In this document: positions 1 to 55,868 of the stretch, piece after piece
How the letters are laid out: each line of letters begins with the position of its first letter
Position numbering within the stretch: position 1 is the first letter of the stretch
Origin: an uncultured Bacteroidales bacterium
GTDB lineage: Bacteria > Bacteroidota > Bacteroidia > Bacteroidales > FEN-979
Assembly: GCA_903925275.1 (NCBI GenBank)
Contig: CAIYES010000085.1
Span: 1-55,868 of the forward strand
Direction: 5' to 3'
Length of the DNA stretch: 55,868 nucleotides
Notes under the pieces: model-generated
Told to the model about the DNA's origin: nothing
The model's database searches: none
Seen by the model: the letters and a program-made list of their open reading frames with translations, nothing else
Position numbers and translations under genes: made by a program

Positions 1-56
1 CACACCTTACTTTTATGCCACAACCCATATTAAACATTAAAAAAGCATGGACACAA

Positions 57-95
57 AATCTGAAATCTGAAATGTGAAATCTGAAATGTGAAATT
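57..95. repeat. Short tandem repeat of TGAAATC/TGAAATG units
   Basis: Alternating copies of TGAAATCTGAAATG occur about 2.5 times in tandem. A related stretch, in the opposite orientation, lies near 47236-47260. The rest of 1-181 shows no gene. Confidence 0.7.
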
Positions 96-181
96 ATGCT
101 TTGCTACCTTCCTCCCCTGGAAATTGCGCTTGATCCGAGATACCCAGTAAAATGAACTTCGTGTTCCTGTGCTATGGATTG

Positions 182-223
182 ATATAAAAAAATAAAGCGT
201 CAGGAACGGTCAGCCTGACGCTT
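182..223 (-). terminator. Rho-independent terminator for the gene at 394-765
   Basis: A perfect 10-bp stem (195-204 paired with 214-223) has a 9-nt loop. Read on the minus strand it is followed by a T-rich run (complement of 182-194). It lies about 170 nt downstream of the minus-strand gene ending at 394. The stretch 224-393 is AT-rich and shows no gene. Confidence 0.75.
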
Positions 224-393
224 CAAAAACTTTAATCGAATGTTAAAAAAGCTAATCCAATGTAAAAAAGCTAATCAAAATTCAAAACTGCTTAAAAAAC
301 CGTTATGACAAATGTACTACAATTTCCCCAAAAATCCTACAAAAACTTTTGGATTCGGTATGATTGTTTTAAGAAGTCGAGGGTGAAGCGCTA

Positions 394-765
394 TTATTTC
401 AAAGCCTTGGCACGGTTTTCTGTCAGAACTGCTTTAAAACGGTTAGATGCATCAATAAAACTATCGCTATAAAAAGCTTCTATGGTGGTTATATCTGACA
501 ACTCATTCTCAATGATGCCAGTTGATTTGCAGATCAAATAGATTTTCGAACCCCTGACCTGGAACAAGTTCAGATACCTGCGCTCCTCCCCAGAAGAACC
601 CTCAGTATTGATTTTTTCGGTTATTTTAACCTCGACCTTTTCAACGAATACATAAATGTTGTCAGGCGCTGAGAAGGCGAGGGTTCCTTTTTTGCGATTG
701 AGGGTATATTCTTCATAATCACCGAAGGCGAGCATCACCGTTTTAAGGTCTAATGGTTCGAGCAT
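394..765 (-). CDS. Hypothetical protein, 123 aa
   Basis: I do not recognise this protein. It is soluble, has no signal peptide or membrane segment, and is mixed acidic/basic (starts MLEPLDLKTV). The composition suggests a small beta-rich domain followed by a C-terminal helix. It stands alone, has its own downstream terminator at 182-223, and uses an ATG start at 765. No function is offered. Confidence 0.6.
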   Translation of the reverse strand: MLEPLDLKTVMLAFGDYEEYTLNRKKGTLAFSAPDNIYVFVEKVEVKITEKINTEGSSGEERRYLNLFQVRGSKIYLICKSTGIIENELSDITTIEAFYSDSFIDASNRFKAVLTENRAKALK

Positions 766-929
766 AACAAATCAATCTTGGTGTTTTACAAAAATACGAA
801 TTTAACCGTAATCATATCTTAATGACCAAATAATACTTTGGCTTAATGATCGTCTTGATTTGCTGATTTTTCGTGGTTAAGTAAATTTAAACCTTATTCC
901 CACCAAAGATGTCGGTCTATGAACTGAAG

Positions 930-1030
930 TGGACATACCGAATCATCTGAGCATTTGCCGCCGGTTTTTTTGACCACCGTTTACGAATAACAATCAATAA
1001 AATGAGATGCTCCGGCCACCCCTGACCAGG
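930..1030. mobile_element. Transposon-end-like remnant (patch 1)
   Basis: This non-coding patch contains GCCGGTTTTTTTGACCACC and CTCCGGCCACCCCTGACCAGG. Variants of these words (TGACCA, CTCCGG, pyrimidine-rich GTTTTT) recur at 2022-2094, 15681-15790 and 29960-30110. No transposase is nearby. The resemblance to multi-site transposon ends of the IS21 type is an inference. The surrounding 766-1156 has no gene. Confidence 0.35.
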
Positions 1031-1156
1031 GTTTGTTGAATTCAGATGATGATACAAAGTTCGTGTTGTTTAATTCCGGAAGTATTGCACATTTTTGGGA
1101 ATTCCTTACATGATTCACACATTGCAACTTCGGTGAGCATCGAAGCAGCTGACCAC

Positions 1157-1350
1157 CTAAGGCCGGTTTAAACGGATCACCTTATCCGCCTGATCATCAT
1201 ACATCTGTCCCATTCTTTTTTCATTAGTATTAGGGGTATGGGGGTCACCTGTTTATTCGATTTAATCAAATCATTAATCCGGTCGATCCCAGCCTTTGTC
1301 TGTGTACCAATATCGAATGCCGTACCAAGTAAAGAGAACTGAAATATTTA
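1157..1350 (-). pseudogene. Possible remnant of a hypothetical gene, frame-disrupted
   Basis: Two protein-like stretches lie in different minus-strand frames. The upstream one contains LGTAFDIGTQTKAGIDRIND. The downstream one contains NEKRMGQMYDDQADKVIRLN and ends at a TAG at 1157-1159. The switch falls in a C-rich run near 1240. The composition looks like genuine coding sequence that has lost its frame, but the family is not recognised and chance is possible. Confidence 0.3.
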
Positions 1351-1395
1351 CACACGAAACAATAAAGAATCAGACTAAATACAAATAAAGATTCA

Positions 1396-1403
1396 TATAT
1401 TTG
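1396..1403 (+). promoter_or_regulatory. Putative Bacteroidota -7 element (TATATTTG)
   Basis: It matches the Bacteroidota -7 consensus TAnnTTTG and lies about 88 nt before the ATG at 1492. No good -33 TTTG is visible at the expected distance, so the call is weak. Confidence 0.35.
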
Positions 1404-1491
1404 AAAGATTTATAAAATGCAGGGATTAATGGCTGTTGACCTGCCGGTATAAATTATAAACAGCTTTAATTCAATAATTAATACTTGAAAT

Positions 1492-1929
1492 ATGAAATCA
1501 ATCATAACTTTTTTATTACTGGCTTTCACCTTGACTTTTAGTTCAACGCTTTCAGCTCAGGAGAAATCCTATAAAGACGGATCGGTTTGGCAAGTTGGCT
1601 TTATTAAGCTAAGCGCCAACATGACTGTAGAATATCTAAATAACCTCAAAGCTAACTGGAAAGCCACGCACGATGAAGCAATAAAGCAAGGTTTAATAGT
1701 CTCTTATAAGATTCTTTATGGCGTTGCAGCTAATCCTGACGATTGGGACGTAATGCTGATGACCGAGTTTAAAAATCTTTCTTCAATGGAAGGATCGGAA
1801 GATAAATGGGATGCAATAAGTAAAAAGATCATCGGAGGTGAGGATGCAATGAAGAAGCTGAATGACAGCAGGGTGAGCATGAGAACAATCTATGGCGGGA
1901 AACTACTAAAAGAAATTATCTATAAATAA
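1492..1929 (+). CDS. Secreted hypothetical protein, 145 aa
   Basis: An N-terminal signal peptide (about residues 1-22, ending in a LSAQ-type cleavage site) precedes a roughly 120-residue domain containing WQVGFIKLSANMT and WDVMLMTEF. The alternating strand/helix pattern recalls dimeric alpha-beta barrel (ABM/NIPSNAP-like) proteins, but no signature motif confirms this. The likely location is the periplasm. It is monocistronic, with a strong terminator 15 nt downstream. Function unknown. Confidence 0.75.
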   Translation: MKSIITFLLLAFTLTFSSTLSAQEKSYKDGSVWQVGFIKLSANMTVEYLNNLKANWKATHDEAIKQGLIVSYKILYGVAANPDDWDVMLMTEFKNLSSMEGSEDKWDAISKKIIGGEDAMKKLNDSRVSMRTIYGGKLLKEIIYK

Positions 1930-1944
1930 AGAGGATAATACAGC

Positions 1945-1996
1945 AATGAAGGCTGTTGCATAAGATGATTTTTCATCCTTTGCAACAGCCTTCATT
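1945..1996 (+). terminator. Strong hairpin terminator after the 1492-1929 gene
   Basis: A perfect 16-bp inverted repeat (1945-1960 with 1981-1996) is followed by a T-rich TTTTAT tract. The 20-nt loop has weak internal pairing. It immediately follows the stop codon of the secreted hypothetical protein. Confidence 0.85.
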
Positions 1997-2021
1997 TTAT
2001 CTGAACTAAATCTGACTAATA

Positions 2022-2094
2022 CTGGGGAGGAGACCAAATTGACCACACGCTGCCGATTTTTTTGACCAGTCTTGGCCAAGGTACAGTGACCAAA
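2022..2094. mobile_element. Transposon-end-like remnant (patch 2)
   Basis: Contains GGGGAGGAGACCAAATTGACC, TGCCGATTTTTTTGACCAG and further TGACC words, echoing the patches at 930-1030 and 15681-15790. There is no transposase. The following AT-rich 2095-2530 contains no convincing gene. Confidence 0.35.
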
Positions 2095-2530
2095 ATATCA
2101 GTGGTTGTCAACACTTACTTTTTCACAGACTGAAACCACCAAGCGTTCATTTTGTTTAAATTTAAACGATTTATATACGGATAACAGAAAATTAACCACT
2201 ATCACTTTCGTAGGTGGTTGATTATTGTCACAGTAGAAATACGCTAGATTCTTCTGATATGAGACTATAAAAACGCTAATTTTGATTAATGTAAAAAAAG
2301 AGAAGGCCGACTTTAGTCCAGAATAGTTACGATTAATCAACATTAAGATTAAAGAATATTATGCTGGAAAAAGACTTGATGAAATATTCAGAAGCACGGT
2401 ACTGATTTGCAAAGTTGGATTATCAGCTTTGATGAAGTTTATATAAATTATGAAAACATTACCAAAGTAAAAGACAACTCTCAAAAAACTATTGTCAACA
2501 AGTTATTAATAATAAAACAAACACAGCATT

Positions 2531-2908
2531 ATGGGACTTTTATCAGGTTTAATGGGGCAAGCATCTGAAACTTCAATTGAAAAAATACAGCAGGAATTCT
2601 CACCAATTTTAATAGAAGGTGAAGTTCTGGAAAAAGCTTACAAAGTGGTCAGAGACCTGTATGTGTTTACAAATAAGCGTTTAATATTGGTTGATAAACA
2701 AGGATTAACAGCATCTAAGGTCGAATATCTGTCAATACCCTATAAGAGCATAATAAGATTTTCAAAAGAAAGTGCAGGGCTTTTAGACCTTGATGCTGAA
2801 CTGAAAATTTGGTTGACAGGAATGCAGGAACCAATAACGAAGGAATTCAAAAAGGACAATAATATCAATGAAGTTTACCGAACCTTAAGCAGATACGTTT
2901 TGATATAG
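2531..2908 (+). CDS. Bacterial PH-domain protein (bPH_1 type)
   Basis: 125 aa, the usual length for single-domain bacterial PH proteins (YvbH/bPH_1 group). Typical features are the N-terminal MGLLSGLMGQAS helix, the central LYVFTNKRLILVDKQG hairpin with the 'TNKRL' word, and IPYKSIIRFS before an acidic second half. There is no signal peptide, so it is probably cytoplasmic. The molecular role of this family is not settled, and bacterial PH domains generally act in oligomeric or membrane-associated scaffolds. The start ATG at 2531 gives the canonical N-terminus. Confidence 0.85.
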   Translation: MGLLSGLMGQASETSIEKIQQEFSPILIEGEVLEKAYKVVRDLYVFTNKRLILVDKQGLTASKVEYLSIPYKSIIRFSKESAGLLDLDAELKIWLTGMQEPITKEFKKDNNINEVYRTLSRYVLI

Positions 2909-3002
2909 CATTTTGTATCTCAATATTCAAGTTGTTCATCGATTAGATTCCTGACCGACCCGATCCCGGTGAAATAGCAATTATCCTTGAATTATACAGT
3001 GG

Positions 3003-3407
3003 ATGATGAAAATAGACCATGTAGCAATTTGGACAGACAATTTGGAATTACTTAAAGACTATTATGTGAAATATTTTGATGGTAAAGCCAGTGATCCATA
3101 CACAAACCCGGAACGACAGTTTTACAGTTATTTCATCACATTCAATTCAGGAACACGATTGGAGATTATGGCTATGCCCAATATTCCTAAAAATCATAAT
3201 GATACGATTTTAAAACAGCACCATGGAATAATTCATCTGGCATTCGGTTGTGAAACTCCCCAGCAAGTAGATGGAAAAGCCCAACAACTTAGAGAAAACG
3301 GATTCAAAATATTAGGTGAACCACGAAAAACAGGTGATGGTTATTATGAATTTGAAACACTTGATCCTGATAATAACAGGCTGGAAGTAACAACGGAAAT
3401 AAGATAA
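3003..3407 (+). CDS. VOC (glyoxalase/bleomycin-resistance) superfamily protein
   Basis: 134 aa with two beta-alpha-beta-beta-beta modules. It opens MKIDHVAIWTDNLELLKDYY with the first metal-site His. The second module contains HGIIHLAFG and ends with the ETLDPDNNRLEVT strand carrying the metal-ligand Glu. This pattern suits a metal-dependent dimeric VOC enzyme such as a lactoylglutathione-lyase-like or dioxygenase-like protein. The substrate cannot be told. Adjacent ATG codons at 3003 and 3006 both give a full domain. Downstream lies a degenerate gene cluster. Confidence 0.85.
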   Translation: MMKIDHVAIWTDNLELLKDYYVKYFDGKASDPYTNPERQFYSYFITFNSGTRLEIMAMPNIPKNHNDTILKQHHGIIHLAFGCETPQQVDGKAQQLRENGFKILGEPRKTGDGYYEFETLDPDNNRLEVTTEIR

Positions 3408-3452
3408 GCCCAGCCACCATTTCAAATTCTAAAAGAAAGGTTCTAACATGAT

Positions 3453-3984
3453 TTGAAAAACGAGAAGTTCACAAACACCGAATTTATAGAACCTGATTAT
3501 GATACTAAACTTTTATTTGACAAATTCAATTCAGGGGCAGCATGTATGATTGAAATAAAATATTCCAGCAAGAAGCCTTCTGAGAGTGTAATCTCAAAAA
3601 TGAATGTGAAAAAGTAAACGTGTTGATCACATCCCGACAGATGCATTTGACGGCATCTCGGAATTTTCCCACCTTGAAATCATCTATTACTTTGATAAAG
3701 TAGAACCCAAGAACATTATTTTCTCTGGGCATCCAAGAGGGAATCCAAATTATTCGCATGTTGGTATTTTTGGGCAGCGGAAAAAAGATCGACCAAATGC
3801 CATTGGGCTTTGCACGGTTGCACTAATTGAACATATTGGAAGAATCATAAAGGTTAAGTTCCTTGATGCCATTGATGGTACGCCTGTGCTGGTTATAAAA
3901 CCTGTATTTAAGGAATTTCAAGCGAAAGGTGAAATCAGGCAGCCAGAGTGGGTCGGGGATTTGATGAAGAATTATTGGAAATAG
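3453..3984 (+). pseudogene. TrmO-like tRNA methyltransferase, frame-disrupted
   Basis: From about 3619 to the TAG at 3982-3984 the sequence reads as the C-terminal two-thirds of a TrmO/YaeB (UPF0066) protein: DHIPTDAFDGISEFSHLEII, RGNPNYSHVGIFGQRKKDRP and FLDAIDGTPVLVIKP. TrmO N6-methylates t6A37 of some tRNAs using S-adenosylmethionine. This frame has a TGA at 3607-3609. The preceding open stretch (3453-3617) is in another frame and ends at a TAA beside an A-rich run, consistent with an indel near 3610-3618. Whether that upstream stretch is the true TrmO N-terminus is uncertain. A sequencing error is also possible. Confidence 0.65.
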
Positions 3985-4024
3985 TTTTAATTAACGGCTT
4001 GGGTATAGAAAAGACAACAAATTT

Positions 4025-4315
4025 ATGTCAGAGTCTTTTGATGATGTAGTATTGAATCTTCCTGATGATTATGAGGGAAAGGTTATAGCTACATTGATAA
4101 TTTCAAAATATAATATAAGTGAACAGCTCTCTGTACTATATGTTCATGGCTTTTTCGATTATTTCTTCCATCCTCATTTAGCCGAACTTTTTCTTCAACA
4201 TAAGATTAATTTTTTCGCTCTTGACCTGAGGAAATGTGGACGTTCAATATGTGAACGGGTGCCGGTTGGTGATAGAAAAGGTATTGTGATCAAAATTATC
4301 TGCATAACTATGTAA
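4025..4315 (+). pseudogene. Truncated alpha/beta-hydrolase (N-terminal fragment)
   Basis: 96 aa. The first ~75 residues match the start of a serine-aminopeptidase/lysophospholipase-type alpha/beta-hydrolase: LSVLYVHGFFDYFFHPHLAE followed by FFALDLRKCGRSI. The HG-x-x-D oxyanion region and the strand-4 'DLRxxGRS' are present. The nucleophile elbow (GxSxG) and the catalytic Asp/His are missing, because the frame diverges after 'CGRSI' and stops. Full family members are about 300 aa. It sits in the same decaying stretch as the TrmO-like remnant. Confidence 0.7.
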
Positions 4316-4423
4316 AAAATGGGGCAAGGATTTGTACGATGAGGCCATGGCAATGGATAAATACAGCCATTCCTAATTCAAAGCCCCATCATAGGTGAAT
4401 TTCATCATATTTTAAAAAATGTA

Positions 4424-4431
4424 TATATTTG
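4424..4431 (+). promoter_or_regulatory. Putative -7 element (TATATTTG) for the 4503-5817 pair
   Basis: Matches TAnnTTTG, about 72 nt before the lipoprotein start, and is the only good candidate upstream. The -33 element is not clear. Confidence 0.45.
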
Positions 4432-4502
4432 CATTCTCAAATCTGCTCTGAAAAACTTTTGCAACTGTATTTTCCTTTACTGAATCATTTAAATGAAAAA
4501 TC

Positions 4503-4844
4503 ATGAAAAAACTTTTTCTGTTTTTGGGAATGTTAACAATAACAGGTTTTTTTGCTTGCAGTAAAAGCAATACTTCGCCTTCTGGTACTTCGACTTTGAA
4601 ATTTGAGACCCTGGCAGCAGCCGATACCGTAATGAAAGTGAACGGCATCACCACGATCACGGCCAAAGTTTCGGGTGAAGGAATTACTTACAAATGGACG
4701 GCCACTTACGGTACTTTCATTGGAAGTGGTTCAAAAGTTCAATGGACTGTTTGTCATTCCGACAAGTTCAGCATAACCTGTGAAGTGAAAGACAAGAACA
4801 ATAAATCCGATTCCCGGACTGTCTATATCCGTACCGTTGAATAG
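4503..4844 (+). CDS. Lipoprotein with PKD/Ig-like fold
   Basis: 113 aa with a lipoprotein signal: a hydrophobic stretch ending ITGFFAC, with the lipidated Cys near residue 19. The mature part is one small beta-sandwich (ITTITAKVSGEGITYKWTA, then VQWTVCHSDKFSITCEVKD) resembling PKD/Ig-like domains. It is probably anchored in the outer or inner membrane facing the periplasm. Its stop overlaps the start of the next gene by 8 nt, so the two are translationally coupled. Confidence 0.75.
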   Translation: MKKLFLFLGMLTITGFFACSKSNTSPSGTSTLKFETLAAADTVMKVNGITTITAKVSGEGITYKWTATYGTFIGSGSKVQWTVCHSDKFSITCEVKDKNNKSDSRTVYIRTVE

Positions 4845-5817
4845 GTTTTGTAAAATTACCCTGTTTTTTTTATTTTCGCTGTTGTTCATCAAACCGGCAT
4901 TGTCACAGTGTTGTTCTACAGGAAGTCCTGTCGGTGCTTCTGTTTATGTTGGTGTTTTAAGTAAATACACACTCCGTGTGGTAGGGTATTACCGTTATAA
5001 TTATTCTGATACCTATTTTAAAGGATCGGATAAGACCAATGAAAATACCGCATTGAAATATGCTGCGTATAATTTTTCGGGAATTGCCTTTGGATACGGG
5101 ATCACCAAAAGGCTTACCCTGGAAGCTGATTTCGGATATTTTTTTAATAAAACACAGCAGTCAAAAGATATTCGGCTCTCTGACAGTACCCTCCTGAATT
5201 ATAAAATAAAAGGGTATGGCCTTTCCAATGGAGGAATAACCGTGAAATATGGAATATTCGTCAAACCGGCAAAACAGGTGGAAATCACGCTTGGAGCCGG
5301 ATTCCGATATCCTTTTTCAACAAATCCTCAAATGGTTGATGGTGTTGAATTGAATCGCGATGTTCAGCCATCCACAAATGCTTTTGCTGCATCAGGTATG
5401 TTGTTTTTTAATAAAGGATTCCCTTCAATTACATTACGACTTTTTTCCATAAACCGTTTTGATTATAATTTTGAAGGAAAGGATGGATATAAATATGGAA
5501 ATATCTTACTGAATTCTGTTTTCGTTTCTAAAAAAATTGTGAAATATTTTTTCGGGATCCTTCAAATCAGAAATGAATGGAAAACAAATGACCTGGACAA
5601 TAGGAATAAAGTTGTTAATTCAGGTTTTGTTTTATTAACACTTTCCCCGACCCTCAGCTATTCCATTGCCGGAAAATGGAATCTAACAGCGCTTTGTGAT
5701 ATTCCTGTTTACAAATATTACAATGGGAAACAAATGACCCCGAAATATTCCGTTGCACTGAGTCTTTCCAGAGACATTGATCTCGGCAGAAAACCGAAAA
5801 CCGTTTTGATTCCCTGA
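4837..5817 (+). CDS. Outer-membrane beta-barrel protein, 326 aa
   Basis: Signal peptide (residues 1-23, ending ALSQ) followed by a CCSTGSPVG motif at the mature N-terminus. The body alternates amphipathic strands throughout (for example TLRVVGYYRYNYSD, KQVEITLGAGFRYPF) and ends in a typical barrel strand region. The start is a TTG at 4837 overlapping the upstream TAG, which is the only start that keeps the signal peptide. It is coupled to the lipoprotein gene and probably works with it at the outer membrane. Transport or structural role unknown. Confidence 0.75.
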   Translation: MNRFCKITLFFLFSLLFIKPALSQCCSTGSPVGASVYVGVLSKYTLRVVGYYRYNYSDTYFKGSDKTNENTALKYAAYNFSGIAFGYGITKRLTLEADFGYFFNKTQQSKDIRLSDSTLLNYKIKGYGLSNGGITVKYGIFVKPAKQVEITLGAGFRYPFSTNPQMVDGVELNRDVQPSTNAFAASGMLFFNKGFPSITLRLFSINRFDYNFEGKDGYKYGNILLNSVFVSKKIVKYFFGILQIRNEWKTNDLDNRNKVVNSGFVLLTLSPTLSYSIAGKWNLTALCDIPVYKYYNGKQMTPKYSVALSLSRDIDLGRKPKTVLIP

Positions 5818-5991
5818 TAATTTTTTCTTTCGCTCCCCTTATTTTACTATTTCACTAAATGAAGCATTCTGTCATTTGAAAACATTTATTATTAATGGGA
5901 TTTACACTCCATTCTTCAGATAAAAAAGAATCTTCTGGTAATTGATAGATTACTTCTCAACAGAAAAAAGCCGAAAACAAATTTTACAAAT

Positions 5992-6036
5992 AAAAGTATA
6001 TAATACTTGACATTATGACAATTATTATATACTTTT
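5992..6036 (+). promoter_or_regulatory. Palindromic operator overlapping the XRE promoter
   Basis: A perfect 13-bp inverted repeat (AAAAGTATATAAT at 5992-6004 with ATTATATACTTTT at 6024-6036) is separated by 19 nt. A Bacteroidota promoter is embedded in it: TTG at 6007-6009 and -7 element TACTTTTG at 6030-6037, 20 nt apart. The right arm covers the -7 box, as expected of an autorepression site for the HTH regulator that starts 28 nt later. Confidence 0.7.
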
Positions 6037-6064
6037 GCCTCCGATATATTAATTGACCAACGAC

Positions 6065-6268
6065 ATGACGTTATCGAATAACTTAAAGGTCAAGCGGTTT
6101 AACAAAAACCAAATTACACAGGATGAACTGGCAAAACAGGTTCATGTTTCACGGCAGACTATCCATGCGATTGAAAACGGGAAATTCAATCCTTCTGTAA
6201 CCTTGGCATTGAAGTTGGCTGAGTTCTTTGATTGTCGGGTCGAAGATGTTTTTTACTTAAATGATTGA
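6065..6268 (+). CDS. XRE-family HTH regulator (YozG-like)
   Basis: 67 aa from the ATG at 6065. A TTG at 6053 would add four residues but fits the family N-terminus less well. It is essentially one Cro/C1-type helix-turn-helix: ITQDELAKQVHVSRQTIHAI with the recognition helix 'SRQTIHAIENGKFNPS', followed by EFFDCRVEDVFYL. This compact form is typical of regulators linked to small membrane-protein genes. The palindrome at 5992-6036 in its own promoter suggests autoregulation. The two downstream genes encode small membrane proteins, a recurring arrangement for this family. Confidence 0.9.
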   Translation: MTLSNNLKVKRFNKNQITQDELAKQVHVSRQTIHAIENGKFNPSVTLALKLAEFFDCRVEDVFYLND

Positions 6269-6351
6269 AAAGTCAAAGTGGAGACCAGAAATCACTTCAA
6301 AAAACGGGGCGAAACCGAAAAGCCAAATGAGTAGGAATAAATTGTATTCAA

Positions 6352-6504
6352 ATGAAAAACATGAATTGGATTCTTGGATTTTTAGGATTTCTTGGATTAC
6401 TTGGTATTCCTGCTTTTACAAAGGGAGAATGGATTGATGCTCTATGGTTTTTATTTTTTATCTGGTTTTATTATTTTATCCCGAAGAAAAAAAAGGTGCA
6501 ATAG
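6352..6504 (+). CDS. Small membrane protein, 50 aa (DUF3796-like)
   Basis: ATG at 6352, stop TAG at 6502-6504. Two hydrophobic segments (WILGFLGFLGLLGIPAF and ALWFLFFIWFYYFIP) are separated by a short TKGEWID loop, with a Lys-rich cytoplasmic tail. The pattern recalls DUF3796 proteins, which commonly follow YozG-type XRE regulators. It is followed within 30 nt by another membrane protein gene, suggesting one operon. Confidence 0.65.
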   Translation: MKNMNWILGFLGFLGLLGIPAFTKGEWIDALWFLFFIWFYYFIPKKKKVQ

Positions 6505-6531
6505 AATTTGATTTTAAGAAATGTCGTTAAA

Positions 6532-6864
6532 ATGAAAAAAAAATTTATCTATGAACTAACAATTGGCATTCTTATGCTAATTGCCATGTTAATATTTGGG
6601 CCTTCAGGGATGGCTGTTGCGGCATTATATGCTGGTTCTATATTTCTTCGAAGGGAGAAATTGGATGAACGGGAATTACAATTGTTCTATAAAATTGGCA
6701 ACATAACTGCGGGTGCAACATTGCTCGCATGCATAGTTATCTTTCAATTCTCTGATGCGATTCTAAATGGGTTCCAGATCGGGAAAAATTGGCTTGGATT
6801 GGTCGTTTCTTGTTTCTTTATTGCCCATGGAGCAACTGGGTTAATTGTCTTTTCAAGGGACTAA
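6532..6864 (+). CDS. Membrane protein next to XRE regulator, 110 aa
   Basis: Start ATG at 6532; an in-frame TTG at 6508 is less likely. Four predicted transmembrane segments: ELTIGILMLIAMLIFG, MAVAALYAGSIFL, NITAGATLLACIVIFQF and WLGLVVSCFFIAHG. A charged RREKLDERELQLFYKIGN loop lies between the second and third. Such 'DERE' membrane proteins often accompany XRE regulators with DUF3796 neighbours. Function unknown. Likely co-transcribed with the two preceding genes. Confidence 0.75.
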   Translation: MKKKFIYELTIGILMLIAMLIFGPSGMAVAALYAGSIFLRREKLDERELQLFYKIGNITAGATLLACIVIFQFSDAILNGFQIGKNWLGLVVSCFFIAHGATGLIVFSRD

Positions 6865-7125
6865 CCTCTGTTATTTCAAGGTCAGGCACTAATCAAAGTA
6901 AATGCATAAGATCATGGAATTGTGAACTTCCTTTTGTATTAAAGTTGTTCGATCCGAGAGATAGCAGTCTCTCGCTTTTCAGTAAATGTAACAGGTGCCA
7001 TATATAATCAAGGCTGAGAAACCATTTTTTTTATGGTCGTAACGGTAAAATAACAAATTTAACTGTAAACTTCTTGCTGCTAAATCTGTTCCTGGCTTCA
7101 ATTCAAATTTGTTGGATATTAGATG

Positions 7126-7158
7126 TTTGAATTGATCTTGTTAATTTTACTATTTTTG
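7126..7158 (+). promoter_or_regulatory. Promoter of the MliC-type lipoprotein gene
   Basis: TTTG at 7126-7129 and TATTTTTG at 7151-7158 are separated by 21 nt and fit the Bacteroidota -33/-7 pattern. A good ribosome-binding site (GGAGG) precedes the ATG at 7224. The rest of 6865-7223 shows no gene. Confidence 0.55.
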
Positions 7159-7223
7159 ATAATGGGTGAGGTATAGGAAAATGAATTCGGATTCACAATT
7201 ATATAAAAACAACTGGAGGTTTT

Positions 7224-7601
7224 ATGTTAAAGTATCAACGTATCATGGTTTTTACAGGTTTGCTGGGGCTATTATTATGCGGATGTGCCGGTAAACGGAA
7301 TCCTGTGGCGCTTACAGTATGTGGGGGAGCCTCGGTAATATACGAAACTGACCGTGGGGAGCGCATCATTGCAAGGTATTTTACATTGTCTGATCAGAGT
7401 CTCGATTTCGTTAAAGTTACACTGCCCGGCAGCAAGGAATATACATTGCCGCAAGTCATGTCAGGATCTGGTGTAAGGTATACCGACGACCGTGAACTTG
7501 TTTGGTGGACGAAGGGGACCACTGCTTTCGCAGAGGTCAGGGATGAAAACGGACAATGGAAAAGGGTATACGACTGCAAAGAAATTCCCGTCAGCAAATG
7601 A
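7224..7601 (+). CDS. mliC: MliC-type lysozyme inhibitor lipoprotein
   Basis: 125 aa. A lipoprotein signal (FTGLLGLLLCGCAG; lipobox LCGC) is followed by a single MliC domain: Cys-rich start, ERIIARYFT, SKEYTLPQVMSGSGVRYTDD and ELVWWTKGTTAF. The SGSGxRY and WWTKG words are the hallmark of C-type lysozyme inhibitors, in which this loop plugs the lysozyme active site. The predicted role is protection of periplasmic peptidoglycan against host or protist lysozyme. The preceding GGAGG supports the ATG at 7224. Confidence 0.85.
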   Translation: MLKYQRIMVFTGLLGLLLCGCAGKRNPVALTVCGGASVIYETDRGERIIARYFTLSDQSLDFVKVTLPGSKEYTLPQVMSGSGVRYTDDRELVWWTKGTTAFAEVRDENGQWKRVYDCKEIPVSK

Positions 7602-7614
7602 TGTCCATATTCCT

Positions 7615-7984
7615 TTATCCCCTTGACTCCGAAGGCTGATATTGGTTATTAAACTGGTCCACAGTAAGCAACTTTACTAGAACCCGAACTCCGAAAGCGA
7701 GATAATGGTTGTTATCAAGCAACGGGGATTCATTTATCTGATAAAGCCAGTAACTGACATTGAACTTCGATGTAAAATCGTAGAAATATATCAGAATCGC
7801 CGGAATAGTGGAAAATCCAAAAACGATGCTTTGGATATATTTCCGATTTCACATAACCAAGTTTGGTTTGCCAATAAGCATGCTCGCCAAGCCATGCATC
7901 ATCAGCCTGGGGCATCCTGCCAATGAGACTATACAGAAATAATAAGAAAACCAATAATAGAAGACACTTGATTATATTATTCAT
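7615..7984 (-). pseudogene. Composite remnant: GT39-like N-terminus joined to another gene's tail
   Basis: The minus strand opens at 7984 with a membrane anchor (CLLLLVFLLFLYSLIG) and then QADDAWLGEHAYWQTKLGYV. This is the start of a dolichyl-phosphate-mannose/GT39-type glycosyltransferase, where 'DDAW.GE.AYW' carries catalytic acidic residues. After 'KSE' the homology stops. From about 7850 a different frame reads STIPAILIYFYDFTSKFNVS and NHYLAFGVRVLVKLL, resembling a barrel or membrane-protein C-terminus, ending at a TAA at 7615-7617. I read this as two gene fragments fused by deletion. Confidence 0.5.
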
Positions 7985-8198
7985 CTTTCTTTTGTCATAA
8001 ATGTTTTACTATTTGTACTTTACATATATATATAGTTGATCCGTATTAACTCACTTTATTTGATCGTTCAAAAGCTTTCGGTATTTACCGGGGCAAAAAT
8101 CAACGCTTGATTCAAACCAAAAATCGTACAACGCTGTTCGATCGGGAACACCACTTCCAAATAATCATTATTTTTGGCCTGATCAATCCTCAGAAAAA

Positions 8199-8780
8199 AT
8201 GACCAAGAACAGATTAGAAGCATTCAGTGACGGTGTACTCGCCATTATCATAACGATCATGGTCCTGGAACTTCGTCCCCCGGCCGGCATTTCTTTCGCT
8301 TCCCTCCGGCCGCTGATTCCAAAGATCCTTAGCTATGTAATGAGCTTCGCGTTCATTGGGATCTACTGGAACAACCATCATCATCTTCTGCATACGGTGA
8401 AAAAAGTGAATGGAGGAATACTGTGGGCAAACCTGAACCTGCTTTTCTGGCTTTCCCTGATCCCTTTTACAACAGCCTGGATGGGTGAGCATGGTTTTGC
8501 GGGTCCTCCAGTTGCATTATATGGGATCGTACTTCTGATGGCTGCAGTTGCTTATTATGTCCTGGTTCGTTTTATCCTTTACTGGCACGGGAAGGATTCT
8601 ATTCTGGCCAGGGCGATCGGCAGCGACTTCAAAGGGAAGATATCGTTAGGAATCTACGCCCTTGCGATCATTTTAGCGTTTTTCCTTCCCCTGCTGGCAC
8701 AGGTGCTTTATGCCCTGGTGGCATTGATGTGGCTAATGCCCGATATGAGGATTGAACGGCTCCTTGAGAAGGAGGAATAA
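8199..8780 (+). CDS. TMEM175-family potassium-channel-like membrane protein (DUF1211)
   Basis: 193 aa with six transmembrane helices. The first helix carries the signature RLEAFSDGVLAIIITIMVLE ('RxxxFSD'), characteristic of TMEM175 proteins. Characterised bacterial members conduct K+ as tetramers, with the first helix lining the pore. WNNHHHLLHTVKKVNG follows the third helix, as in DUF1211 proteins. The length matches bacterial single-repeat members. Inner membrane. Monocistronic or loosely linked to the metallophosphoesterase 63 nt downstream. Confidence 0.9.
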   Translation: MTKNRLEAFSDGVLAIIITIMVLELRPPAGISFASLRPLIPKILSYVMSFAFIGIYWNNHHHLLHTVKKVNGGILWANLNLLFWLSLIPFTTAWMGEHGFAGPPVALYGIVLLMAAVAYYVLVRFILYWHGKDSILARAIGSDFKGKISLGIYALAIILAFFLPLLAQVLYALVALMWLMPDMRIERLLEKEE

Positions 8781-8843
8781 CTGTTATTTGGTGCAACTTT
8801 GAGCTGTCGCCTTCTGACATTTGCAGGATTTATTAAAAAACAC

Positions 8844-9665
8844 ATGAAAATAATTCATATTGACAACAACCCAATTGGTTCATTTGCATATAAGAATGCA
8901 GGTCCCCGATATGATTTAAATGAGGATGGGAGCAATAAACTCATTGAACGATATTTACCAATTCAAAAAGGTGTTTTTGAGAAATCGGCCCCAAACATTG
9001 ATGCATTGATCATTGCATCTGATCTGCAAGGTAATGTTGATGGTGATGGACGTACTGGCCTGTTAGGCGAACATCTTGCTGAATATTTGAGATTACTGAT
9101 CGAATCAGAATTCAAAATTTCCAATCAAAACACAGGGGTGATTTTGGCAGGAGATCTATATGCACCTATTGACAGACGAGGTGGATATGGTGATGTGAGA
9201 AAGGTTTATACCAGTTTTAGAGATGCTTTCAGGTGGGTTGTCGGAGTCAATGGAAATCATGATAAAATCGGGGTATATAAAGTTGACGAACCACGATTTA
9301 GGAAGGAAGAAAACATTACCATTTTGCACAAAGAATCCAAGGTGATTGATGATTTTAATATTTCCGGTATCAGTGGGATAATTGGCAATCATTTAAAACC
9401 AAACAGAGTAGAGGAGGATGAATATCTGACAACTTTAAGAACCATGCTTTATGATCAGCCCGACTTGATGGTTCTGCATGAAAGCCCTGATTTTGTCGCT
9501 GACAATTTTGATGGAAACGAAAAAATAAGACAGGTAATTGAAGACTCACCTAAAAATCTGATAATTTGTGGCCATCGATTTTGGAAAGAGCCATGGAGAG
9601 AATATCATAATGGATCTCAAGTTTTAAATGTCAATGAACGGGTGATTGTTTTAATTAAGCAATGA
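8844..9665 (+). CDS. Metallophosphoesterase, 273 aa
   Basis: Calcineurin-like phosphoesterase with its motifs in order: IIASDLQGN near residue 57, VILAGDLYAP, VVGVNGNHDKIG (GNHD signature), LHESPDF and IICGHRFWK (GH). These bind two metals that hydrolyse phosphomono- or diesters. The substrate is unknown. I chose the ATG at 8844, since the TTG 45 nt upstream adds a non-conserved leader. Cytoplasmic. Convergent with the phosphatase gene at 9695-10264. Confidence 0.85.
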   Translation: MKIIHIDNNPIGSFAYKNAGPRYDLNEDGSNKLIERYLPIQKGVFEKSAPNIDALIIASDLQGNVDGDGRTGLLGEHLAEYLRLLIESEFKISNQNTGVILAGDLYAPIDRRGGYGDVRKVYTSFRDAFRWVVGVNGNHDKIGVYKVDEPRFRKEENITILHKESKVIDDFNISGISGIIGNHLKPNRVEEDEYLTTLRTMLYDQPDLMVLHESPDFVADNFDGNEKIRQVIEDSPKNLIICGHRFWKEPWREYHNGSQVLNVNERVIVLIKQ

Positions 9666-9694
9666 TTGTTAGACATTTACCGCCAGATTCCGGA

Positions 9695-10264
9695 TTATTG
9701 TCTTCCATTAAAAAACCAACCCGTCAGATTATCTGAAATTTTTAAAACATCCAACTTTCTGAAATAAATGGTTGGATTTCCGATCCCATTCATAGCATTG
9801 TTAAACAAGTCCCTCCGCACATCCCCTTCGCTGAGAAGGTATTCTTTAAGAATGATTTCGCGGGGAATATTCAGCAACGTTAAAATAATTCCAATCACAA
9901 TCCCCGTGCGGTCTTTACCCGACAGGCAATGAATGAACAAAGGCATAGGGAGTTTGTGATTTTCAAAATTCCTGAAGACACTGTTAATCCAGATCTTTAC
10001 TTCTGGAACTGTTGTGCTGTATTTTTCAATATCGTTCGAAACCGGACAATGAATCATCATGGCTCCAAAATCCTTACTATCCTGACTATGCCGTAAATTG
10101 ATAATTGTTCCGGGAGTCTCTATATCGGATGAAGTCAGACAAAAATCCGTTTTTCCTCCCCGATACAACTGCTTTTTCAGCATCAATTCCTTCCCTGCAA
10201 TCAGGTTTACAAATTCACCAACATCGCGAAAATTTACCGAGCCTGAAGTATAATCGAGCGACAT
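9695..10264 (-). CDS. Tyrosine/dual-specificity phosphatase (Y_phosphatase3-like)
   Basis: 189 aa. Active-site P-loop IHCLSGKDRTG with nucleophile Cys113 and Arg119. The GKDRTG form is typical of bacterial Tyr_phosphatase3/atypical DSP enzymes, some of which act on phosphoinositides. The N-terminus NFRDVGEF also matches that family ('NFRDxGG'). The usual general acid Asp region is diverged. No signal peptide. Substrate unknown. Confidence 0.85.
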   Translation of the reverse strand: MSLDYTSGSVNFRDVGEFVNLIAGKELMLKKQLYRGGKTDFCLTSSDIETPGTIINLRHSQDSKDFGAMMIHCPVSNDIEKYSTTVPEVKIWINSVFRNFENHKLPMPLFIHCLSGKDRTGIVIGIILTLLNIPREIILKEYLLSEGDVRRDLFNNAMNGIGNPTIYFRKLDVLKISDNLTGWFFNGRQ

Positions 10265-10511
10265 AAATTTAAATTTCTACATTTACCCGTTGCATCAAAA
10301 TTAGCCGACATTTCAATTAAAAACACAAAGATAAACTTTGGAATTTGCCTGGAGTCATAATACGACCCTGCAATTTCTTTAAATTTGCCAAATATGCAAT
10401 CTCACACGAGATGCTAATGTAGCCAATGAGGAACCACCAATAACCATCATTCCTGTTGTCAAGATCGACCAGGAAGCAATCACCGAAATATTTTCACAGA
10501 AAGTAAAATTA

Positions 10512-11168
10512 ATGACTGACCAAGAAATTATAGAAAAAACCATAGATTTTGTAAAGCAAGAACTTCAAAACGCTGAAGGTGGTCATGACTGGTTTCATAT
10601 TGAACGGGTGTGGAAAAACGCGAAAAAGATTGCTCAATCGGAATCAGTCAATCGCTTTATTGTAGAATTAGGTGCCCTTTTGCATGACATTGCTGACCAT
10701 AAGTTTAATGATGGTGACGAATCAATAGGTGTCAATAAAGCCCGAAAATTTCTTGAAAGTCTTTCCGTTGAAGAAAATGCAATTGACCATGTTGTAAAAA
10801 TCATGCTGAACATCTCTTTCAAGGGGGGCAACTTTTCACAAGCGTTTTCCTCCGAAGAACTGGCAGTCGTTCAGGATGCAGATCGCCTGGATGCAATTGG
10901 AGCCATAGGTATTGCCCGTGCTTTTAATTATGGCGGTTTTAAAGGCAGGGAACTTTATAATTCTGGAATTCATCCTGAATTTGAAATGACGGTAAAACAA
11001 TATCAGAAAAGTACCGCTCCAACGATCAATCATTTCTACGAAAAGTTATTGCTTCTTAAAGACAGGATGAATACTGAAACCGGAAGAAAAATGGCTGAAC
11101 AACGGCACCAGTTCATGGAGCAGTATCTGGAACAATTCTTCAAAGAATGGAACGAAAATGAATCATGA
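10512..11168 (+). CDS. HD-domain phosphohydrolase (YedJ/YpgQ-like)
   Basis: 218 aa. HD motif in the standard arrangement: HDWFHIERVWKNAKKIA (first His), ELGALLHDIADHKF (HD pair) and VQDADRLDAIGAIGIARAF (distal Asp). This layout and length match YedJ/YpgQ-type HD phosphohydrolases, metal-dependent nucleotide pyrophosphatases/phosphatases. The frame stays open upstream of the ATG at 10512 back to about 10397 (contains EEPPITIIPVVKIDQEAITE), perhaps a remnant of another gene. The downstream sequence is transposon-end-like. Confidence 0.88.
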   Translation: MTDQEIIEKTIDFVKQELQNAEGGHDWFHIERVWKNAKKIAQSESVNRFIVELGALLHDIADHKFNDGDESIGVNKARKFLESLSVEENAIDHVVKIMLNISFKGGNFSQAFSSEELAVVQDADRLDAIGAIGIARAFNYGGFKGRELYNSGIHPEFEMTVKQYQKSTAPTINHFYEKLLLLKDRMNTETGRKMAEQRHQFMEQYLEQFFKEWNENES

Positions 11169-11276
11169 AGGCCCCAGATGGCGATGGATCGGATGTCGAA
11201 AATGATGTCAACACTATCAAACAGATTGAAGAAGATCAGCGAAACGGCACAGACAATAATGGACAAAACGAACCAT

Positions 11277-11396
11277 CTGACCATCTTCCGCTGGCTGTGA
11301 TTGACCATCTTAACTTATTGACAATCTGCAATCTGACATGGTCAGGCCGTTCCAGCTTAGGCTAGTCAAAGTGAGCGTTTTTTCCAGCCAGGGTCA
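11277..11396. mobile_element. Transposon-end-like remnant (patch 3)
   Basis: Contains repeated TGACCATC words, TGACATGGTCAGG and the segment TGAGCGTTTTTTCCA (11372-11386). The last is nearly identical to TGAGCGTTTTTCCA at 30093-30106. No transposase. Interpreted as a solo end or decayed IS end. Confidence 0.4.
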
Positions 11397-11441
11397 TATT
11401 TCTATTCATATTCAAATGCAGCTGCTATAATACAGGAACAT

Positions 11442-14400
11442 TTACCTGCGCACGAGCACTTTTCGTATCACCTTGAATTCGGTGCTGAAGAATTCTATGG
11501 AATAGATGCCATCGGGTATTGGCTGCAGGTCGATGGTTCTTTGATATTTATGCTGTATCGTTCTCAAGTCGTTGTACTCCAGTATTTTTGAACCCAGTGT
11601 GTTGTAAACTATTATACTGAAGGTGGTTTCAACCGGATATTGAACAGTGACTGTGAATAACCCATTGTTCGGCACAGGGTACACCCCGAATGCTGATTCC
11701 TGAATTTCTTCCATTCCTGTCATCAGAACATACTCATGAATGGAAGGCTCTGAAGAGCAATCGTTTAGTGTAACTATTGTCCAGTACCATCCGGTCTGGG
11801 TTGCCGCAAAAACCTGGCTTGTTGCACCCGTAACCGGAGTTCCTGTCCCTCCTGCTGTCGGGGAATAATACCATTGGTTACCCAGCGGGGCTGAACTTGA
11901 CAGAGTCGCGCCCATCGCAACAACAACAGGTGTTTCAGGGATGGGATGAACGATTACAGGAAAAGATGGTGAAGTTGTGCCATTTCCACAAAGGTTATTT
12001 CCACAAACGAAGATATCTCCCGATAGGGCATTCATCGCGAAGTCAACCATGATGCTGTTGGTTCCGGCACCATTTTGAATCGTTGCGCCCGGAGGGAGTG
12101 TCCATACATAAGTCATGGCATTTGCAATTGCGGGAGTAGCATAAGGAACACCCTGTGTTCCGGCACATATCGTTGTTGTTCCTGTAATACTGCCTGCATT
12201 CCCCGGCGGAGGGTTAACCGTCACATCCTTTACAGTTGGTCCAACCGGTGAACAACCCGCTGGGCTGGTATAGATGACACTGACCATCTGAACTCCTGCT
12301 GTGTTCCATGTGATAACTATTTGATTGGTACCGCTTCCATAAGTAATACTTCCACCAGCAGATACTGTCCACACGTAAGCATTCATGCCGGGTTCAGTGG
12401 TATAGTTATAATATCCTGAATTGACACAAAGGCTGGAAGAACCATTAATCGTCGGCACAGGTATAGGAACAACGATAATCGTTGCATCACCTGAGTTAGC
12501 CGATGGGCAAACCCCGCTCTGAATAACAGCACGGTATTTTGTGGTAGTGGTCAGATTGGTCGCAATCAGTGTTGTGGTAGTATTGGCTACATCGGTTGAG
12601 CTAACCCAGTTGTTCGTGGAATACTGCCATTTTACGATACTTCCCGTATGACCTGATAATGTCAGGGTGGTCGTATTTGTTCCCGAGCAAACGGTAGTAC
12701 TTCCTGCAATCGTTCCCCCGATTGAAACCGGATAAACAGTGACCTGGACTACATTTGACTCCTGTGCACCGCTCCAGTCGGCCGTACAACTGACTCTTAC
12801 AAGACGTTTGTACCAGGTAGTGACCATTAATCCGGCAGGGGGATCGTAGGTTGCTGCATTGCTGCCGGCAATATCAGTAAACCCGGCGCTGCTGCCGGTG
12901 GTTGACTTCTGCCATTTGTATTCCAGCGTTCCTGTATAGCTGGTTGGAGCCGAAGAACTTGTCAATAATGCCGGATCAAATGGGTTGCAACCGCTCTGAT
13001 CGGCAGCAATGGCGCCGCCACTGGTGGGGTTGATGCAGGTAGCATATTCCACAAACTGGGTATAATAAGGAAAAGATCCGGTAGCTGTAGTCAGGTCGAA
13101 CTTTTTCGTATATGTATTGGTGGCGGGGTCCCATTCAAAAATGACCCCGATATCATTTGAGCCTCCCGAACGGGTCATCCCATAAAACTTCCCCCCGCTT
13201 AAGGAAAGGGAACCAAACGGAGAGGTGCCTCTCGCGGAATACAGGTCGATCTTTTTAGTATAGGTATTGGAGGCGGGATCCCATTCAAAAATGACCCCGT
13301 ATCCATTTGAGCCTCCGCTGGTAGTCATCCCGTAAAATTTTCCCCCGTTTAAGGAAAGGAAACCATTCGGATTGCAGCCTGTTATGCCATCCAGGTCGAT
13401 CTTTTTAGTATACGCATTGGTGACGGGATCCCATTCAAAAATGACCCCGAGGTCATTTGAGCCTCCGTCATGCGTCATCCCGTAAAACTTCCCCCCGCTT
13501 AAGACAAGGGAACCATGCGGAAAGCTACCTGTTGCGGAACTCAGGTCGATCTTTTTAGTATAGATATTGGTGGCGGGGTCCCATTCAAAAATAACCCCGG
13601 CTCCATTTGTGCCTCCCCCATTCGTCATCCCATAAAACTTTCCCCCGCTTAGGGAAAGGGAACCATACGGATTGCTGCCTGTTGTAGAACTCAGGTCGAT
13701 CTTTTTAGTATAAGTATTGGAGGCTGGATCCCATTCAAAAATGACCCCGGTTCCATTTAAGCCTCCGTCATGCGTCATCCCGTAAAACTTTCCCCCGCTT
13801 AAGGCAAGGGAACCATACGGATAGCTGCCTGTTGTAGAACTCAGGTCGATCTTTTTTACATACGTATTGGTGGCGGGATCCCATTCAAAAATGACCCCGG
13901 TTCCATTTAAGCCTCCATCATGGGTCATCCCGTATAACTTTCCCCCGCTTAAGGAAAGGGAACCATACGGATAGCTGCCTGTTGTAGAACTTAGGTCGAT
14001 CTTTTTAGTATACGTATTGGTGGCGGGGTTCCATTCAAAAATGACCCCGAGGTCATTTGAGCCTCCCTGATAAGTCATCCCATAAAACTTTCCCGCGCTT
14101 AGCAAAAGGGACCCATACGGAAAGCTACCTGTTGCGGAACTCATGTCGATCTTTTTTGTGTACGTATTGGAGACCGGGTCCCATTCAAAAATGACCCCGG
14201 CTCCATTTGTACCTCCCCTATTCGTCATCCCATAAAACTTTCCCCCGTTTAAAGAAAGGGAACCCCACGGAGAATAGCCTGATGTGGAATTCAGGTCGAT
14301 CTTTTTAGTATACGTATTGGTGGTGGGATCCCATTCAAAAATGACCCCTTCATCCCATGCACCACCTGCCTGAGTCATCCCGTAAAACTTTCCCCCGCTT

Positions 14401-15239
14401 AGGGAAAGGGAACCAGTCGGAAATTTGCCTGTTGCGGATGTCAGGTCGATCTTTTTAGCATAAATATTGGTGGAGGGATTCCATTCAAAAATGGCCCCGG
14501 CTGAATTTGAGCCTCCCGCCATAGTCATCCCGTAAAACTTTCCCCCATTTAAGAAAAGTGAACCCAAAGGAGCATAGCCATTGGTTACATTAAGATCAAC
14601 CTTTTTAGTATAGGTATTTGTGGCGGGGTCCCATTCAAAAATGGCCCCATATCCATTTGAGCCTCCCCCACCAGTCATCCCGTAAAATTTTCCCCCGCTT
14701 AGGGTAAGGGTACCATAAGGATAGCTGCCTGTTGTGGAACTCAGGTCGATCTTTTTAATATAGATATTGGTGACGGGGTCCCATTCAAAAATAACCCCGG
14801 CTCCATTTGTGCCTCCCTCATTCGTCATCCCGTAAAACTTTCCCCCGCTTAGGGTAAGGGAACCATACGGACTGCAGCCTATTGTGTTATCCAGGTCGAT
14901 CTTTTTTATATAGATATTGGTGGCGGGATCCCATTCAAAAATGACCCCGACATGGTTTGCGCCTCCACCAGAAGTCATTCCGTAGAACTTTCCATTTCCT
15001 CCATCTGATAATTCACCATAAAATGGAGATGCTCCGGGTGCCGAGTATCTGAAAGAGTAGTCGGTAACCTGGACTCCTGTGGCCGGGTCATAATGGATGA
15101 TGGCACCCAATTCATTGGCCCCTCCCTGTGAAGTCAATCCATAGAGCTTGGGCCCCTGGGCATAGGAGGTTCTTAAAATACCGGCAAAGAAAACAGCCAG
15201 AATACTAATTGCAAGAAAAAATCGTAATGCAGGTTTCAT
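11442..15239 (-). CDS. T9SS-exported GloVer-repeat surface protein, 1265 aa
   Basis: Signal peptide from the ATG at 15239 (MKPALRFFLAISILAVFFAG...SYAQ); the frame is open 35 codons further upstream but only to a GTG. After one degenerate unit (KLYGLTSQGGANELG) come thirteen 50-residue repeats of the form GGKFYGMTxxGGxNGxGVIFEWDP. These match the 'choice-of-anchor tandem repeat GloVer' (Gloeo/Verruco) signature, probably a beta-propeller-like or beta-solenoid array. About 480 residues of Ig-like/PKD-like domains follow. The end is a type A T9SS sorting domain (VYPVPNNGLFTVTVQ ... GIYSIEFFS). Predicted to be exported and surface-attached or released. Its ligand is unknown. Confidence 0.9.
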   Translation of the reverse strand: MKPALRFFLAISILAVFFAGILRTSYAQGPKLYGLTSQGGANELGAIIHYDPATGVQVTDYSFRYSAPGASPFYGELSDGGNGKFYGMTSGGGANHVGVIFEWDPATNIYIKKIDLDNTIGCSPYGSLTLSGGKFYGMTNEGGTNGAGVIFEWDPVTNIYIKKIDLSSTTGSYPYGTLTLSGGKFYGMTGGGGSNGYGAIFEWDPATNTYTKKVDLNVTNGYAPLGSLFLNGGKFYGMTMAGGSNSAGAIFEWNPSTNIYAKKIDLTSATGKFPTGSLSLSGGKFYGMTQAGGAWDEGVIFEWDPTTNTYTKKIDLNSTSGYSPWGSLSLNGGKFYGMTNRGGTNGAGVIFEWDPVSNTYTKKIDMSSATGSFPYGSLLLSAGKFYGMTYQGGSNDLGVIFEWNPATNTYTKKIDLSSTTGSYPYGSLSLSGGKLYGMTHDGGLNGTGVIFEWDPATNTYVKKIDLSSTTGSYPYGSLALSGGKFYGMTHDGGLNGTGVIFEWDPASNTYTKKIDLSSTTGSNPYGSLSLSGGKFYGMTNGGGTNGAGVIFEWDPATNIYTKKIDLSSATGSFPHGSLVLSGGKFYGMTHDGGSNDLGVIFEWDPVTNAYTKKIDLDGITGCNPNGFLSLNGGKFYGMTTSGGSNGYGVIFEWDPASNTYTKKIDLYSARGTSPFGSLSLSGGKFYGMTRSGGSNDIGVIFEWDPATNTYTKKFDLTTATGSFPYYTQFVEYATCINPTSGGAIAADQSGCNPFDPALLTSSSAPTSYTGTLEYKWQKSTTGSSAGFTDIAGSNAATYDPPAGLMVTTWYKRLVRVSCTADWSGAQESNVVQVTVYPVSIGGTIAGSTTVCSGTNTTTLTLSGHTGSIVKWQYSTNNWVSSTDVANTTTTLIATNLTTTTKYRAVIQSGVCPSANSGDATIIVVPIPVPTINGSSSLCVNSGYYNYTTEPGMNAYVWTVSAGGSITYGSGTNQIVITWNTAGVQMVSVIYTSPAGCSPVGPTVKDVTVNPPPGNAGSITGTTTICAGTQGVPYATPAIANAMTYVWTLPPGATIQNGAGTNSIMVDFAMNALSGDIFVCGNNLCGNGTTSPSFPVIVHPIPETPVVVAMGATLSSSAPLGNQWYYSPTAGGTGTPVTGATSQVFAATQTGWYWTIVTLNDCSSEPSIHEYVLMTGMEEIQESAFGVYPVPNNGLFTVTVQYPVETTFSIIVYNTLGSKILEYNDLRTIQHKYQRTIDLQPIPDGIYSIEFFSTEFKVIRKVLVRR
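13061..15010 (-). repeat. Thirteen perfectly phased 150-bp coding repeats
   Basis: The word CCATTCAAAAATGACCCC or a one- to three-base variant recurs at exactly 150-bp steps, from about 13131 to 14931, with no indels. Each unit encodes 50 residues. Some neighbouring units (near 13730 and 13880) are nearly identical, suggesting recent duplication or conversion. Confidence 0.95.
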
Positions 15240-15331
15240 TGGATATGAGTTTTTGAAATGAAGAAGGGACGTATTATAAAGTAAGAGCCTGGTTAAATTT
15301 TCTAATTCAGTTGTATTATCATATGTATCCT

Positions 15332-15475
15332 GTGCCGTAGGCACAATAGACGGGTAGAAGTCGACCGTTTTAAATGCTATCTCGTCCCGTACGGGACGAA
15401 ATAATGCACCTATGCCCGTTTATCTACCCATCTGAAATCCCTAACGGGATTTAAAACAATTTTAAACAGTCTCTG
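15332..15475 (-). repeat. Composite three-hairpin repeat, family A copy 1
   Basis: About 140 bp with three short palindromes: GTGCCGTAGGCAC (15332-15344), CGTCCCGTACGGGACG (15383-15398) and AAATCCCTAACGGGATTT (15435-15452). It is about 80% identical to the reverse complement of 39441-39579. No ORF. It lies just upstream of the GloVer gene. Confidence 0.85.
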
Positions 15476-15680
15476 AATAAACGGAAATAAAAAGTTCAGA
15501 AGGCAGTAATAATACAGATCATAAACCCATTTTCTTTATCGTAACAGCTGCATTACTTGGCATTGAACAAAGATAAGCACATAAAAAGAAAAGTCAAGTT
15601 GTCTGACCTTTTTTATTGTGAATTTATTAACACCCGAATATACAGACTCCGATGCCAGGTAAATTGGATTAGTCGTATCC

Positions 15681-15790
15681 ATTGACCACCTTCTGCCGAT
15701 TTTGTTAATCACACCAAATTATTAGCAATCAATGAAGGGAGGTGGTCAATTTGCTCCGGGGAAGACTGGTCAAAACAACCGTTTTTTCCA
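15681..15790. mobile_element. Transposon-end-like remnant (patch 4)
   Basis: Contains ATTGACCACCTTCTGCCGAT, GGTGGTCAATTTGCTCCGGG, GACTGGTCAAAAC and GTTTTTTCCA, the same vocabulary as patches 1, 2 and 5. It precedes the ABC transporter genes. Together with repeat A copy 1 it accounts for most of the gene-free stretch 15345-15855. Confidence 0.4.
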
Positions 15791-15855
15791 CTTGAGGTTG
15801 TAACAGAAAAACTATAATTTTGGACGGTTGGAGAAACGGGGCTTACAATCCATAA

Positions 15856-16797
15856 TTGAAAAAACACAGGCATAAAAAAGTGATCGGATATTTTATTTTA
15901 CAATACAGAATGACAAACAGGAAACTCAACGATTTTGGGATAGGACCTGTTATTGGATATGTGTTGTTAACAGCCGGGTTTATCGGGCTTTCTGTATTCC
16001 TTTTTTACAAGACTGCATTTGCAGAATACATTTATATAACGGTAGCACTGGCGTTTGTATCCAACTTGTCGGAGATAAAAAGAAATGATTTTTTAAAGGC
16101 GTGTTTTAGTGATAAAAAATTCAAACTGTTAAGAATATCTGAGAACCTCGTCGTCACTATTCCATTCGTCTGTTTTTTGTTTTTCAAACAACTTCTGTTA
16201 AGCCCCGTTATCCTGATAGGTATTTCTGTATTGTTGGGTTTGACAAGCTTTAAGACGACGCTGCATTTCACCGTGCCAACCCCGTTTTTCAAGAGACCAT
16301 TTGAATTTTCAGTTGGTTTCAGAAATACATTTTATCTTTTTATAATCTCATATTTGTTAACGTTTTTTGCTCTTTTTTATGATAATTTCAATCTTGGAGT
16401 ATTTGCATTGTTACTGGTGATTGTAATACCATTCAGTTATTATGTAAGACCGGAAAATGATTACTTTGTCTGGATATTTAATAGTTCATCAAAGCAGTTT
16501 TTATTCCATAAAATCAAGACAGGCCTATTTTTTTCTTCAATGCTTAGTTTACCAATCGCTTTGGTGCTGGGATCTTCATATCCGGCAAATGTTGAAGTAA
16601 TATTCCTTTCCATTTCCCTGGGATATTTCTTTTTAATCACAATGATATTGGCAAAATACGCATCATATCCTTATGAAATCGGGTTACCAGAGGTAATAAT
16701 CATAGTTGCCAGCGTGTTTTTTCCTCCCTTGTTATTAGCGATTATCCCATATTTTTTCATCAAATCGACAAAGCGGCTTACACGTATCTTAGGATGA
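15856..16797 (+). CDS. ABC transporter permease-like membrane protein, 313 aa
   Basis: An integral membrane protein with about eight to ten hydrophobic segments and no recognised signature (for example GYVLLTAGFIGLSVFLFY and VIIIVASVFFPPLLLAIIPY). It overlaps the ATPase gene by 4 nt (ATGA), so it is the partner permease. No ATG lies near the 5' end: a TTG at 15856 gives the full N-terminus, and the first ATG (15910) would still leave all membrane helices. Its substrate (export of a lipid or peptide, or self-protection) cannot be told. Confidence 0.75.
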   Translation: MKKHRHKKVIGYFILQYRMTNRKLNDFGIGPVIGYVLLTAGFIGLSVFLFYKTAFAEYIYITVALAFVSNLSEIKRNDFLKACFSDKKFKLLRISENLVVTIPFVCFLFFKQLLLSPVILIGISVLLGLTSFKTTLHFTVPTPFFKRPFEFSVGFRNTFYLFIISYLLTFFALFYDNFNLGVFALLLVIVIPFSYYVRPENDYFVWIFNSSSKQFLFHKIKTGLFFSSMLSLPIALVLGSSYPANVEVIFLSISLGYFFLITMILAKYASYPYEIGLPEVIIIVASVFFPPLLLAIIPYFFIKSTKRLTRILG

Positions 16798-17474
16798 TAG
16801 AAGTTATTGGTTTATCAAAAAAATATGGAGCCAAACAGGTTCTGAAAAATATCAAGATTAAATTCGAAGAGGGAATAGTTTGTGGTATTGTGGGTGAAAA
16901 TGGGGCAGGTAAAACAACACTTTTCAGATGTATTGCCGGACTGGAAGATTACGAAGGGAAAATATTTTCAGAGATCAACCCATTGAAAAACCACCTGGGA
17001 TTTTTACAGACAGAACCATACTTTTTTTCAAAAATCACGGGGAATGAGTATCTTCGATTACTTTGCAATGCGAGAAACAAGGAATTGAAGGATATTGAAA
17101 GTAAAAACATATTTGATCTGCCACTGAATCAATATGCTTCAACATATTCGACAGGGATGAAAAAGAAGTTGGCACTGACTGCTGTCCTCCTGCAGGAAAA
17201 TAATTTTTTTATTCTTGATGAACCATTCAATGGGGTTGACATTCATAGCAATATAATCATTACCGAAATTATCCACAAGCTAAGAGAGCTAAAAAAAACC
17301 GTGATTATTTCCTCACATATTTTTTCAACTTTGAGCGATAACTGTGATGAAATTCATTTGTTGAAAGAAGGGGAGTTCATTAACAAAGTAACAAAAGGAG
17401 AATTTGCCAAACTGGAATCTGAAATGAAGGAAATAACCATTGGTGACAAAATTGAACGACTAGAAATCAAATAG
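16794..17474 (+). CDS. ABC transporter ATP-binding protein, 226 aa
   Basis: Complete single ATPase domain: Walker A GENGAGKTT (residues 34-42), Q-loop region, signature STGMKKKLALT, Walker B NFFILDEPFNG and switch His in VIISSHIFS. The degenerate signature (STGMK instead of LSGGQ) is common in ABC-2-type export ATPases. ATGA overlap with the upstream permease gene shows translational coupling. Cytoplasmic face of the inner membrane. Confidence 0.92.
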   Translation: MIEVIGLSKKYGAKQVLKNIKIKFEEGIVCGIVGENGAGKTTLFRCIAGLEDYEGKIFSEINPLKNHLGFLQTEPYFFSKITGNEYLRLLCNARNKELKDIESKNIFDLPLNQYASTYSTGMKKKLALTAVLLQENNFFILDEPFNGVDIHSNIIITEIIHKLRELKKTVIISSHIFSTLSDNCDEIHLLKEGEFINKVTKGEFAKLESEMKEITIGDKIERLEIK

Positions 17475-17604
17475 AATTTAAGCGGGTACCCATTTCGTAT
17501 AAACTTAAAGAATTACCATAATGTCATTATGTTTTTTGATTGAGCGAAATCATGCCAGTGATGGATTCGGTCAGCAATAAGCTACGAAGTGACGTTACAT
17601 AATT

Positions 17605-17775
17605 AACCGTGGGTGAAGCCCACGGTTGTAGCAAATTACACCCAAATTTAGCCCTGAAAGGGCGGCATATTGCTGCTACTGTGAAATATTTCGCCCTTTC
17701 AGGGCTCAGGTTTGGATTGTAGCATGATTTCCGTGGGCTTCACCCACGGTTAATAATATTACGCGCTTTCAGCGC
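17605..17775. repeat. Paired-hairpin repeat, family B copy 1
   Basis: A nested inverted structure. The outer hairpins are CCGTGGGTGAAGCCCACGG (17607-17625) and its counterpart at 17731-17749. The inner hairpins are GCCCTGAAAGGGC (17651-17663) and GCCCTTTCAGGGC (17693-17705). A further palindrome GCGCTTTCAGCGC lies at 17763-17775. The whole is roughly one large palindrome. No ORF. It occupies much of the 17475-17957 gap between the ABC genes and the methyltransferase locus. Confidence 0.85.
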
Positions 17776-17957
17776 TGGTTCTTTTTTAACCGGTCTTTTA
17801 GCAATTTCATCCTTTTACTGGTATGATTATGCTCAATCAGTTTATATTTTGAATGAATCGGGTTTTTCCTGAAGAAAATAGGGTTACAATTTTGTAGCGA
17901 CGATCTTTAGCAGCCCCGCTCAGTTGAAGCTCATCATTACTTTAGGAAAACATCGTA

Positions 17958-18863
17958 TCAGCCAACCCGGCTCCTTCGGTCAATGAGCCTTCTCAGGCAC
18001 CTGATATATTCCGGGTCAGTACCGCAGCATCCTCCCAGCACGGAAGGCCGGAAGGAGAACAGTTCATCGGCAAGGGTTTCCAGGAATCCTGAACCTTCCG
18101 GGTAAATTGTACATCCATCTGTATAAGCTGGTTCACCGGCATTGGATTTGATCAGGATGTTCAGATCCCTGCTCAGGGAGCGGAGTTCTTTCCCGACATT
18201 GATCATCTTCTCCAGACCGTTTCCGCAATTTGAACCCACGGCCAGAGCGCCTGCCCGGGAGAGTTCTTCCGCTGCTTCCGCCAGGGAGGTTCCCATCATG
18301 GTGTTGAAGCCCATTGATGAATGTTCAAAGGTCATGGACGCAAAAAAAGGAAGGCTGCTATGCTCCCGTATGGCCTGTATGGCGCACAGCAATTCATCCA
18401 GCGCGGTAAAGGTTTCAAGCATGAAACCATCGATGCCGGAACCGGCCAGCGACTTTACCTGTGCGGCAAATGACTGGGTCATCTGATCACTGGTAATTTC
18501 ACCGAAAGGTTCCATGAATTTCCCGCAAGGGCCCATGGAAGCAAGTACAAACCTTCCGGACGGCTTCACTGATAAAGCCAGCTTTGCAGCGGCTTCATTA
18601 AGTTCATTCACCCGGTCTTCCAAACCATAATCCCGGAGTTTAAGCAGGGAACCGCCAAATGTGTTGGTCAGCACAGCATCGGAACCTGCTTCAAAATAGG
18701 ATCGGGCAACATTTTTAACCTTATCGGGTTGCTCAATATTCCATAGTTCGGGACAATAACCGGGTTGCAAGCCGGCAGCAATCAAACAGGAACCGGTGGC
18801 TCCGTCCAACAGGAGAACCTTACCGGAAGCAATAAATTGCGAAAGGGTTGGCATGGAAATCAT
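17958..18863 (-). CDS. Homocysteine S-methyltransferase (MetH N-terminal-type)
   Basis: 301 aa from the ATG at 18863 (other possible starts at 18872 TTG and 18854 ATG). A single Hcy-binding barrel: LLLDGATGSCL near the N-terminus, DAVLTNTFGG, then the three zinc ligands in GSNCG (Cys213) and GGCCGT (Cys279/280). Known members transfer a methyl group to homocysteine from methylcobalamin, betaine or S-methylmethionine. It has the size of the isolated MetH Hcy domain. It is co-directional with a corrinoid protein and a MetH-type activation protein, so methyl-cobalamin is the likely donor. It is the last gene of the locus, 43 nt after the GH127 gene. Confidence 0.85.
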   Translation of the reverse strand: MISMPTLSQFIASGKVLLLDGATGSCLIAAGLQPGYCPELWNIEQPDKVKNVARSYFEAGSDAVLTNTFGGSLLKLRDYGLEDRVNELNEAAAKLALSVKPSGRFVLASMGPCGKFMEPFGEITSDQMTQSFAAQVKSLAGSGIDGFMLETFTALDELLCAIQAIREHSSLPFFASMTFEHSSMGFNTMMGTSLAEAAEELSRAGALAVGSNCGNGLEKMINVGKELRSLSRDLNILIKSNAGEPAYTDGCTIYPEGSGFLETLADELFSFRPSVLGGCCGTDPEYIRCLRRLIDRRSRVG

Positions 18864-18906
18864 AATTATCAATCAATTTAGGCTCTGTTATACCGTCAGT
18901 TCATTG

Positions 18907-20832
18907 TTAAAAAGATACTTGTCTCAAAATGGTTTTTCCCAGAGGAATCAATTCAAGCTTTTCCGGTTTTTGTGTGGTTTTATTTTTCAGATATATACTG
19001 ATTTTCCCATCCTTAAAGCTAGCCTGATGATTTGCTATAAACTCATACTTGCTCGAATCAGTTGGAGAATAGGTCAGGTCAATGAAACCGGAAGCATAAA
19101 CTTTTCCTGTATGCTCGATGGCTTCAATGGGTTTTGCATATATCAAAGCTCCATAGCTGAAGTATTTTTCGTGATTCAAATCCTCTATTACCTGAACTTC
19201 AGCCTTAAATTCCAGTTCGATCTGATCATTTTGTAATAATTTCCGGTCAAAAACCAGGTATCCCTCTTCAAGCCGGTAGTTTTCTTTGGTTTGTATGGAT
19301 ATTGCCCACTCCGGTTTTCTGATCTTTAGTTGAAATGAAACTGCTTTCCTGGTTTTTATTTTGAAAATAAAGTGATTCTGGAAGGGATATTCTGTTATTT
19401 CTTCAATTCCTACCGGAACATTTTGTATGGTTGTTTCCAGGATATTCGGGCCTAAAACTGCTGCCAGTAGTGTGTTGTCACCTTCTTTCAACCAACAGCA
19501 TTGGAGGAAATACGGCGAAATACGGCCTGCATTCGGGACGCAGCAAACAGCCACATCCTGATGGACAGGCGAATATTTATAGCGAGTTTGTTTTCGATCG
19601 GGTTCCGCTTCACCATTTCGGGTACCAGTCATTTCATATGAATTGTCAGTTTTCAGATAGGCAATACACGAATGATCAGGATTTCTGCTTCCCTGCGCGG
19701 CATTGTAAAAAATGGTTTCTATTTCCTCAGCAGCCTTGATATCGCCGCTTTTCTGAAACAATGCGGTGTAACTATCCATGAGTTCATGCAGCGAGCAATA
19801 TTCGTATCCGGTGTGTGTGGCATCTGCCTGTCGCCCGCCAATCCATTCATCGCCAATAGCACCGCCTGTTGGGGTGGTGCAGGCTTTAATCCGTTCAAGA
19901 TAAATTTGCAAAGCGTTCTTTAACTCCGGCGTCCCCTTAGCATAAGCAGCCACAATCAACGATCGCAAATGTTCGTAGGTATGCGCTCCGTGTGATTGAA
20001 GCTTAAAGTTTGGGTCTAAAATATTATGGAGTTGGACATCCTTTTCTGAAGAATAGTTTTCGGAGAAATTCAGGTATAAAAAAGCGGCATAATCCGAATA
20101 TTTATGGTCGCCGGAGAGTTGATGCATCCGGTCTAACACATCGGTAAATGTTAATCCATGAGCCACACCGCCTGAAAAATCTTTTCCTGCAAAAAAGGGC
20201 TGTGACTGATTAACCGGGTAATTCTGCATCACATTGTCAACCGCCCGGACCAGCGCTTTCCAAACGTTTTCGTCGTGAGTGTATTCGTAATAAGCCAGTA
20301 ATCCGCGGTATAAAGTTGTTTTTGACCACAATTCGCCATTTTCGCCAGTGAATTTATAGCGTAATTCTTTGTCGTAAATGCCAATATACCCATCTTCGTC
20401 CTGTGTTGCCAGAATCCGATTGATGTAATTTTTTACTTTTTCAATCGCCTGTTGATCATCAAGCAGAAAAGCATTCCGGATATATCCATCCCACCAATTC
20501 GACTGGGTTTCGGAGTTCCACCATTTGTATTGATCGTCGCCTCCGGCATCGCCCGATTTAAGATTCCCCAAATCTTTTGCTTTGCTTTGTTTGTGCAACC
20601 GTTCTCTACCATAAATGGGGTCGTTCATCAAATCAGGAACCAATAGGTCGAGGTTGCCAACAAACCCGGCCATGTCTTTTTGCATTTGCACCTTAAGCCA
20701 TCCCAAAGGTTTTATGCTTCCGAAAGGCAGACTCTGGTATTTTTCTGACACCATTTTTTCTTGTGCATTCATAATAAAAGGGGTGAATAAAAGCAAAACA
20801 GGAATCATTTTTATCGATAATATTATTTTCAT
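18907..20832 (-). CDS. GH127-family glycosidase (beta-L-arabinofuranosidase-like)
   Basis: 641 aa, signal peptide (residues 1-24, ending MNAQE), so predicted periplasmic or exported. It has an alpha/alpha barrel of the DUF1680/GH127 type. The zinc-thiolate active site of GH127 is recognisable: Glu344-x-Cys346 in GYEYCSLHE, and Cys430-Cys431 in VAVCCVPN. This corresponds to the Glu/Cys and paired-Cys ligands of characterised beta-L-arabinofuranosidases. The family also contains enzymes for rarer sugars, so substrate specificity is open. It lies between GH13 and the homocysteine methyltransferase, in the same direction. Confidence 0.85.
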   Translation of the reverse strand: MKIILSIKMIPVLLLFTPFIMNAQEKMVSEKYQSLPFGSIKPLGWLKVQMQKDMAGFVGNLDLLVPDLMNDPIYGRERLHKQSKAKDLGNLKSGDAGGDDQYKWWNSETQSNWWDGYIRNAFLLDDQQAIEKVKNYINRILATQDEDGYIGIYDKELRYKFTGENGELWSKTTLYRGLLAYYEYTHDENVWKALVRAVDNVMQNYPVNQSQPFFAGKDFSGGVAHGLTFTDVLDRMHQLSGDHKYSDYAAFLYLNFSENYSSEKDVQLHNILDPNFKLQSHGAHTYEHLRSLIVAAYAKGTPELKNALQIYLERIKACTTPTGGAIGDEWIGGRQADATHTGYEYCSLHELMDSYTALFQKSGDIKAAEEIETIFYNAAQGSRNPDHSCIAYLKTDNSYEMTGTRNGEAEPDRKQTRYKYSPVHQDVAVCCVPNAGRISPYFLQCCWLKEGDNTLLAAVLGPNILETTIQNVPVGIEEITEYPFQNHFIFKIKTRKAVSFQLKIRKPEWAISIQTKENYRLEEGYLVFDRKLLQNDQIELEFKAEVQVIEDLNHEKYFSYGALIYAKPIEAIEHTGKVYASGFIDLTYSPTDSSKYEFIANHQASFKDGKISIYLKNKTTQKPEKLELIPLGKTILRQVSF

Positions 20833-20960
20833 TTCTTTTGAGTTTTAACAAAGGTTAAAATTATTCAAGTAGTAAAATCCTGAATTTTCAGATTTGCCTA
20901 GCCTGACTGAAAATGAGGTTAAGCTTTGGTTGAGGCACAATGGTTATCACCTGAGTAATT

Positions 20961-22586
20961 TTATTCTTTATACACGATAAAACTATAAGGTTGAAAAACA
21001 AGGTTATTGCCATGAATGCTGGTTCTCTCTTGAAAATCAGGTTTTTTATCAGAAGGTAACCACCTGATGATATTTGATTTTTGCGAAAGATTCATCATAA
21101 CTATGACTTTTTCGCCGGCATTTTCCCTTGAAAATGCCAAAATATCTGGATTCACCGGTTGCACCAGGTTAAAATCTCCGTTTGTTATTGCTTTGTTTGT
21201 TCTGCGATAATGTATGAGTTTACAATACAGATTCCATTGGGATGCGGGGTCTTTTTGCTGCACTGACAAGGCAAGTTGGCCGGATTCACCGGTTTTAAAG
21301 TAGGACTGGTCCCACCATGGTCCTGAATCTTTATAAAAGGCTGCTGTGCCGGGATCATCCGGATTTGGGGTCCATGGAAAGGCTTCCCTTACAGGTATAT
21401 TATTGACGTCGTAACCCCAATTGCCAATTTGACCGGTAACGCCCAATTCCTGTCCGTAATAAATCGAAGGGATGCCAGGCAACAGAATATTTAAGACTGC
21501 CGCGCACCTGGTTTTATCTTTATTCTTTTTTACAACCGAAGCAAATCTTTCTGTATCATGGTTCTCAATAAAATTTATAAAGTATTTCCCTTTTGGGATT
21601 CTCCGTAAAGTTTCTTTTACCTGTTTCCCAATATTGTTTGCGTCAAGGCTGTTTTTTAAAGATGAGTCAGCAGATTTGCCTCTGAAATAATCGGGAGTTC
21701 CTGCTATGGCGAATTGAATTGGAAATCCGAAGCTGGCATCAATACCACTTTTCCGGATCATCTCCTCGCCATATTCAGCCCAGTTTGATTGTTCCCCGAC
21801 TACAAACAGGTCAGGATTAATAGCTTTGCAGCTTTTGAAAACCGGGTTCCAGAAGTTGCTGAACATATCAGTAAATATCCCTCTATCGTCAAGGTTATCC
21901 ATCATATGGTCAATCCGGAAACCATCAACCCCATCATCAAACTTGCCATCACCATTAGGATCAACCCAGTACGTATAGAATTTTTTTGTCCAATCTTTTA
22001 CTTTTTGGTTGTTCAGGTCCAGGTATACAATGTATAATTTCTGGTCAGGCCATGCCCTGAATTCCTTCAAATCAGAACCCGATGGAATATAGAACTGATC
22101 AGGATAACGGTTTAATGAATCGCTGTAATGAATAAACGAAGAATAGGGTGAGCCGGGGTTTTTAAAGGATTCATCAAACCACTTGTTGCCATTTTGAGCA
22201 TACTGGGTTTCCATATCCATGATAAACCTGAGACCGTTTTGGTGGACCGCTTTTACGAAATCCAGATAATCCTCCATCGTGCCAAATTCAGGATCAATTG
22301 TTTCATAATCTTTGGCAAAATAGTTATGGTAGAAATCTGATTCATAAAGAGGCGTAAACAAGATTGTTGTTACTCCCAATTCTTTCAGATATCCCAGCTT
22401 TTCAACAAAACCTCTCAGGTCGCCATGCCGGTCGCCGTTTGAATCGAAGAAACTTCGTTGAAATACATGGTAGATGATTTCATCGTTCCAGCCTGGCTCG
22501 TCTTCGTTATTTTTAATGTTAACTGTTGAACAGGAGTTGGTGAAAAGAAGGATGAATGTTAACAGGCGGAATAAATACTTTCTCAT
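20961..22586 (-). CDS. GH13 alpha-amylase-family lipoprotein
   Basis: 541 aa with a lipoprotein signal (LLFTNSC; lipidated Cys19). GH13 catalytic residues are in order: nucleophile Asp226 in DGFRIDHM, acid/base Glu265 in VVGEQSN, stabiliser Asp344 in ENHDTERF. The N-terminal YHVFQRSFFDSNGD and the calcium-like DPNGDGKFDDG insert suit an alpha-glucan hydrolase or transglucosylase. The C-terminal beta domain is complete (FQPYSFIVYKE). Membrane-anchored, extracytoplasmic. 145 nt downstream of the corrinoid gene, in the same direction. Confidence 0.9.
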   Translation of the reverse strand: MRKYLFRLLTFILLFTNSCSTVNIKNNEDEPGWNDEIIYHVFQRSFFDSNGDRHGDLRGFVEKLGYLKELGVTTILFTPLYESDFYHNYFAKDYETIDPEFGTMEDYLDFVKAVHQNGLRFIMDMETQYAQNGNKWFDESFKNPGSPYSSFIHYSDSLNRYPDQFYIPSGSDLKEFRAWPDQKLYIVYLDLNNQKVKDWTKKFYTYWVDPNGDGKFDDGVDGFRIDHMMDNLDDRGIFTDMFSNFWNPVFKSCKAINPDLFVVGEQSNWAEYGEEMIRKSGIDASFGFPIQFAIAGTPDYFRGKSADSSLKNSLDANNIGKQVKETLRRIPKGKYFINFIENHDTERFASVVKKNKDKTRCAAVLNILLPGIPSIYYGQELGVTGQIGNWGYDVNNIPVREAFPWTPNPDDPGTAAFYKDSGPWWDQSYFKTGESGQLALSVQQKDPASQWNLYCKLIHYRRTNKAITNGDFNLVQPVNPDILAFSRENAGEKVIVMMNLSQKSNIIRWLPSDKKPDFQERTSIHGNNLVFQPYSFIVYKE

Positions 22587-22731
22587 AGCAACTTATTGAG
22601 AATTAAGTTTGGTATTAATTGTTTACTTCGATTATAATGAAGAGGCGGATAAGGATGATTGCAGGTTAATAAATAGTTTTCATAATGTCTTTTGTTTAAG
22701 TAATTCAATCGATTAAGCCAACACAATTCGT

Positions 22732-23403
22732 TCAGCAATTTTGCAAATTGTTAAGGTATGCCACTGCGCCCTGGGGATCGCGGCTGTAAAAATCGGCTCC
22801 GATCTTATTGCAGAATGCAGCATTGAGAGGTGCCCCACCCACTAAAATTTTTGTTAATGGATGTTTTTCTTTCAGATTTTTTACTACCGATTCCATGTTT
22901 GCCATCGTAGTGGTTAACAAGGCGGAAATTCCAACTGCACTATTTGGATACTTTCCCAGCGTATCCAGAAAGGTTTCAGATTTAACATCTACTCCTAAAT
23001 CAATTACTTCCCATCCGGCTCCTTCCACGGTCATGGCGACCAGGTTTTTACCAATGTCATGTAAATCGCCGAAAACAGTACCTATTATGAAAGTACCTTT
23101 GCGTTTTACTTCACCCGACTGGAAATAAGGTTTCAAATGAACCAGTGCAGTACTCATGGCTTTGGCGGCCATCAGCATTTCCGGGACAAATACTTTTCCC
23201 TGGCTAAACTTAAGCCCAACGGCATTCATGCCTGGAATCAAACCATGTTCCAGAATTTCGGCAGGGTTTATGCCTGCTTCCAACGCCTGTTTTGTTAATT
23301 CATCTGCGCCAACCTCACCCCGCATTGAAGGCGGGAAAGGTGATTTTTGATTGATTTTGCCAAACTCAATGCAAATTGTAAGTTTCTCTACTATTTCATT
23401 CAT
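22732..23403 (-). CDS. Corrinoid (B12-binding) methyl-carrier protein, MtaC-like
   Basis: 223 aa with a helical cap domain followed by a Rossmann B12-binding domain. The cap contains NPAEILEHGLIPGMNAVG and VFVPEMLMAAKAM. The lower-axial-ligand motif is DLHDIGKN (His115), followed by the SALLTTTM and LVGGAPLN loops. Such proteins carry the methyl group between two methyltransferases. Residues 21-31 (SPFPPSMRGEV) have no counterpart in the family as I know it and coincide with a palindromic DNA repeat at 23311-23343. Flanked by the UroD-type methyltransferase upstream and GH13 downstream, same strand. Confidence 0.92.
   Translation of the reverse strand: MNEIVEKLTICIEFGKINQKSPFPPSMRGEVGADELTKQALEAGINPAEILEHGLIPGMNAVGLKFSQGKVFVPEMLMAAKAMSTALVHLKPYFQSGEVKRKGTFIIGTVFGDLHDIGKNLVAMTVEGAGWEVIDLGVDVKSETFLDTLGKYPNSAVGISALLTTTMANMESVVKNLKEKHPLTKILVGGAPLNAAFCNKIGADFYSRDPQGAVAYLNNLQNC
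23308..23343 (-). repeat. Palindromic repeat apparently inserted in the corrinoid gene
   Basis: An imperfect hairpin (CCTCACCCCGC at 23313-23323 facing GCGGGAAAGG at 23331-23340) encodes residues 21-31, SPFPPSMRGEV. That peptide resembles conceptual translations of intergenic CCCTCTCC/GGAGAGGGG-type repeats such as the one at 48601-48648. The reading frame is kept across it. Confidence 0.55.
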
Positions 23404-23498
23404 AACGATAGATTGTTCTTTGGGCAGGCTATTAATAATCAGTCTTTATTATACTCAGCTATGGCTTTGAAAAAGGCATCAATGTAAGGTTTTAGTGA

Positions 23499-24509
23499 TT
23501 AATTGGTTTTAGTTTTTCTCGAAATATCAGCCAATTTCATAAGATTTGCTATAGGAGTATAAACACCGATTTCACATCCACCTGAGAGAATAAATTTCTG
23601 GCCATGCATTTGTTGGACAAGTTCATTTGCCAGGCTTTCAAGGTGCTGAGTTGATGTTTCCTGAATCAAAACAGGGTTAATATTTCCTTTGATTACCACA
23701 TTATTACCCAATATTTTTCGTGCTTCCTGTATTTCAACCTGCCAGTCAAGATCAATAATATCCAAATTTAAACAACCAATGGAAGGTAATAAATGGTTGA
23801 TATTCCCGCAGATATGCAGTTTGGCTTTGGCCCCCAGCGAATGAATATGATCAACGAGTTCTTTGTGCCTGTCTTTAACATAAAGATCATAGGTGTCTGC
23901 ATCAATCTGCGAACAAATTGCATCCCCAATTCCAATGTAGTCGCAGCCTTCATTTATTTGTGCTTTTGCAAACTCCCTGGCTACGATCATACATTTATCC
24001 ATAATCAGATTTGAATAATCAGGATCGCACATCAGATTTATCAGCATTTCGCTTACACCGGCTAAATCGCATGCTTCAGCCAACGGTCCTTCAATCCATC
24101 CACCCACCGGGACGGTTCCTTTTAGCAGTTTCTGAAAGTGGCCAGCTCCTGAAATCCTGTCGCGTGTTCGTTCACAATGATAAATGTCAGGAATTGCTAA
24201 TTTTTTGGCATCATCCTCATTTTGAATCACGATGTTCAAACATTTTGGAACGCCTTCGGGTATAAATTCAATACGGGCTCCAAAAGCAGATGTTTCGCGG
24301 TAAGGATCACTGATCAGACTTACCGTATCAAGGTCGAAGTATTCCATACAGCGTATGTTTGACTCAACCAGTACTTTGTAATCCGAAGCAAGTTTGCCAT
24401 AAGTCGTTTTATTAAAACGGGCCGCAAAGTGCATCAGTATGGGTTTGAATAACACAATTGAATGGAGTTCACCTGAAAGTAATTTATCAAACTGCTGTTT
24501 TTTGTTCAT
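23499..24509 (-). CDS. UroD-fold corrinoid methyltransferase (MtaA/CmuA-like)
   Basis: 336 aa from the ATG at 24509; the TTG three codons upstream is less likely. It has the uroporphyrinogen-decarboxylase fold, but with the zinc ligands of MtaA/CmuA-type methyltransferases: His-x-Cys in LHICGN (residues 232/234) and Cys312 in LSGGCEIG. True HemE lacks this set. Known relatives move methyl groups between substrates or coenzymes and corrinoid proteins. Here it lies 95 nt before the corrinoid gene and 35 nt after the reactivation gene. It is the best candidate for the enzyme loading methyl groups from an unknown donor. Confidence 0.85.
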   Translation of the reverse strand: MNKKQQFDKLLSGELHSIVLFKPILMHFAARFNKTTYGKLASDYKVLVESNIRCMEYFDLDTVSLISDPYRETSAFGARIEFIPEGVPKCLNIVIQNEDDAKKLAIPDIYHCERTRDRISGAGHFQKLLKGTVPVGGWIEGPLAEACDLAGVSEMLINLMCDPDYSNLIMDKCMIVAREFAKAQINEGCDYIGIGDAICSQIDADTYDLYVKDRHKELVDHIHSLGAKAKLHICGNINHLLPSIGCLNLDIIDLDWQVEIQEARKILGNNVVIKGNINPVLIQETSTQHLESLANELVQQMHGQKFILSGGCEIGVYTPIANLMKLADISRKTKTN

Positions 24510-24544
24510 ATGCTTCAATTATCAGGTTAAAAGATAGATCATGA

Positions 24545-25240
24545 TTATCCATTGTGTTTTAAGTTGCGATACAGGCATTGGGAAGAATCGCACACTTCGC
24601 AGGTATATGCTTCCTGGTGAATCTCAGGTCCGATACCTATAAATCCGCTGATTGACTTTATGGGTTGCATAAGGCATGAATCAGAAAGCGAAATTCCACA
24701 GAATCCAGGCGGGAGTAAGCTGAATAATTTTTTTTGTTCAGCAACATTCCATCCGCAATATCCGGGGCTATAACGGTTTGAAATCCCTGAACCTATTACA
24801 GCCATTTCAAGCTTTAAATTATTTTGAACCTGTTCCATGGCATTTTCAACAGCAAGGCTTCCAAATATGTCATAAATATAGCCATGCAACATTTCATTAT
24901 TTTTCATCAGTGTACGTGATTTTTCAAACACTGCATCTCCAATTGTACAAGCAAAAACAGCAATCTTTTCACTTGCCTTAAGCTGTTGAAAGATGTTGTT
25001 TTTAATACTGAACGGAATTCTGTTAACAAGAATCTGTTTTAACGTTATATCTGTTTCAACATCTTCGGCAATCAGATATCCACCGGTAATCTGAAGGAGT
25101 TCACAGCCATTCATAAAAACCTCATCAATATATTCATCAACCATTGCCTGTACTTCGGCAGATACACCAAGTACTGCATAAATTTCAGCCCGGCTTATTT
25201 CGACTGATTGGTTTGGAATATTGAATTGCTGTAAATGCAT
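24545..25240 (-). CDS. Stand-alone MetH activation-domain protein
   Basis: 231 aa. Resembles the C-terminal vitamin B12-dependent methionine synthase activation domain: NRYSPGYCGWNVAEQKKLFS corresponds to the SAM-binding 'RYSFGYPAC' region of MetH, followed by GISLSDSCLMQP and SISGFIGIG. A Cys-rich tail (TCEVCDSSQCLYR) is added. In MetH this domain uses SAM to re-methylate oxidised cob(II)alamin. As a separate protein it would reactivate the corrinoid protein of this locus. It starts 6 nt after the MFS transporter stop, indicating one operon. Confidence 0.82.
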   Translation of the reverse strand: MHLQQFNIPNQSVEISRAEIYAVLGVSAEVQAMVDEYIDEVFMNGCELLQITGGYLIAEDVETDITLKQILVNRIPFSIKNNIFQQLKASEKIAVFACTIGDAVFEKSRTLMKNNEMLHGYIYDIFGSLAVENAMEQVQNNLKLEMAVIGSGISNRYSPGYCGWNVAEQKKLFSLLPPGFCGISLSDSCLMQPIKSISGFIGIGPEIHQEAYTCEVCDSSQCLYRNLKHNG

Positions 25241-25246
25241 ACGATT

Positions 25247-26692
25247 TTATAATTCTCTTGGAGTTTTACCTTGCCGCCAGTGATTTTCAATCATTTCGAG
25301 TGATTTTCCTTTTGTTTCGGGAATATAAAAGTAGCCCCAGATCAAGCCTGCAATCCCAACGAGGGCATATAACCAGAATGCGCCTGCCGGATTGCCGAGG
25401 TTTTCATTGTTAACTGTAATGTCAGTTCCTTGAATGGTAAGCCCTTTCACAATTTTAAAAAAAGTAAAAGCTACCACTCCATTGAACAACCAGTTTGAGA
25501 GCGAACCAATACTGGCGCCGATGCCGCGAACTTTTAGAGGGAAAACTTCTGAAATTATTACCCAACCTAAAGGTCCAAGGCTGACGGCGAAAAAAGCAAT
25601 GTAAATCCAAACTAAAGCAACCGTTAGTTGTTTTACCGAATCGCCCAGTGATGATTGCAATGCAAAGCACATCCCCAGAGCGATAAGTGAAACCACCATG
25701 CCACTTAAGCCAATCAAATATAATTTCCGCCGGCCTAGTCTGTCGACAACAGATAATGCTATAATTGAAGACAAAACACACACAGCACCTACACTAACCG
25801 AAGCCAATATAGCTGCCCGTGCTCCCTGAAATCCTGCCATAAGGAATATTTTCGGGCTATAGTAAATTATAGTGTTGATTCCGGTAAATTGCTGAACAAA
25901 CATAATCCCGATTGCAATTATGAAAGGGGTACGGAGCCTTGGCTTAAATATTTCGTTCCAACCGGTTTTGTTATACTTGTCAATTTCAATTTCTTCCTTC
26001 ATCCCGGAAATTGTCGCCTCAACCTGTTCAGAATCTTCCACTTTCATTAATACTTTGCGACTTTTATCTTCGAACCCTTTGCTAATCAGCCAGCGCGGTG
26101 TTTCTGGCAAAAACAGCATACCCACCAGCATAATACCTGCAGGAATAACACCAACATAAAACATCGGGCGCCAGCACTCTGTATAACCTGTAGCACCCTC
26201 AGGAAGGGCGAAAGCCAGGTCAGAGAAATAAGAGACAAAAATACCAATTGTAATAAGAAGCTGAAACAGGGAAACAAATCTACCCCTGCTTTTAGCCGGT
26301 GAAATTTCAGCAATATACAGAGGCACCGCAAATGAAGATATTCCAATAGCTATACCCAAAAAGAACCGGGCAGCCATTAAATTACCTGAACTGGGAGCAG
26401 AACCTGACCAAAATGCTCCTAGGATAAAAATGAGTGCTGCTGCAATAATCACTTTTTTCCGACCAACGATGTCAGCAATCCGTCCCGAAGATATTGCACC
26501 AAACACGGCACCAGCAAGACCAGCGGTGGTAATTAATTCTACCCAGTCGTTGTCCAGGGCAAAGCTTTTTTGAAAATATGGAATAGCACCAGATATTACT
26601 CCGGTATCAAAACCGAAAAGCAATCCGCCGGTTGCAGCTATAGTCGCAATTACGGCAACCAGAAGTTTATTCTGAGTTGGTTTTTTCTCCAT
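25247..26692 (-). CDS. Sugar porter (MFS, XylE/GLUT-like)
   Basis: 481 aa with twelve transmembrane helices and the full set of sugar-porter signatures: GRIADIVGRKK after helix 2, PETPRWLISKGF at the central loop, DRLGRRKLYLIG in the second half and a C-terminal YIPETKGKSLE. These members are proton-coupled or facilitative monosaccharide importers in the inner membrane. Its placement between GH92 and the methyltransferase genes suggests it imports the sugar released by the locus' glycosidases. Confidence 0.93.
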   Translation of the reverse strand: MEKKPTQNKLLVAVIATIAATGGLLFGFDTGVISGAIPYFQKSFALDNDWVELITTAGLAGAVFGAISSGRIADIVGRKKVIIAAALIFILGAFWSGSAPSSGNLMAARFFLGIAIGISSFAVPLYIAEISPAKSRGRFVSLFQLLITIGIFVSYFSDLAFALPEGATGYTECWRPMFYVGVIPAGIMLVGMLFLPETPRWLISKGFEDKSRKVLMKVEDSEQVEATISGMKEEIEIDKYNKTGWNEIFKPRLRTPFIIAIGIMFVQQFTGINTIIYYSPKIFLMAGFQGARAAILASVSVGAVCVLSSIIALSVVDRLGRRKLYLIGLSGMVVSLIALGMCFALQSSLGDSVKQLTVALVWIYIAFFAVSLGPLGWVIISEVFPLKVRGIGASIGSLSNWLFNGVVAFTFFKIVKGLTIQGTDITVNNENLGNPAGAFWLYALVGIAGLIWGYFYIPETKGKSLEMIENHWRQGKTPREL

Positions 26693-26805
26693 GATAATTT
26701 ACATTTTTATTAAATGTCAATATTTTACTGAAACCACGAAGTGAATTGCTCTAATCAAGGGCTTCAAGAAATTAGATGATGCTCTCACTATTATTTTATT
26801 GCAAA

Positions 26806-28953
26806 TTAGTTTTCAGTCATTAGAAATTTCAGACATCCTCCATCCATAATCTCTTTATAGGAAATGAATGGTTTTTTGATTTGAATTCCGTTTAAAATTC
26901 GGATATCGTTATAAAATGACGTTTCTGAAAAATTCTTGCTTTCAATTACAAATTGCTTCCCTTTTGACAAGTGAAGCGTAGCTTTTATTAATTGTGGAGA
27001 CCCTAAAACAAACTCATTTCCGGCCGGATTCACCGGATAAAATCCCATGCATGACAGAATATACCATGCTGACATTTGCCCGCAGTCGTCGTTGCCAATC
27101 ATTCCGTTGGGTGTATTGTTGTGGAACTCGCTGATAATTTGGTGGATGTATTTCTGGCCGACTTTGGGCGTAATGGAATACGCATACAAATAAACAATAT
27201 GATGGCTGGGTTCATTTCCATGTGCATATTGCCCGATCATGGCTTCCTGGCCAAGAAATTTGTTGGCATTCCGCTCTTCGATGGTGAAGAAATCGTTCAG
27301 CTGCTTTGTAAATGCTTGATCCCCGCCTAAAAGTTTTTTCATGCCATCGATGTCGAACTGGGCAGGAGTCCAGAAATACTGCCAGGCATTGGCTTCGGTA
27401 TAATCACCTGGATTATTCATTGGTGAAGTAGCTGTCAAGGGATCAAAAGGTGTCCGCCAGTTGCCATAGGTATCTTTACCCCGAAACATTTTTGTATCAG
27501 GATCATACAGGTTTTTGTAGTAATCAGCCCGTTTATAAAAGGTTTTTGCCAAAGCAGTATCTCCCAATTTTTCGGCCATTTTGGCCACGCACCAATCATC
27601 GTAACTGCTTTCGAGAGTCCGGGAAACGGCTTCGTTATCCAGTTTATTAAAAGGGTAATAACCATATTTATTGTACAATTCCCAATCCGAATTGATGTGA
27701 CGTTTAGTTGAAGTTTCAATCATTGCTTTCAACGCTTCGGTTTTATCAAATCCCGTGAAACCTTTGTTGTAAGCCGAAAGTATCATTGGAATTGCATGGT
27801 TGCCGATCATGCAATAGTTATCCTGTCCCCAGGCCGTCCAGATTGGAAGAAACCCGGCAACTTTATAATGAAGGAGCAAGGTATTGACGATGCCATTAAT
27901 TTTTTCAGGAGCAATAATTTGCAGCAGCGGGAAAGCACCACGGTATATATCCCAGATGGAAAGCGTGGAATAATATTCTTTATTCGGTGCCTGCGCAATT
28001 TTATCATCAGCACCACGGTATTTCCCGTCGACATCGGCTATATTCGAGGGTTGCAAAAAAAAGTGATAAAGAGAAGTATAGAAGATTTCTTTTTGCTTGG
28101 TTTCGGCCTCAATTTCTATCCTGCTAAGGTATTGGTTCCAGGTATTTTCGGCGTTTAGTTTTATCTTTTCGAAATCCCAGTGTGGTATTTCGGTTCGCAT
28201 GTTGAGTTTTGCCCCGGCCACATCCACGGTGGATAAAGCAATTTTTGCCAGCAGTGTTTTATTTTTGCCAAGGTTAAAAGTCAGGATATATTTCGGGGCA
28301 TTTTCTTTCGGACCCTTTACCAGTTGTTCTGATTTTATAAATGGTTTATCAAATTTGATCACAAAGAAATACTTCCGTTCCACCCAGTTTTTTGTATGAC
28401 AATAGCCTGAAATGGTTTGATGATCTTCAATGTTCACTTGTGATTCTAATACCAGGCTGTCTGTCAGAAAACGGAGACCATGTTGAAAATTGGCCAATAC
28501 TTTGGCTTCCCCGGCAGGGAACGTATAACGATGAAAAGCCACTCGTTCAGAACAGGTCAGTTCAACTTTTACCCCATCTTTTTTCACCAGGGAATAATAA
28601 CCAACACTGGCTTTTTCGGAATCTTTAAAATATCTGTTTTTCAGAATTTCATTCGGATTATTGACAAATGGAAGCAGCAGCACATCGCCCATTTCGTTAA
28701 TACCGGTTCCACTAAAGCGGGTTTGTGAGAAACCCAGAATAATGCTGTCCTGATACTGGTATCCGCTGGTGTGATTCCAACCTTGATCCCGGTTATCCGG
28801 TCCCGGTTGGACCATCCCAAAAGGCATCGACGGACCTGGAAATGTATGCCCGGTTCCGTCAGTACCGATAAAAACATTGACGTATTGAATATTGTTTTGC
28901 GCACTTACTATTGTTGCAAAAGCGATAAAAAAAACCAAAAGAGAAGACTTCAT
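26806..28953 (-). CDS. GH92 alpha-mannosidase-family protein
   Basis: 715 aa from the ATG at 28953, which places the signal peptide (MKSSLLVFFIAFATIVSAQ) at the N-terminus; the TTG 27 nt upstream is less likely. GH92 landmarks: NVFIGTDGTGHTFPGPSMPF at the start, LSIWDIYRGAFPLL, HGNEPSHHIVYLYAY with the catalytic acid Glu, and GNDDCGQMSAWYILSCMGFY with the catalytic-base Asp region. Characterised members are calcium-dependent exo-alpha-mannosidases. First gene of the minus-strand locus, divergent from the AraC regulator. Confidence 0.93.
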   Translation of the reverse strand: MKSSLLVFFIAFATIVSAQNNIQYVNVFIGTDGTGHTFPGPSMPFGMVQPGPDNRDQGWNHTSGYQYQDSIILGFSQTRFSGTGINEMGDVLLLPFVNNPNEILKNRYFKDSEKASVGYYSLVKKDGVKVELTCSERVAFHRYTFPAGEAKVLANFQHGLRFLTDSLVLESQVNIEDHQTISGYCHTKNWVERKYFFVIKFDKPFIKSEQLVKGPKENAPKYILTFNLGKNKTLLAKIALSTVDVAGAKLNMRTEIPHWDFEKIKLNAENTWNQYLSRIEIEAETKQKEIFYTSLYHFFLQPSNIADVDGKYRGADDKIAQAPNKEYYSTLSIWDIYRGAFPLLQIIAPEKINGIVNTLLLHYKVAGFLPIWTAWGQDNYCMIGNHAIPMILSAYNKGFTGFDKTEALKAMIETSTKRHINSDWELYNKYGYYPFNKLDNEAVSRTLESSYDDWCVAKMAEKLGDTALAKTFYKRADYYKNLYDPDTKMFRGKDTYGNWRTPFDPLTATSPMNNPGDYTEANAWQYFWTPAQFDIDGMKKLLGGDQAFTKQLNDFFTIEERNANKFLGQEAMIGQYAHGNEPSHHIVYLYAYSITPKVGQKYIHQIISEFHNNTPNGMIGNDDCGQMSAWYILSCMGFYPVNPAGNEFVLGSPQLIKATLHLSKGKQFVIESKNFSETSFYNDIRILNGIQIKKPFISYKEIMDGGCLKFLMTEN

Positions 28954-29053
28954 CTGTCTAAATCTATTTTTACATGACAAATTTTCTCAATTTTCAGAAG
29001 TTCTTATTTGTCTGAATTAACAAGAATTTGTGTAATATTACCATCATCAATGA

Positions 29054-29941
29054 ATGAATGTAGATGTTTACGATAATGAAGACACAATGAAAGCATTTTT
29101 CGAACAACTTACTACAGGGATTGAAAACTCTATATCGATCATCGATATAAATATGACCTCTTTCGATGGACCTTATCATTTTCATCCGGAATTAGAGCTC
29201 ACCTGGATTCGAAAAGGTTCAGGGAAGCGTTATGTGGGTGGTAACGTTTCAGATTATAAACCCGACGACTTGGTTTTAGTGGGAGCTAATGTTCCACATT
29301 GCTGGCACAGTACGAACGAAGCGATACCAGACAATGCCCAGGCTATCGTTATTCAGTTTCACCCAAATTTTGCGGGAGCGGCGTTTTTAGAACTTCCTGA
29401 GTTAATCAAAATTAAAAGTCTGTTTGAAAAGGCCATTGCCGGAATATTAATTACAGGAAATACGAAGGAAAAAATAATCTCCAAAATAAAGCAATGTCCT
29501 GCCTCAGATGGATTATACAGGCTTTTGCAATTCCTGGAAATACTTGCGCTTATTGCTGATTCCGAAGAAACTGAACTCATCGATCATCATTTTGCAGGGC
29601 TTACAGCATCTCCATCTGAAACTGATCGTTTTCAAAAGGTTTTTAGTTACCTGATCGAGAATTATCAGCAGGAGGTCAGCCTTAAAACAGTTGCAAAAAT
29701 TGCGAATCTGACTCCTACTGCTTTTTGTCGTTATTTTAAGAATGTAACCCGGAAAACACTGGTGAAAATAGTTACAGAATTCAGAATCAATCAAGCCTGT
29801 CAATTACTTAGAAACTCTGAAAAATCGGTGAATGAAATTTGCTTTGAATGTGGCTTTGGAAACAACTCCTATTTTAACAAAACATTTAAATCAATCACTG
29901 ATTATACGCCATTACAGTATAGGAACTTGTTTTTAGACTAG
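29054..29941 (+). CDS. AraC-family transcriptional regulator
   Basis: 295 aa. The N-terminal cupin sensor domain (DGPYHFHPELELTWIRKGSG, VLVGANVPHCW) is the kind that binds sugars. The C-terminal double HTH (SLKTVAKIANLTPTAFCRYF, then CFECGFGNNSYFNKTFK) matches AraC/XylS proteins. It is transcribed away from GH92 across a 100-bp gap and is the obvious regulator of the glycosidase/methyltransferase locus. I do not see clear direct repeats marking its operator. Confidence 0.92.
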   Translation: MNVDVYDNEDTMKAFFEQLTTGIENSISIIDINMTSFDGPYHFHPELELTWIRKGSGKRYVGGNVSDYKPDDLVLVGANVPHCWHSTNEAIPDNAQAIVIQFHPNFAGAAFLELPELIKIKSLFEKAIAGILITGNTKEKIISKIKQCPASDGLYRLLQFLEILALIADSEETELIDHHFAGLTASPSETDRFQKVFSYLIENYQQEVSLKTVAKIANLTPTAFCRYFKNVTRKTLVKIVTEFRINQACQLLRNSEKSVNEICFECGFGNNSYFNKTFKSITDYTPLQYRNLFLD

Positions 29942-29959
29942 ATGGATAAAACATAGCAG

Positions 29960-30110
29960 CTGACCTGCCATATCTGGAACAGCCTGGTCATGTCAGTTTG
30001 TAGAGGTCAATAAGTTACAGGGGTCAACAAAAACCGGTGGAAGGGGGTCAGATGATCCGGTTTTTTTCAGTTCCGGCGAAAGTAGGTAAATTTGAGCGTT
30101 TTTCCACCTA
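29960..30110. mobile_element. Transposon-end-like remnant (patch 5)
   Basis: Contains GGTCAATAAGTTACAGGGG, TCAACAAAAACCGGTGG, GATCCGGTTTTTTTCAG and TGAGCGTTTTTCCA (30093-30106), which is shared with patch 3. No transposase. It fills the gap between the AraC regulator and the esterase gene. Confidence 0.45.
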
Positions 30111-30210
30111 ATGTTAAAAGTGTCTAAACATATGCCGCATGCAGGTCAAACCTGGTTCAGCAAAAACCGGGTGATCATATATAATTTCAAACGACCATAA
30201 AACATATAAC

Positions 30211-32202
30211 ATGATGAAGAGATGTGTTTTTGTTTCACTGTGCTTTTTTACCTTCTTTTTCAGCTTTGGAAACGTGAGGGTGTCCAGAATCTTTAGTGAT
30301 CACATGGTGTTGCAGCGCAACAAACCTATTCCTGTGTGGGGTTGGGCGGATCCAAATGAAAATGTCATCGTGGAATTCAACAAGCAAGCAAAATCAGGAA
30401 AGGCTGACAGCAGCGGGAAATGGATGGTGCGTCTGGATCCCGAAAAGGAAGGCGGTCCTTTTCAATTAATCATCAATGCCGGGAACAAACTTACTTTCCG
30501 TGATGTAATGGTAGGAGAGGTGTGGATCTGCAGCGGGCAGTCTAACATGGAATTCATGGTAAAATCTGTTGCGGATGCAGAGACCGAAATAGCGGAAGCC
30601 AACTACCCGCAGATCCGGCATTTTACTGTTCCCAAACATATCAGCGCTTTTCCTGAAGATGAGTTGACAGAAGGCCAATGGGATGTTTGTAGTCCTGAAA
30701 CCGTTGGTGATTTTACTGCCGTCGGGTATTTTTTCGCCAGGAATATCTTCAATGAAATCAAAATACCTATTGGACTGATCAATGCAACATGGGGCGGTAC
30801 GGTGGTTGAAACCTGGACCAGCAAAAACACACTGGAGCGCAGCGATGATTTTAAAGATATCATTGCGGCGATATCTTCCTTTAACCAGGATTCATTGCTT
30901 CAAACAAAGAAAAGGGCATCGGAGAAGTATTTAGCCCAAATGACGAAAAGGATCGAATCATTGCAGGGAAGCGTCAATAACTTCAATGATGTTGATCAAT
31001 GGATGAAAGCAGATTACAATGACAGCCACTGGCCACATATGAAATTGCCGGGTCAGTGGGAAAATCAGGTAAAAGGGTTGAAATACCTCGACGGCTCAGT
31101 CTGGTTCCGGAAAAATTTTACCCTTGGCAGGGAGGAAGAGGGTAAACCTGCTAAAATTAACGTTGCGATGATCGACGATAATGACCGGACTTATGTCAAT
31201 GGGGTTCTGGTCGGGTCTACTTTTGTATGGAACAAAATAAGGATCTACGGGGTGCCTGAAAATGTTCTAAAAAAGGGGAAAAATGTAGTGGCAATCAGGG
31301 TGGAAGATAGCGGCGGCGGTGGCGGAATCTATGGAAATTCTGACGACATGAAAATCATCGTAAACCGGAAACAGATTTCACTTGCCGGGGAGTGGTCGTT
31401 CAAAGTGGATTCAATGTCAATGAAAATTCAGGGTGTTGAGCCGAATGATTTCCCTTGTTTGTTGTACAATGGCATGATAAATCCGGTCATTTCCTATGCG
31501 ATACAGGGAGCCATCTGGTACCAGGGTGAATCCAACGCTGATAGGGCCTTTCAATACCGCAAGGCATTTCCGATGCTGATCAGAGACTGGCGTAATCACT
31601 GGGCAACCGGGGATTTTCCTTTTTATTTTGTGCAGCTGACAAGTTATAATGAAGACAATGGCAACAGCAAAAACGGAAGTACCTGGGCTGAACTCAGGGA
31701 AGCACAGGTTATGACCTTATCGATGCCAAATACCGGTATGGCCGTGACTACCGATATCGGAGATTCAGCCGATATTCACCCGACAAACAAGCAGGATGTT
31801 GGTAAACGTCTTGCGGCTGTAGCACTAAAGAATGTCTACGGGAAAAATATCGTATGCTGCAGCCCCCTTTATAAATCGATGAAGGTGAAAGGGAACAGAA
31901 TAATCTTATCCTTTTACAATACTGGCAGCGGTTTGATGGCAAAAGACAAATACGGGTACCTCAAAGGTTTTAAGATAGCCGGTGCTGACAGCATATTCCA
32001 TTTTGCCAAAGCATTCATCGAAGGAGATGAGGTAGTAGTATACAGTGATTTAATTATTGACCCTGTGGCCGTAAGATACGGGTGGACCGACAATGCATGT
32101 GAAGATAATCTCTATAACAAAGATGGGTACCCGGCAAGTCCCTTCAGAACGGACCAGTGGAAAGGAATAACGGATGAAGAAGAATACACTGTCGGCCTTT
32201 GA
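30211..32202 (+). CDS. Sialate O-acetylesterase-type SGNH esterase
   Basis: 663 aa with a signal peptide (about residues 1-20). The first catalytic block is VWICSGQSNMEF (nucleophile Ser), the second is AIWYQGESNADR, and the catalytic Asp-x-x-His lies in SADIHPTNK. A jelly-roll insert (about residues 265-390; WFRKNFTLGREEEG, GGGGGIYGN) splits the SGNH domain, as usual in 9-O-acetyl-sialate esterases of Bacteroidota. It removes O-acetyl groups from sialic acid or plant polysaccharides; the substrate is not decided. Extracytoplasmic. Outside the AraC locus but adjacent to it. Confidence 0.88.
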   Translation: MMKRCVFVSLCFFTFFFSFGNVRVSRIFSDHMVLQRNKPIPVWGWADPNENVIVEFNKQAKSGKADSSGKWMVRLDPEKEGGPFQLIINAGNKLTFRDVMVGEVWICSGQSNMEFMVKSVADAETEIAEANYPQIRHFTVPKHISAFPEDELTEGQWDVCSPETVGDFTAVGYFFARNIFNEIKIPIGLINATWGGTVVETWTSKNTLERSDDFKDIIAAISSFNQDSLLQTKKRASEKYLAQMTKRIESLQGSVNNFNDVDQWMKADYNDSHWPHMKLPGQWENQVKGLKYLDGSVWFRKNFTLGREEEGKPAKINVAMIDDNDRTYVNGVLVGSTFVWNKIRIYGVPENVLKKGKNVVAIRVEDSGGGGGIYGNSDDMKIIVNRKQISLAGEWSFKVDSMSMKIQGVEPNDFPCLLYNGMINPVISYAIQGAIWYQGESNADRAFQYRKAFPMLIRDWRNHWATGDFPFYFVQLTSYNEDNGNSKNGSTWAELREAQVMTLSMPNTGMAVTTDIGDSADIHPTNKQDVGKRLAAVALKNVYGKNIVCCSPLYKSMKVKGNRIILSFYNTGSGLMAKDKYGYLKGFKIAGADSIFHFAKAFIEGDEVVVYSDLIIDPVAVRYGWTDNACEDNLYNKDGYPASPFRTDQWKGITDEEEYTVGL

Positions 32203-32258
32203 TGACAGTGTGAGCAAAATATTTTACAATTATCTGGTGTTTTTCTTAGAATTAACGC

Positions 32259-32975
32259 TTAGTTTCCTTTCGAAAAATCCTGTGGGAGGGAATCAATCAA
32301 AACCGGTTTTGAAAAGCAGAGAGAATCGGCTTTCGGATCAGCAGGAAACGTGGTTCGGTAGTATGCCTTACTCCCCCGGTAAACCTCGTAATAGAATATC
32401 AACCTCCCTTTCTTGTTTTCCCAGCGGAAACTGCTCCGGTAACCACCCAGATATTCCGTCGCAAGTTCTTTTAATTCAGGCCATTGAATTATTGTTACAT
32501 GAGTTTCCTTATAGTCAATCAGCAGGAGATACTTCCCATCATCGCTGAAGTCAATGGCACCCATATCATAAACATCCATTTCGGATGCGTCCGATGACCA
32601 TGTTGTTGTCGTATCTTCATTTGATATGTCGTCTTTTTTCAAGTCATAAATCTGCAAAGTGTATTCCCCCAGTACTAACAAATGACTCCCGGAAGGATGC
32701 ATGGTCATTGATCGTATTTCCCCCCAAGGCATTGGTAAGGTACTGATCTTTTCACCTGTTTTCACCTTGTAAATGGTCATCTGTGAATCCGCTACAATTT
32801 TATAGGTGCTATCCAGCAGATAATCGATCCACGGGTCGCGAAATTCCTGTGAAACGATGGGATCATCGGGATAATCCTTCTCCTTATGGAACGATTTAAT
32901 CAATACAACCGCCGATATTATTATCAGCACAAGACCTGAAAGCAGAAATAGATAGCCTGTTCGGTGAAGTTTCAT
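32259..32975 (-). CDS. Membrane-anchored protein with propeller-like repeats, 238 aa
   Basis: An N-terminal transmembrane anchor (YLFLLSGLVLIIISAVVLI) precedes an extracytoplasmic part. Two stretches resemble WD40/propeller blades: MTMHPSGSHLLVLGEYTLQI and IDFSDDGKYLLLIDYKETHV. No catalytic motif is visible and the family is not recognised. Too short for a complete propeller. Convergent with the esterase gene. Confidence 0.7.
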   Translation of the reverse strand: MKLHRTGYLFLLSGLVLIIISAVVLIKSFHKEKDYPDDPIVSQEFRDPWIDYLLDSTYKIVADSQMTIYKVKTGEKISTLPMPWGEIRSMTMHPSGSHLLVLGEYTLQIYDLKKDDISNEDTTTTWSSDASEMDVYDMGAIDFSDDGKYLLLIDYKETHVTIIQWPELKELATEYLGGYRSSFRWENKKGRLIFYYEVYRGSKAYYRTTFPADPKADSLCFSKPVLIDSLPQDFSKGN

Positions 32976-33083
32976 ACACTGAAATTCTTATCTGAGTATC
33001 TGCCGGCATGTTGTAGTACAAGATGCTTTATCCCGTCGATAACAAGTCTATCATTACACCTTACCATGTATGATATTTTCACA

Positions 33084-33566
33084 TCAGCGGTTATAAAATA
33101 AATCACCCCACTTTAACCGCTCCTCACCGGCCTGCTCGGAAGCAACCTGGCGTAATTTTAATAAAATCTGATGTGAGGTTATTACATCGTGCCCTAAAAA
33201 CCGCAACAATCCATAAGTGATCATGCCTGTCCTGTGTATTCCTGCCGCACAATGAATATATAGAATACCTGCGTTCTCAAGCTTTTCCTTCAATCGAACA
33301 TATAAATGAATGACTTTATTCAATTCATCTCCCTGTGGTGGTTTTGAAGCGGAAAATGGAAACCAGATCCACTCAATTCCTAATTTACTTAATTTATTTT
33401 GAACAATCAGGGCACCCTCATGTTGATGTAAAAGGGTAATAACGGTCGTAATTCCATTCTCTTTTAACTGGTCATAGGAGATCTTCCCACCGGGTTTATG
33501 TCCGATGGCAATACAGCCATTACAAAGAGGATGAAAGACCAAGGGATTGTTTTTTATCAAGGTCAT
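33084..33566 (-). CDS. Dual-specificity protein phosphatase (CDKN3-like)
   Basis: 160 aa. Active-site loop IHCAAGIHRTG with nucleophile Cys106 and Arg112; WIWFPFSASKPPQGD upstream holds the candidate general acid Asp80. The small size and loop form resemble CDKN3/DSP-type cytoplasmic phosphatases. It lies 35 nt downstream of the SpoIIE-type phosphatase gene in the same direction, so the two are probably co-transcribed. Confidence 0.85.
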   Translation of the reverse strand: MTLIKNNPLVFHPLCNGCIAIGHKPGGKISYDQLKENGITTVITLLHQHEGALIVQNKLSKLGIEWIWFPFSASKPPQGDELNKVIHLYVRLKEKLENAGILYIHCAAGIHRTGMITYGLLRFLGHDVITSHQILLKLRQVASEQAGEERLKWGDLFYNR

Positions 33567-33601
33567 TGTTTGTTAAATGTTTTTTCCACCGACTTGTCCA
33601 A

Positions 33602-34336
33602 TCATGGGCGACTTACATCGATGACGATCACTGTTACATCATCATTAAGGCTGATATTCTTTCTCTTTCCCGACCATGCATCGACGGTTTGAATGAGGTG
33701 ATCCGAAATCTTTTCACCCTGTAAATTCCTGAGTTCTTCCAGCTTTGACAATAGCCTGCTTTTACCGAATAATTCCCCCCGGGGATTAAACACCTCTACC
33801 AACCCGTCGGTATAGAGCACGATGCGGTCGCCCGGTAATAGTTTCACAGTCGACTCGCCATATTTAATGTCAGGTAATATACCGATGGGGATGCTTTTGA
33901 TGGTTACCGGCAGGTCCTCCGCTTTTGACCCGCGAAGTAACATTGGCGAAGGATGTCCTGCCGAAGCGTGAAGGCAGATCATATCCCGGAAATCGAACCA
34001 CAGATATGCTGCAGTAATAAATTCATTGTTCAGTTGTCCCGTTAGCGCCTTGTTCATCGATTCAAGCAGTGCAGACGGATGATCGGCGAGGGCAACATGG
34101 GCGTTAAATGCCACTTTGATCATGGAGGCCAGCAACGCTGCAGAAATACCATGACCGGAAATGTCTGCCACCAGAACCCCTACATGTTTGTCATCCACCA
34201 CGTGAATGGCATAAAAATCGCCTCCGAGCAAGGTCATCGGAACATAGGAAGGGAAGATGCTGAACGAGGACGATACCGGCAAACTTTGAGGGAGAATGGC
34301 ACGCTGGATCTGGCGTGCAGTTTCAAGATCATGCAT
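33602..34336 (-). CDS. PP2C/SpoIIE-type serine phosphatase domain, 244 aa
   Basis: Complete SpoIIE domain. It begins LETARQIQRAILPQSLPV (the linker-helix 'LPQ' signature) and continues GGDFYAIHVV with metal-binding Asp, VADISGHGISAAL, LHASAGHPSPMLL and LYTDGLVEVFNPRGE. Such phosphatases regulate anti-anti-sigma or other partner-switching proteins. The ATG at 34336 overlaps the stop of the upstream membrane-protein gene. The frame is open further upstream (ASFLRSSRTEREYLAIM), suggesting it was once the C-terminal half of one membrane-bound phosphatase. Confidence 0.85.
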   Translation of the reverse strand: MHDLETARQIQRAILPQSLPVSSSFSIFPSYVPMTLLGGDFYAIHVVDDKHVGVLVADISGHGISAALLASMIKVAFNAHVALADHPSALLESMNKALTGQLNNEFITAAYLWFDFRDMICLHASAGHPSPMLLRGSKAEDLPVTIKSIPIGILPDIKYGESTVKLLPGDRIVLYTDGLVEVFNPRGELFGKSRLLSKLEELRNLQGEKISDHLIQTVDAWSGKRKNISLNDDVTVIVIDVSRP

Positions 34337-34796
34337 AATGGCCAGGTATTCCCTTTCTGTCCGGCTGCTGCGCAGGAAGGAAGCATAGATGAGGCAGCAG
34401 AAGCCAGTAGATTGATCGTTTCCATCCCCAGCCGCTGAAAGATTTCAGGAAAAGAATGAAGAAAACCGGTAATATGTTGGTGGCGGTCGCAGAGATATAT
34501 GCCAAAAAAGATTTTGGAACATTCGACGACATCCATACCAGTTCGTTTTGGGAAATTACGCGAAGTCCGTATCCCAGGATAAAAATTGCCAGGAAAAGAA
34601 GGTGCAATTCCGATGATTTCCTCTTTGAGAGAAATACCAAAAGGAATACAATACTGATGAGTATCAGCAGCAACCCCAGGAAGATCACAGGCTGGTTCTC
34701 AAGCCATAATTCCTGGCTGATCATCATGTGATTTTGGGAAAAACAAATACATGGAATTAACAGGCATGAAAAGAAAAAAGCGATAGCGGTTTTCAT
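34329..34796 (-). pseudogene. N-terminal membrane part of a 7TM-SpoIIE protein, frame-disrupted
   Basis: 155 aa: signal peptide (residues 1-20) and three to four hydrophobic helices (FLGLLLILISIVFLLVFL, LHLLFLAIFILGYGL, ISATATNILPVFFILFL). It ends in SIYWLLLPHLCFLPAQQPDR, where the last helix breaks up. The continuation of the helix (LIYASFLRSSRTEREYLA) is found in the frame of the SpoIIE gene, pointing to an indel around 34375-34420. The two frames overlap as ATGCATGA, so translational coupling could still make both halves. Confidence 0.6.
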
Positions 34797-35150
34797 TACC
34801 GTGATAGTTGATTAATTCAAAGGAAAGGTAAAGATATAAAAATATTCCAGAGACCAAACCCCCTTCCTTTGGACGGATTTTTAAGAGGGATGACGACAGC
34901 TTTGTCACTTTTCCATTCAGTGATTTTTTCATTTCCGGCGTCAAACCTGACTTCTGATCATAATCGACAACATCATTCAGGTAACTTTTTTCATATCCGT
35001 CAGGGTCAATAATTTTTTTAACTTCGCTTACCGGACAAACTGCGCTTTCATGTACCCGGGGTTTTCCCGGAAGGATTTGCCAATATGCAAAAGGAGATTG
35101 ATTATGCGAAGGCAGGGTTGAAGAGCACAGCAGAAATCCTGTAAATCAGT
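34699..35150 (-). other. Long open frame without a start codon, possible gene remnant
   Basis: A minus-strand frame is open for about 149 codons, from a TGA near 35150 to a stop at 34699, overlapping the start of the membrane-protein gene. It reads protein-like: NQSPFAYWQILPGKPRVHES, VCPVSEVKKIIDPDGYEKSY, VVDYDQKSGLTPEMKKSLNG. There is no ATG until 34944 (81 aa remaining). I do not recognise the family. It is the only content of note in the 34797-35224 gap. Confidence 0.35.
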
Positions 35151-35224
35151 GGATGGATCCTTGGAACGTTGGAGTTGATATGTCAGCAACTGAATCCTGA
35201 CAGGCCTGTCATAACAAAACATGG

Positions 35225-36421
35225 ATGAAATATAATTTTGACAAATTTATTGACCGGACAAATACTTCCTGTGTAAAGTATGATTTACGGCAAACCGTTT
35301 TTGGAAAGGGAGATGTTATTCCGATGTGGGTTGCCGATATGGATTTCGAAACCCCTGATTTCATCCGTGATGCAGTCATTCATCGTGCCGCCCATCCTGT
35401 ATATGGCTACACCTTCAGGAATAAGGATTATTATCAGCCTGTCGTGGAGTGGATGAAATCACACCACGGCTGGACAATCCACAGAGATGATATTGTATTC
35501 AGTCCGGGAGTAGTTCCTGCACTCAGTTTTGCAGTGTTGGCGCTTACTGCCCCAGGAGATAAAATTATCATTCAATCTCCGGTTTATCCCCCGATCAGTG
35601 GTGCAGTGCAGGATAACGGCAGAATAGTTTCTAACAATCAGTTGATCCAAAAAGAAGGAACATACCGTATTGATTTCAGCCTGCTTGAAGAACAGGCGAA
35701 GGATGCAGCGATGCTGATCCTTTGCAATCCGCACAATCCGGTAGGCCGTTGCTGGGATAGGAGAGAACTTGAAACGATTGCTCAAATCTGTCTGAAACAC
35801 CATGTGCTGGTTTTTTCTGATGAAATTCATGCCGATCTTGTCATGCCCGGGTTCCGGCACCTGGTCTTCGCCAATTTATCGTCTGAAGCGGCTGAAATCA
35901 CCATCACCGCCCATGCACCCAGTAAAACATTCAACCTGGCCGGACTTGCTACTTCATCCGTTATCATTTTGAACCCCGGATTGCGTGCATCATTTTCACA
36001 ATTGATCGAAAAAATGCATCTGGGCATGGGAAATCTATTCGGCAGCGTCGCCTCCACCGCGGCCTATTTGCATGGAGAACCCTGGAGGCTGCAGCTTATA
36101 GATTATCTGAATGATAACCTTGAGTTTACCGAATCATTTATCAGGAAAAACATCCCTGCTTTACATATGTTCCGGCCGGAAGCGACCTATATGATATGGC
36201 TTGATTTCCGGAATTTCAAACTTGATGATGAAACACTTAAAAACAAACTTGTTTATGAGGCAGGATTAGGCTTTAATCCGGGAACGGACTTTGGCCCGGG
36301 TGGAGAAGGATTTATGCGGATGAACATTGCCTGTCCACGTTCAACCTTGACAGAAGCGCTCGGTCGACTCCAGCGCATGCTGTCCGGAATTCTTTCAGAT
36401 GGCCGTGCAGTTCTCTCTTGA
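35225..36421 (+). CDS. MalY/PatB-type PLP aminotransferase (C-S lyase)
   Basis: 398 aa fold-type I PLP enzyme. Family landmarks: VIPMWVADMDFETPDFI near the N-terminus, GYTFRNKDYY, LCNPHNPVGRCW, FSDEIHADLVMPG (PLP-binding Asp) and the Schiff-base Lys in APSKTFNLAG. This is the MalY/PatB group, whose members act as cystathionine beta-lyases, releasing homocysteine, pyruvate and ammonia. Cytoplasmic. Its product would link to the homocysteine methyltransferase elsewhere in the window, but the two are not co-transcribed. The start ATG at 35225 gives the typical 'MKYNFDK' N-terminus. Confidence 0.92.
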   Translation: MKYNFDKFIDRTNTSCVKYDLRQTVFGKGDVIPMWVADMDFETPDFIRDAVIHRAAHPVYGYTFRNKDYYQPVVEWMKSHHGWTIHRDDIVFSPGVVPALSFAVLALTAPGDKIIIQSPVYPPISGAVQDNGRIVSNNQLIQKEGTYRIDFSLLEEQAKDAAMLILCNPHNPVGRCWDRRELETIAQICLKHHVLVFSDEIHADLVMPGFRHLVFANLSSEAAEITITAHAPSKTFNLAGLATSSVIILNPGLRASFSQLIEKMHLGMGNLFGSVASTAAYLHGEPWRLQLIDYLNDNLEFTESFIRKNIPALHMFRPEATYMIWLDFRNFKLDDETLKNKLVYEAGLGFNPGTDFGPGGEGFMRMNIACPRSTLTEALGRLQRMLSGILSDGRAVLS

Positions 36422-36456
36422 GATCCCAAAGAAAAAGAAAAACAAAACTGTGTAAT

Positions 36457-39366
36457 ATGCTATCATATTCTGAGCAGCTTTTCCTATTAGCAGTTGATCC
36501 TGTTTCCGGTCGGTTATTCCCGATGCCGGAACAGGTATTGCACCTTACCCTGGCCGGTGCGTTTCTTTTTGATGCATCGTTCAACAACCTGATTAACGAC
36601 GACTGGGAGCAGCTGGAGGTAATTAAAACACCGGATATCGAAAACCTTGCTTTAGAAGAAGCATTGCGGTGTTTACAGATTTTTGAAGGATCGGTACCCA
36701 TAAATCAGGCGGTTGCCATTGTTGCTGCTCACGGTTCAACATTAAGTCAATTGGTTTGGGATTCCTTACAGAAACAAGGGATATTGATTCCAAAAAAGCA
36801 ATCTGTTTTTGATAGCAAAGGCACACGAACAACTTTTTCACCAAACCTGCCTCAGGTCGTGGCTATTCATAAAAAAATCAGGGATACAATTCTTACGGAT
36901 GAGATCCCTGATTTTCAGATGCCCCCGCTTGTTTGCCTGATTGAGGCGGGGGGATTGACCAAATACATATTAAAACCGGAGGAAACAAATCGTTTTAAAG
37001 AGCGAATCACCTGGTTGGCCGGTATGGAATCGCTTGGCAGGGAAATTATTCGTTCGGTTAATTACCTCGAACTGGCTGACCTGGAAAAGGAAATTGCGAA
37101 CTTAATAGGATTGAAACACGATCAGCCAAAAACATTTGCCGGCGGAATTGATGCTGTTCTGACATCGCTGAGCTTTCTTCAAAAAGAAGCAGGGATTAAC
37201 CGGAGCCGCAAGCTCATCTGGAACTTTAATCAGTTTAAAGGCTTTGAGTGTCCGGGATGTGCCTGGCCTAATCCTGATAAAAGCAGATCGCATTTCGAAT
37301 TCTGTGAAAATGGTGCTAAAAATATCAGTTCGGCAGCAACCACGAGGTTGGTTACTGCAGATTTTTTCAGGAAATGGCCGGTACAGGACCTTCTGCTTAC
37401 GCCTGAATATTGGTTGGAGCAACAGGGACGCCTGACCGATCCGATGATGCTGGATGAAAATTCCACCCACTACCGACCCGTTAGCTGGGATGAGGCTTTT
37501 CAGCTTATTGCCGGTGAATTGACATCACTTGACCATCCCGATGAGGCTGTTTTTTATTCTTCCGGAAGAACATCAAACGAAGCAGCATTCCTATATCAAC
37601 TGTTTGCCCGGGCTTTCGGAACCAACAACCTTCCCAACAGCGCCAATTTGTGTCATGAGCCTTCGGGAAAAGCGCTCACCATGGGCTTAGGCTTTGGGAA
37701 AAGCAGTGTCACGCTGGATGATTTTCCAAAAGCAAATGCCATCTTTGTTTTCGGACATAATCCCGGATCCAACCATCCCCGGATGTTGAGTGCTTTGCAG
37801 GCGGCAGTCAGGAATGGATGTAAAATCGTTGCGGTGAACCCCATGCCGGAGGCAAGTTTGATGGGCTTTGCTGATCCTCAGGAACCCTTGTCTTATTTTG
37901 GCAAACAAACCGCTCTTTCGCATTTGTACATTCAACCAGGGATAAATGGCGATATGGCGCTGATCCGTGGGATGGTGAAAGCTACCCTTGAAGCTGAAGA
38001 GCGGGAAGGGGGAATACTTGATTCCGGTTTTATCAGGGAATATACCAGTGGGTTTGAATTGTATAAGCAGACTGTTAAAAATACCCCATGGGAGAAACTC
38101 ATTTCAGCCAGCGGGATAGAGAAGAGTCAGATCGTTGAGGCAGCAGAAATCTATATGAAGGCCAAAAATGTAATTGCCGGCTGGTGTTTGGGGATAACCC
38201 ACCATCGGAATTCAATAGAAACGATCAGGGAAATTATCAACCTGATGCTGCTGAGAGGGAATATCGGAAGATCCGGAGCCGGGCTTTGCCCGGTACGCGG
38301 GCATAGCAATGTTCAGGGGATACGAACCGCTGGAGCCGGAGAAAATATGCCGGTCGCTTTTCTCGAAGCACTGGAAAAAAGATTCTCTTTCAAAGTACCC
38401 CGTGTTCCTGGAATGAGTGCAATTCCTGCTATTAAATCAATGGCTTCCGGCAGGTCAAAAGTATTAATCTCTCTTGGAGGAAACCTTGCATCAGCGCTTC
38501 CCGACACCCTTTTTGTTGAACATGCATTGCGAAATTGCAGGTTTACGGTCATGATTTCTACAAAACTGAACAGAAGCCATCTTGTTACCGGAAAGAAAGC
38601 GTTGATCCTTCCTTGTTTGTCCAGGCTGGAAGATGAAATCCAGGGCGGTGCAAAGCAGGCTGTTTCCATTGAAGACGCCATGGGTAAGATTGGTTTTTCG
38701 CGAGGTTGCCTTGCGCCGCCTTCTCCAAACACGAAAAGCGAAATTTCGATTGTTACAGGAATGGCAAGGGCTACATTGGGGGAACAACATGGAATCGAAT
38801 GGCAACATTTTGAAAATGATTATCAATACATACGGTCAACAATTTCCCAGATTGTCCCGGCTTTGAAAGAAATGGATGAAAAATCCGGTTTGGAGCAAGG
38901 ATTTCATCTTGAAAATCCTTTAAAGAGCCGTGTCTTTCTAACCAGCGATGCAAAGGCCCAATTCAGCAATTATCCGCTTGTAATGGATGTTCCGAAAGAA
39001 GGTGAACTGTTTCTGATGACAATCCGTAGTCACGATCAGTTCAATACCTCCATTTTCGGGCTTAATGACCGTTATCGTGGAATCAGCAACGAACGGCGGG
39101 TACTTTTTATGAATAGTGAAGACATGGTTCAACGGAGTATTTCGCCGGAACAGATGGTGGACATCACCAGCGAATACGACGATAAGCTGCGGAAAATTGA
39201 GGGTTATTACGCTATTCCGTATCCAATAAAACGAGGTTGTGTGGCGGCATACTTCCCCGAAACGAATATGCTGACATCCATTAATAACGTCAATGAGCTT
39301 TGCCAGACACCTGCGTACAAATCAATCAGTGTGCAGGTTTGGCAATCGACAAACAGGATTCAATAA
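36457..39366 (+). CDS. GPP34 (GOLPH3) domain fused to FdhF/YdeP molybdopterin oxidoreductase
   Basis: 969 aa from the ATG at 36457; a TTG at 36418 is possible. Residues 1 to about 215 form a GPP34/GOLPH3 domain (LSYSEQLFLLAVDPVSGRLF, LHLTLAGAFLFDASF), best known from eukaryotic Golgi PI4P binding. From about residue 225 a full-length FdhF/YdeP-type oxidoreductase follows: FKGFECPGCAWPNPDKSR, NLCHEPSGKAL with the Cys aligned to the Mo ligand of FdhH, VFGHNPGSNHPRML, and a C-terminal molybdopterin domain (TIRSHDQFNTSIFGLNDRYR). The YdeP part alone has the usual ~750 aa. There is no stop between the two, so it is a genuine fusion in this assembly. The redox substrate is unknown. Confidence 0.88.
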   Translation: MLSYSEQLFLLAVDPVSGRLFPMPEQVLHLTLAGAFLFDASFNNLINDDWEQLEVIKTPDIENLALEEALRCLQIFEGSVPINQAVAIVAAHGSTLSQLVWDSLQKQGILIPKKQSVFDSKGTRTTFSPNLPQVVAIHKKIRDTILTDEIPDFQMPPLVCLIEAGGLTKYILKPEETNRFKERITWLAGMESLGREIIRSVNYLELADLEKEIANLIGLKHDQPKTFAGGIDAVLTSLSFLQKEAGINRSRKLIWNFNQFKGFECPGCAWPNPDKSRSHFEFCENGAKNISSAATTRLVTADFFRKWPVQDLLLTPEYWLEQQGRLTDPMMLDENSTHYRPVSWDEAFQLIAGELTSLDHPDEAVFYSSGRTSNEAAFLYQLFARAFGTNNLPNSANLCHEPSGKALTMGLGFGKSSVTLDDFPKANAIFVFGHNPGSNHPRMLSALQAAVRNGCKIVAVNPMPEASLMGFADPQEPLSYFGKQTALSHLYIQPGINGDMALIRGMVKATLEAEEREGGILDSGFIREYTSGFELYKQTVKNTPWEKLISASGIEKSQIVEAAEIYMKAKNVIAGWCLGITHHRNSIETIREIINLMLLRGNIGRSGAGLCPVRGHSNVQGIRTAGAGENMPVAFLEALEKRFSFKVPRVPGMSAIPAIKSMASGRSKVLISLGGNLASALPDTLFVEHALRNCRFTVMISTKLNRSHLVTGKKALILPCLSRLEDEIQGGAKQAVSIEDAMGKIGFSRGCLAPPSPNTKSEISIVTGMARATLGEQHGIEWQHFENDYQYIRSTISQIVPALKEMDEKSGLEQGFHLENPLKSRVFLTSDAKAQFSNYPLVMDVPKEGELFLMTIRSHDQFNTSIFGLNDRYRGISNERRVLFMNSEDMVQRSISPEQMVDITSEYDDKLRKIEGYYAIPYPIKRGCVAAYFPETNMLTSINNVNELCQTPAYKSISVQVWQSTNRIQ

Positions 39367-39440
39367 AGTTCTTTTTAATTTGTTTTCTGATGAAGGCAGA
39401 AGAATGTTTATTTTTGTTTCGCTGCTTAACATAGAACAGA

Positions 39441-39579
39441 CTGTTTAAATTTGTTCTTAAATCCCGTTAGGGATTTAATGTGGGTAGGATAAAAGGGATA
39501 GGTGCATTATTTCGTCCCGTACGGGACGAGATGGTTCTCAGAACATTCGATTTCTACCCGGATTTTGTGCCTACGGCAC
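39441..39579 (+). repeat. Composite three-hairpin repeat, family A copy 2
   Basis: The reverse-complement counterpart of 15332-15475 (about 80% identity): AATCCCGTTAGGGATT (from 39459), CGTCCCGTACGGGACG (39513-39528) and GTGCCTACGGCAC (39567-39579) at matching spacing. Non-coding. It fills most of the gap after the fusion gene. Confidence 0.85.
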
Positions 39580-39644
39580 AGCATTACACACAGAAATATA
39601 ACTAAACACGAAAGTTAAACAGACGCTAAGTGCTGAAATAATTC

Positions 39645-40445
39645 ATGATCATGGATCTTTTTCTCCTACAGTTATTGCTAACATTTGCCGCAGGCAGTGC
39701 GTGGATTTACATGACTGTATATTTTTCCGCGAATTTCGGCAGCAAGACCGGTGGGTTTATTGGTGGACTGCCATCAACGGCATTGTTGTCATTTTTCTTC
39801 ATTGGATATACACAATCCCCTGAACTTGCGTCCGAGACGACCACTGTTTTCCCGCTGGCGATGGGTGTGACAGGTTTATTTCTGGTATTTTTTACCTGGG
39901 CTTCGCGGTGGGGTTTTTTTAAGGGTTTAACTGTTGGTCTCCTTGCCTGGTTCATTCTCTCATTTGTCATCGCCCTGGTGCGCCCGGAAAACTTCTATCT
40001 TAACATCCTGTTATATATTCTTGTCATGGCTTTTTCTTTATTTATCCTTGAGAAAAAATTGAAAGTCAGGGCAATTGCAGGCAGGAAAGCGGATCACGCT
40101 TCAAGCCACATGATGCTGCGCTCGCTGTTCGGCGGGCTGATTATCACCCTCACCGTATTCATCGCTAAAATCGGAGGTCCATTCCTGGGTGGTATCTTTG
40201 CAGGTTTCCCGGCAATGTTCATCGCAACGCTTACGGTAACCAATAAGGTGCAGGGCACTGATTTTGCGAGAGCCATGACCAAACCGCTCCTGGTAACTTT
40301 CATGATCACCATCGCTCTTTATGCACTTTCTATCAGACACCTCTACATATCAACAGGGCTTTACTATGGAACGCTCCTTTCCATCCTTGTTGCGGCTGTG
40401 AGTGCTTACATCACCTTCAAATACATTTTACCCAGGCTGACCTGA
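39645..40445 (+). CDS. DUF3147-like integral membrane protein, 266 aa
   Basis: About eight transmembrane helices arranged as two related halves. Each half contains a Gly/Pro turn: GGFIGGLPSTALLSFFFIG in the first, GGIFAGFPAMFIATLTVTN in the second. This is consistent with an internal duplication as in DUF3147/GlpM-type proteins or small DMT-like transporters. The second half is preceded by a charged loop (KLKVRAIAGRKADHASS). No transport substrate can be inferred. Confidence 0.65.
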   Translation: MIMDLFLLQLLLTFAAGSAWIYMTVYFSANFGSKTGGFIGGLPSTALLSFFFIGYTQSPELASETTTVFPLAMGVTGLFLVFFTWASRWGFFKGLTVGLLAWFILSFVIALVRPENFYLNILLYILVMAFSLFILEKKLKVRAIAGRKADHASSHMMLRSLFGGLIITLTVFIAKIGGPFLGGIFAGFPAMFIATLTVTNKVQGTDFARAMTKPLLVTFMITIALYALSIRHLYISTGLYYGTLLSILVAAVSAYITFKYILPRLT

Positions 40446-40450
40446 TCGTT

Positions 40451-41548
40451 TCAGAAAAAGAGCGACAAATCAGGTTCAAGGAAGAAGTTAACAGGACTTT
40501 TCCACTTATTACGCTGCAACAACTTTTCCCGGGCATTTTCGGGATAAACTGCAGAAAAATCAAAGCTATTCAGGGTGCCAGTCTCCTTTACCCGGTGTTT
40601 GCGCTGTAGTTCCCTTGCCATGATATAAACCATCGGACTCAGCGCCTCTGCTATTTTATTGTATACCAGAAAAGGATCCCCCGGGAGATTTCCTTCACCA
40701 TTGAGGACGCAAATCGGAGGCGACTGCCCTACGATATGGCCCGAATCAATCTGCTCCGAAACATGGTGTACCGTCCATACTGTCGTTTCTGCCCCGCGAG
40801 CCGCCAGGTCATCGTAGGGTGCAGGACCAGCACCGTAATTGTGGGCAAGTTCCGACGGATGAAAATTGTAAATGCCACAGGGTGGCAGGTCGACAATGAA
40901 GCTGTCGATTAACTGGCCAAACACGCAAACCAAGATGACATCGGGTTTCCATTGTTGAAGCAGGTTGCGGAACGAATCGATCTTGATCTCTCCGTTATAG
41001 ACAGGAATACCATGGCTGAGCGCAGAATCTATAATTGTCGTTTCATCGATAACACGTTGCGGCATGTCGAGAAGTCCCCAGATTCGCTTTTTCAGGGATA
41101 TTTTTGCATCCGGATTGAGCGGATCGTCGGTGACGAAGCCTACAAGGTTTATCTCCTCCGGGAACAGGGATTCATATTTCTTTAATGTCTCCAGCGCCAG
41201 GTATCCGAATTCCCAGCTGCCGAAAAGGACAATCCTCATTCCCTCACTGGTTTTCCCGGGGTTTTCGCCCGGAGCAGGCTCGATTAACCCGCCCCAGCGG
41301 GTATCGGTTTCCGAGGTGAACCTTCTGTCCTGCTGGTTTAATACAACCAGGTAATCAACCAGTTTAGATGTATTTTTATCAGACATATCAAAATCATTGT
41401 AAAGGTTTTCGGTGGATGGCCATTTGCTTCCCAACTCAAATGTATAAATAAATTTACTGTTGCACAAATTGGGCGAAACCAGATCAAGGAAGAAACAATC
41501 TTTTGGAAGTGAGGCGTTATGTTCAACGTTGACCAGAAAGGGGATCAA
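40451..41548 (-). CDS. Formyltransferase-family protein with N-terminal extension
   Basis: 365 aa. Residues about 104-300 form a formyltransferase domain of the Fmt/ArnA/PurN type (MRIVLFGSWEFGYLALETL; LVGFVTDD). The catalytic triad is Asn228/His230 in IYNFHPSEL and Asp268 in QIDSGHIVG. It uses N10-formyl-THF in known relatives; the acceptor here, perhaps an amino-sugar or amine, is unknown. Residues 1-100 are an unrecognised domain. The likely start is a TTG at 41548, three bases after the stop of the outer-membrane protein gene. The next ATG is codon 55. Confidence 0.8.
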   Translation of the reverse strand: MIPFLVNVEHNASLPKDCFFLDLVSPNLCNSKFIYTFELGSKWPSTENLYNDFDMSDKNTSKLVDYLVVLNQQDRRFTSETDTRWGGLIEPAPGENPGKTSEGMRIVLFGSWEFGYLALETLKKYESLFPEEINLVGFVTDDPLNPDAKISLKKRIWGLLDMPQRVIDETTIIDSALSHGIPVYNGEIKIDSFRNLLQQWKPDVILVCVFGQLIDSFIVDLPPCGIYNFHPSELAHNYGAGPAPYDDLAARGAETTVWTVHHVSEQIDSGHIVGQSPPICVLNGEGNLPGDPFLVYNKIAEALSPMVYIMARELQRKHRVKETGTLNSFDFSAVYPENAREKLLQRNKWKSPVNFFLEPDLSLFF

Positions 41549-41550
41549 AA

Positions 41551-42288
41551 CTATCTGCCGAATCCAAATCCGATCTTCAGCCCCAGGCTGATGGCCGGGT
41601 AAGCAGTTGTTTTCTGTGTTGAAACAGGCGAACCGTCCTTGTTATATGGTAACAGTTCTTCCTTCTCTGTATCCCAGTACCCATACAGAGCATAGTGATT
41701 GCACTTGACTTTGATTCCAACCCCCGTGTAAAAATCTAAGATCAAACCACCGAAATTCTTCATGGTTCCAATACGGAATATGGCGCCATATACCTGGTAA
41801 CGGTTATCGCCATATGGATAGTTTTTTTCCTTATTTCCGTAAACGGAAGAAGTAAACGAAACATCTGTGCACCGCATGTCTTTAAAGATCAACCAGGGCA
41901 AAAGGTAGAATCCCGGATGATTCCGGTTAAGCCGGTATATTTTCGGGCCGGCTTCCAGCGAAAATCCCTGACCCGGCAATAATAGTGTAATCCCGAAAAA
42001 CGGATTCCCCATATCTGAATGTCCATGGCTCTCAAGCGGGTACTGGTACCCGAATTCCATTTCAAGTGATATTTTTTGTGATATTTTCCGCTCATAGGAA
42101 ATAGCAAAATCAACAAACAGCAGTCTTGCAAGATTCAATTTGAGGAAATTTCCGTGAACGGTATCGGTGCGTGTCAGGCTCCGCTCATTAGGTTTCGGGG
42201 CTGGTCCGGCCGGGTCAGGAAGAACAGTTTCCTGTGAAAAGATATAAAGATGCAGTGTGGCGAGAAAAAAAATCAACACTACTCGCAT
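41551..42288 (-). CDS. Predicted outer-membrane beta-barrel protein, 245 aa
   Basis: Signal peptide (residues 1-18, ending FSQ) and beta-strand-rich body with alternating hydrophobics: LNLARLLFVDFAISYERKIS, LEMEFGYQYPLESHG, IRLGxx-like strands and a closing LGLKIGFGFGR. Resembles small DUF3575-like barrels of Bacteroidota. It precedes the formyltransferase gene by 2 nt, so one transcript is likely, although no functional link is obvious. Confidence 0.72.
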   Translation of the reverse strand: MRVVLIFFLATLHLYIFSQETVLPDPAGPAPKPNERSLTRTDTVHGNFLKLNLARLLFVDFAISYERKISQKISLEMEFGYQYPLESHGHSDMGNPFFGITLLLPGQGFSLEAGPKIYRLNRNHPGFYLLPWLIFKDMRCTDVSFTSSVYGNKEKNYPYGDNRYQVYGAIFRIGTMKNFGGLILDFYTGVGIKVKCNHYALYGYWDTEKEELLPYNKDGSPVSTQKTTAYPAISLGLKIGFGFGR

Positions 42289-42572
42289 TTGGGTTTTGTT
42301 AGTGGGTTGTCAAAGATACAATCTTTATCTTTTTTAATATGCAGTGAACACTGAAAAGTTATACGATGTGGTCAAAATGTGCGGTCTTTCCATGTTTTCA
42401 GAGCTCCCGGGTGGTTGCAACTTTTAGCTTGCACCAGGCATCAAATAAAAGTTCTTCTTTGATTTCAGCACAATAATAAATAATTTAGCATATGATATTT
42501 AACAAGCGGCCGAAGAAATCTCAAAAAATGTCGTAGTGTCAAGGGAACAATAAAAACGGCAATATTCAAAAC

Positions 42573-43484
42573 ATGGATGAACCGATAAACAATTTACCCG
42601 GTAACGCCGGGCAGCAGCAGAATGTTCCCGGTTATCCGGAACAATCAGGGAAGATTATGGAAAATATTTCACAGGAAAGTGACAACGAAAAAAGTCAATC
42701 TGAAAACACCGAAAATATGGAAATACATGCTCATTCCGACAGCCATGGAAAAAAAACATGGAAAGGTTATTTCTTTGAATTTTTCATGCTGTTCCTTGCT
42801 GTATTCTGCGGTTTCTTAGCTGAGTATCAATTAGAGCATAAGATAGAGAGAGACCGGGAGAAACAGTTCATTATTTCAATGGTGAAAGAACTTCAGGAGG
42901 ATCTTGTGCAAATTGACAGGGTACAGCAAGACACCAACAGGTATAAGAACTTAGACACCCTGGCCATTTTGCTTCTGGAGAGTGAAAGATCCTCAGAAGA
43001 AATAAAAAAATCATATGAGTTGTATTTCCGATACTCAACAACCATTGCTTATATGTCATTTAACCGAAATACCCTCACCCAGCTTAAGAATGCCGGAAAT
43101 ATGAGGTTGATACGAAAGATGAATGTTGTTGACAACTTAAATCAATTGGATAATAAAATCTCTGAATTAAGCACCCAGCTGGAGTTTTACATGAAGATCC
43201 TGTACGATAATTTTAAGTTAGGATCAAGAATCTTCGATATGGGATACGTAATCAAAGACAAAGAAGGCAAGTGGATGAGGTCAAAGGAAGAGTTTAATAA
43301 AGTTCCCAATAAATATGACTTTATTACCAAAGACAAAGCCACATTCATTGAATTTGGGAACATGATGAAGATGCAAGCAAATAGTTTACGTGCCTATCAC
43401 TTTGTGCTGGAAGACTACAGGAAATATTCGGTTCGGTTAATTGCTTTCTTAAAAAGGGAATATCACCTTGAAAAGACATTCTAA
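42573..43484 (+). CDS. Single-pass membrane protein with coiled-coil domain, 303 aa
   Basis: A low-complexity acidic/Gln/Asn N-terminus (1-60) with a HAHSDSHGKKTWKGYF motif precedes one transmembrane helix (FFMLFLAVFCGFLAEYQLEH). Next come a charged heptad-like segment (KIERDREKQFIISMVKELQE) and a helical extracytoplasmic domain. This architecture (WKGYFFEFxMLFLAVFxGFLAE) recurs in Bacteroidota membrane proteins of unknown function, often annotated as DUF6090-type. Monocistronic; the preceding 42289-42572 shows nothing else. Confidence 0.7.
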   Translation: MDEPINNLPGNAGQQQNVPGYPEQSGKIMENISQESDNEKSQSENTENMEIHAHSDSHGKKTWKGYFFEFFMLFLAVFCGFLAEYQLEHKIERDREKQFIISMVKELQEDLVQIDRVQQDTNRYKNLDTLAILLLESERSSEEIKKSYELYFRYSTTIAYMSFNRNTLTQLKNAGNMRLIRKMNVVDNLNQLDNKISELSTQLEFYMKILYDNFKLGSRIFDMGYVIKDKEGKWMRSKEEFNKVPNKYDFITKDKATFIEFGNMMKMQANSLRAYHFVLEDYRKYSVRLIAFLKREYHLEKTF

Positions 43485-43697
43485 TTCAGGCATATTTGTT
43501 TTAGCTTCTTGTGTTTGGCGGTGAAAAATAGTTTTCGGAGAGGACTTCACAATAAAAATTGCGGGACCAAATTGCGTAGATTTTTGTGGATGAGGTAGGG
43601 AAAAAATGATTAATTTGCACTACTTATCAGAAACCTTTCAGTTTTTGATTCAATTATTCGGAAAAGCATTATTCATGAGCACTTTAAAACATGTAAA

Positions 43698-45518
43698 ATG
43701 AAAAAATTCTATTTGGTTCTGATTTCACTGGGATTTATCTTATCAGGATGGGCACAAACCTTAAATGAAAGTTTTGATGGAACGACTTTTCCTCCTGCAG
43801 GATGGCAGAACATCCAGGTTGGGGGCTCCGGATTGTGGAAACGGGTAACCGCCGGTGTGGAACCCATTTGCAGTCCGCACAGCGGAGCTGGCATGGCTGA
43901 ATATAATAGTTATGACTATCAGCCCGGAACGAATGCGCTGCTGGTCTCTCCCCCATTGACCTTTACCGGTTCATCCATCCATGTTTTCAGTTTCTGGCAA
44001 TATGGCGATTCGGGTTGGCCAATTTATAATGACAGTCTCGGTGTTTATTATAATTCAACGGCCAGTTTGACCGGGGCAACATGGTTGGAAACAATTCCAA
44101 GATACAACCCTGAGGATGGATGGTATAAACACACCTACCTGCTACCGGCGAGCCTTACCGGAATCAAGTACCTTATATTCAGAGGATTCAGCAAGTATGG
44201 CAACAATATGTTTGTGGATGATATAAATCTTGTGGTTCCCCCTGCCGATGATTTGTCCACTTTGTCAATCAATAATGAAATCTATTTAACGAATACTACG
44301 CCCCTAATACCTTCAGCCACGATAAAAAACACCGGATTAAATACCGAAACCGGGTTTGTTGTGACCTGCAAAATATATAATTATGCCAACGATGAGCTAT
44401 ATACTGATGATCAGACCGTGCCGTCATTGGCTTCATGGGATACAGCCATCGTGAACTTTACATCATTCGCACTCCCCGCATCCGAGGCAATATATAAAAT
44501 GAAAATATACACTTCGTTAGCCTCCGACATGGAGCATTCCAATGATACCCTTGTAAAAACGATTTATACCTATACCCATAGTAAACAAAGCGTTTTACTG
44601 GAGGTCGGGACCGGTACATGGTGTCAGTATTGTCCGGGAGCTGCCATGGGGGCAGATGAACTTGTTGAAAACGGCCAGCAGGTAGCGGTGGTAGAAAATC
44701 ATAACGGCGACCTGTATGCCTATACATCGTCGGATGCGCGGAACAACTATTATGCCATTTCGGGTTATCCCACGGCCATCTTTGATGGGATCAAGCGGCT
44801 TGTGGGTGGCGATCATTCTGTTAGCCTGTATACATCGTATTTACCGATGTACCAAACAGCGTATGGAAAAAAGACTGCATTTGGTATCACCTTCCTCGAC
44901 GGGACCAGGGTAGGCAACATCTATAACCTGTCGGTCGTTGTGGACAAATTTGGGGAAACACCTTTTGCAAACAGCAACCTGGTATTGCATTTAGCGTTGA
45001 CTCAATCACATATCATGGTAAACTGGCAGGGACAGACCCATCTTGAATTTGTAAGCCGGATCATGGCACCCAATGCCTCAGGAACACCCATCAACCTACA
45101 AAATGACAACCAGGTGACGGTTCCTTTAACCTTCACATTTAATCCTACCTGGGGTGGCGATTTGTTAACTGATTATGAACTGGTTTCCTGGGTTCAGGAT
45201 TTAACCACCAAAGAGGTTGTCGACGCAAAAAAGGCCAATCTGCAATCCATACTGGTTGGAGTTAATGAATATAGCAATGGTCAGGGTGGGATGAAAATTT
45301 ACCCTAACCCGGTAAGAAATATCCTTACAGTCGAAACATTGCAATCCTTTGGCAACAGCACTTTGTCCATATTCAATGTCAACGGACAGGAACTTTTAAC
45401 ACAGAAGGTGGTATCCTCCAAAACGCAACTGGACATGAGTGGTTTTGCAAAGGGTGTTTATACCATCCGGCTCCTGAATAATGACAAAGTTGAAGTTAGA
45501 AAGATCGTAAAAGAATAA
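43698..45518 (+). CDS. T9SS-exported protein: choice-of-anchor J plus Omp28-like domain
   Basis: 606 aa. Signal peptide (1-20, ending GWAQ). Residues ~22-180 are a choice-of-anchor J / cleaved-adhesin domain (LNESFDGTTFPPAGWQN, FVDDINLVV). Residues ~185-290 are a CARDB-like beta-sandwich. Residues ~297-510 are an Omp28-related thioredoxin-like domain with a CxxC (Cys309-Cys312 in TGTWCQYCPG) and SGYPTAIFDG. The end is a type A sorting domain (IYPNPVRNILTVE ... GVYTIRLLN). The CxxC suggests a surface disulfide or redox role; adhesion is also possible. Confidence 0.88.
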   Translation: MKKFYLVLISLGFILSGWAQTLNESFDGTTFPPAGWQNIQVGGSGLWKRVTAGVEPICSPHSGAGMAEYNSYDYQPGTNALLVSPPLTFTGSSIHVFSFWQYGDSGWPIYNDSLGVYYNSTASLTGATWLETIPRYNPEDGWYKHTYLLPASLTGIKYLIFRGFSKYGNNMFVDDINLVVPPADDLSTLSINNEIYLTNTTPLIPSATIKNTGLNTETGFVVTCKIYNYANDELYTDDQTVPSLASWDTAIVNFTSFALPASEAIYKMKIYTSLASDMEHSNDTLVKTIYTYTHSKQSVLLEVGTGTWCQYCPGAAMGADELVENGQQVAVVENHNGDLYAYTSSDARNNYYAISGYPTAIFDGIKRLVGGDHSVSLYTSYLPMYQTAYGKKTAFGITFLDGTRVGNIYNLSVVVDKFGETPFANSNLVLHLALTQSHIMVNWQGQTHLEFVSRIMAPNASGTPINLQNDNQVTVPLTFTFNPTWGGDLLTDYELVSWVQDLTTKEVVDAKKANLQSILVGVNEYSNGQGGMKIYPNPVRNILTVETLQSFGNSTLSIFNVNGQELLTQKVVSSKTQLDMSGFAKGVYTIRLLNNDKVEVRKIVKE

Positions 45519-45666
45519 ACCGTTTTTGTGGTGAAAAAGAGTTTTCGGAGTGTACTCACTAGTATACTATGAACGGGATAAATTTTAACATTTTGATTTA
45601 AGCATATTGATTGACGATTGTCAGGCCATACTCACTATGGCTCTGAAAGAGCTAAATCTTAATAAC

Positions 45667-45806
45667 CATGGGCATGGCCCATGATAGTAATAACGATTAC
45701 GAAATCAGCCCCGAAGGGGTTAAATCTCATCATTTGTATCGAATTATTCAACCCCTTCGGGGCTGTAGTTTTTCACCATGCTAAACCGAGGGTTTCACCC
45801 ACGGTT
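45667..45806. repeat. Paired-hairpin repeat, family B copy 2
   Basis: Same architecture as 17605-17751. Outer hairpins: CATGGGCATGGCCCATG (45667-45683) and CCGAGGGTTTCACCCACGG (from 45786). Inner pair: GCCCCGAAGGGGT (45708-45720) and ACCCCTTCGGGGC (45751-45763). The sequence differs but the nested symmetry is kept. Non-coding, in the 45519-45904 gap. Confidence 0.8.
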
Positions 45807-45904
45807 ATTGATAGTTAGCCACTTCGAGGCAACGCTGTTACTCATGTAGAATGTAGAAATTTATCCCGTTTTATGTATAGAAAATAATCAAACTGACACT
45901 GAAT

Positions 45905-46327
45905 ATGAAAACATGTCCGAACTGCAAGTCTGAAATTGAAGATAATTTTGACTTGTGCTGGAATTGTCAATACAGTTTTTCGGAAAACAGAATAGTTCCA
46001 AAAACAGAGTTTTCTGTCGTTTGCGCACATTGCAATAGTGAGGTTGACGCTTCCAACACCTTTTGCCCGAATTGTATGCAAAAACTAGGATTTAACAGTG
46101 AACCTAGCGGCTCATCCGATTATTCGGGTAACCTGAATATTGACTGTTTAAGATGTAAAGTGCCTATGGTGTTTAAAGGCACCAGCAGGTTTCACGAGGG
46201 AACAAGAGTTGGGACCCGTGGAAATATTTTTGAATTAATGGTAAATCGAGAATCGTTTGACTTATACTTTTGCCCTCAATGCGGCAAAATTGAATTTTTC
46301 TTACCACTGGGCAATAAGGCGGATTAA
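45905..46327 (+). CDS. Zinc-ribbon protein, 140 aa
   Basis: Three Cys4 zinc ribbons: CPNCKSEIEDNFDLCWNC near the N-terminus, CAHCNSEVDASNTFCPNC next, and a C-terminal one formed by CLRC and CPQC around a longer insert (VPMVFKGTSRFHEGTRVG). The last part resembles small 'nucleic-acid-binding Zn-ribbon' proteins common in Bacteroidota. Role unknown. No signal peptide. Flanked by hairpin repeats on both sides. Confidence 0.8.
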   Translation: MKTCPNCKSEIEDNFDLCWNCQYSFSENRIVPKTEFSVVCAHCNSEVDASNTFCPNCMQKLGFNSEPSGSSDYSGNLNIDCLRCKVPMVFKGTSRFHEGTRVGTRGNIFELMVNRESFDLYFCPQCGKIEFFLPLGNKAD

Positions 46328-46415
46328 AAATAAATGCATCAGCCAACCCGGGGCTTGCCTTATGTCTTCGTACTTTGTGTGACAGGAAAGCTTCGACAGG
46401 GTCAACAACCATTTC

Positions 46416-46480
46416 GCCCCGATGGGGCTCTGGAGATGATTCGCTTTTCTTTTGCTACAAATATATCACCCCAATGGGGT
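46416..46480. repeat. Paired-hairpin repeat (family C)
   Basis: Two short palindromes, GCCCCGATGGGGC (46416-46428) and ACCCCAATGGGGT (46468-46480), are about 40 bp apart, like the inner pair of family B. Non-coding, directly after the zinc-ribbon gene. Confidence 0.7.
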
Positions 46481-46481
46481 T

Positions 46482-46664
46482 CTATGTTTGCAGTGATTTT
46501 TCCAGATTCTTTTTCATCAAATCGATTTCAATCTCAGACTTAATCCCCCAGAAATTCCTCTTGATCCTATTCCTGCCTGTGATCGAAAAAATCTCTGGAT
46601 AGTCACATTTCAGATAGCTTTTGTTATCATTTCCATCTGGACAATAGTAGAACTTCTTAAGCAA
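46482..46664 (-). CDS. Possible small protein or gene fragment, 60 aa
   Basis: Starts at a TTG at 46664. The product reads protein-like (KKFYYCPDGNDNKSYLKCDY, then SEIEIDLMKKNLEKSLQT) and the frame remains open about 17 codons further upstream without an ATG. It may be the tail of a lost gene. Not recognised. It is the only coding candidate in 46328-46806. Confidence 0.3.
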   Translation of the reverse strand: MLKKFYYCPDGNDNKSYLKCDYPEIFSITGRNRIKRNFWGIKSEIEIDLMKKNLEKSLQT

Positions 46665-46745
46665 AAAGCACGTGGTACCTGTGAAATGTGTGAATGTTGT
46701 AACTTATTCCCAAAGTTGTGTAACAGTTTTAAAAATAATGAATTG

Positions 46746-46753
46746 CACCTTTG
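46746..46753 (+). promoter_or_regulatory. Putative -7 element upstream of the His/Pro-rich protein
   Basis: CACCTTTGTCGG departs by one base from the TAnnTTTG consensus and has the typical downstream context. It lies 54 nt before the ATG at 46807. The -33 element is unclear. Confidence 0.35.
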
Positions 46754-46806
46754 TCGGATAATTTAAAACTTCCTAAAGGCAACTTTTTGTTAAAAAGAAA
46801 CAGGTC

Positions 46807-47085
46807 ATGAAAAAGTCACTCACAATCACTGTTATGCTATTATTCGCCGGTGCTTCATTATTTGCACAAAAGCCACATCAGGCAAAGGATGAACATAAAG
46901 AGATGAAGAAAGAATATAAACATCATCACTACCATCACGGCAATCAGAAGAAAAGAACGGTAGTAATTCAACCAACTGCTCCAAAACCACCATCAGTTGT
47001 AATACGATTCCCGTCGCCACCAAAACCTCCAAGGGTTAATATTCAATTACCTTCTCCTCCGCCCCCGCCAAGACCTCCCAGATAG
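46807..47085 (+). CDS. Small secreted His/Pro-rich protein, 92 aa
   Basis: Signal peptide (residues 1-20, ending LFAQ). A Lys/His-rich stretch (EYKHHHYHHGNQKKR) could bind metals. The Pro-rich tail (PSPPPPPRPPR) repeats a motif of the type VVIRFPSPPKPPRVNIQLPS. Intrinsically disordered by composition. Function unknown. The following 47086-47390 has no gene, apart from a G-rich run and a GATTTCAG repeat similar to 57-95. Confidence 0.7.
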   Translation: MKKSLTITVMLLFAGASLFAQKPHQAKDEHKEMKKEYKHHHYHHGNQKKRTVVIQPTAPKPPSVVIRFPSPPKPPRVNIQLPSPPPPPRPPR

Positions 47086-47390
47086 AAATCCGGACCGGTG
47101 TGATGGTACATCGGATCAAAAATTTCCCGATGTCATTTTCTAAAAAAAAAGTCAAGATCTGGAATTCATTAACAAATCAAACGGCGGGAAATGAACAGAT
47201 CACGGATCAAGAGGAATTTCTGGGGGGGTAAGGGAATTTCGGATTTCAGATTTCAGATCACTTGCAGATTTATAAGGATATTTCTTCCGAACCCATTCTG
47301 TCATTTTGGAATTTCTTAATTTTAAACTTTAAATGAACAGATAAACCAATTACGGGTTCCAACCCTCAAGGGAATAATTGAAAATCTCTA

Positions 47391-47795
47391 ATGATCACAC
47401 AGACCAACATTCCATCCATCCTGATCGCTCCCTGCGGGATGAATTGTGGCATCTGTATGGCATTTCTCCGTGAAAAGAACAGCTGTGACGGCTGCAATGT
47501 TGAATCACCCCAAAAGCTTAACCATTGCTTTGTTTGCAGTATAAAGAACTGTTCTGAAAGAGAGGATGGTTCACGGTTTTGTTTTGATTGTAAAAAATAT
47601 CCTTGTTCCAGACTTCGACAGCTGGATAAACGATACCGGACAAAATACGGTATGAGTATGATCGAAAACCTCAATGGAATCAGGGATTCCGGGTTAGATC
47701 GGTTTATGGAGATTGAAAACACCCGATGGATATGCCCAAAATGTGGCAACCAGATTTGTGTTCATAACGGGAAGTGCTACTCCTGCAAATCATGA
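47391..47795 (+). CDS. DUF3795 cysteine-rich protein
   Basis: 134 aa with the DUF3795 N-terminus IAPCGMNCGICMAF, followed by CDGC, CFVCSIKNC and FCFDCKKYPCSRL. A C-terminal zinc-ribbon-like tail (CPKCGN ... CYSCKS) is added. The Cys pairs probably bind zinc or an Fe-S cluster. DUF3795 proteins are frequent in anaerobes, and their role is unknown. Convergent with the SGNH hydrolase gene. Confidence 0.85.
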   Translation: MITQTNIPSILIAPCGMNCGICMAFLREKNSCDGCNVESPQKLNHCFVCSIKNCSEREDGSRFCFDCKKYPCSRLRQLDKRYRTKYGMSMIENLNGIRDSGLDRFMEIENTRWICPKCGNQICVHNGKCYSCKS

Positions 47796-47810
47796 CAGTG
47801 TCTGAGCGTT

Positions 47811-48509
47811 TTATTTTACAATACCCATTTTTGTTTTCATATATCCAGCCCACGCTTTGTAACATGCAGCATTCACATGAAGTGAATCAGATTCAAAATA
47901 ATCCTGACGCAATTTCCCTACTTTATCGTACATCAATCGTGTAATGTCTATGTATTTTGTTTTCCGTCTTTTCTTCAGAAGTCCTTTAAGTTGCCTGTTC
48001 GTTTCATGCTGAAGGGATAAAAGTTGTTTTCTGGCAAAAGATGGTTTTATCGACATAAAATAAATCATGGTTTTCGGAAGTACACGATGGACTTTTCCAA
48101 TAAACGTATCACATTGAGCCACGAACGTTGCCGGGTCAATTCCTGAAACCAGATCATTGTCACCTTCATAAACAACGATTGTGCTGGGTTTATAGGGCAA
48201 AACAATATAATTCAGGTAATAATTGAGCGCTGCCATTGTAGAACCGCCAAAACCACGTTGAATGAGCGTTATTTCGTGAAAATCGGTTCGTAATCCATCC
48301 CATTTGCGGATTGTCGAAGATCCGGTGAACAGACAGGCACTTTCAGGAGGAAAGGAAGCAGAATCCTGCCGTAAAAAATCATTTATCTCTTCCTCAAACC
48401 CTCCCGGGGTTTTCCCGGATATTAATCTTACAGGTGATTCAGCTTGCGAAAATGAAACGCCATAAAACAAAAACAACAAAAGAATACAAAGAAAACATGG
48501 TTTTTTCAT
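47811..48509 (-). CDS. Secreted SGNH/GDSL-type hydrolase, 232 aa
   Basis: Start ATG at 48509; the TTG at 48515 is unlikely. Signal peptide (MKKPCFLCILLLFLFYGVSFSQ region). The four SGNH blocks are FTGSSTIRKW (nucleophile Ser in the GSST form), RGFGGSTM (oxyanion Gly), YEGDNDLVSG (Asn) and ESDSLHVNAACY (catalytic Asp/His). Esterase or deacetylase acting outside the cytoplasm. Substrate unknown. Confidence 0.87.
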   Translation of the reverse strand: MKKPCFLCILLLFLFYGVSFSQAESPVRLISGKTPGGFEEEINDFLRQDSASFPPESACLFTGSSTIRKWDGLRTDFHEITLIQRGFGGSTMAALNYYLNYIVLPYKPSTIVVYEGDNDLVSGIDPATFVAQCDTFIGKVHRVLPKTMIYFMSIKPSFARKQLLSLQHETNRQLKGLLKKRRKTKYIDITRLMYDKVGKLRQDYFESDSLHVNAACYKAWAGYMKTKMGIVK

Positions 48510-48597
48510 TTCCAATAATTTTTCATCAAATCCGCTGCCTACACTGGTTACTGATCTAACCGGTTGGTTGAAACTCCTTGAATACTGGTTTAATGTT

Positions 48598-48648
48598 TTA
48601 TGACCTCTCCCCTTGCCCCCTTCAAGGAGAGGGGAGGGGGTGGGGTCA
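48598..48648. repeat. Palindromic repeat, family D copy 1 (intact)
   Basis: Starts TATGACCTCTCCCC, contains TTCAAGGAGAGGGG and ends GGGGTCA, forming an imperfect hairpin. A copy truncated after the first half is at 55751-55780. The peptide encoded by such repeats resembles residues 21-31 of the corrinoid protein. Confidence 0.75.
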
Positions 48649-48672
48649 AAATCAGAAAAGTATCAACGGATT

Positions 48673-49230
48673 TTATTTTGGTTGCCAATACTTATCAAAC
48701 TCCTTTACCTGTCCACCAATATTGCCAATGTCATAAGAAACCGTACTGTCGCCATGCCGTTTACTTTTATGATTGTCAATGATCAGACAAAAAGCAGTGA
48801 TGAGTTCAATGTTGCAATTATTGTCGGCAATGATGGCGTAGTTATCCCCTTCAAACCAGCTGACAGCTTCTTTCTCCCACCAGGCTACCTGTGTATAATT
48901 CCTGTAAACCGAGAATTTTCTTCCCCGATGTCCATAAATTTGATAAATGTCCGGACTGCAATGACATTGATAATGCATCTTCCAGAAGGAATTGGCTCTG
49001 AATTCCATTGTGATATTGCTATCGTGAAGCCTGATATTATATTTCGGTTTCCAGAAGAACCATTGCTTGCTGATCGTGAGTCGGGCCCGGGTATCACCAT
49101 TCTTGAATAAATTAATCACCGATAATAACCTGAACAACTCATTTGCTGCTGTGTAGGTGGGTTTTCCGTCGATGAATATTTTATATTTATCACCGATGGC
49201 AATTTTCTTTTGATTAATGTCTATCCGCAT
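48673..49230 (-). CDS. Tubby/LURP-one-like beta-barrel protein, 185 aa
   Basis: A beta-strand-dominated protein with regular hairpins: INQKKIAIGDKYKIFIDGKP, ARLTISKQWFFWKPKYNIRL and DSNITMEFRANSFWKMHYQC. It ends in TAFCLIIDNHKSKRHGD. The pattern (initial 'IGDKY.I..DG.P.Y.A') resembles LURP-one-related/tubby-C-like domains, membrane- or lipid-binding in other organisms. I prefer this strand over the overlapping plus-strand frame because that one begins inside a repeat. Confidence 0.6.
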   Translation of the reverse strand: MRIDINQKKIAIGDKYKIFIDGKPTYTAANELFRLLSVINLFKNGDTRARLTISKQWFFWKPKYNIRLHDSNITMEFRANSFWKMHYQCHCSPDIYQIYGHRGRKFSVYRNYTQVAWWEKEAVSWFEGDNYAIIADNNCNIELITAFCLIIDNHKSKRHGDSTVSYDIGNIGGQVKEFDKYWQPK

Positions 49231-49457
49231 ATTTTAAACCGTTAACATTTTTTTCAATTAATCCGACAAAACGATAAGTCAAATAGAAAAGCCACATCGA
49301 CCAACGACAAAGCTCCGGAAATGTTTGCGTGTATTTAGAAACAAAACCAGCTTTTCTTTAAACAAAGATAATAATTGTAACTTTACCCTGTCCGTAGATA
49401 AACCTTCTCCCCTGATATAATAGTTTTAAAAATCAATATTGAATTAACTCAACAAAA

Positions 49458-50579
49458 ATGAAAAATGTATTCTTTTTATTTATTTTCATGACCTTAATGG
49501 TCGAAGGTGGATTTTCACAGACATTTGATCCCGGTTATACAAAGAGATTTGGCTATGGTGTAATAGTTGCATCATTTAACGGATATCCGGAATTTAACAA
49601 ATTTGATGAAACGCAGTTCAAAGTCAAAGACAACATTTTCATGTTTCCGGCAGGCGAAGAAACAACCATTGATTTGCGGGTCATTTTACCACAAGGAACT
49701 ACGGTAGAGGGTTTAATGAGCAAACTTAGAACCGGAAAGCCACAAAACATAAAAAACAAAACAGCCGAATTCATGGTCTGGTCTGTTTGGTGTTCTCATA
49801 GTGGTGGTAAGAGTCAGGTTACAGCAGAACGTCCATGGCCGCAAAAGAAATCAGATATTCCGCTTTGGGCAGCACCTTGTGTGGAAGTATTCCAGGATTA
49901 TGATGTGCCTACGCTCGGAACACGCAATACCACAGGGCTCAAATGGTCTCCGGATGGTGGAAACCTTAAGTTTCAGATGGGTTCAACTTTACAATCAGCC
50001 TTGCCGGGCAATAAATTTTACATTACCTGGCGTGTAGCCTATCAATACTCTGTTCCCGGCGGACAACCCGAACAAAAATGGAACTCGGATTTAAACAAAT
50101 GGGAAACAAAAATTTCAGCCGGAGGAGTGGGATATATTTATTCCGACCCGGTTGCTGTTTGCGTGGTTGAAATAGAGGCCTACGATGATCCGGCAGGACG
50201 TTTTGCTGATAATGGCAATGGCACTGTAACCGATACGAAAGCTAACTTAATCTGGATGAAAACACCTCCAGGTGAAATAATGTACTGGGACGATGCTCAA
50301 TCGTATGCAGAGAAACTTGTGTTGGCAGGCTTTTCCGATTGGCGCCTTCCAAATTTAGTTGAGATAAAAGAAATGCTGAAGATCTCTAAAATGAAAGATT
50401 CGGGATATGAATGCAAATGGCTGAATGAAAACGGTTTTTCAAACATTCAGGCCAAATCCTACTGGTGCGGTGATGCTTGTGATAGAGGGAAAAATCTTGT
50501 CGATTTTGAAAGTAAGACAACTGATTGCAAAGAAACAAACTATGAATTTTGTTGTTGGGTAGTCAGAGAAAAAAAATAA
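49458..50579 (+). CDS. Secreted protein with Lcl/DUF1566 C-terminal domain, 373 aa
   Basis: Signal peptide (residues 1-20, ending GFSQ). The N-terminal ~245 residues are an unrecognised beta-rich domain. From about residue 248 a DUF1566/Lcl C-terminal domain follows: RFADNGNGTVTDTKANLIWM, then FSDWRLPNLVEIKEML and a Cys-containing end. DUF1566 is a C-type-lectin/FGE-related fold found in surface adhesins such as Lcl. It probably binds something at the cell surface. Monocistronic. Confidence 0.83.
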   Translation: MKNVFFLFIFMTLMVEGGFSQTFDPGYTKRFGYGVIVASFNGYPEFNKFDETQFKVKDNIFMFPAGEETTIDLRVILPQGTTVEGLMSKLRTGKPQNIKNKTAEFMVWSVWCSHSGGKSQVTAERPWPQKKSDIPLWAAPCVEVFQDYDVPTLGTRNTTGLKWSPDGGNLKFQMGSTLQSALPGNKFYITWRVAYQYSVPGGQPEQKWNSDLNKWETKISAGGVGYIYSDPVAVCVVEIEAYDDPAGRFADNGNGTVTDTKANLIWMKTPPGEIMYWDDAQSYAEKLVLAGFSDWRLPNLVEIKEMLKISKMKDSGYECKWLNENGFSNIQAKSYWCGDACDRGKNLVDFESKTTDCKETNYEFCCWVVREKK

Positions 50580-50611
50580 ACTTATAATACGGTTTTTTGT
50601 ATTAGCATGGC

Positions 50612-51145
50612 ATGAAAGCAAAAGACAACAGTAAAAACAGGGACGACCAGATTGTGAAGATCTGTGGTGGTCTGGCCTTGCTGGTGGTAATCGGGGTATT
50701 TTTGGGCGGTATCCTTATCCTCTACTCCCAATACAAGTACACCTGTCTTTACGATACAATTCAGGGGAAAATCACAGATATAAATACAGGCACAAACCAA
50801 ATCCAGTCTGCAAAACTTCGCCCGGCAAAGTCAACACCGCATATTGCCTACACATATATCGTCGAGGGAAAGGAATACAAGGGAAAGCGCATCAGTATAT
50901 ACGAATCATTTTCCTATTCGGGTTCATCTGCCAATGCTGCTAACAAGGCCTCGGAAAAATTTCTCCTGCGTTATCCGGTGGGTTCAATGGTCCCGGTACA
51001 CTATAACCCGAAAAATCCTTCAGATGCAATCCTTGAAACCGGATTTGACTTCATTGGGATTTGTATGACTTCGATTGGACTGATTCTGATGATTGTGGCG
51101 GGGTTTATTGTCAAGGCCGTACGCATAAAAACAGCATCCCCATAA
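50612..51145 (+). CDS. DUF3592 membrane protein, 177 aa
   Basis: Two transmembrane helices (GLALLVVIGVFLGGILILY and CMTSIGLILMIVAGFIVKAV) frame a soluble region typical of DUF3592: CLYDTIQGKITDINT, THIAYTYIVEGKEYKGKRIS-like core and PVGSMVPVHYNPKNPSDAIL. The 'YxVxGxxYxGxxxxY' plus 'VxVxYNPxxPxxAIL' combination is the hallmark. Function unknown; inner membrane. Confidence 0.85.
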   Translation: MKAKDNSKNRDDQIVKICGGLALLVVIGVFLGGILILYSQYKYTCLYDTIQGKITDINTGTNQIQSAKLRPAKSTPHIAYTYIVEGKEYKGKRISIYESFSYSGSSANAANKASEKFLLRYPVGSMVPVHYNPKNPSDAILETGFDFIGICMTSIGLILMIVAGFIVKAVRIKTASP

Positions 51146-51189
51146 TTATCCTCCTTTTGCTGAATATTTTACGGCTGGGAAATGCTAAG

Positions 51190-52092
51190 TTATGGTAAAT
51201 CTTTCCCCATTGAAGCAGTATAAATTTTATACCACTGCGCTAAGCTCATGTCAATGTTTTCAGATTCTGCAGCGTTTTTAAGGCGTGCAATATTGCCGGT
51301 GCCGACAATCGGGATAATGAAAGCCGGGTGTTTCAGTAACCAACTGTAAATGATTTTGTCTGACGAATCGACATTTAACTCTTTGGCAACATCCGACAGC
51401 GCCTGACCTATCCTTCGTCCTTTTTCGTCCTGGGGATTCATCAGTCGGCCACCTGCCAATGGAGACCATGCCATTGGTTTTATTTTTTCTTTCAGGAAAT
51501 AATCTATGTTCCCATTATCAAACTGATCAAGACAGTACGGAGAAATCTCAACCTGATTGGTTACAAGTTTTTCATCCGTATAAGAATTCAGCATTTCAAA
51601 TTGCATCGTGTTGAAATTGGAAACGCCAAAATGCAGTACTTTCCCGGTTTTTTTCAACTCCGAAAACGCCCGCGCAACTGTTTCCGGATCAAAAAACGGC
51701 GCGGGACGATGCAGCAGCAGCAAATCAATATAATCGGTTTGGAGGTTAATTAAAGAGTTGTTTACCGAAGAAACGATATGATCATAACTGTAATCGTAAT
51801 ACTTGATTTTTCGGGTGGGAAACTTTTCTGAAATCAATTTTATCCCACACTTGGTTACTATTTCGATCTCTTTTCGCAAGCCTTTCTTCAGGGTAATCGC
51901 ATCGCCGAATAATTTTTCACAACGGTAATCCCCATAGATATCTGCATGGTCAAAGGTTGTAACACCCGATTCTATTGCTTGTTCGGTCAATTTTAACAAT
52001 TCCTGATCTGACATATTCCAGGCTGTTAATCTCCAATGTCCATGAACTATTCGGGAAAATTCAAGATCTTTTGTAAGTTTTATTCTGTTCAT
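51190..52092 (-). CDS. Aldo/keto reductase (YdhF-like)
   Basis: 300 aa TIM barrel. The catalytic tetrad is visible: Asp and Tyr in FDHADIYGDYRCE, Lys in IVTKCGIKL and His in LLLHRPAPF. NADPH-site residues lie in AWSPLAGGRLMN and near PIVGTGNIARL. It belongs to the YdhF/AKR group with a shortened C-terminus. NAD(P)H-dependent reduction of an unknown carbonyl. Cytoplasmic, monocistronic. Confidence 0.9.
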   Translation of the reverse strand: MNRIKLTKDLEFSRIVHGHWRLTAWNMSDQELLKLTEQAIESGVTTFDHADIYGDYRCEKLFGDAITLKKGLRKEIEIVTKCGIKLISEKFPTRKIKYYDYSYDHIVSSVNNSLINLQTDYIDLLLLHRPAPFFDPETVARAFSELKKTGKVLHFGVSNFNTMQFEMLNSYTDEKLVTNQVEISPYCLDQFDNGNIDYFLKEKIKPMAWSPLAGGRLMNPQDEKGRRIGQALSDVAKELNVDSSDKIIYSWLLKHPAFIIPIVGTGNIARLKNAAESENIDMSLAQWYKIYTASMGKDLP

Positions 52093-52189
52093 CCGGCAGG
52101 TTTATTTTCATTAACAGGACAAAAGTAAGCGTTTTGGGAAAGACAAAACGGTAAATGTGCCACCAGCAGATAAAAACCCCCAGTACAAT

Positions 52190-52354
52190 TCAATTTTCTG
52201 GTGCTGTATCATCGTTTCTGCTATAATCGGTAACGATTTTTTGTTTGAATCCACTTATTACCACACGCATCACCATGTTGAAGAATAATGCCAGGAAGGC
52301 AGCAATAACAAGGTTCGCCGGATTATTGTTCATCAAAAAAATTCGCAAAGTCAT
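52190..52354 (-). CDS. Small single-pass membrane protein, 54 aa
   Basis: ATG at 52354, TGA at 52190-52192. A hydrophobic helix (LVIAAFLALFFNMVMRVVI) lies near the N-terminus, followed by a polar tail (KQKIVTDYSRNDDTAPEN). Codon usage looks normal. Not recognised. Together with the restriction-enzyme stub it accounts for most of the 52093-52593 gap. Confidence 0.4.
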   Translation of the reverse strand: MTLRIFLMNNNPANLVIAAFLALFFNMVMRVVISGFKQKIVTDYSRNDDTAPEN

Positions 52355-52424
52355 GCTGCGAAAATATAGTTTTGGTAAACACGCTCTCTTTCCCTACTTT
52401 TGAAAGGAGAATCATTTTGTTTTT

Positions 52425-52601
52425 ATGCAACCGGCACTATTATCCCCGCGAAAATCCCTTAACAAAGCCTACCTCAGGGTCAAACCTTCGCGGAATGAAA
52501 TAGAGCTATTCAAGGCAAACCTTATTGATACGGGTGATTACAAATTTGAATTTCAGCATAACTTTTTCAGGTTTTTCCACCCTGTTTATTTAAATGGATG
52601 A
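52425..52601 (+). pseudogene. N-terminal stub of an Eco57I-type restriction-modification protein
   Basis: 58 aa: LSPRKSLNKAYLRVKPSRNE and IELFKANLI match, from memory, the conserved N-terminus of large Bacteroidota class II restriction-modification fusion enzymes. About residue 35 the homology ends, and the frame stops at TGA 52599-52601, overlapping the next gene's open frame. The remaining ~900 residues are absent, so this is a 5' remnant left after deletion. Confidence 0.55.
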
Positions 52602-52605
52602 CATT

Positions 52606-53976
52606 ATGAAAAGACTTATCTGCATTTTAGTTTTCGTTCTTCCGGTAGTTGTATTTGCCCAGCAAAACTGGTTTAAATCATCTCCATTATCGTATATGTG
52701 GATGAATGTTGGCAATGCAAATTTTTCATTGGGAGAAGCTTATTATACCAGCCTTGCCTTCAGCCCGTCGGGCGAACCGTATGTAGCGTATAAAGATGTT
52801 GGTGGTTCCCAAAAAGTCACGGTTATGAAATATAATGGAACCGACTGGGTGAATGTTGGTAATGCTGGTTTCTCTTCAGGAGAAGTTTCATATACCAGCC
52901 TGGCTTTCAGTCCATCTGGTGAACCGTATGTGGCGTATATTGATTATGAGAGTTCTTACAAAGCCACTGTAATGAAATTTAACGGCACCATCTGGTCAAA
53001 TGTGGGAGCAACGGGGTTTACTGCAGGATTTCCTCAGTATTTGAATCTTGCGTTCAGTCCATCCGGTGAACCTTATGTTGCGTTTACGGATTATGTCAAT
53101 GACGGTGCTACTGTGATGAAATTTGACGGAACCAATTGGACAAATGTAGGAACAGCTGGTTTTTCTGCCGGACAGGCTCTTTACACAAGTTTCGCCTTCA
53201 ATCCATCGGGTCAGCCATATGTGGCGTATAAGGATGAAGAGAATTCACATAAAGCCACCGTAATGAAATATGATGGAGCCAATTGGGTCATAGTAGGTAC
53301 AGCGGGTTTCTCGGCAGGCGAGGTTGCCTATACAAGTCTCGCCTTCAGTCCCTCCGGTGAACCTTTTGTAGCTTATTCGGATTATTCAAGTGCTTTCAAA
53401 GCGACGGTCATGAAATTTGATGGAACCAATTGGATGAATGTCGGAAATGCAGGGTTTTCGGCAGGATTTCCTGAGTATACAAGTCTGGCTTTCAGTTTGA
53501 CGGGACAACCTTATATTGCATTTGAGGATGAGGCAAATGATGCAAAAGCAACGGCAATGAAGTTTAATGGTGATACGTGGGTTGTATTGGGATCAGCAGG
53601 ATTCTCGGCAGGAGAAGCTGAATGGACAAGTCTTGCATTCAGTCCCAATGGTCAACCGTATGTGGCATTTGGGGATTCTCTTGGTGGGGCAACCGTAATG
53701 AAATATGATTCTGTGTTTGCAGGGATAAATGAACCACAGGAATCAAGCTTGTCTATCTATCCGAATCCTGCAAAAACTAAAATATCAATTGAAACCTCAT
53801 GGTCAGTAAATGAATGTCAATTGACCATTATAAATTTTACGGGCATGGAGGTCATTAAGCAACAAATAACTGGGCCTAGGACACAACTTGATATAACCAA
53901 TTTGCCGGGTGGCCTTTATTTTGTGCGTTTGACAAATGATAAGACGGTTGTGACGGGGAAGTTCGTCAAAGACTAA
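52606..53976 (+). CDS. T9SS-exported seven-repeat surface protein, 456 aa
   Basis: Signal peptide from the ATG at 52606 (MKRLICILVFVLPVVVFAQ). It contains seven ~49-residue repeats of the form WxNVGxAGFSAGExxYTSLA + FSPSGEPYVAYxD + KATVMKFNGTN, resembling a beta-propeller in which each repeat could be one blade. A type A T9SS sorting domain follows (SIYPNPAKTKISIE ... GLYFVRLTN). Predicted surface or extracellular. Ligand unknown. Repeats are DNA-diverged, unlike those of the 11442-15239 protein. Confidence 0.88.
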   Translation: MKRLICILVFVLPVVVFAQQNWFKSSPLSYMWMNVGNANFSLGEAYYTSLAFSPSGEPYVAYKDVGGSQKVTVMKYNGTDWVNVGNAGFSSGEVSYTSLAFSPSGEPYVAYIDYESSYKATVMKFNGTIWSNVGATGFTAGFPQYLNLAFSPSGEPYVAFTDYVNDGATVMKFDGTNWTNVGTAGFSAGQALYTSFAFNPSGQPYVAYKDEENSHKATVMKYDGANWVIVGTAGFSAGEVAYTSLAFSPSGEPFVAYSDYSSAFKATVMKFDGTNWMNVGNAGFSAGFPEYTSLAFSLTGQPYIAFEDEANDAKATAMKFNGDTWVVLGSAGFSAGEAEWTSLAFSPNGQPYVAFGDSLGGATVMKYDSVFAGINEPQESSLSIYPNPAKTKISIETSWSVNECQLTIINFTGMEVIKQQITGPRTQLDITNLPGGLYFVRLTNDKTVVTGKFVKD

Positions 53977-54077
53977 CCTATGATATTGCCCATTCAGTCC
54001 TTTGTGAAATTGCCGTGTTGTTCTTTTACCCCTGATACGCATTTCAAAGTAATTTATAATCCACAAGCTCTCTTCCT

Positions 54078-55664
54078 ATGATAAGGACACTTCTTTTCCT
54101 GACGATTTTCAGCAGTTCCCTGATAACGCTTGCCCAGAACTCCGGTACGTACGGGAAAGCCACAACCCCACCGGAGAAAAAGGCGAGTATGAACAGTCCT
54201 GAAAAGAAGTTCACCTACCCTAAGACAGTTGCCATATCAAAAGACCGTTTACTGAACAAGATCAAAGGCGGTTGGGCCGGGCAAACCATTGGCGTGTGCT
54301 ATGGCGGACCGTCGGAGTTCAAGTTTGCAACTTTGATACAGGATTATTTCCCAATCCGGTATGATAGTAACATCGTTGCCAGATATTACAATAACGATGA
54401 CATTTATATGGACTTGACTTTTGTAGGTGTTTTTGACCGGCTGGGTCTGGATGCACCTGTTGATTCATTTGCAATTGCTTTTGCCCATGCAGGATATCAG
54501 TTATGGCACGCCAACCAGGCTGGACGCTACAATATACTCAATGGTATCAAGCCTCCCATGTCGGGTTTCTGGAAAAATAATCCACATGCTGATGACATTG
54601 ATTATCAAATTGAATCAGATTTTGCCGGCTTAATGTCTCCCGGAATGCCCAATTATGCATCGGCTATATCAGATAAAATCGGCCATATTATGAATTATGG
54701 AGATGGATGGTATGGTGGTGTTTTTGTGGGAGCAATGTATTCAATGGCATTCATAACAGATGATGTATGGGTTGTCGTTACTGAAGCGCTGAAAACCATT
54801 CCACCTGAAAGCGACTTCCGGCAGTGTGTTCAAACGGTGATCGATTGCTACAAAAAAGATCCGCTTGACTGGAAATCTGCCTGGTTTGAGATCGAAAAAA
54901 AATGGACAGAAGATAAAGGATGTCCGGATGGTGTTTTTTCAGGATTTAACATCGATGCCAAAATCAACGCTGCTTATATCGTAACCGGACTGCTTTTCGG
55001 TCATGGTGATTTCGCAAAAACGATCGACATAGCTACCCGGACAGGGCAGGATTCTGACTGCAACCCGGCAAACGCCGGAGGGATCTTGGGCACTTTGATT
55101 GGTTATGACCATATCCCTGCGAATTTTATTGAACCTGTAAAGTATATTGAAAATAAAAAGCTGCTGTTTACACCCTATTCACTGAATGAGGTTTATCAGG
55201 TTGGGCTGAAGCATTGCCTTTTAACAATTGAACGAAATGGGGGTAAAATTGATGGGAAAGAGGTAATCATTGCCGTTCAGGTACCTCAGGTTGTCAGGTT
55301 TGAAAAGAATTTTGATGGGATTAAACCTGTTGCAATGATTGGCACCCAGTGGGACAGTCATTCACTTACGGCCAATGACAATTCTTACAAACTCAGTTTT
55401 GAAGGTTCCGGTATTGTTATCAGAGGCGAATCGTTGGTGAATGAAAAAACACTCAAAGCGTACACTAACATGATTGAAATAAGAATCGACGGGAAACCTG
55501 CTGATACCGCTGTAATGCCATCCAATTTTCATGACCGGAAACCGGAAATCTACTGGAATTATGATCTTTCGCAAGGGAAACACGAAATTGTACTGCGAAT
55601 CATCAACCCGGCAGAGGGAGCCTCGGTTAAGATCAATAACTGTATCGTATACGTAAAGCAATAG
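54078..55664 (+). CDS. Secreted ADP-ribosylglycohydrolase-fold protein, 528 aa
   Basis: Signal peptide (1-19, ending TLAQ). After a disordered linker (about 20-45) an ADP-ribosylglycohydrolase-type helical domain spans ~50-365: KGGWAGQTIGVCYGG, acidic metal sites NNDDIYMDLTF and ADDIDYQIE, and the signature GQDSDCNPANAGGILGTLIG. Residues ~370-528 are a beta-sandwich/carbohydrate-binding-like domain (MIGTQWDSHSLTAND; GKHEIVLRIINPAEG). The classic cytoplasmic role is removing ADP-ribose. Export and the C-terminal lectin-like domain suggest an extracytoplasmic glycan or nucleoside substrate instead. Confidence 0.85.
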   Translation: MIRTLLFLTIFSSSLITLAQNSGTYGKATTPPEKKASMNSPEKKFTYPKTVAISKDRLLNKIKGGWAGQTIGVCYGGPSEFKFATLIQDYFPIRYDSNIVARYYNNDDIYMDLTFVGVFDRLGLDAPVDSFAIAFAHAGYQLWHANQAGRYNILNGIKPPMSGFWKNNPHADDIDYQIESDFAGLMSPGMPNYASAISDKIGHIMNYGDGWYGGVFVGAMYSMAFITDDVWVVVTEALKTIPPESDFRQCVQTVIDCYKKDPLDWKSAWFEIEKKWTEDKGCPDGVFSGFNIDAKINAAYIVTGLLFGHGDFAKTIDIATRTGQDSDCNPANAGGILGTLIGYDHIPANFIEPVKYIENKKLLFTPYSLNEVYQVGLKHCLLTIERNGGKIDGKEVIIAVQVPQVVRFEKNFDGIKPVAMIGTQWDSHSLTANDNSYKLSFEGSGIVIRGESLVNEKTLKAYTNMIEIRIDGKPADTAVMPSNFHDRKPEIYWNYDLSQGKHEIVLRIINPAEGASVKINNCIVYVKQ

Positions 55665-55750
55665 AGCAGGCTCAAGCATTTCATTTTATGCCTATTCATT
55701 TGGCATGTTGTGACTCATTAGATCAACAGAAAAATGGGTTAACCCGAATA

Positions 55751-55780
55751 TTTATGACCTCTCCCCCTGCCCCCTTCTAT
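55751..55780. repeat. Palindromic repeat, family D copy 2 (truncated)
   Basis: Shares TATGACCTCTCCCC and TGCCCCCTTC with 48598-48623 and then diverges abruptly into TATGTTGTAAAACAAGAGG, so the second arm is missing within the window. Suggests interruption or a deletion breakpoint at about 55778. The remainder to 55868 shows no gene. Confidence 0.6.
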
Positions 55781-55868
55781 GTTGTAAAACAAGAGGCTGG
55801 CGATTTATTTTTTAAATAATTTAACTTTGTATGATAAATCTGAACAGGACGTGAGCTCTGCTGGAGAG

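Follow-up and report, generated by a model that had tools for sequence, protein, structure and literature searches.

Sugars with O-methyl groups occur widely in the glycans of plants, algae and bacteria. In the open-access literature searched, a P450 monooxygenase is the sole sugar demethylase found, and no report of a corrinoid sugar demethylase was found there, which is weak evidence of absence. The P450 route acts in Bacteroidota on 6-O-methyl-D-galactose from porphyran and yields formaldehyde, as described in the available part of PMC10033563. Corrinoid methyl transfer is known from several systems. MetH joins homocysteine-methyltransferase, corrinoid and SAM-dependent activation domains to a folate-binding module, and MtaA, MtbA, MtsA and CmuA have the URO-D fold and an HxC...C motif. 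The Type 1 mlp clusters, with 73% of their genera in Firmicutes, combine a His-Cys-Cys URO-D protein and a corrinoid protein, without a folate methyltransferase, with several URO-D paralogues (Mlp2, Mlp3), a Ram/RACE activase and S/Se genes (available part of PMC10418091). OdmB, VdmB, MtvB and the chloromethane system CdmBCA use a URO-D protein as MT I, a corrinoid protein, an ATP-dependent activating enzyme and a folate MT II as the acceptor enzyme (accessible sections of PMC13222342).

The locus described here lies in the window, the whole analysed stretch of 55,868 nucleotides from an uncultured Bacteroidales bacterium. The homocysteine, corrinoid and activation modules of MetH are present as three separate genes, with a URO-D methyltransferase (UroD1) instead of the folate-binding module and with sugar genes alongside. 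In contrast to the Type 1 mlp clusters, the locus belongs to a genome with a single URO-D gene and carries a PF02965 activation protein, a homocysteine methyltransferase, glycosidases and a sugar porter. It shares the four-part arrangement of the OdmB/VdmB/MtvB and CdmBCA systems, but the cluster carries a homocysteine methyltransferase and a MetH-type activation protein where those systems use the folate MT II and the ATP-dependent activating enzyme, and the metal ligands differ. Among the locus genes no oxygenase was seen and, unlike in the P450 route, the methyl group would be kept as methionine. With slightly less than even confidence, we read the locus as a sugar-catabolic operon with an oxygen-independent corrinoid demethylation module, probably acting on a methylated sugar.

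The minus-strand run comprises GH92, sugar porter, activation protein (act), UroD1, corrinoid protein (corr), GH13, GH127-like protein and homocysteine methyltransferase (Hcy), with a divergent AraC gene. A sequence-only reading had proposed this content, order and orientation; the ORFs lie at those places, the Pfam labels of all locus genes exceed curated cut-offs and concur, and the coordinates return the same intergenic gaps of 6 to 145 nt. The eight genes of the run have uninterrupted frames, and those inspected for motifs retain them. Hcy (17958..18872, minus strand) is a stand-alone homocysteine S-methyltransferase domain (PF02574, 195.6 bits) with intact cysteine motifs, SNCG (NC) and GGCCG (GGCC), as read in the translation. 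The corrinoid (B12) carrier corr (22732..23403, minus strand; PF02607 68.5 bits, PF02310 82.7 bits) bears DLHDIG which, like the HxC...C motif of UroD1, had been noted earlier and is seen in the translations. The stand-alone MetH-type activation domain act (24545..25240, minus strand) matches PF02965 partially, at 121-265 of 273, with 34.1 bits against a cut-off of 25, and has the RYSPGY (RxxxGY) motif. A Pfam scan of the ten locus genes found no folate-binding module, which agrees with the earlier statement that no folate-binding methyltransferase is present; a nearby folate module making use of these proteins, which would have counted against the sequence-only reading, did not turn up.

Three glycosidases accompany these genes. 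The GH92 alpha-mannosidase-type protein (26806..28980, minus strand) scores 527.3 bits with PF07971, 211.7 bits with a second GH92 Pfam model and 610.4 bits, above the cut-off, with TIGR01180, and it matches the solved GH92 structure 7zgm_A (E 1.4e-200). The GH13 alpha-glucosidase/amylase-type protein (20961..22586, minus strand; PF00128, 190.1 bits) has close homologues (49-56%) in the UroD1 loci L029, L032 and L114. The GH127-like protein (18907..20832, minus strand; PF07944 55.1 bits, PF20736 33.8 bits) is a divergent member because its PF07944 score stands at 55.1 bits against a cut-off of 24.9. It contains the EYC...CC / VCC motifs, and ExC plus CC, which we take to be the zinc/catalytic cysteines of GH127, are kept in 5/5 homologues checked; homologues occur in 7/24 UroD1 loci over the whole stretch, the window counted. 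The export proposed earlier is consistent with the translations read by eye: the starts of the GH92 and GH127-like proteins are signal-peptide-like and that of GH13 is lipoprotein-like. The MFS sugar porter (25247..26692, minus strand) scores 381.2 bits with PF00083 and 383.1 bits with TIGR00879 (cut-off 237.8). No SusC/SusD was found among 20 window ORFs scanned, including both ORFs >900 aa.

UroD1 (23499..24518, minus strand; PF01208, 166.1 bits) is a member of the URO-D superfamily by profile and predicted structure. Its model, with a mean pLDDT of 69.5 and some parts <50, best matches the MtaA-type structures 4ay8/4ay7 (TM 0.82, 17% identity over the model). The earlier label 'MtaA/CmuA-like' thus holds for fold and motif but not for family membership, since UroD1 falls below the curated cut-offs of both families (107.8 vs 235.4 bits with TIGR01463 and 120 vs 244 bits with PRK06252); its neighbours also differ. 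A haem-pathway decarboxylase was considered and rejected because of the HxC...C motif, NCBIfam methyltransferase models that outscore hemE, and the co-occurrence with corrinoid proteins.

The zinc-type ligand motif of UroD1 is H235-x-C237...C315. His-Cys-Cys is found in 25/26 UroD1-class sequences, a set that takes in the weaker L039 and L040, and the remaining one has Arg-Cys-Cys. In the available part of PMC10418091, this ligand set is tied to S/Se methyl transfer, and carboxylates or non-ligands replace the zinc cysteines in URO-D O-methyltransferases. UroD1 keeps both cysteines, unlike that rule for O-demethylases, of which OdmB and VdmB are known here by description; the O-methyl-sugar substrate proposed in the sequence-only reading is therefore at odds with the metal site. 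CmuA likewise has His-Cys-Cys in the ligand comparison although chloromethane is its substrate, so the ligand-to-donor rule is not strict. The conflict makes UroD1 a sharp test of whether ligand type predicts the donor atom. An alternative in line with the metal site is that UroD1 demethylates an S/Se compound that enters with glycan products, for example a methylthio sugar or a small thioether, and passes the methyl via corr to homocysteine. The nearest solved structure, 4ay7/4ay8, is also an MtaA-type thiol (coenzyme M) methyltransferase. We nevertheless regard this alternative as fairly unlikely: UroD1 is linked to glycosidases of many families, S-methyl sugars are rare, and CmuA departs from the rule. 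Furthermore, the S/Se-associated genes given in the available part of PMC10418091 were not recognised among the annotated ORFs, a subset of all ORFs.

The host genome is 95% complete and contains one URO-D gene and two PF02607 proteins, corr and MetH; MttB, considered as a hidden methyl donor, was not found in it. The full MetH (1244 aa) is encoded on a separate contig, which agrees with the earlier judgement that a simple methionine synthase is less likely and led us to reject the locus as the housekeeping enzyme. Because the host has its own complete MetH and a single URO-D gene, and MttB was not found, UroD1 is likely the methyl-donor enzyme, a predicted methyl donor:corrinoid methyltransferase (MT I).

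The glycosidase linkage extends to other genomes. In a leave-one-genome-out BLAST comparison, to which L003 does not belong, a glycosidase match lay <=5 kb from UroD1 in 11/19 loci versus 2/34 control regions (Fisher p 5e-5); without L031, a 70-residue gene fragment, the figures are 10/19 versus 2/34 (p 2e-4). The controls were hand-picked rather than random: they were regions of the same genomes selected on contig number or position (40 requested, 34 existed). The reference set comprised 27 glycosidases drawn from the loci of UroD1 and corr; entries from the genome under test were excluded each time, and the set misses families met once, GH97 (L027) and GH42 (L116). Four loci fetched later gave 2/4 versus 0/12 controls. 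Somewhere in the fetched stretch, a glycosidase is found by Pfam or BLAST in 17/24 UroD1 loci; the other 7/24 (L026, L031, L034-L038), for which part of the ORFs was scanned, yielded no whole glycosidase. All six UroD1 loci with corr also carry a glycosidase (the window, L003, L029, L032, L114 and L116). The linked families, by Pfam or its reading, are GH92, 127, 13, 29, 31, 3, 9, 26, 42, 97, 106, 110, 140 and 20; GH13 (22%) and an esterase (CE1) in L004 and an esterase in L028 were labelled by eye or by weak BLAST.

Sugar-type transporters occur in 8/24 UroD1 loci (the window, L003, L004, L116, L155, L156, L033 and L034), including a porter in L156, RhaT in L033 and a weak match in L034. These transporters bear on the possibility that the glycosidases act on plant glycosides to free methoxylated aromatic aglycones, with UroD1 as an aromatic O-demethylase. 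Such an activity would have precedents, because the known URO-D-type O-demethylases OdmB, VdmB and MtvB use methoxylated aromatics (accessible sections of PMC13222342), but UroD1 is without the metal site given for such enzymes in the available part of PMC10418091. The transporters found with UroD1 are of the sugar porter and RhaT types, and among the annotated ORFs none was noticed that would serve aromatic degradation. The substrates of GH92, GH13, GH127 and GH31 are glycans, not typical phenolic glycosides. An aromatic donor is thus considered very unlikely.

The combination recurs in relatives; its absence from them would have counted against the sequence-only reading. In L003, of the same family, the order is GH92-MFS-act-UroD1-UroD2-corr-GH127-Hcy fragment, the Hcy frame being truncated next to an ORF that by eye resembles a transposase. 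Two loci from other classes of the phylum have UroD1-corr (60%)-act (36%)-GH127-GH13 (L114) and sugar porter-Hcy-UroD1-act-UroD2-corr (71%)-UroD3-unknown-GH42 (L116). ORF calling was naive, and corr and act of L029 and UroD1, corr and act of L114 come from separate searches. UroD1 is present in 3/43 genomes of the family and 16/393 of the order, host included; corr orthologues (E<1e-70) are present in 43/392 other genomes of the order sample. Corr was found in 11/13 genomes with UroD1 versus 32/379 without (p 5e-10), treating the two order samples, whose sizes and handles agree, as the same 393 genomes. The class sample yielded 1/395 genomes at E<=1e-50, the host itself, and no further close relatives; nor did a plasmid search, whose 25 records were all <60% identity, and the 21 records of a phage search made with corr were likewise all <60% identity. 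Because of the glycosidase enrichment, the recurrence in L114 and L116 and the UroD1-corr co-occurrence, a link of UroD1 to sugar use in Bacteroidota is supported at the level of sequence. The same recurrence and enrichment speak against a degraded or accidental assembly, in which a spare split methionine synthase lies within a glycosidase cluster. Hcy, corr and act are indeed MetH modules, UroD2 is deleted in the window and Hcy of L003 is cut short beside the transposase-like ORF; however, all eight genes of the run have open frames and retain their motifs where these were inspected, and a full MetH is already in the genome, which makes this account highly improbable.

In the reading of the locus as a sugar demethylation operon, the exported GH92, GH127-like and GH13 proteins would release monosaccharides, part of them methylated, and the MFS porter would bring these into the cell. 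In the cytoplasm UroD1 would take the methyl group off the sugar and load it onto the cob(I)alamin of corr, and Hcy would pass it from methyl-corr to homocysteine, forming methionine. Cobalt oxidised to Co(II) would be reactivated by act and SAM in the MetH fashion. The whole would resemble a methionine synthase in which UroD1 replaces the folate module. We infer the reaction direction, the acceptor and the methylated-sugar donor, most likely an O-methyl ether. Homocysteine, named as acceptor in the sequence-only reading, is plausible: Hcy adjoins the corr family in 11/38 loci (act in 14/38). As a general acceptor enzyme, Hcy is thinly supported because the whole stretches of the 24 UroD1 loci, several of which stop at contig ends, contain Hcy in 3/24, corr in 6/24 and act in 7/24. 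These 24 loci omit L041 (a contig-end fragment), the second L033 fragment and the weaker L039 and L040.

Two further URO-D classes bear on the role of UroD1. The window retains the last 45 bases of a UroD2 gene (23439..23483, minus strand; local alignment), a remnant overlooked in the sequence-only reading. UroD2 is whole in L003 and L041, placed between UroD1 and the corrinoid gene, and as judged from the alignment it was lost from the window by deletion. Among 12 UroD2-class sequences, the nine at >=47% identity all have His-Cys-Cys; of the other three, one has His-Cys-Cys and two have His-Asp-Gly. The UroD3 class, in which 6/11 sequences are merely 24-35% like the reference and <400 aa, has His-Cys-His in 10/11 and His-Cys-Asp in 1/11, a predicted site that would suit O-demethylation better than that of UroD1. 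The His-Cys-Cys classes UroD1 or UroD2 stand alongside UroD3 in L034, L115, L116, L156, L079 and L094. This pairing would fit UroD1 on the acceptor side, moving methyl from corr to a thiol, while another enzyme, UroD3 in some relatives, demethylates the sugar and the donor enzyme of the window is elsewhere or lost. The exchange between UroD2 and Hcy points the same way, with Hcy whole where UroD2 is deleted (the window) and cut short where UroD2 is whole (L003), one case each. However, the 95% complete host genome holds no second URO-D gene, UroD3 included, and no MttB, Hcy already fills the acceptor-enzyme role, and a UroD3-like gene was found in only 4/24 UroD1 loci; acceptor-side UroD1 is therefore distinctly unlikely.

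With UroD1 as the donor-side enzyme, a broader proposal can be made tentatively, and we consider it more doubtful than not. UroD1 may found a sugar-specific URO-D branch that cleaves sugar methyl ethers anaerobically at a thiolate-rich His-Cys-Cys metal site and delivers the methyl into methionine, forming with UroD2 and UroD3 a corrinoid sugar demethylase family at many Bacteroidota glycan loci (GH92/127/13, GH29/106, GH141/78, GH31, GH42). If true, a corrinoid route would account for the complete use of O-methyl sugars by anaerobes, and glycan breakdown would be tied to methionine and one-carbon supply.

The divergent AraC-type regulator (29054..29941, plus strand; PF12833 (HTH_18) 71.7 bits) has a cupin-like sensor (PF07883, 31 bits), and a homologue (55%) lies beside GH92-GH127-UroD1 in L028. 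A SASA-type carbohydrate esterase 3' of it (30211..32202, plus strand; PF03629, 74.9 bits) is a possible extra member of the locus.

Recheck of the window bore out the gene list and coordinates of the sequence-only reading, from GH92 to Hcy with a divergent AraC gene. The AraC gene (29054-29941) lies on the plus strand, and the minus strand carries GH92 (26806-28980), an MFS sugar porter (25247-26692), the MetH-type activation domain act (24545-25240), the URO-D-fold methyltransferase UroD1 (23499-24518), the corrinoid protein corr (22732-23403), GH13 (20961-22586), a GH127-like protein (18907-20832) and the stand-alone homocysteine S-methyltransferase domain protein Hcy (17958-18872). Motifs typical of working enzymes are present in the checked proteins: H235-x-C237...C315 in UroD1, DLHDIG in corr, RxxxGY in act, NC...GGCC in Hcy and ExC...CC in the GH127-like protein. 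Across relatives, DxHxxG is kept in 38/38 corr, the cysteines in 10/10 Hcy and RxxxGY in 14/16 act.

Loci fetched from other genomes indicate, by sequence comparison, that the gene combination is conserved. L003, from the same family (UroD1 91% identical), has the order GH92-MFS-act-UroD1-UroD2-corr-GH127-Hcy, where UroD2 is a URO-D paralogue. L116, from another class of the phylum (UroD1 40%, corr 71%), reads sugar porter (profile score 431 bits)-Hcy-UroD1-act-UroD2-corr-UroD3-unknown-GH42, and L114, from outside the class (UroD1 50%), reads UroD1-corr (60%)-act (36%)-GH127-GH13, which is the gene set of the window minus porter, GH92 and Hcy. The order in L032 is GH31-UroD1-corr-long UroD2L-CobW-act-GH13, and L029 holds the same families. 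L028 combines GH92-GH127-UroD1-esterase-like with an AraC gene 55% like that of the window; L004 (Mariniphaga) carries a GH13-like ORF, MFS, UroD1, an esterase-like ORF and GH127. The family seen most often alongside UroD1 is GH127 (7/24 loci: the window, L003, L004, L028, L030, L114 and L154). Within the 24 fetched UroD1 stretches, several of which stop at contig ends, corr occurs in 6, act in 7 and Hcy in 3 (the window, L003 and L116), so the constant part is UroD1 with the sugar genes. All six UroD1 loci with corr in the stretch contain a glycosidase. In L027 (6150-7820), L035 (1544-3229) and L037 (2077-3681), an arylsulfotransferase-like gene directly follows UroD1 (PF05935 in L027 and L035; by clustering in L037).

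The proposed sugar link of the corrinoid module is thus supported by conservation of UroD1 with glycosidase and transporter genes. Using a BLAST reference of 27 glycosidases, with each genome's own entries left out, a match was found within 5 kb of UroD1 in 11/19 loci versus 2/34 regions of the same genomes (Fisher p 5e-5), at a density of 1.14 versus 0.07 per 10 kb. The match in L031 is a 70-residue fragment; not counting it gives 10/19 (p 2e-4). This L031 remnant (8818-9027), just downstream of UroD1, shares 66% identity with the terminal part of the GH110-like gene in L030, indicating that a whole glycosidase was lost there. Four loci fetched later gave 2/4 BLAST matches versus 0/12 controls; the remaining two have Pfam glycosidases (GH20 in L157, melibiase in L156). 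Over whole stretches, 17/24 UroD1 loci contain a glycosidase, and none was found among the ORFs scanned in L026, L031 and L034-L038.

The link between UroD1 and the corrinoid protein is likewise upheld by conservation. With thresholds of at least 50% identity for UroD1 and E<1e-70 for corr, and the own genome left out, corr is present in 11/13 genomes with UroD1 versus 32/379 without (p 5e-10); adding two weaker UroD1 genomes gives 11/15 (p 8e-9). The presence of UroD1 in a genome therefore goes with that of this corrinoid protein, also when the two genes are not neighbours. The distribution is patchy: UroD1 was found, own genome included, in 3/43 genomes of the family, 16/393 of the order (E<=1e-30), 1/395 of the class sample (own genome alone) and 4/395 of the phylum sample (both E<=1e-50), and in 7/12 and 2/5 of two further samples around known carriers.

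The host draft genome (5.65 Mb, 574 contigs, 95% complete; the window is contig 85) encodes a complete MetH of 1244 aa on another contig, with an activation domain scoring 417 bits. It contains exactly one URO-D match, UroD1, and two PF02607 corrinoid proteins, MetH and corr; no MttB was found in this draft. A housekeeping methionine synthase is therefore ruled out as the identity of the module, and UroD1 is the sole candidate in the URO-D and MttB families for drawing a methyl group from a donor.

Homocysteine, the acceptor in the initial proposal, is plausible as the natural acceptor in the window, and methionine would be the end product in the cell. Among 38 corr loci, Hcy lies alongside corr in 11 and act in 14, which favours this part; the scarcity of Hcy in UroD1 stretches counts against homocysteine as a general acceptor. 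Neighbours of corr in other Bacteroidota genomes include MtaB (PF12176) in L107, pterin-binding and MTHFR-type proteins in L088 and RACo-type activases in L090. The family of corr thus appears to work with several donors and with two or more acceptors. Proteins of the MtaB (methanol methyltransferase), pterin-binding, MTHFR or RACo type accompany corr in L088, L090, L096, L099, L100, L107, L109 and L113 (labels by Pfam on one member each, the rest by clustering), which suggests use of methanol or other methyl groups, with transfer to folate. Two loci lacking UroD1, L079 (GH106-act-UroD2-corr-GH29-UroD3-RhaT-AraC) and L091 (GH31-sodium:solute symporter-corr-UroD2-act-GH141-GH78-type), hint that the module is put to sugar-linked use more widely.

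In L003 and L041, a UroD2 gene lies between UroD1 and corr; its 336-aa product also has the His-Cys-Cys site. Only the last 45 bases of this gene remain in the window (23439-23483), reached from just past the UroD1 stop, whereas the gene is whole in these relatives, indicating that UroD2 was deleted here. Conversely, the Hcy frame of L003 (7639-8631) stops after 140 aa beside a transposase-looking ORF (by eye) at the contig end, through either an insertion or an assembly edge. The window pairs an intact Hcy with a lost UroD2, and L003 an intact UroD2 with a truncated Hcy; a single example of each arrangement gives no more than a hint that both proteins act on the same side of the reaction.

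The metal site bears on the methyl donor. According to Kountz and Balskus (PMC10418091), His-Cys-Cys goes with S/Se methyltransferases, and O-methyltransferases have carboxylates or non-ligands at this site. UroD1 has His-Cys-Cys in 25/26 sequences, the exception being L036 (5057-6055), with Arg in place of the zinc-type histidine (Arg-Cys-Cys); the corr search listed no match for the draft genome of L036. UroD2 has His-Cys-Cys in 9/9 close members and 10/12 of the loose class. UroD3, a third, loose class (n=11) with a similar gene alongside UroD1 in 4/24 loci (L034, L115, L116 and L156), has His-Cys-His in ten members and His-Cys-Asp in the remaining one, and the fourth class, UroD2L, has Phe-Cys-Cys in 10/10. 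CmuA, as read from L152, is also His-Cys-Cys, yet its substrate is chloromethane. CdmB and the Moorella O-demethylase function without zinc (PMC13222342). The ligand rule is therefore not absolute. The O-methyl-sugar reading rests on gene context, and the metal site stands against it. We tentatively keep an O-methyl sugar as the likeliest donor for UroD1, at slightly less than an even chance, in view of the great variety and sugar-like character of the partner glycosidases and transporters. A predicted UroD1 model (mean pLDDT 69.5, four-row alignment) best matches the M. mazei methyltransferase 4ay8/4ay7 (TM 0.82), followed by uroporphyrinogen decarboxylases, and gives no indication of the substrate.

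The system is a variation on a known kind of corrinoid methyltransferase system, with an O-methyl sugar as its putative donor. The open-access literature searched yielded no description of a corrinoid sugar demethylase; the sole sugar demethylation met there was the P450 route for 6-O-methyl-galactose (PMC10033563).

Another recurrent neighbour of corr is a long URO-D protein of about 454-576 aa, in which Phe-Cys-Cys takes the place of His-Cys-Cys (10 sequences: L029, L032, L083, L090, L092, L098, L101, L102, L110 and L111). Several of these loci also carry a CobW-type GTPase and Hcy, and the C-terminal part in L029 and L032 is thioredoxin-like (by eye). Elsewhere in the window, a 982-aa ORF (36418-39366) shows an odd pairing of a GPP34 (Golgi phosphoprotein 3-like) domain ahead of a molybdopterin oxidoreductase, which may reflect a fusion or a wrongly placed start site. 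The sole Pfam match of a 365-aa protein (40451-41548) is a partial formyl-transferase domain at residues 193-276, and a 528-aa protein (54078-55664) belongs to the ADP-ribosylglycohydrolase family.
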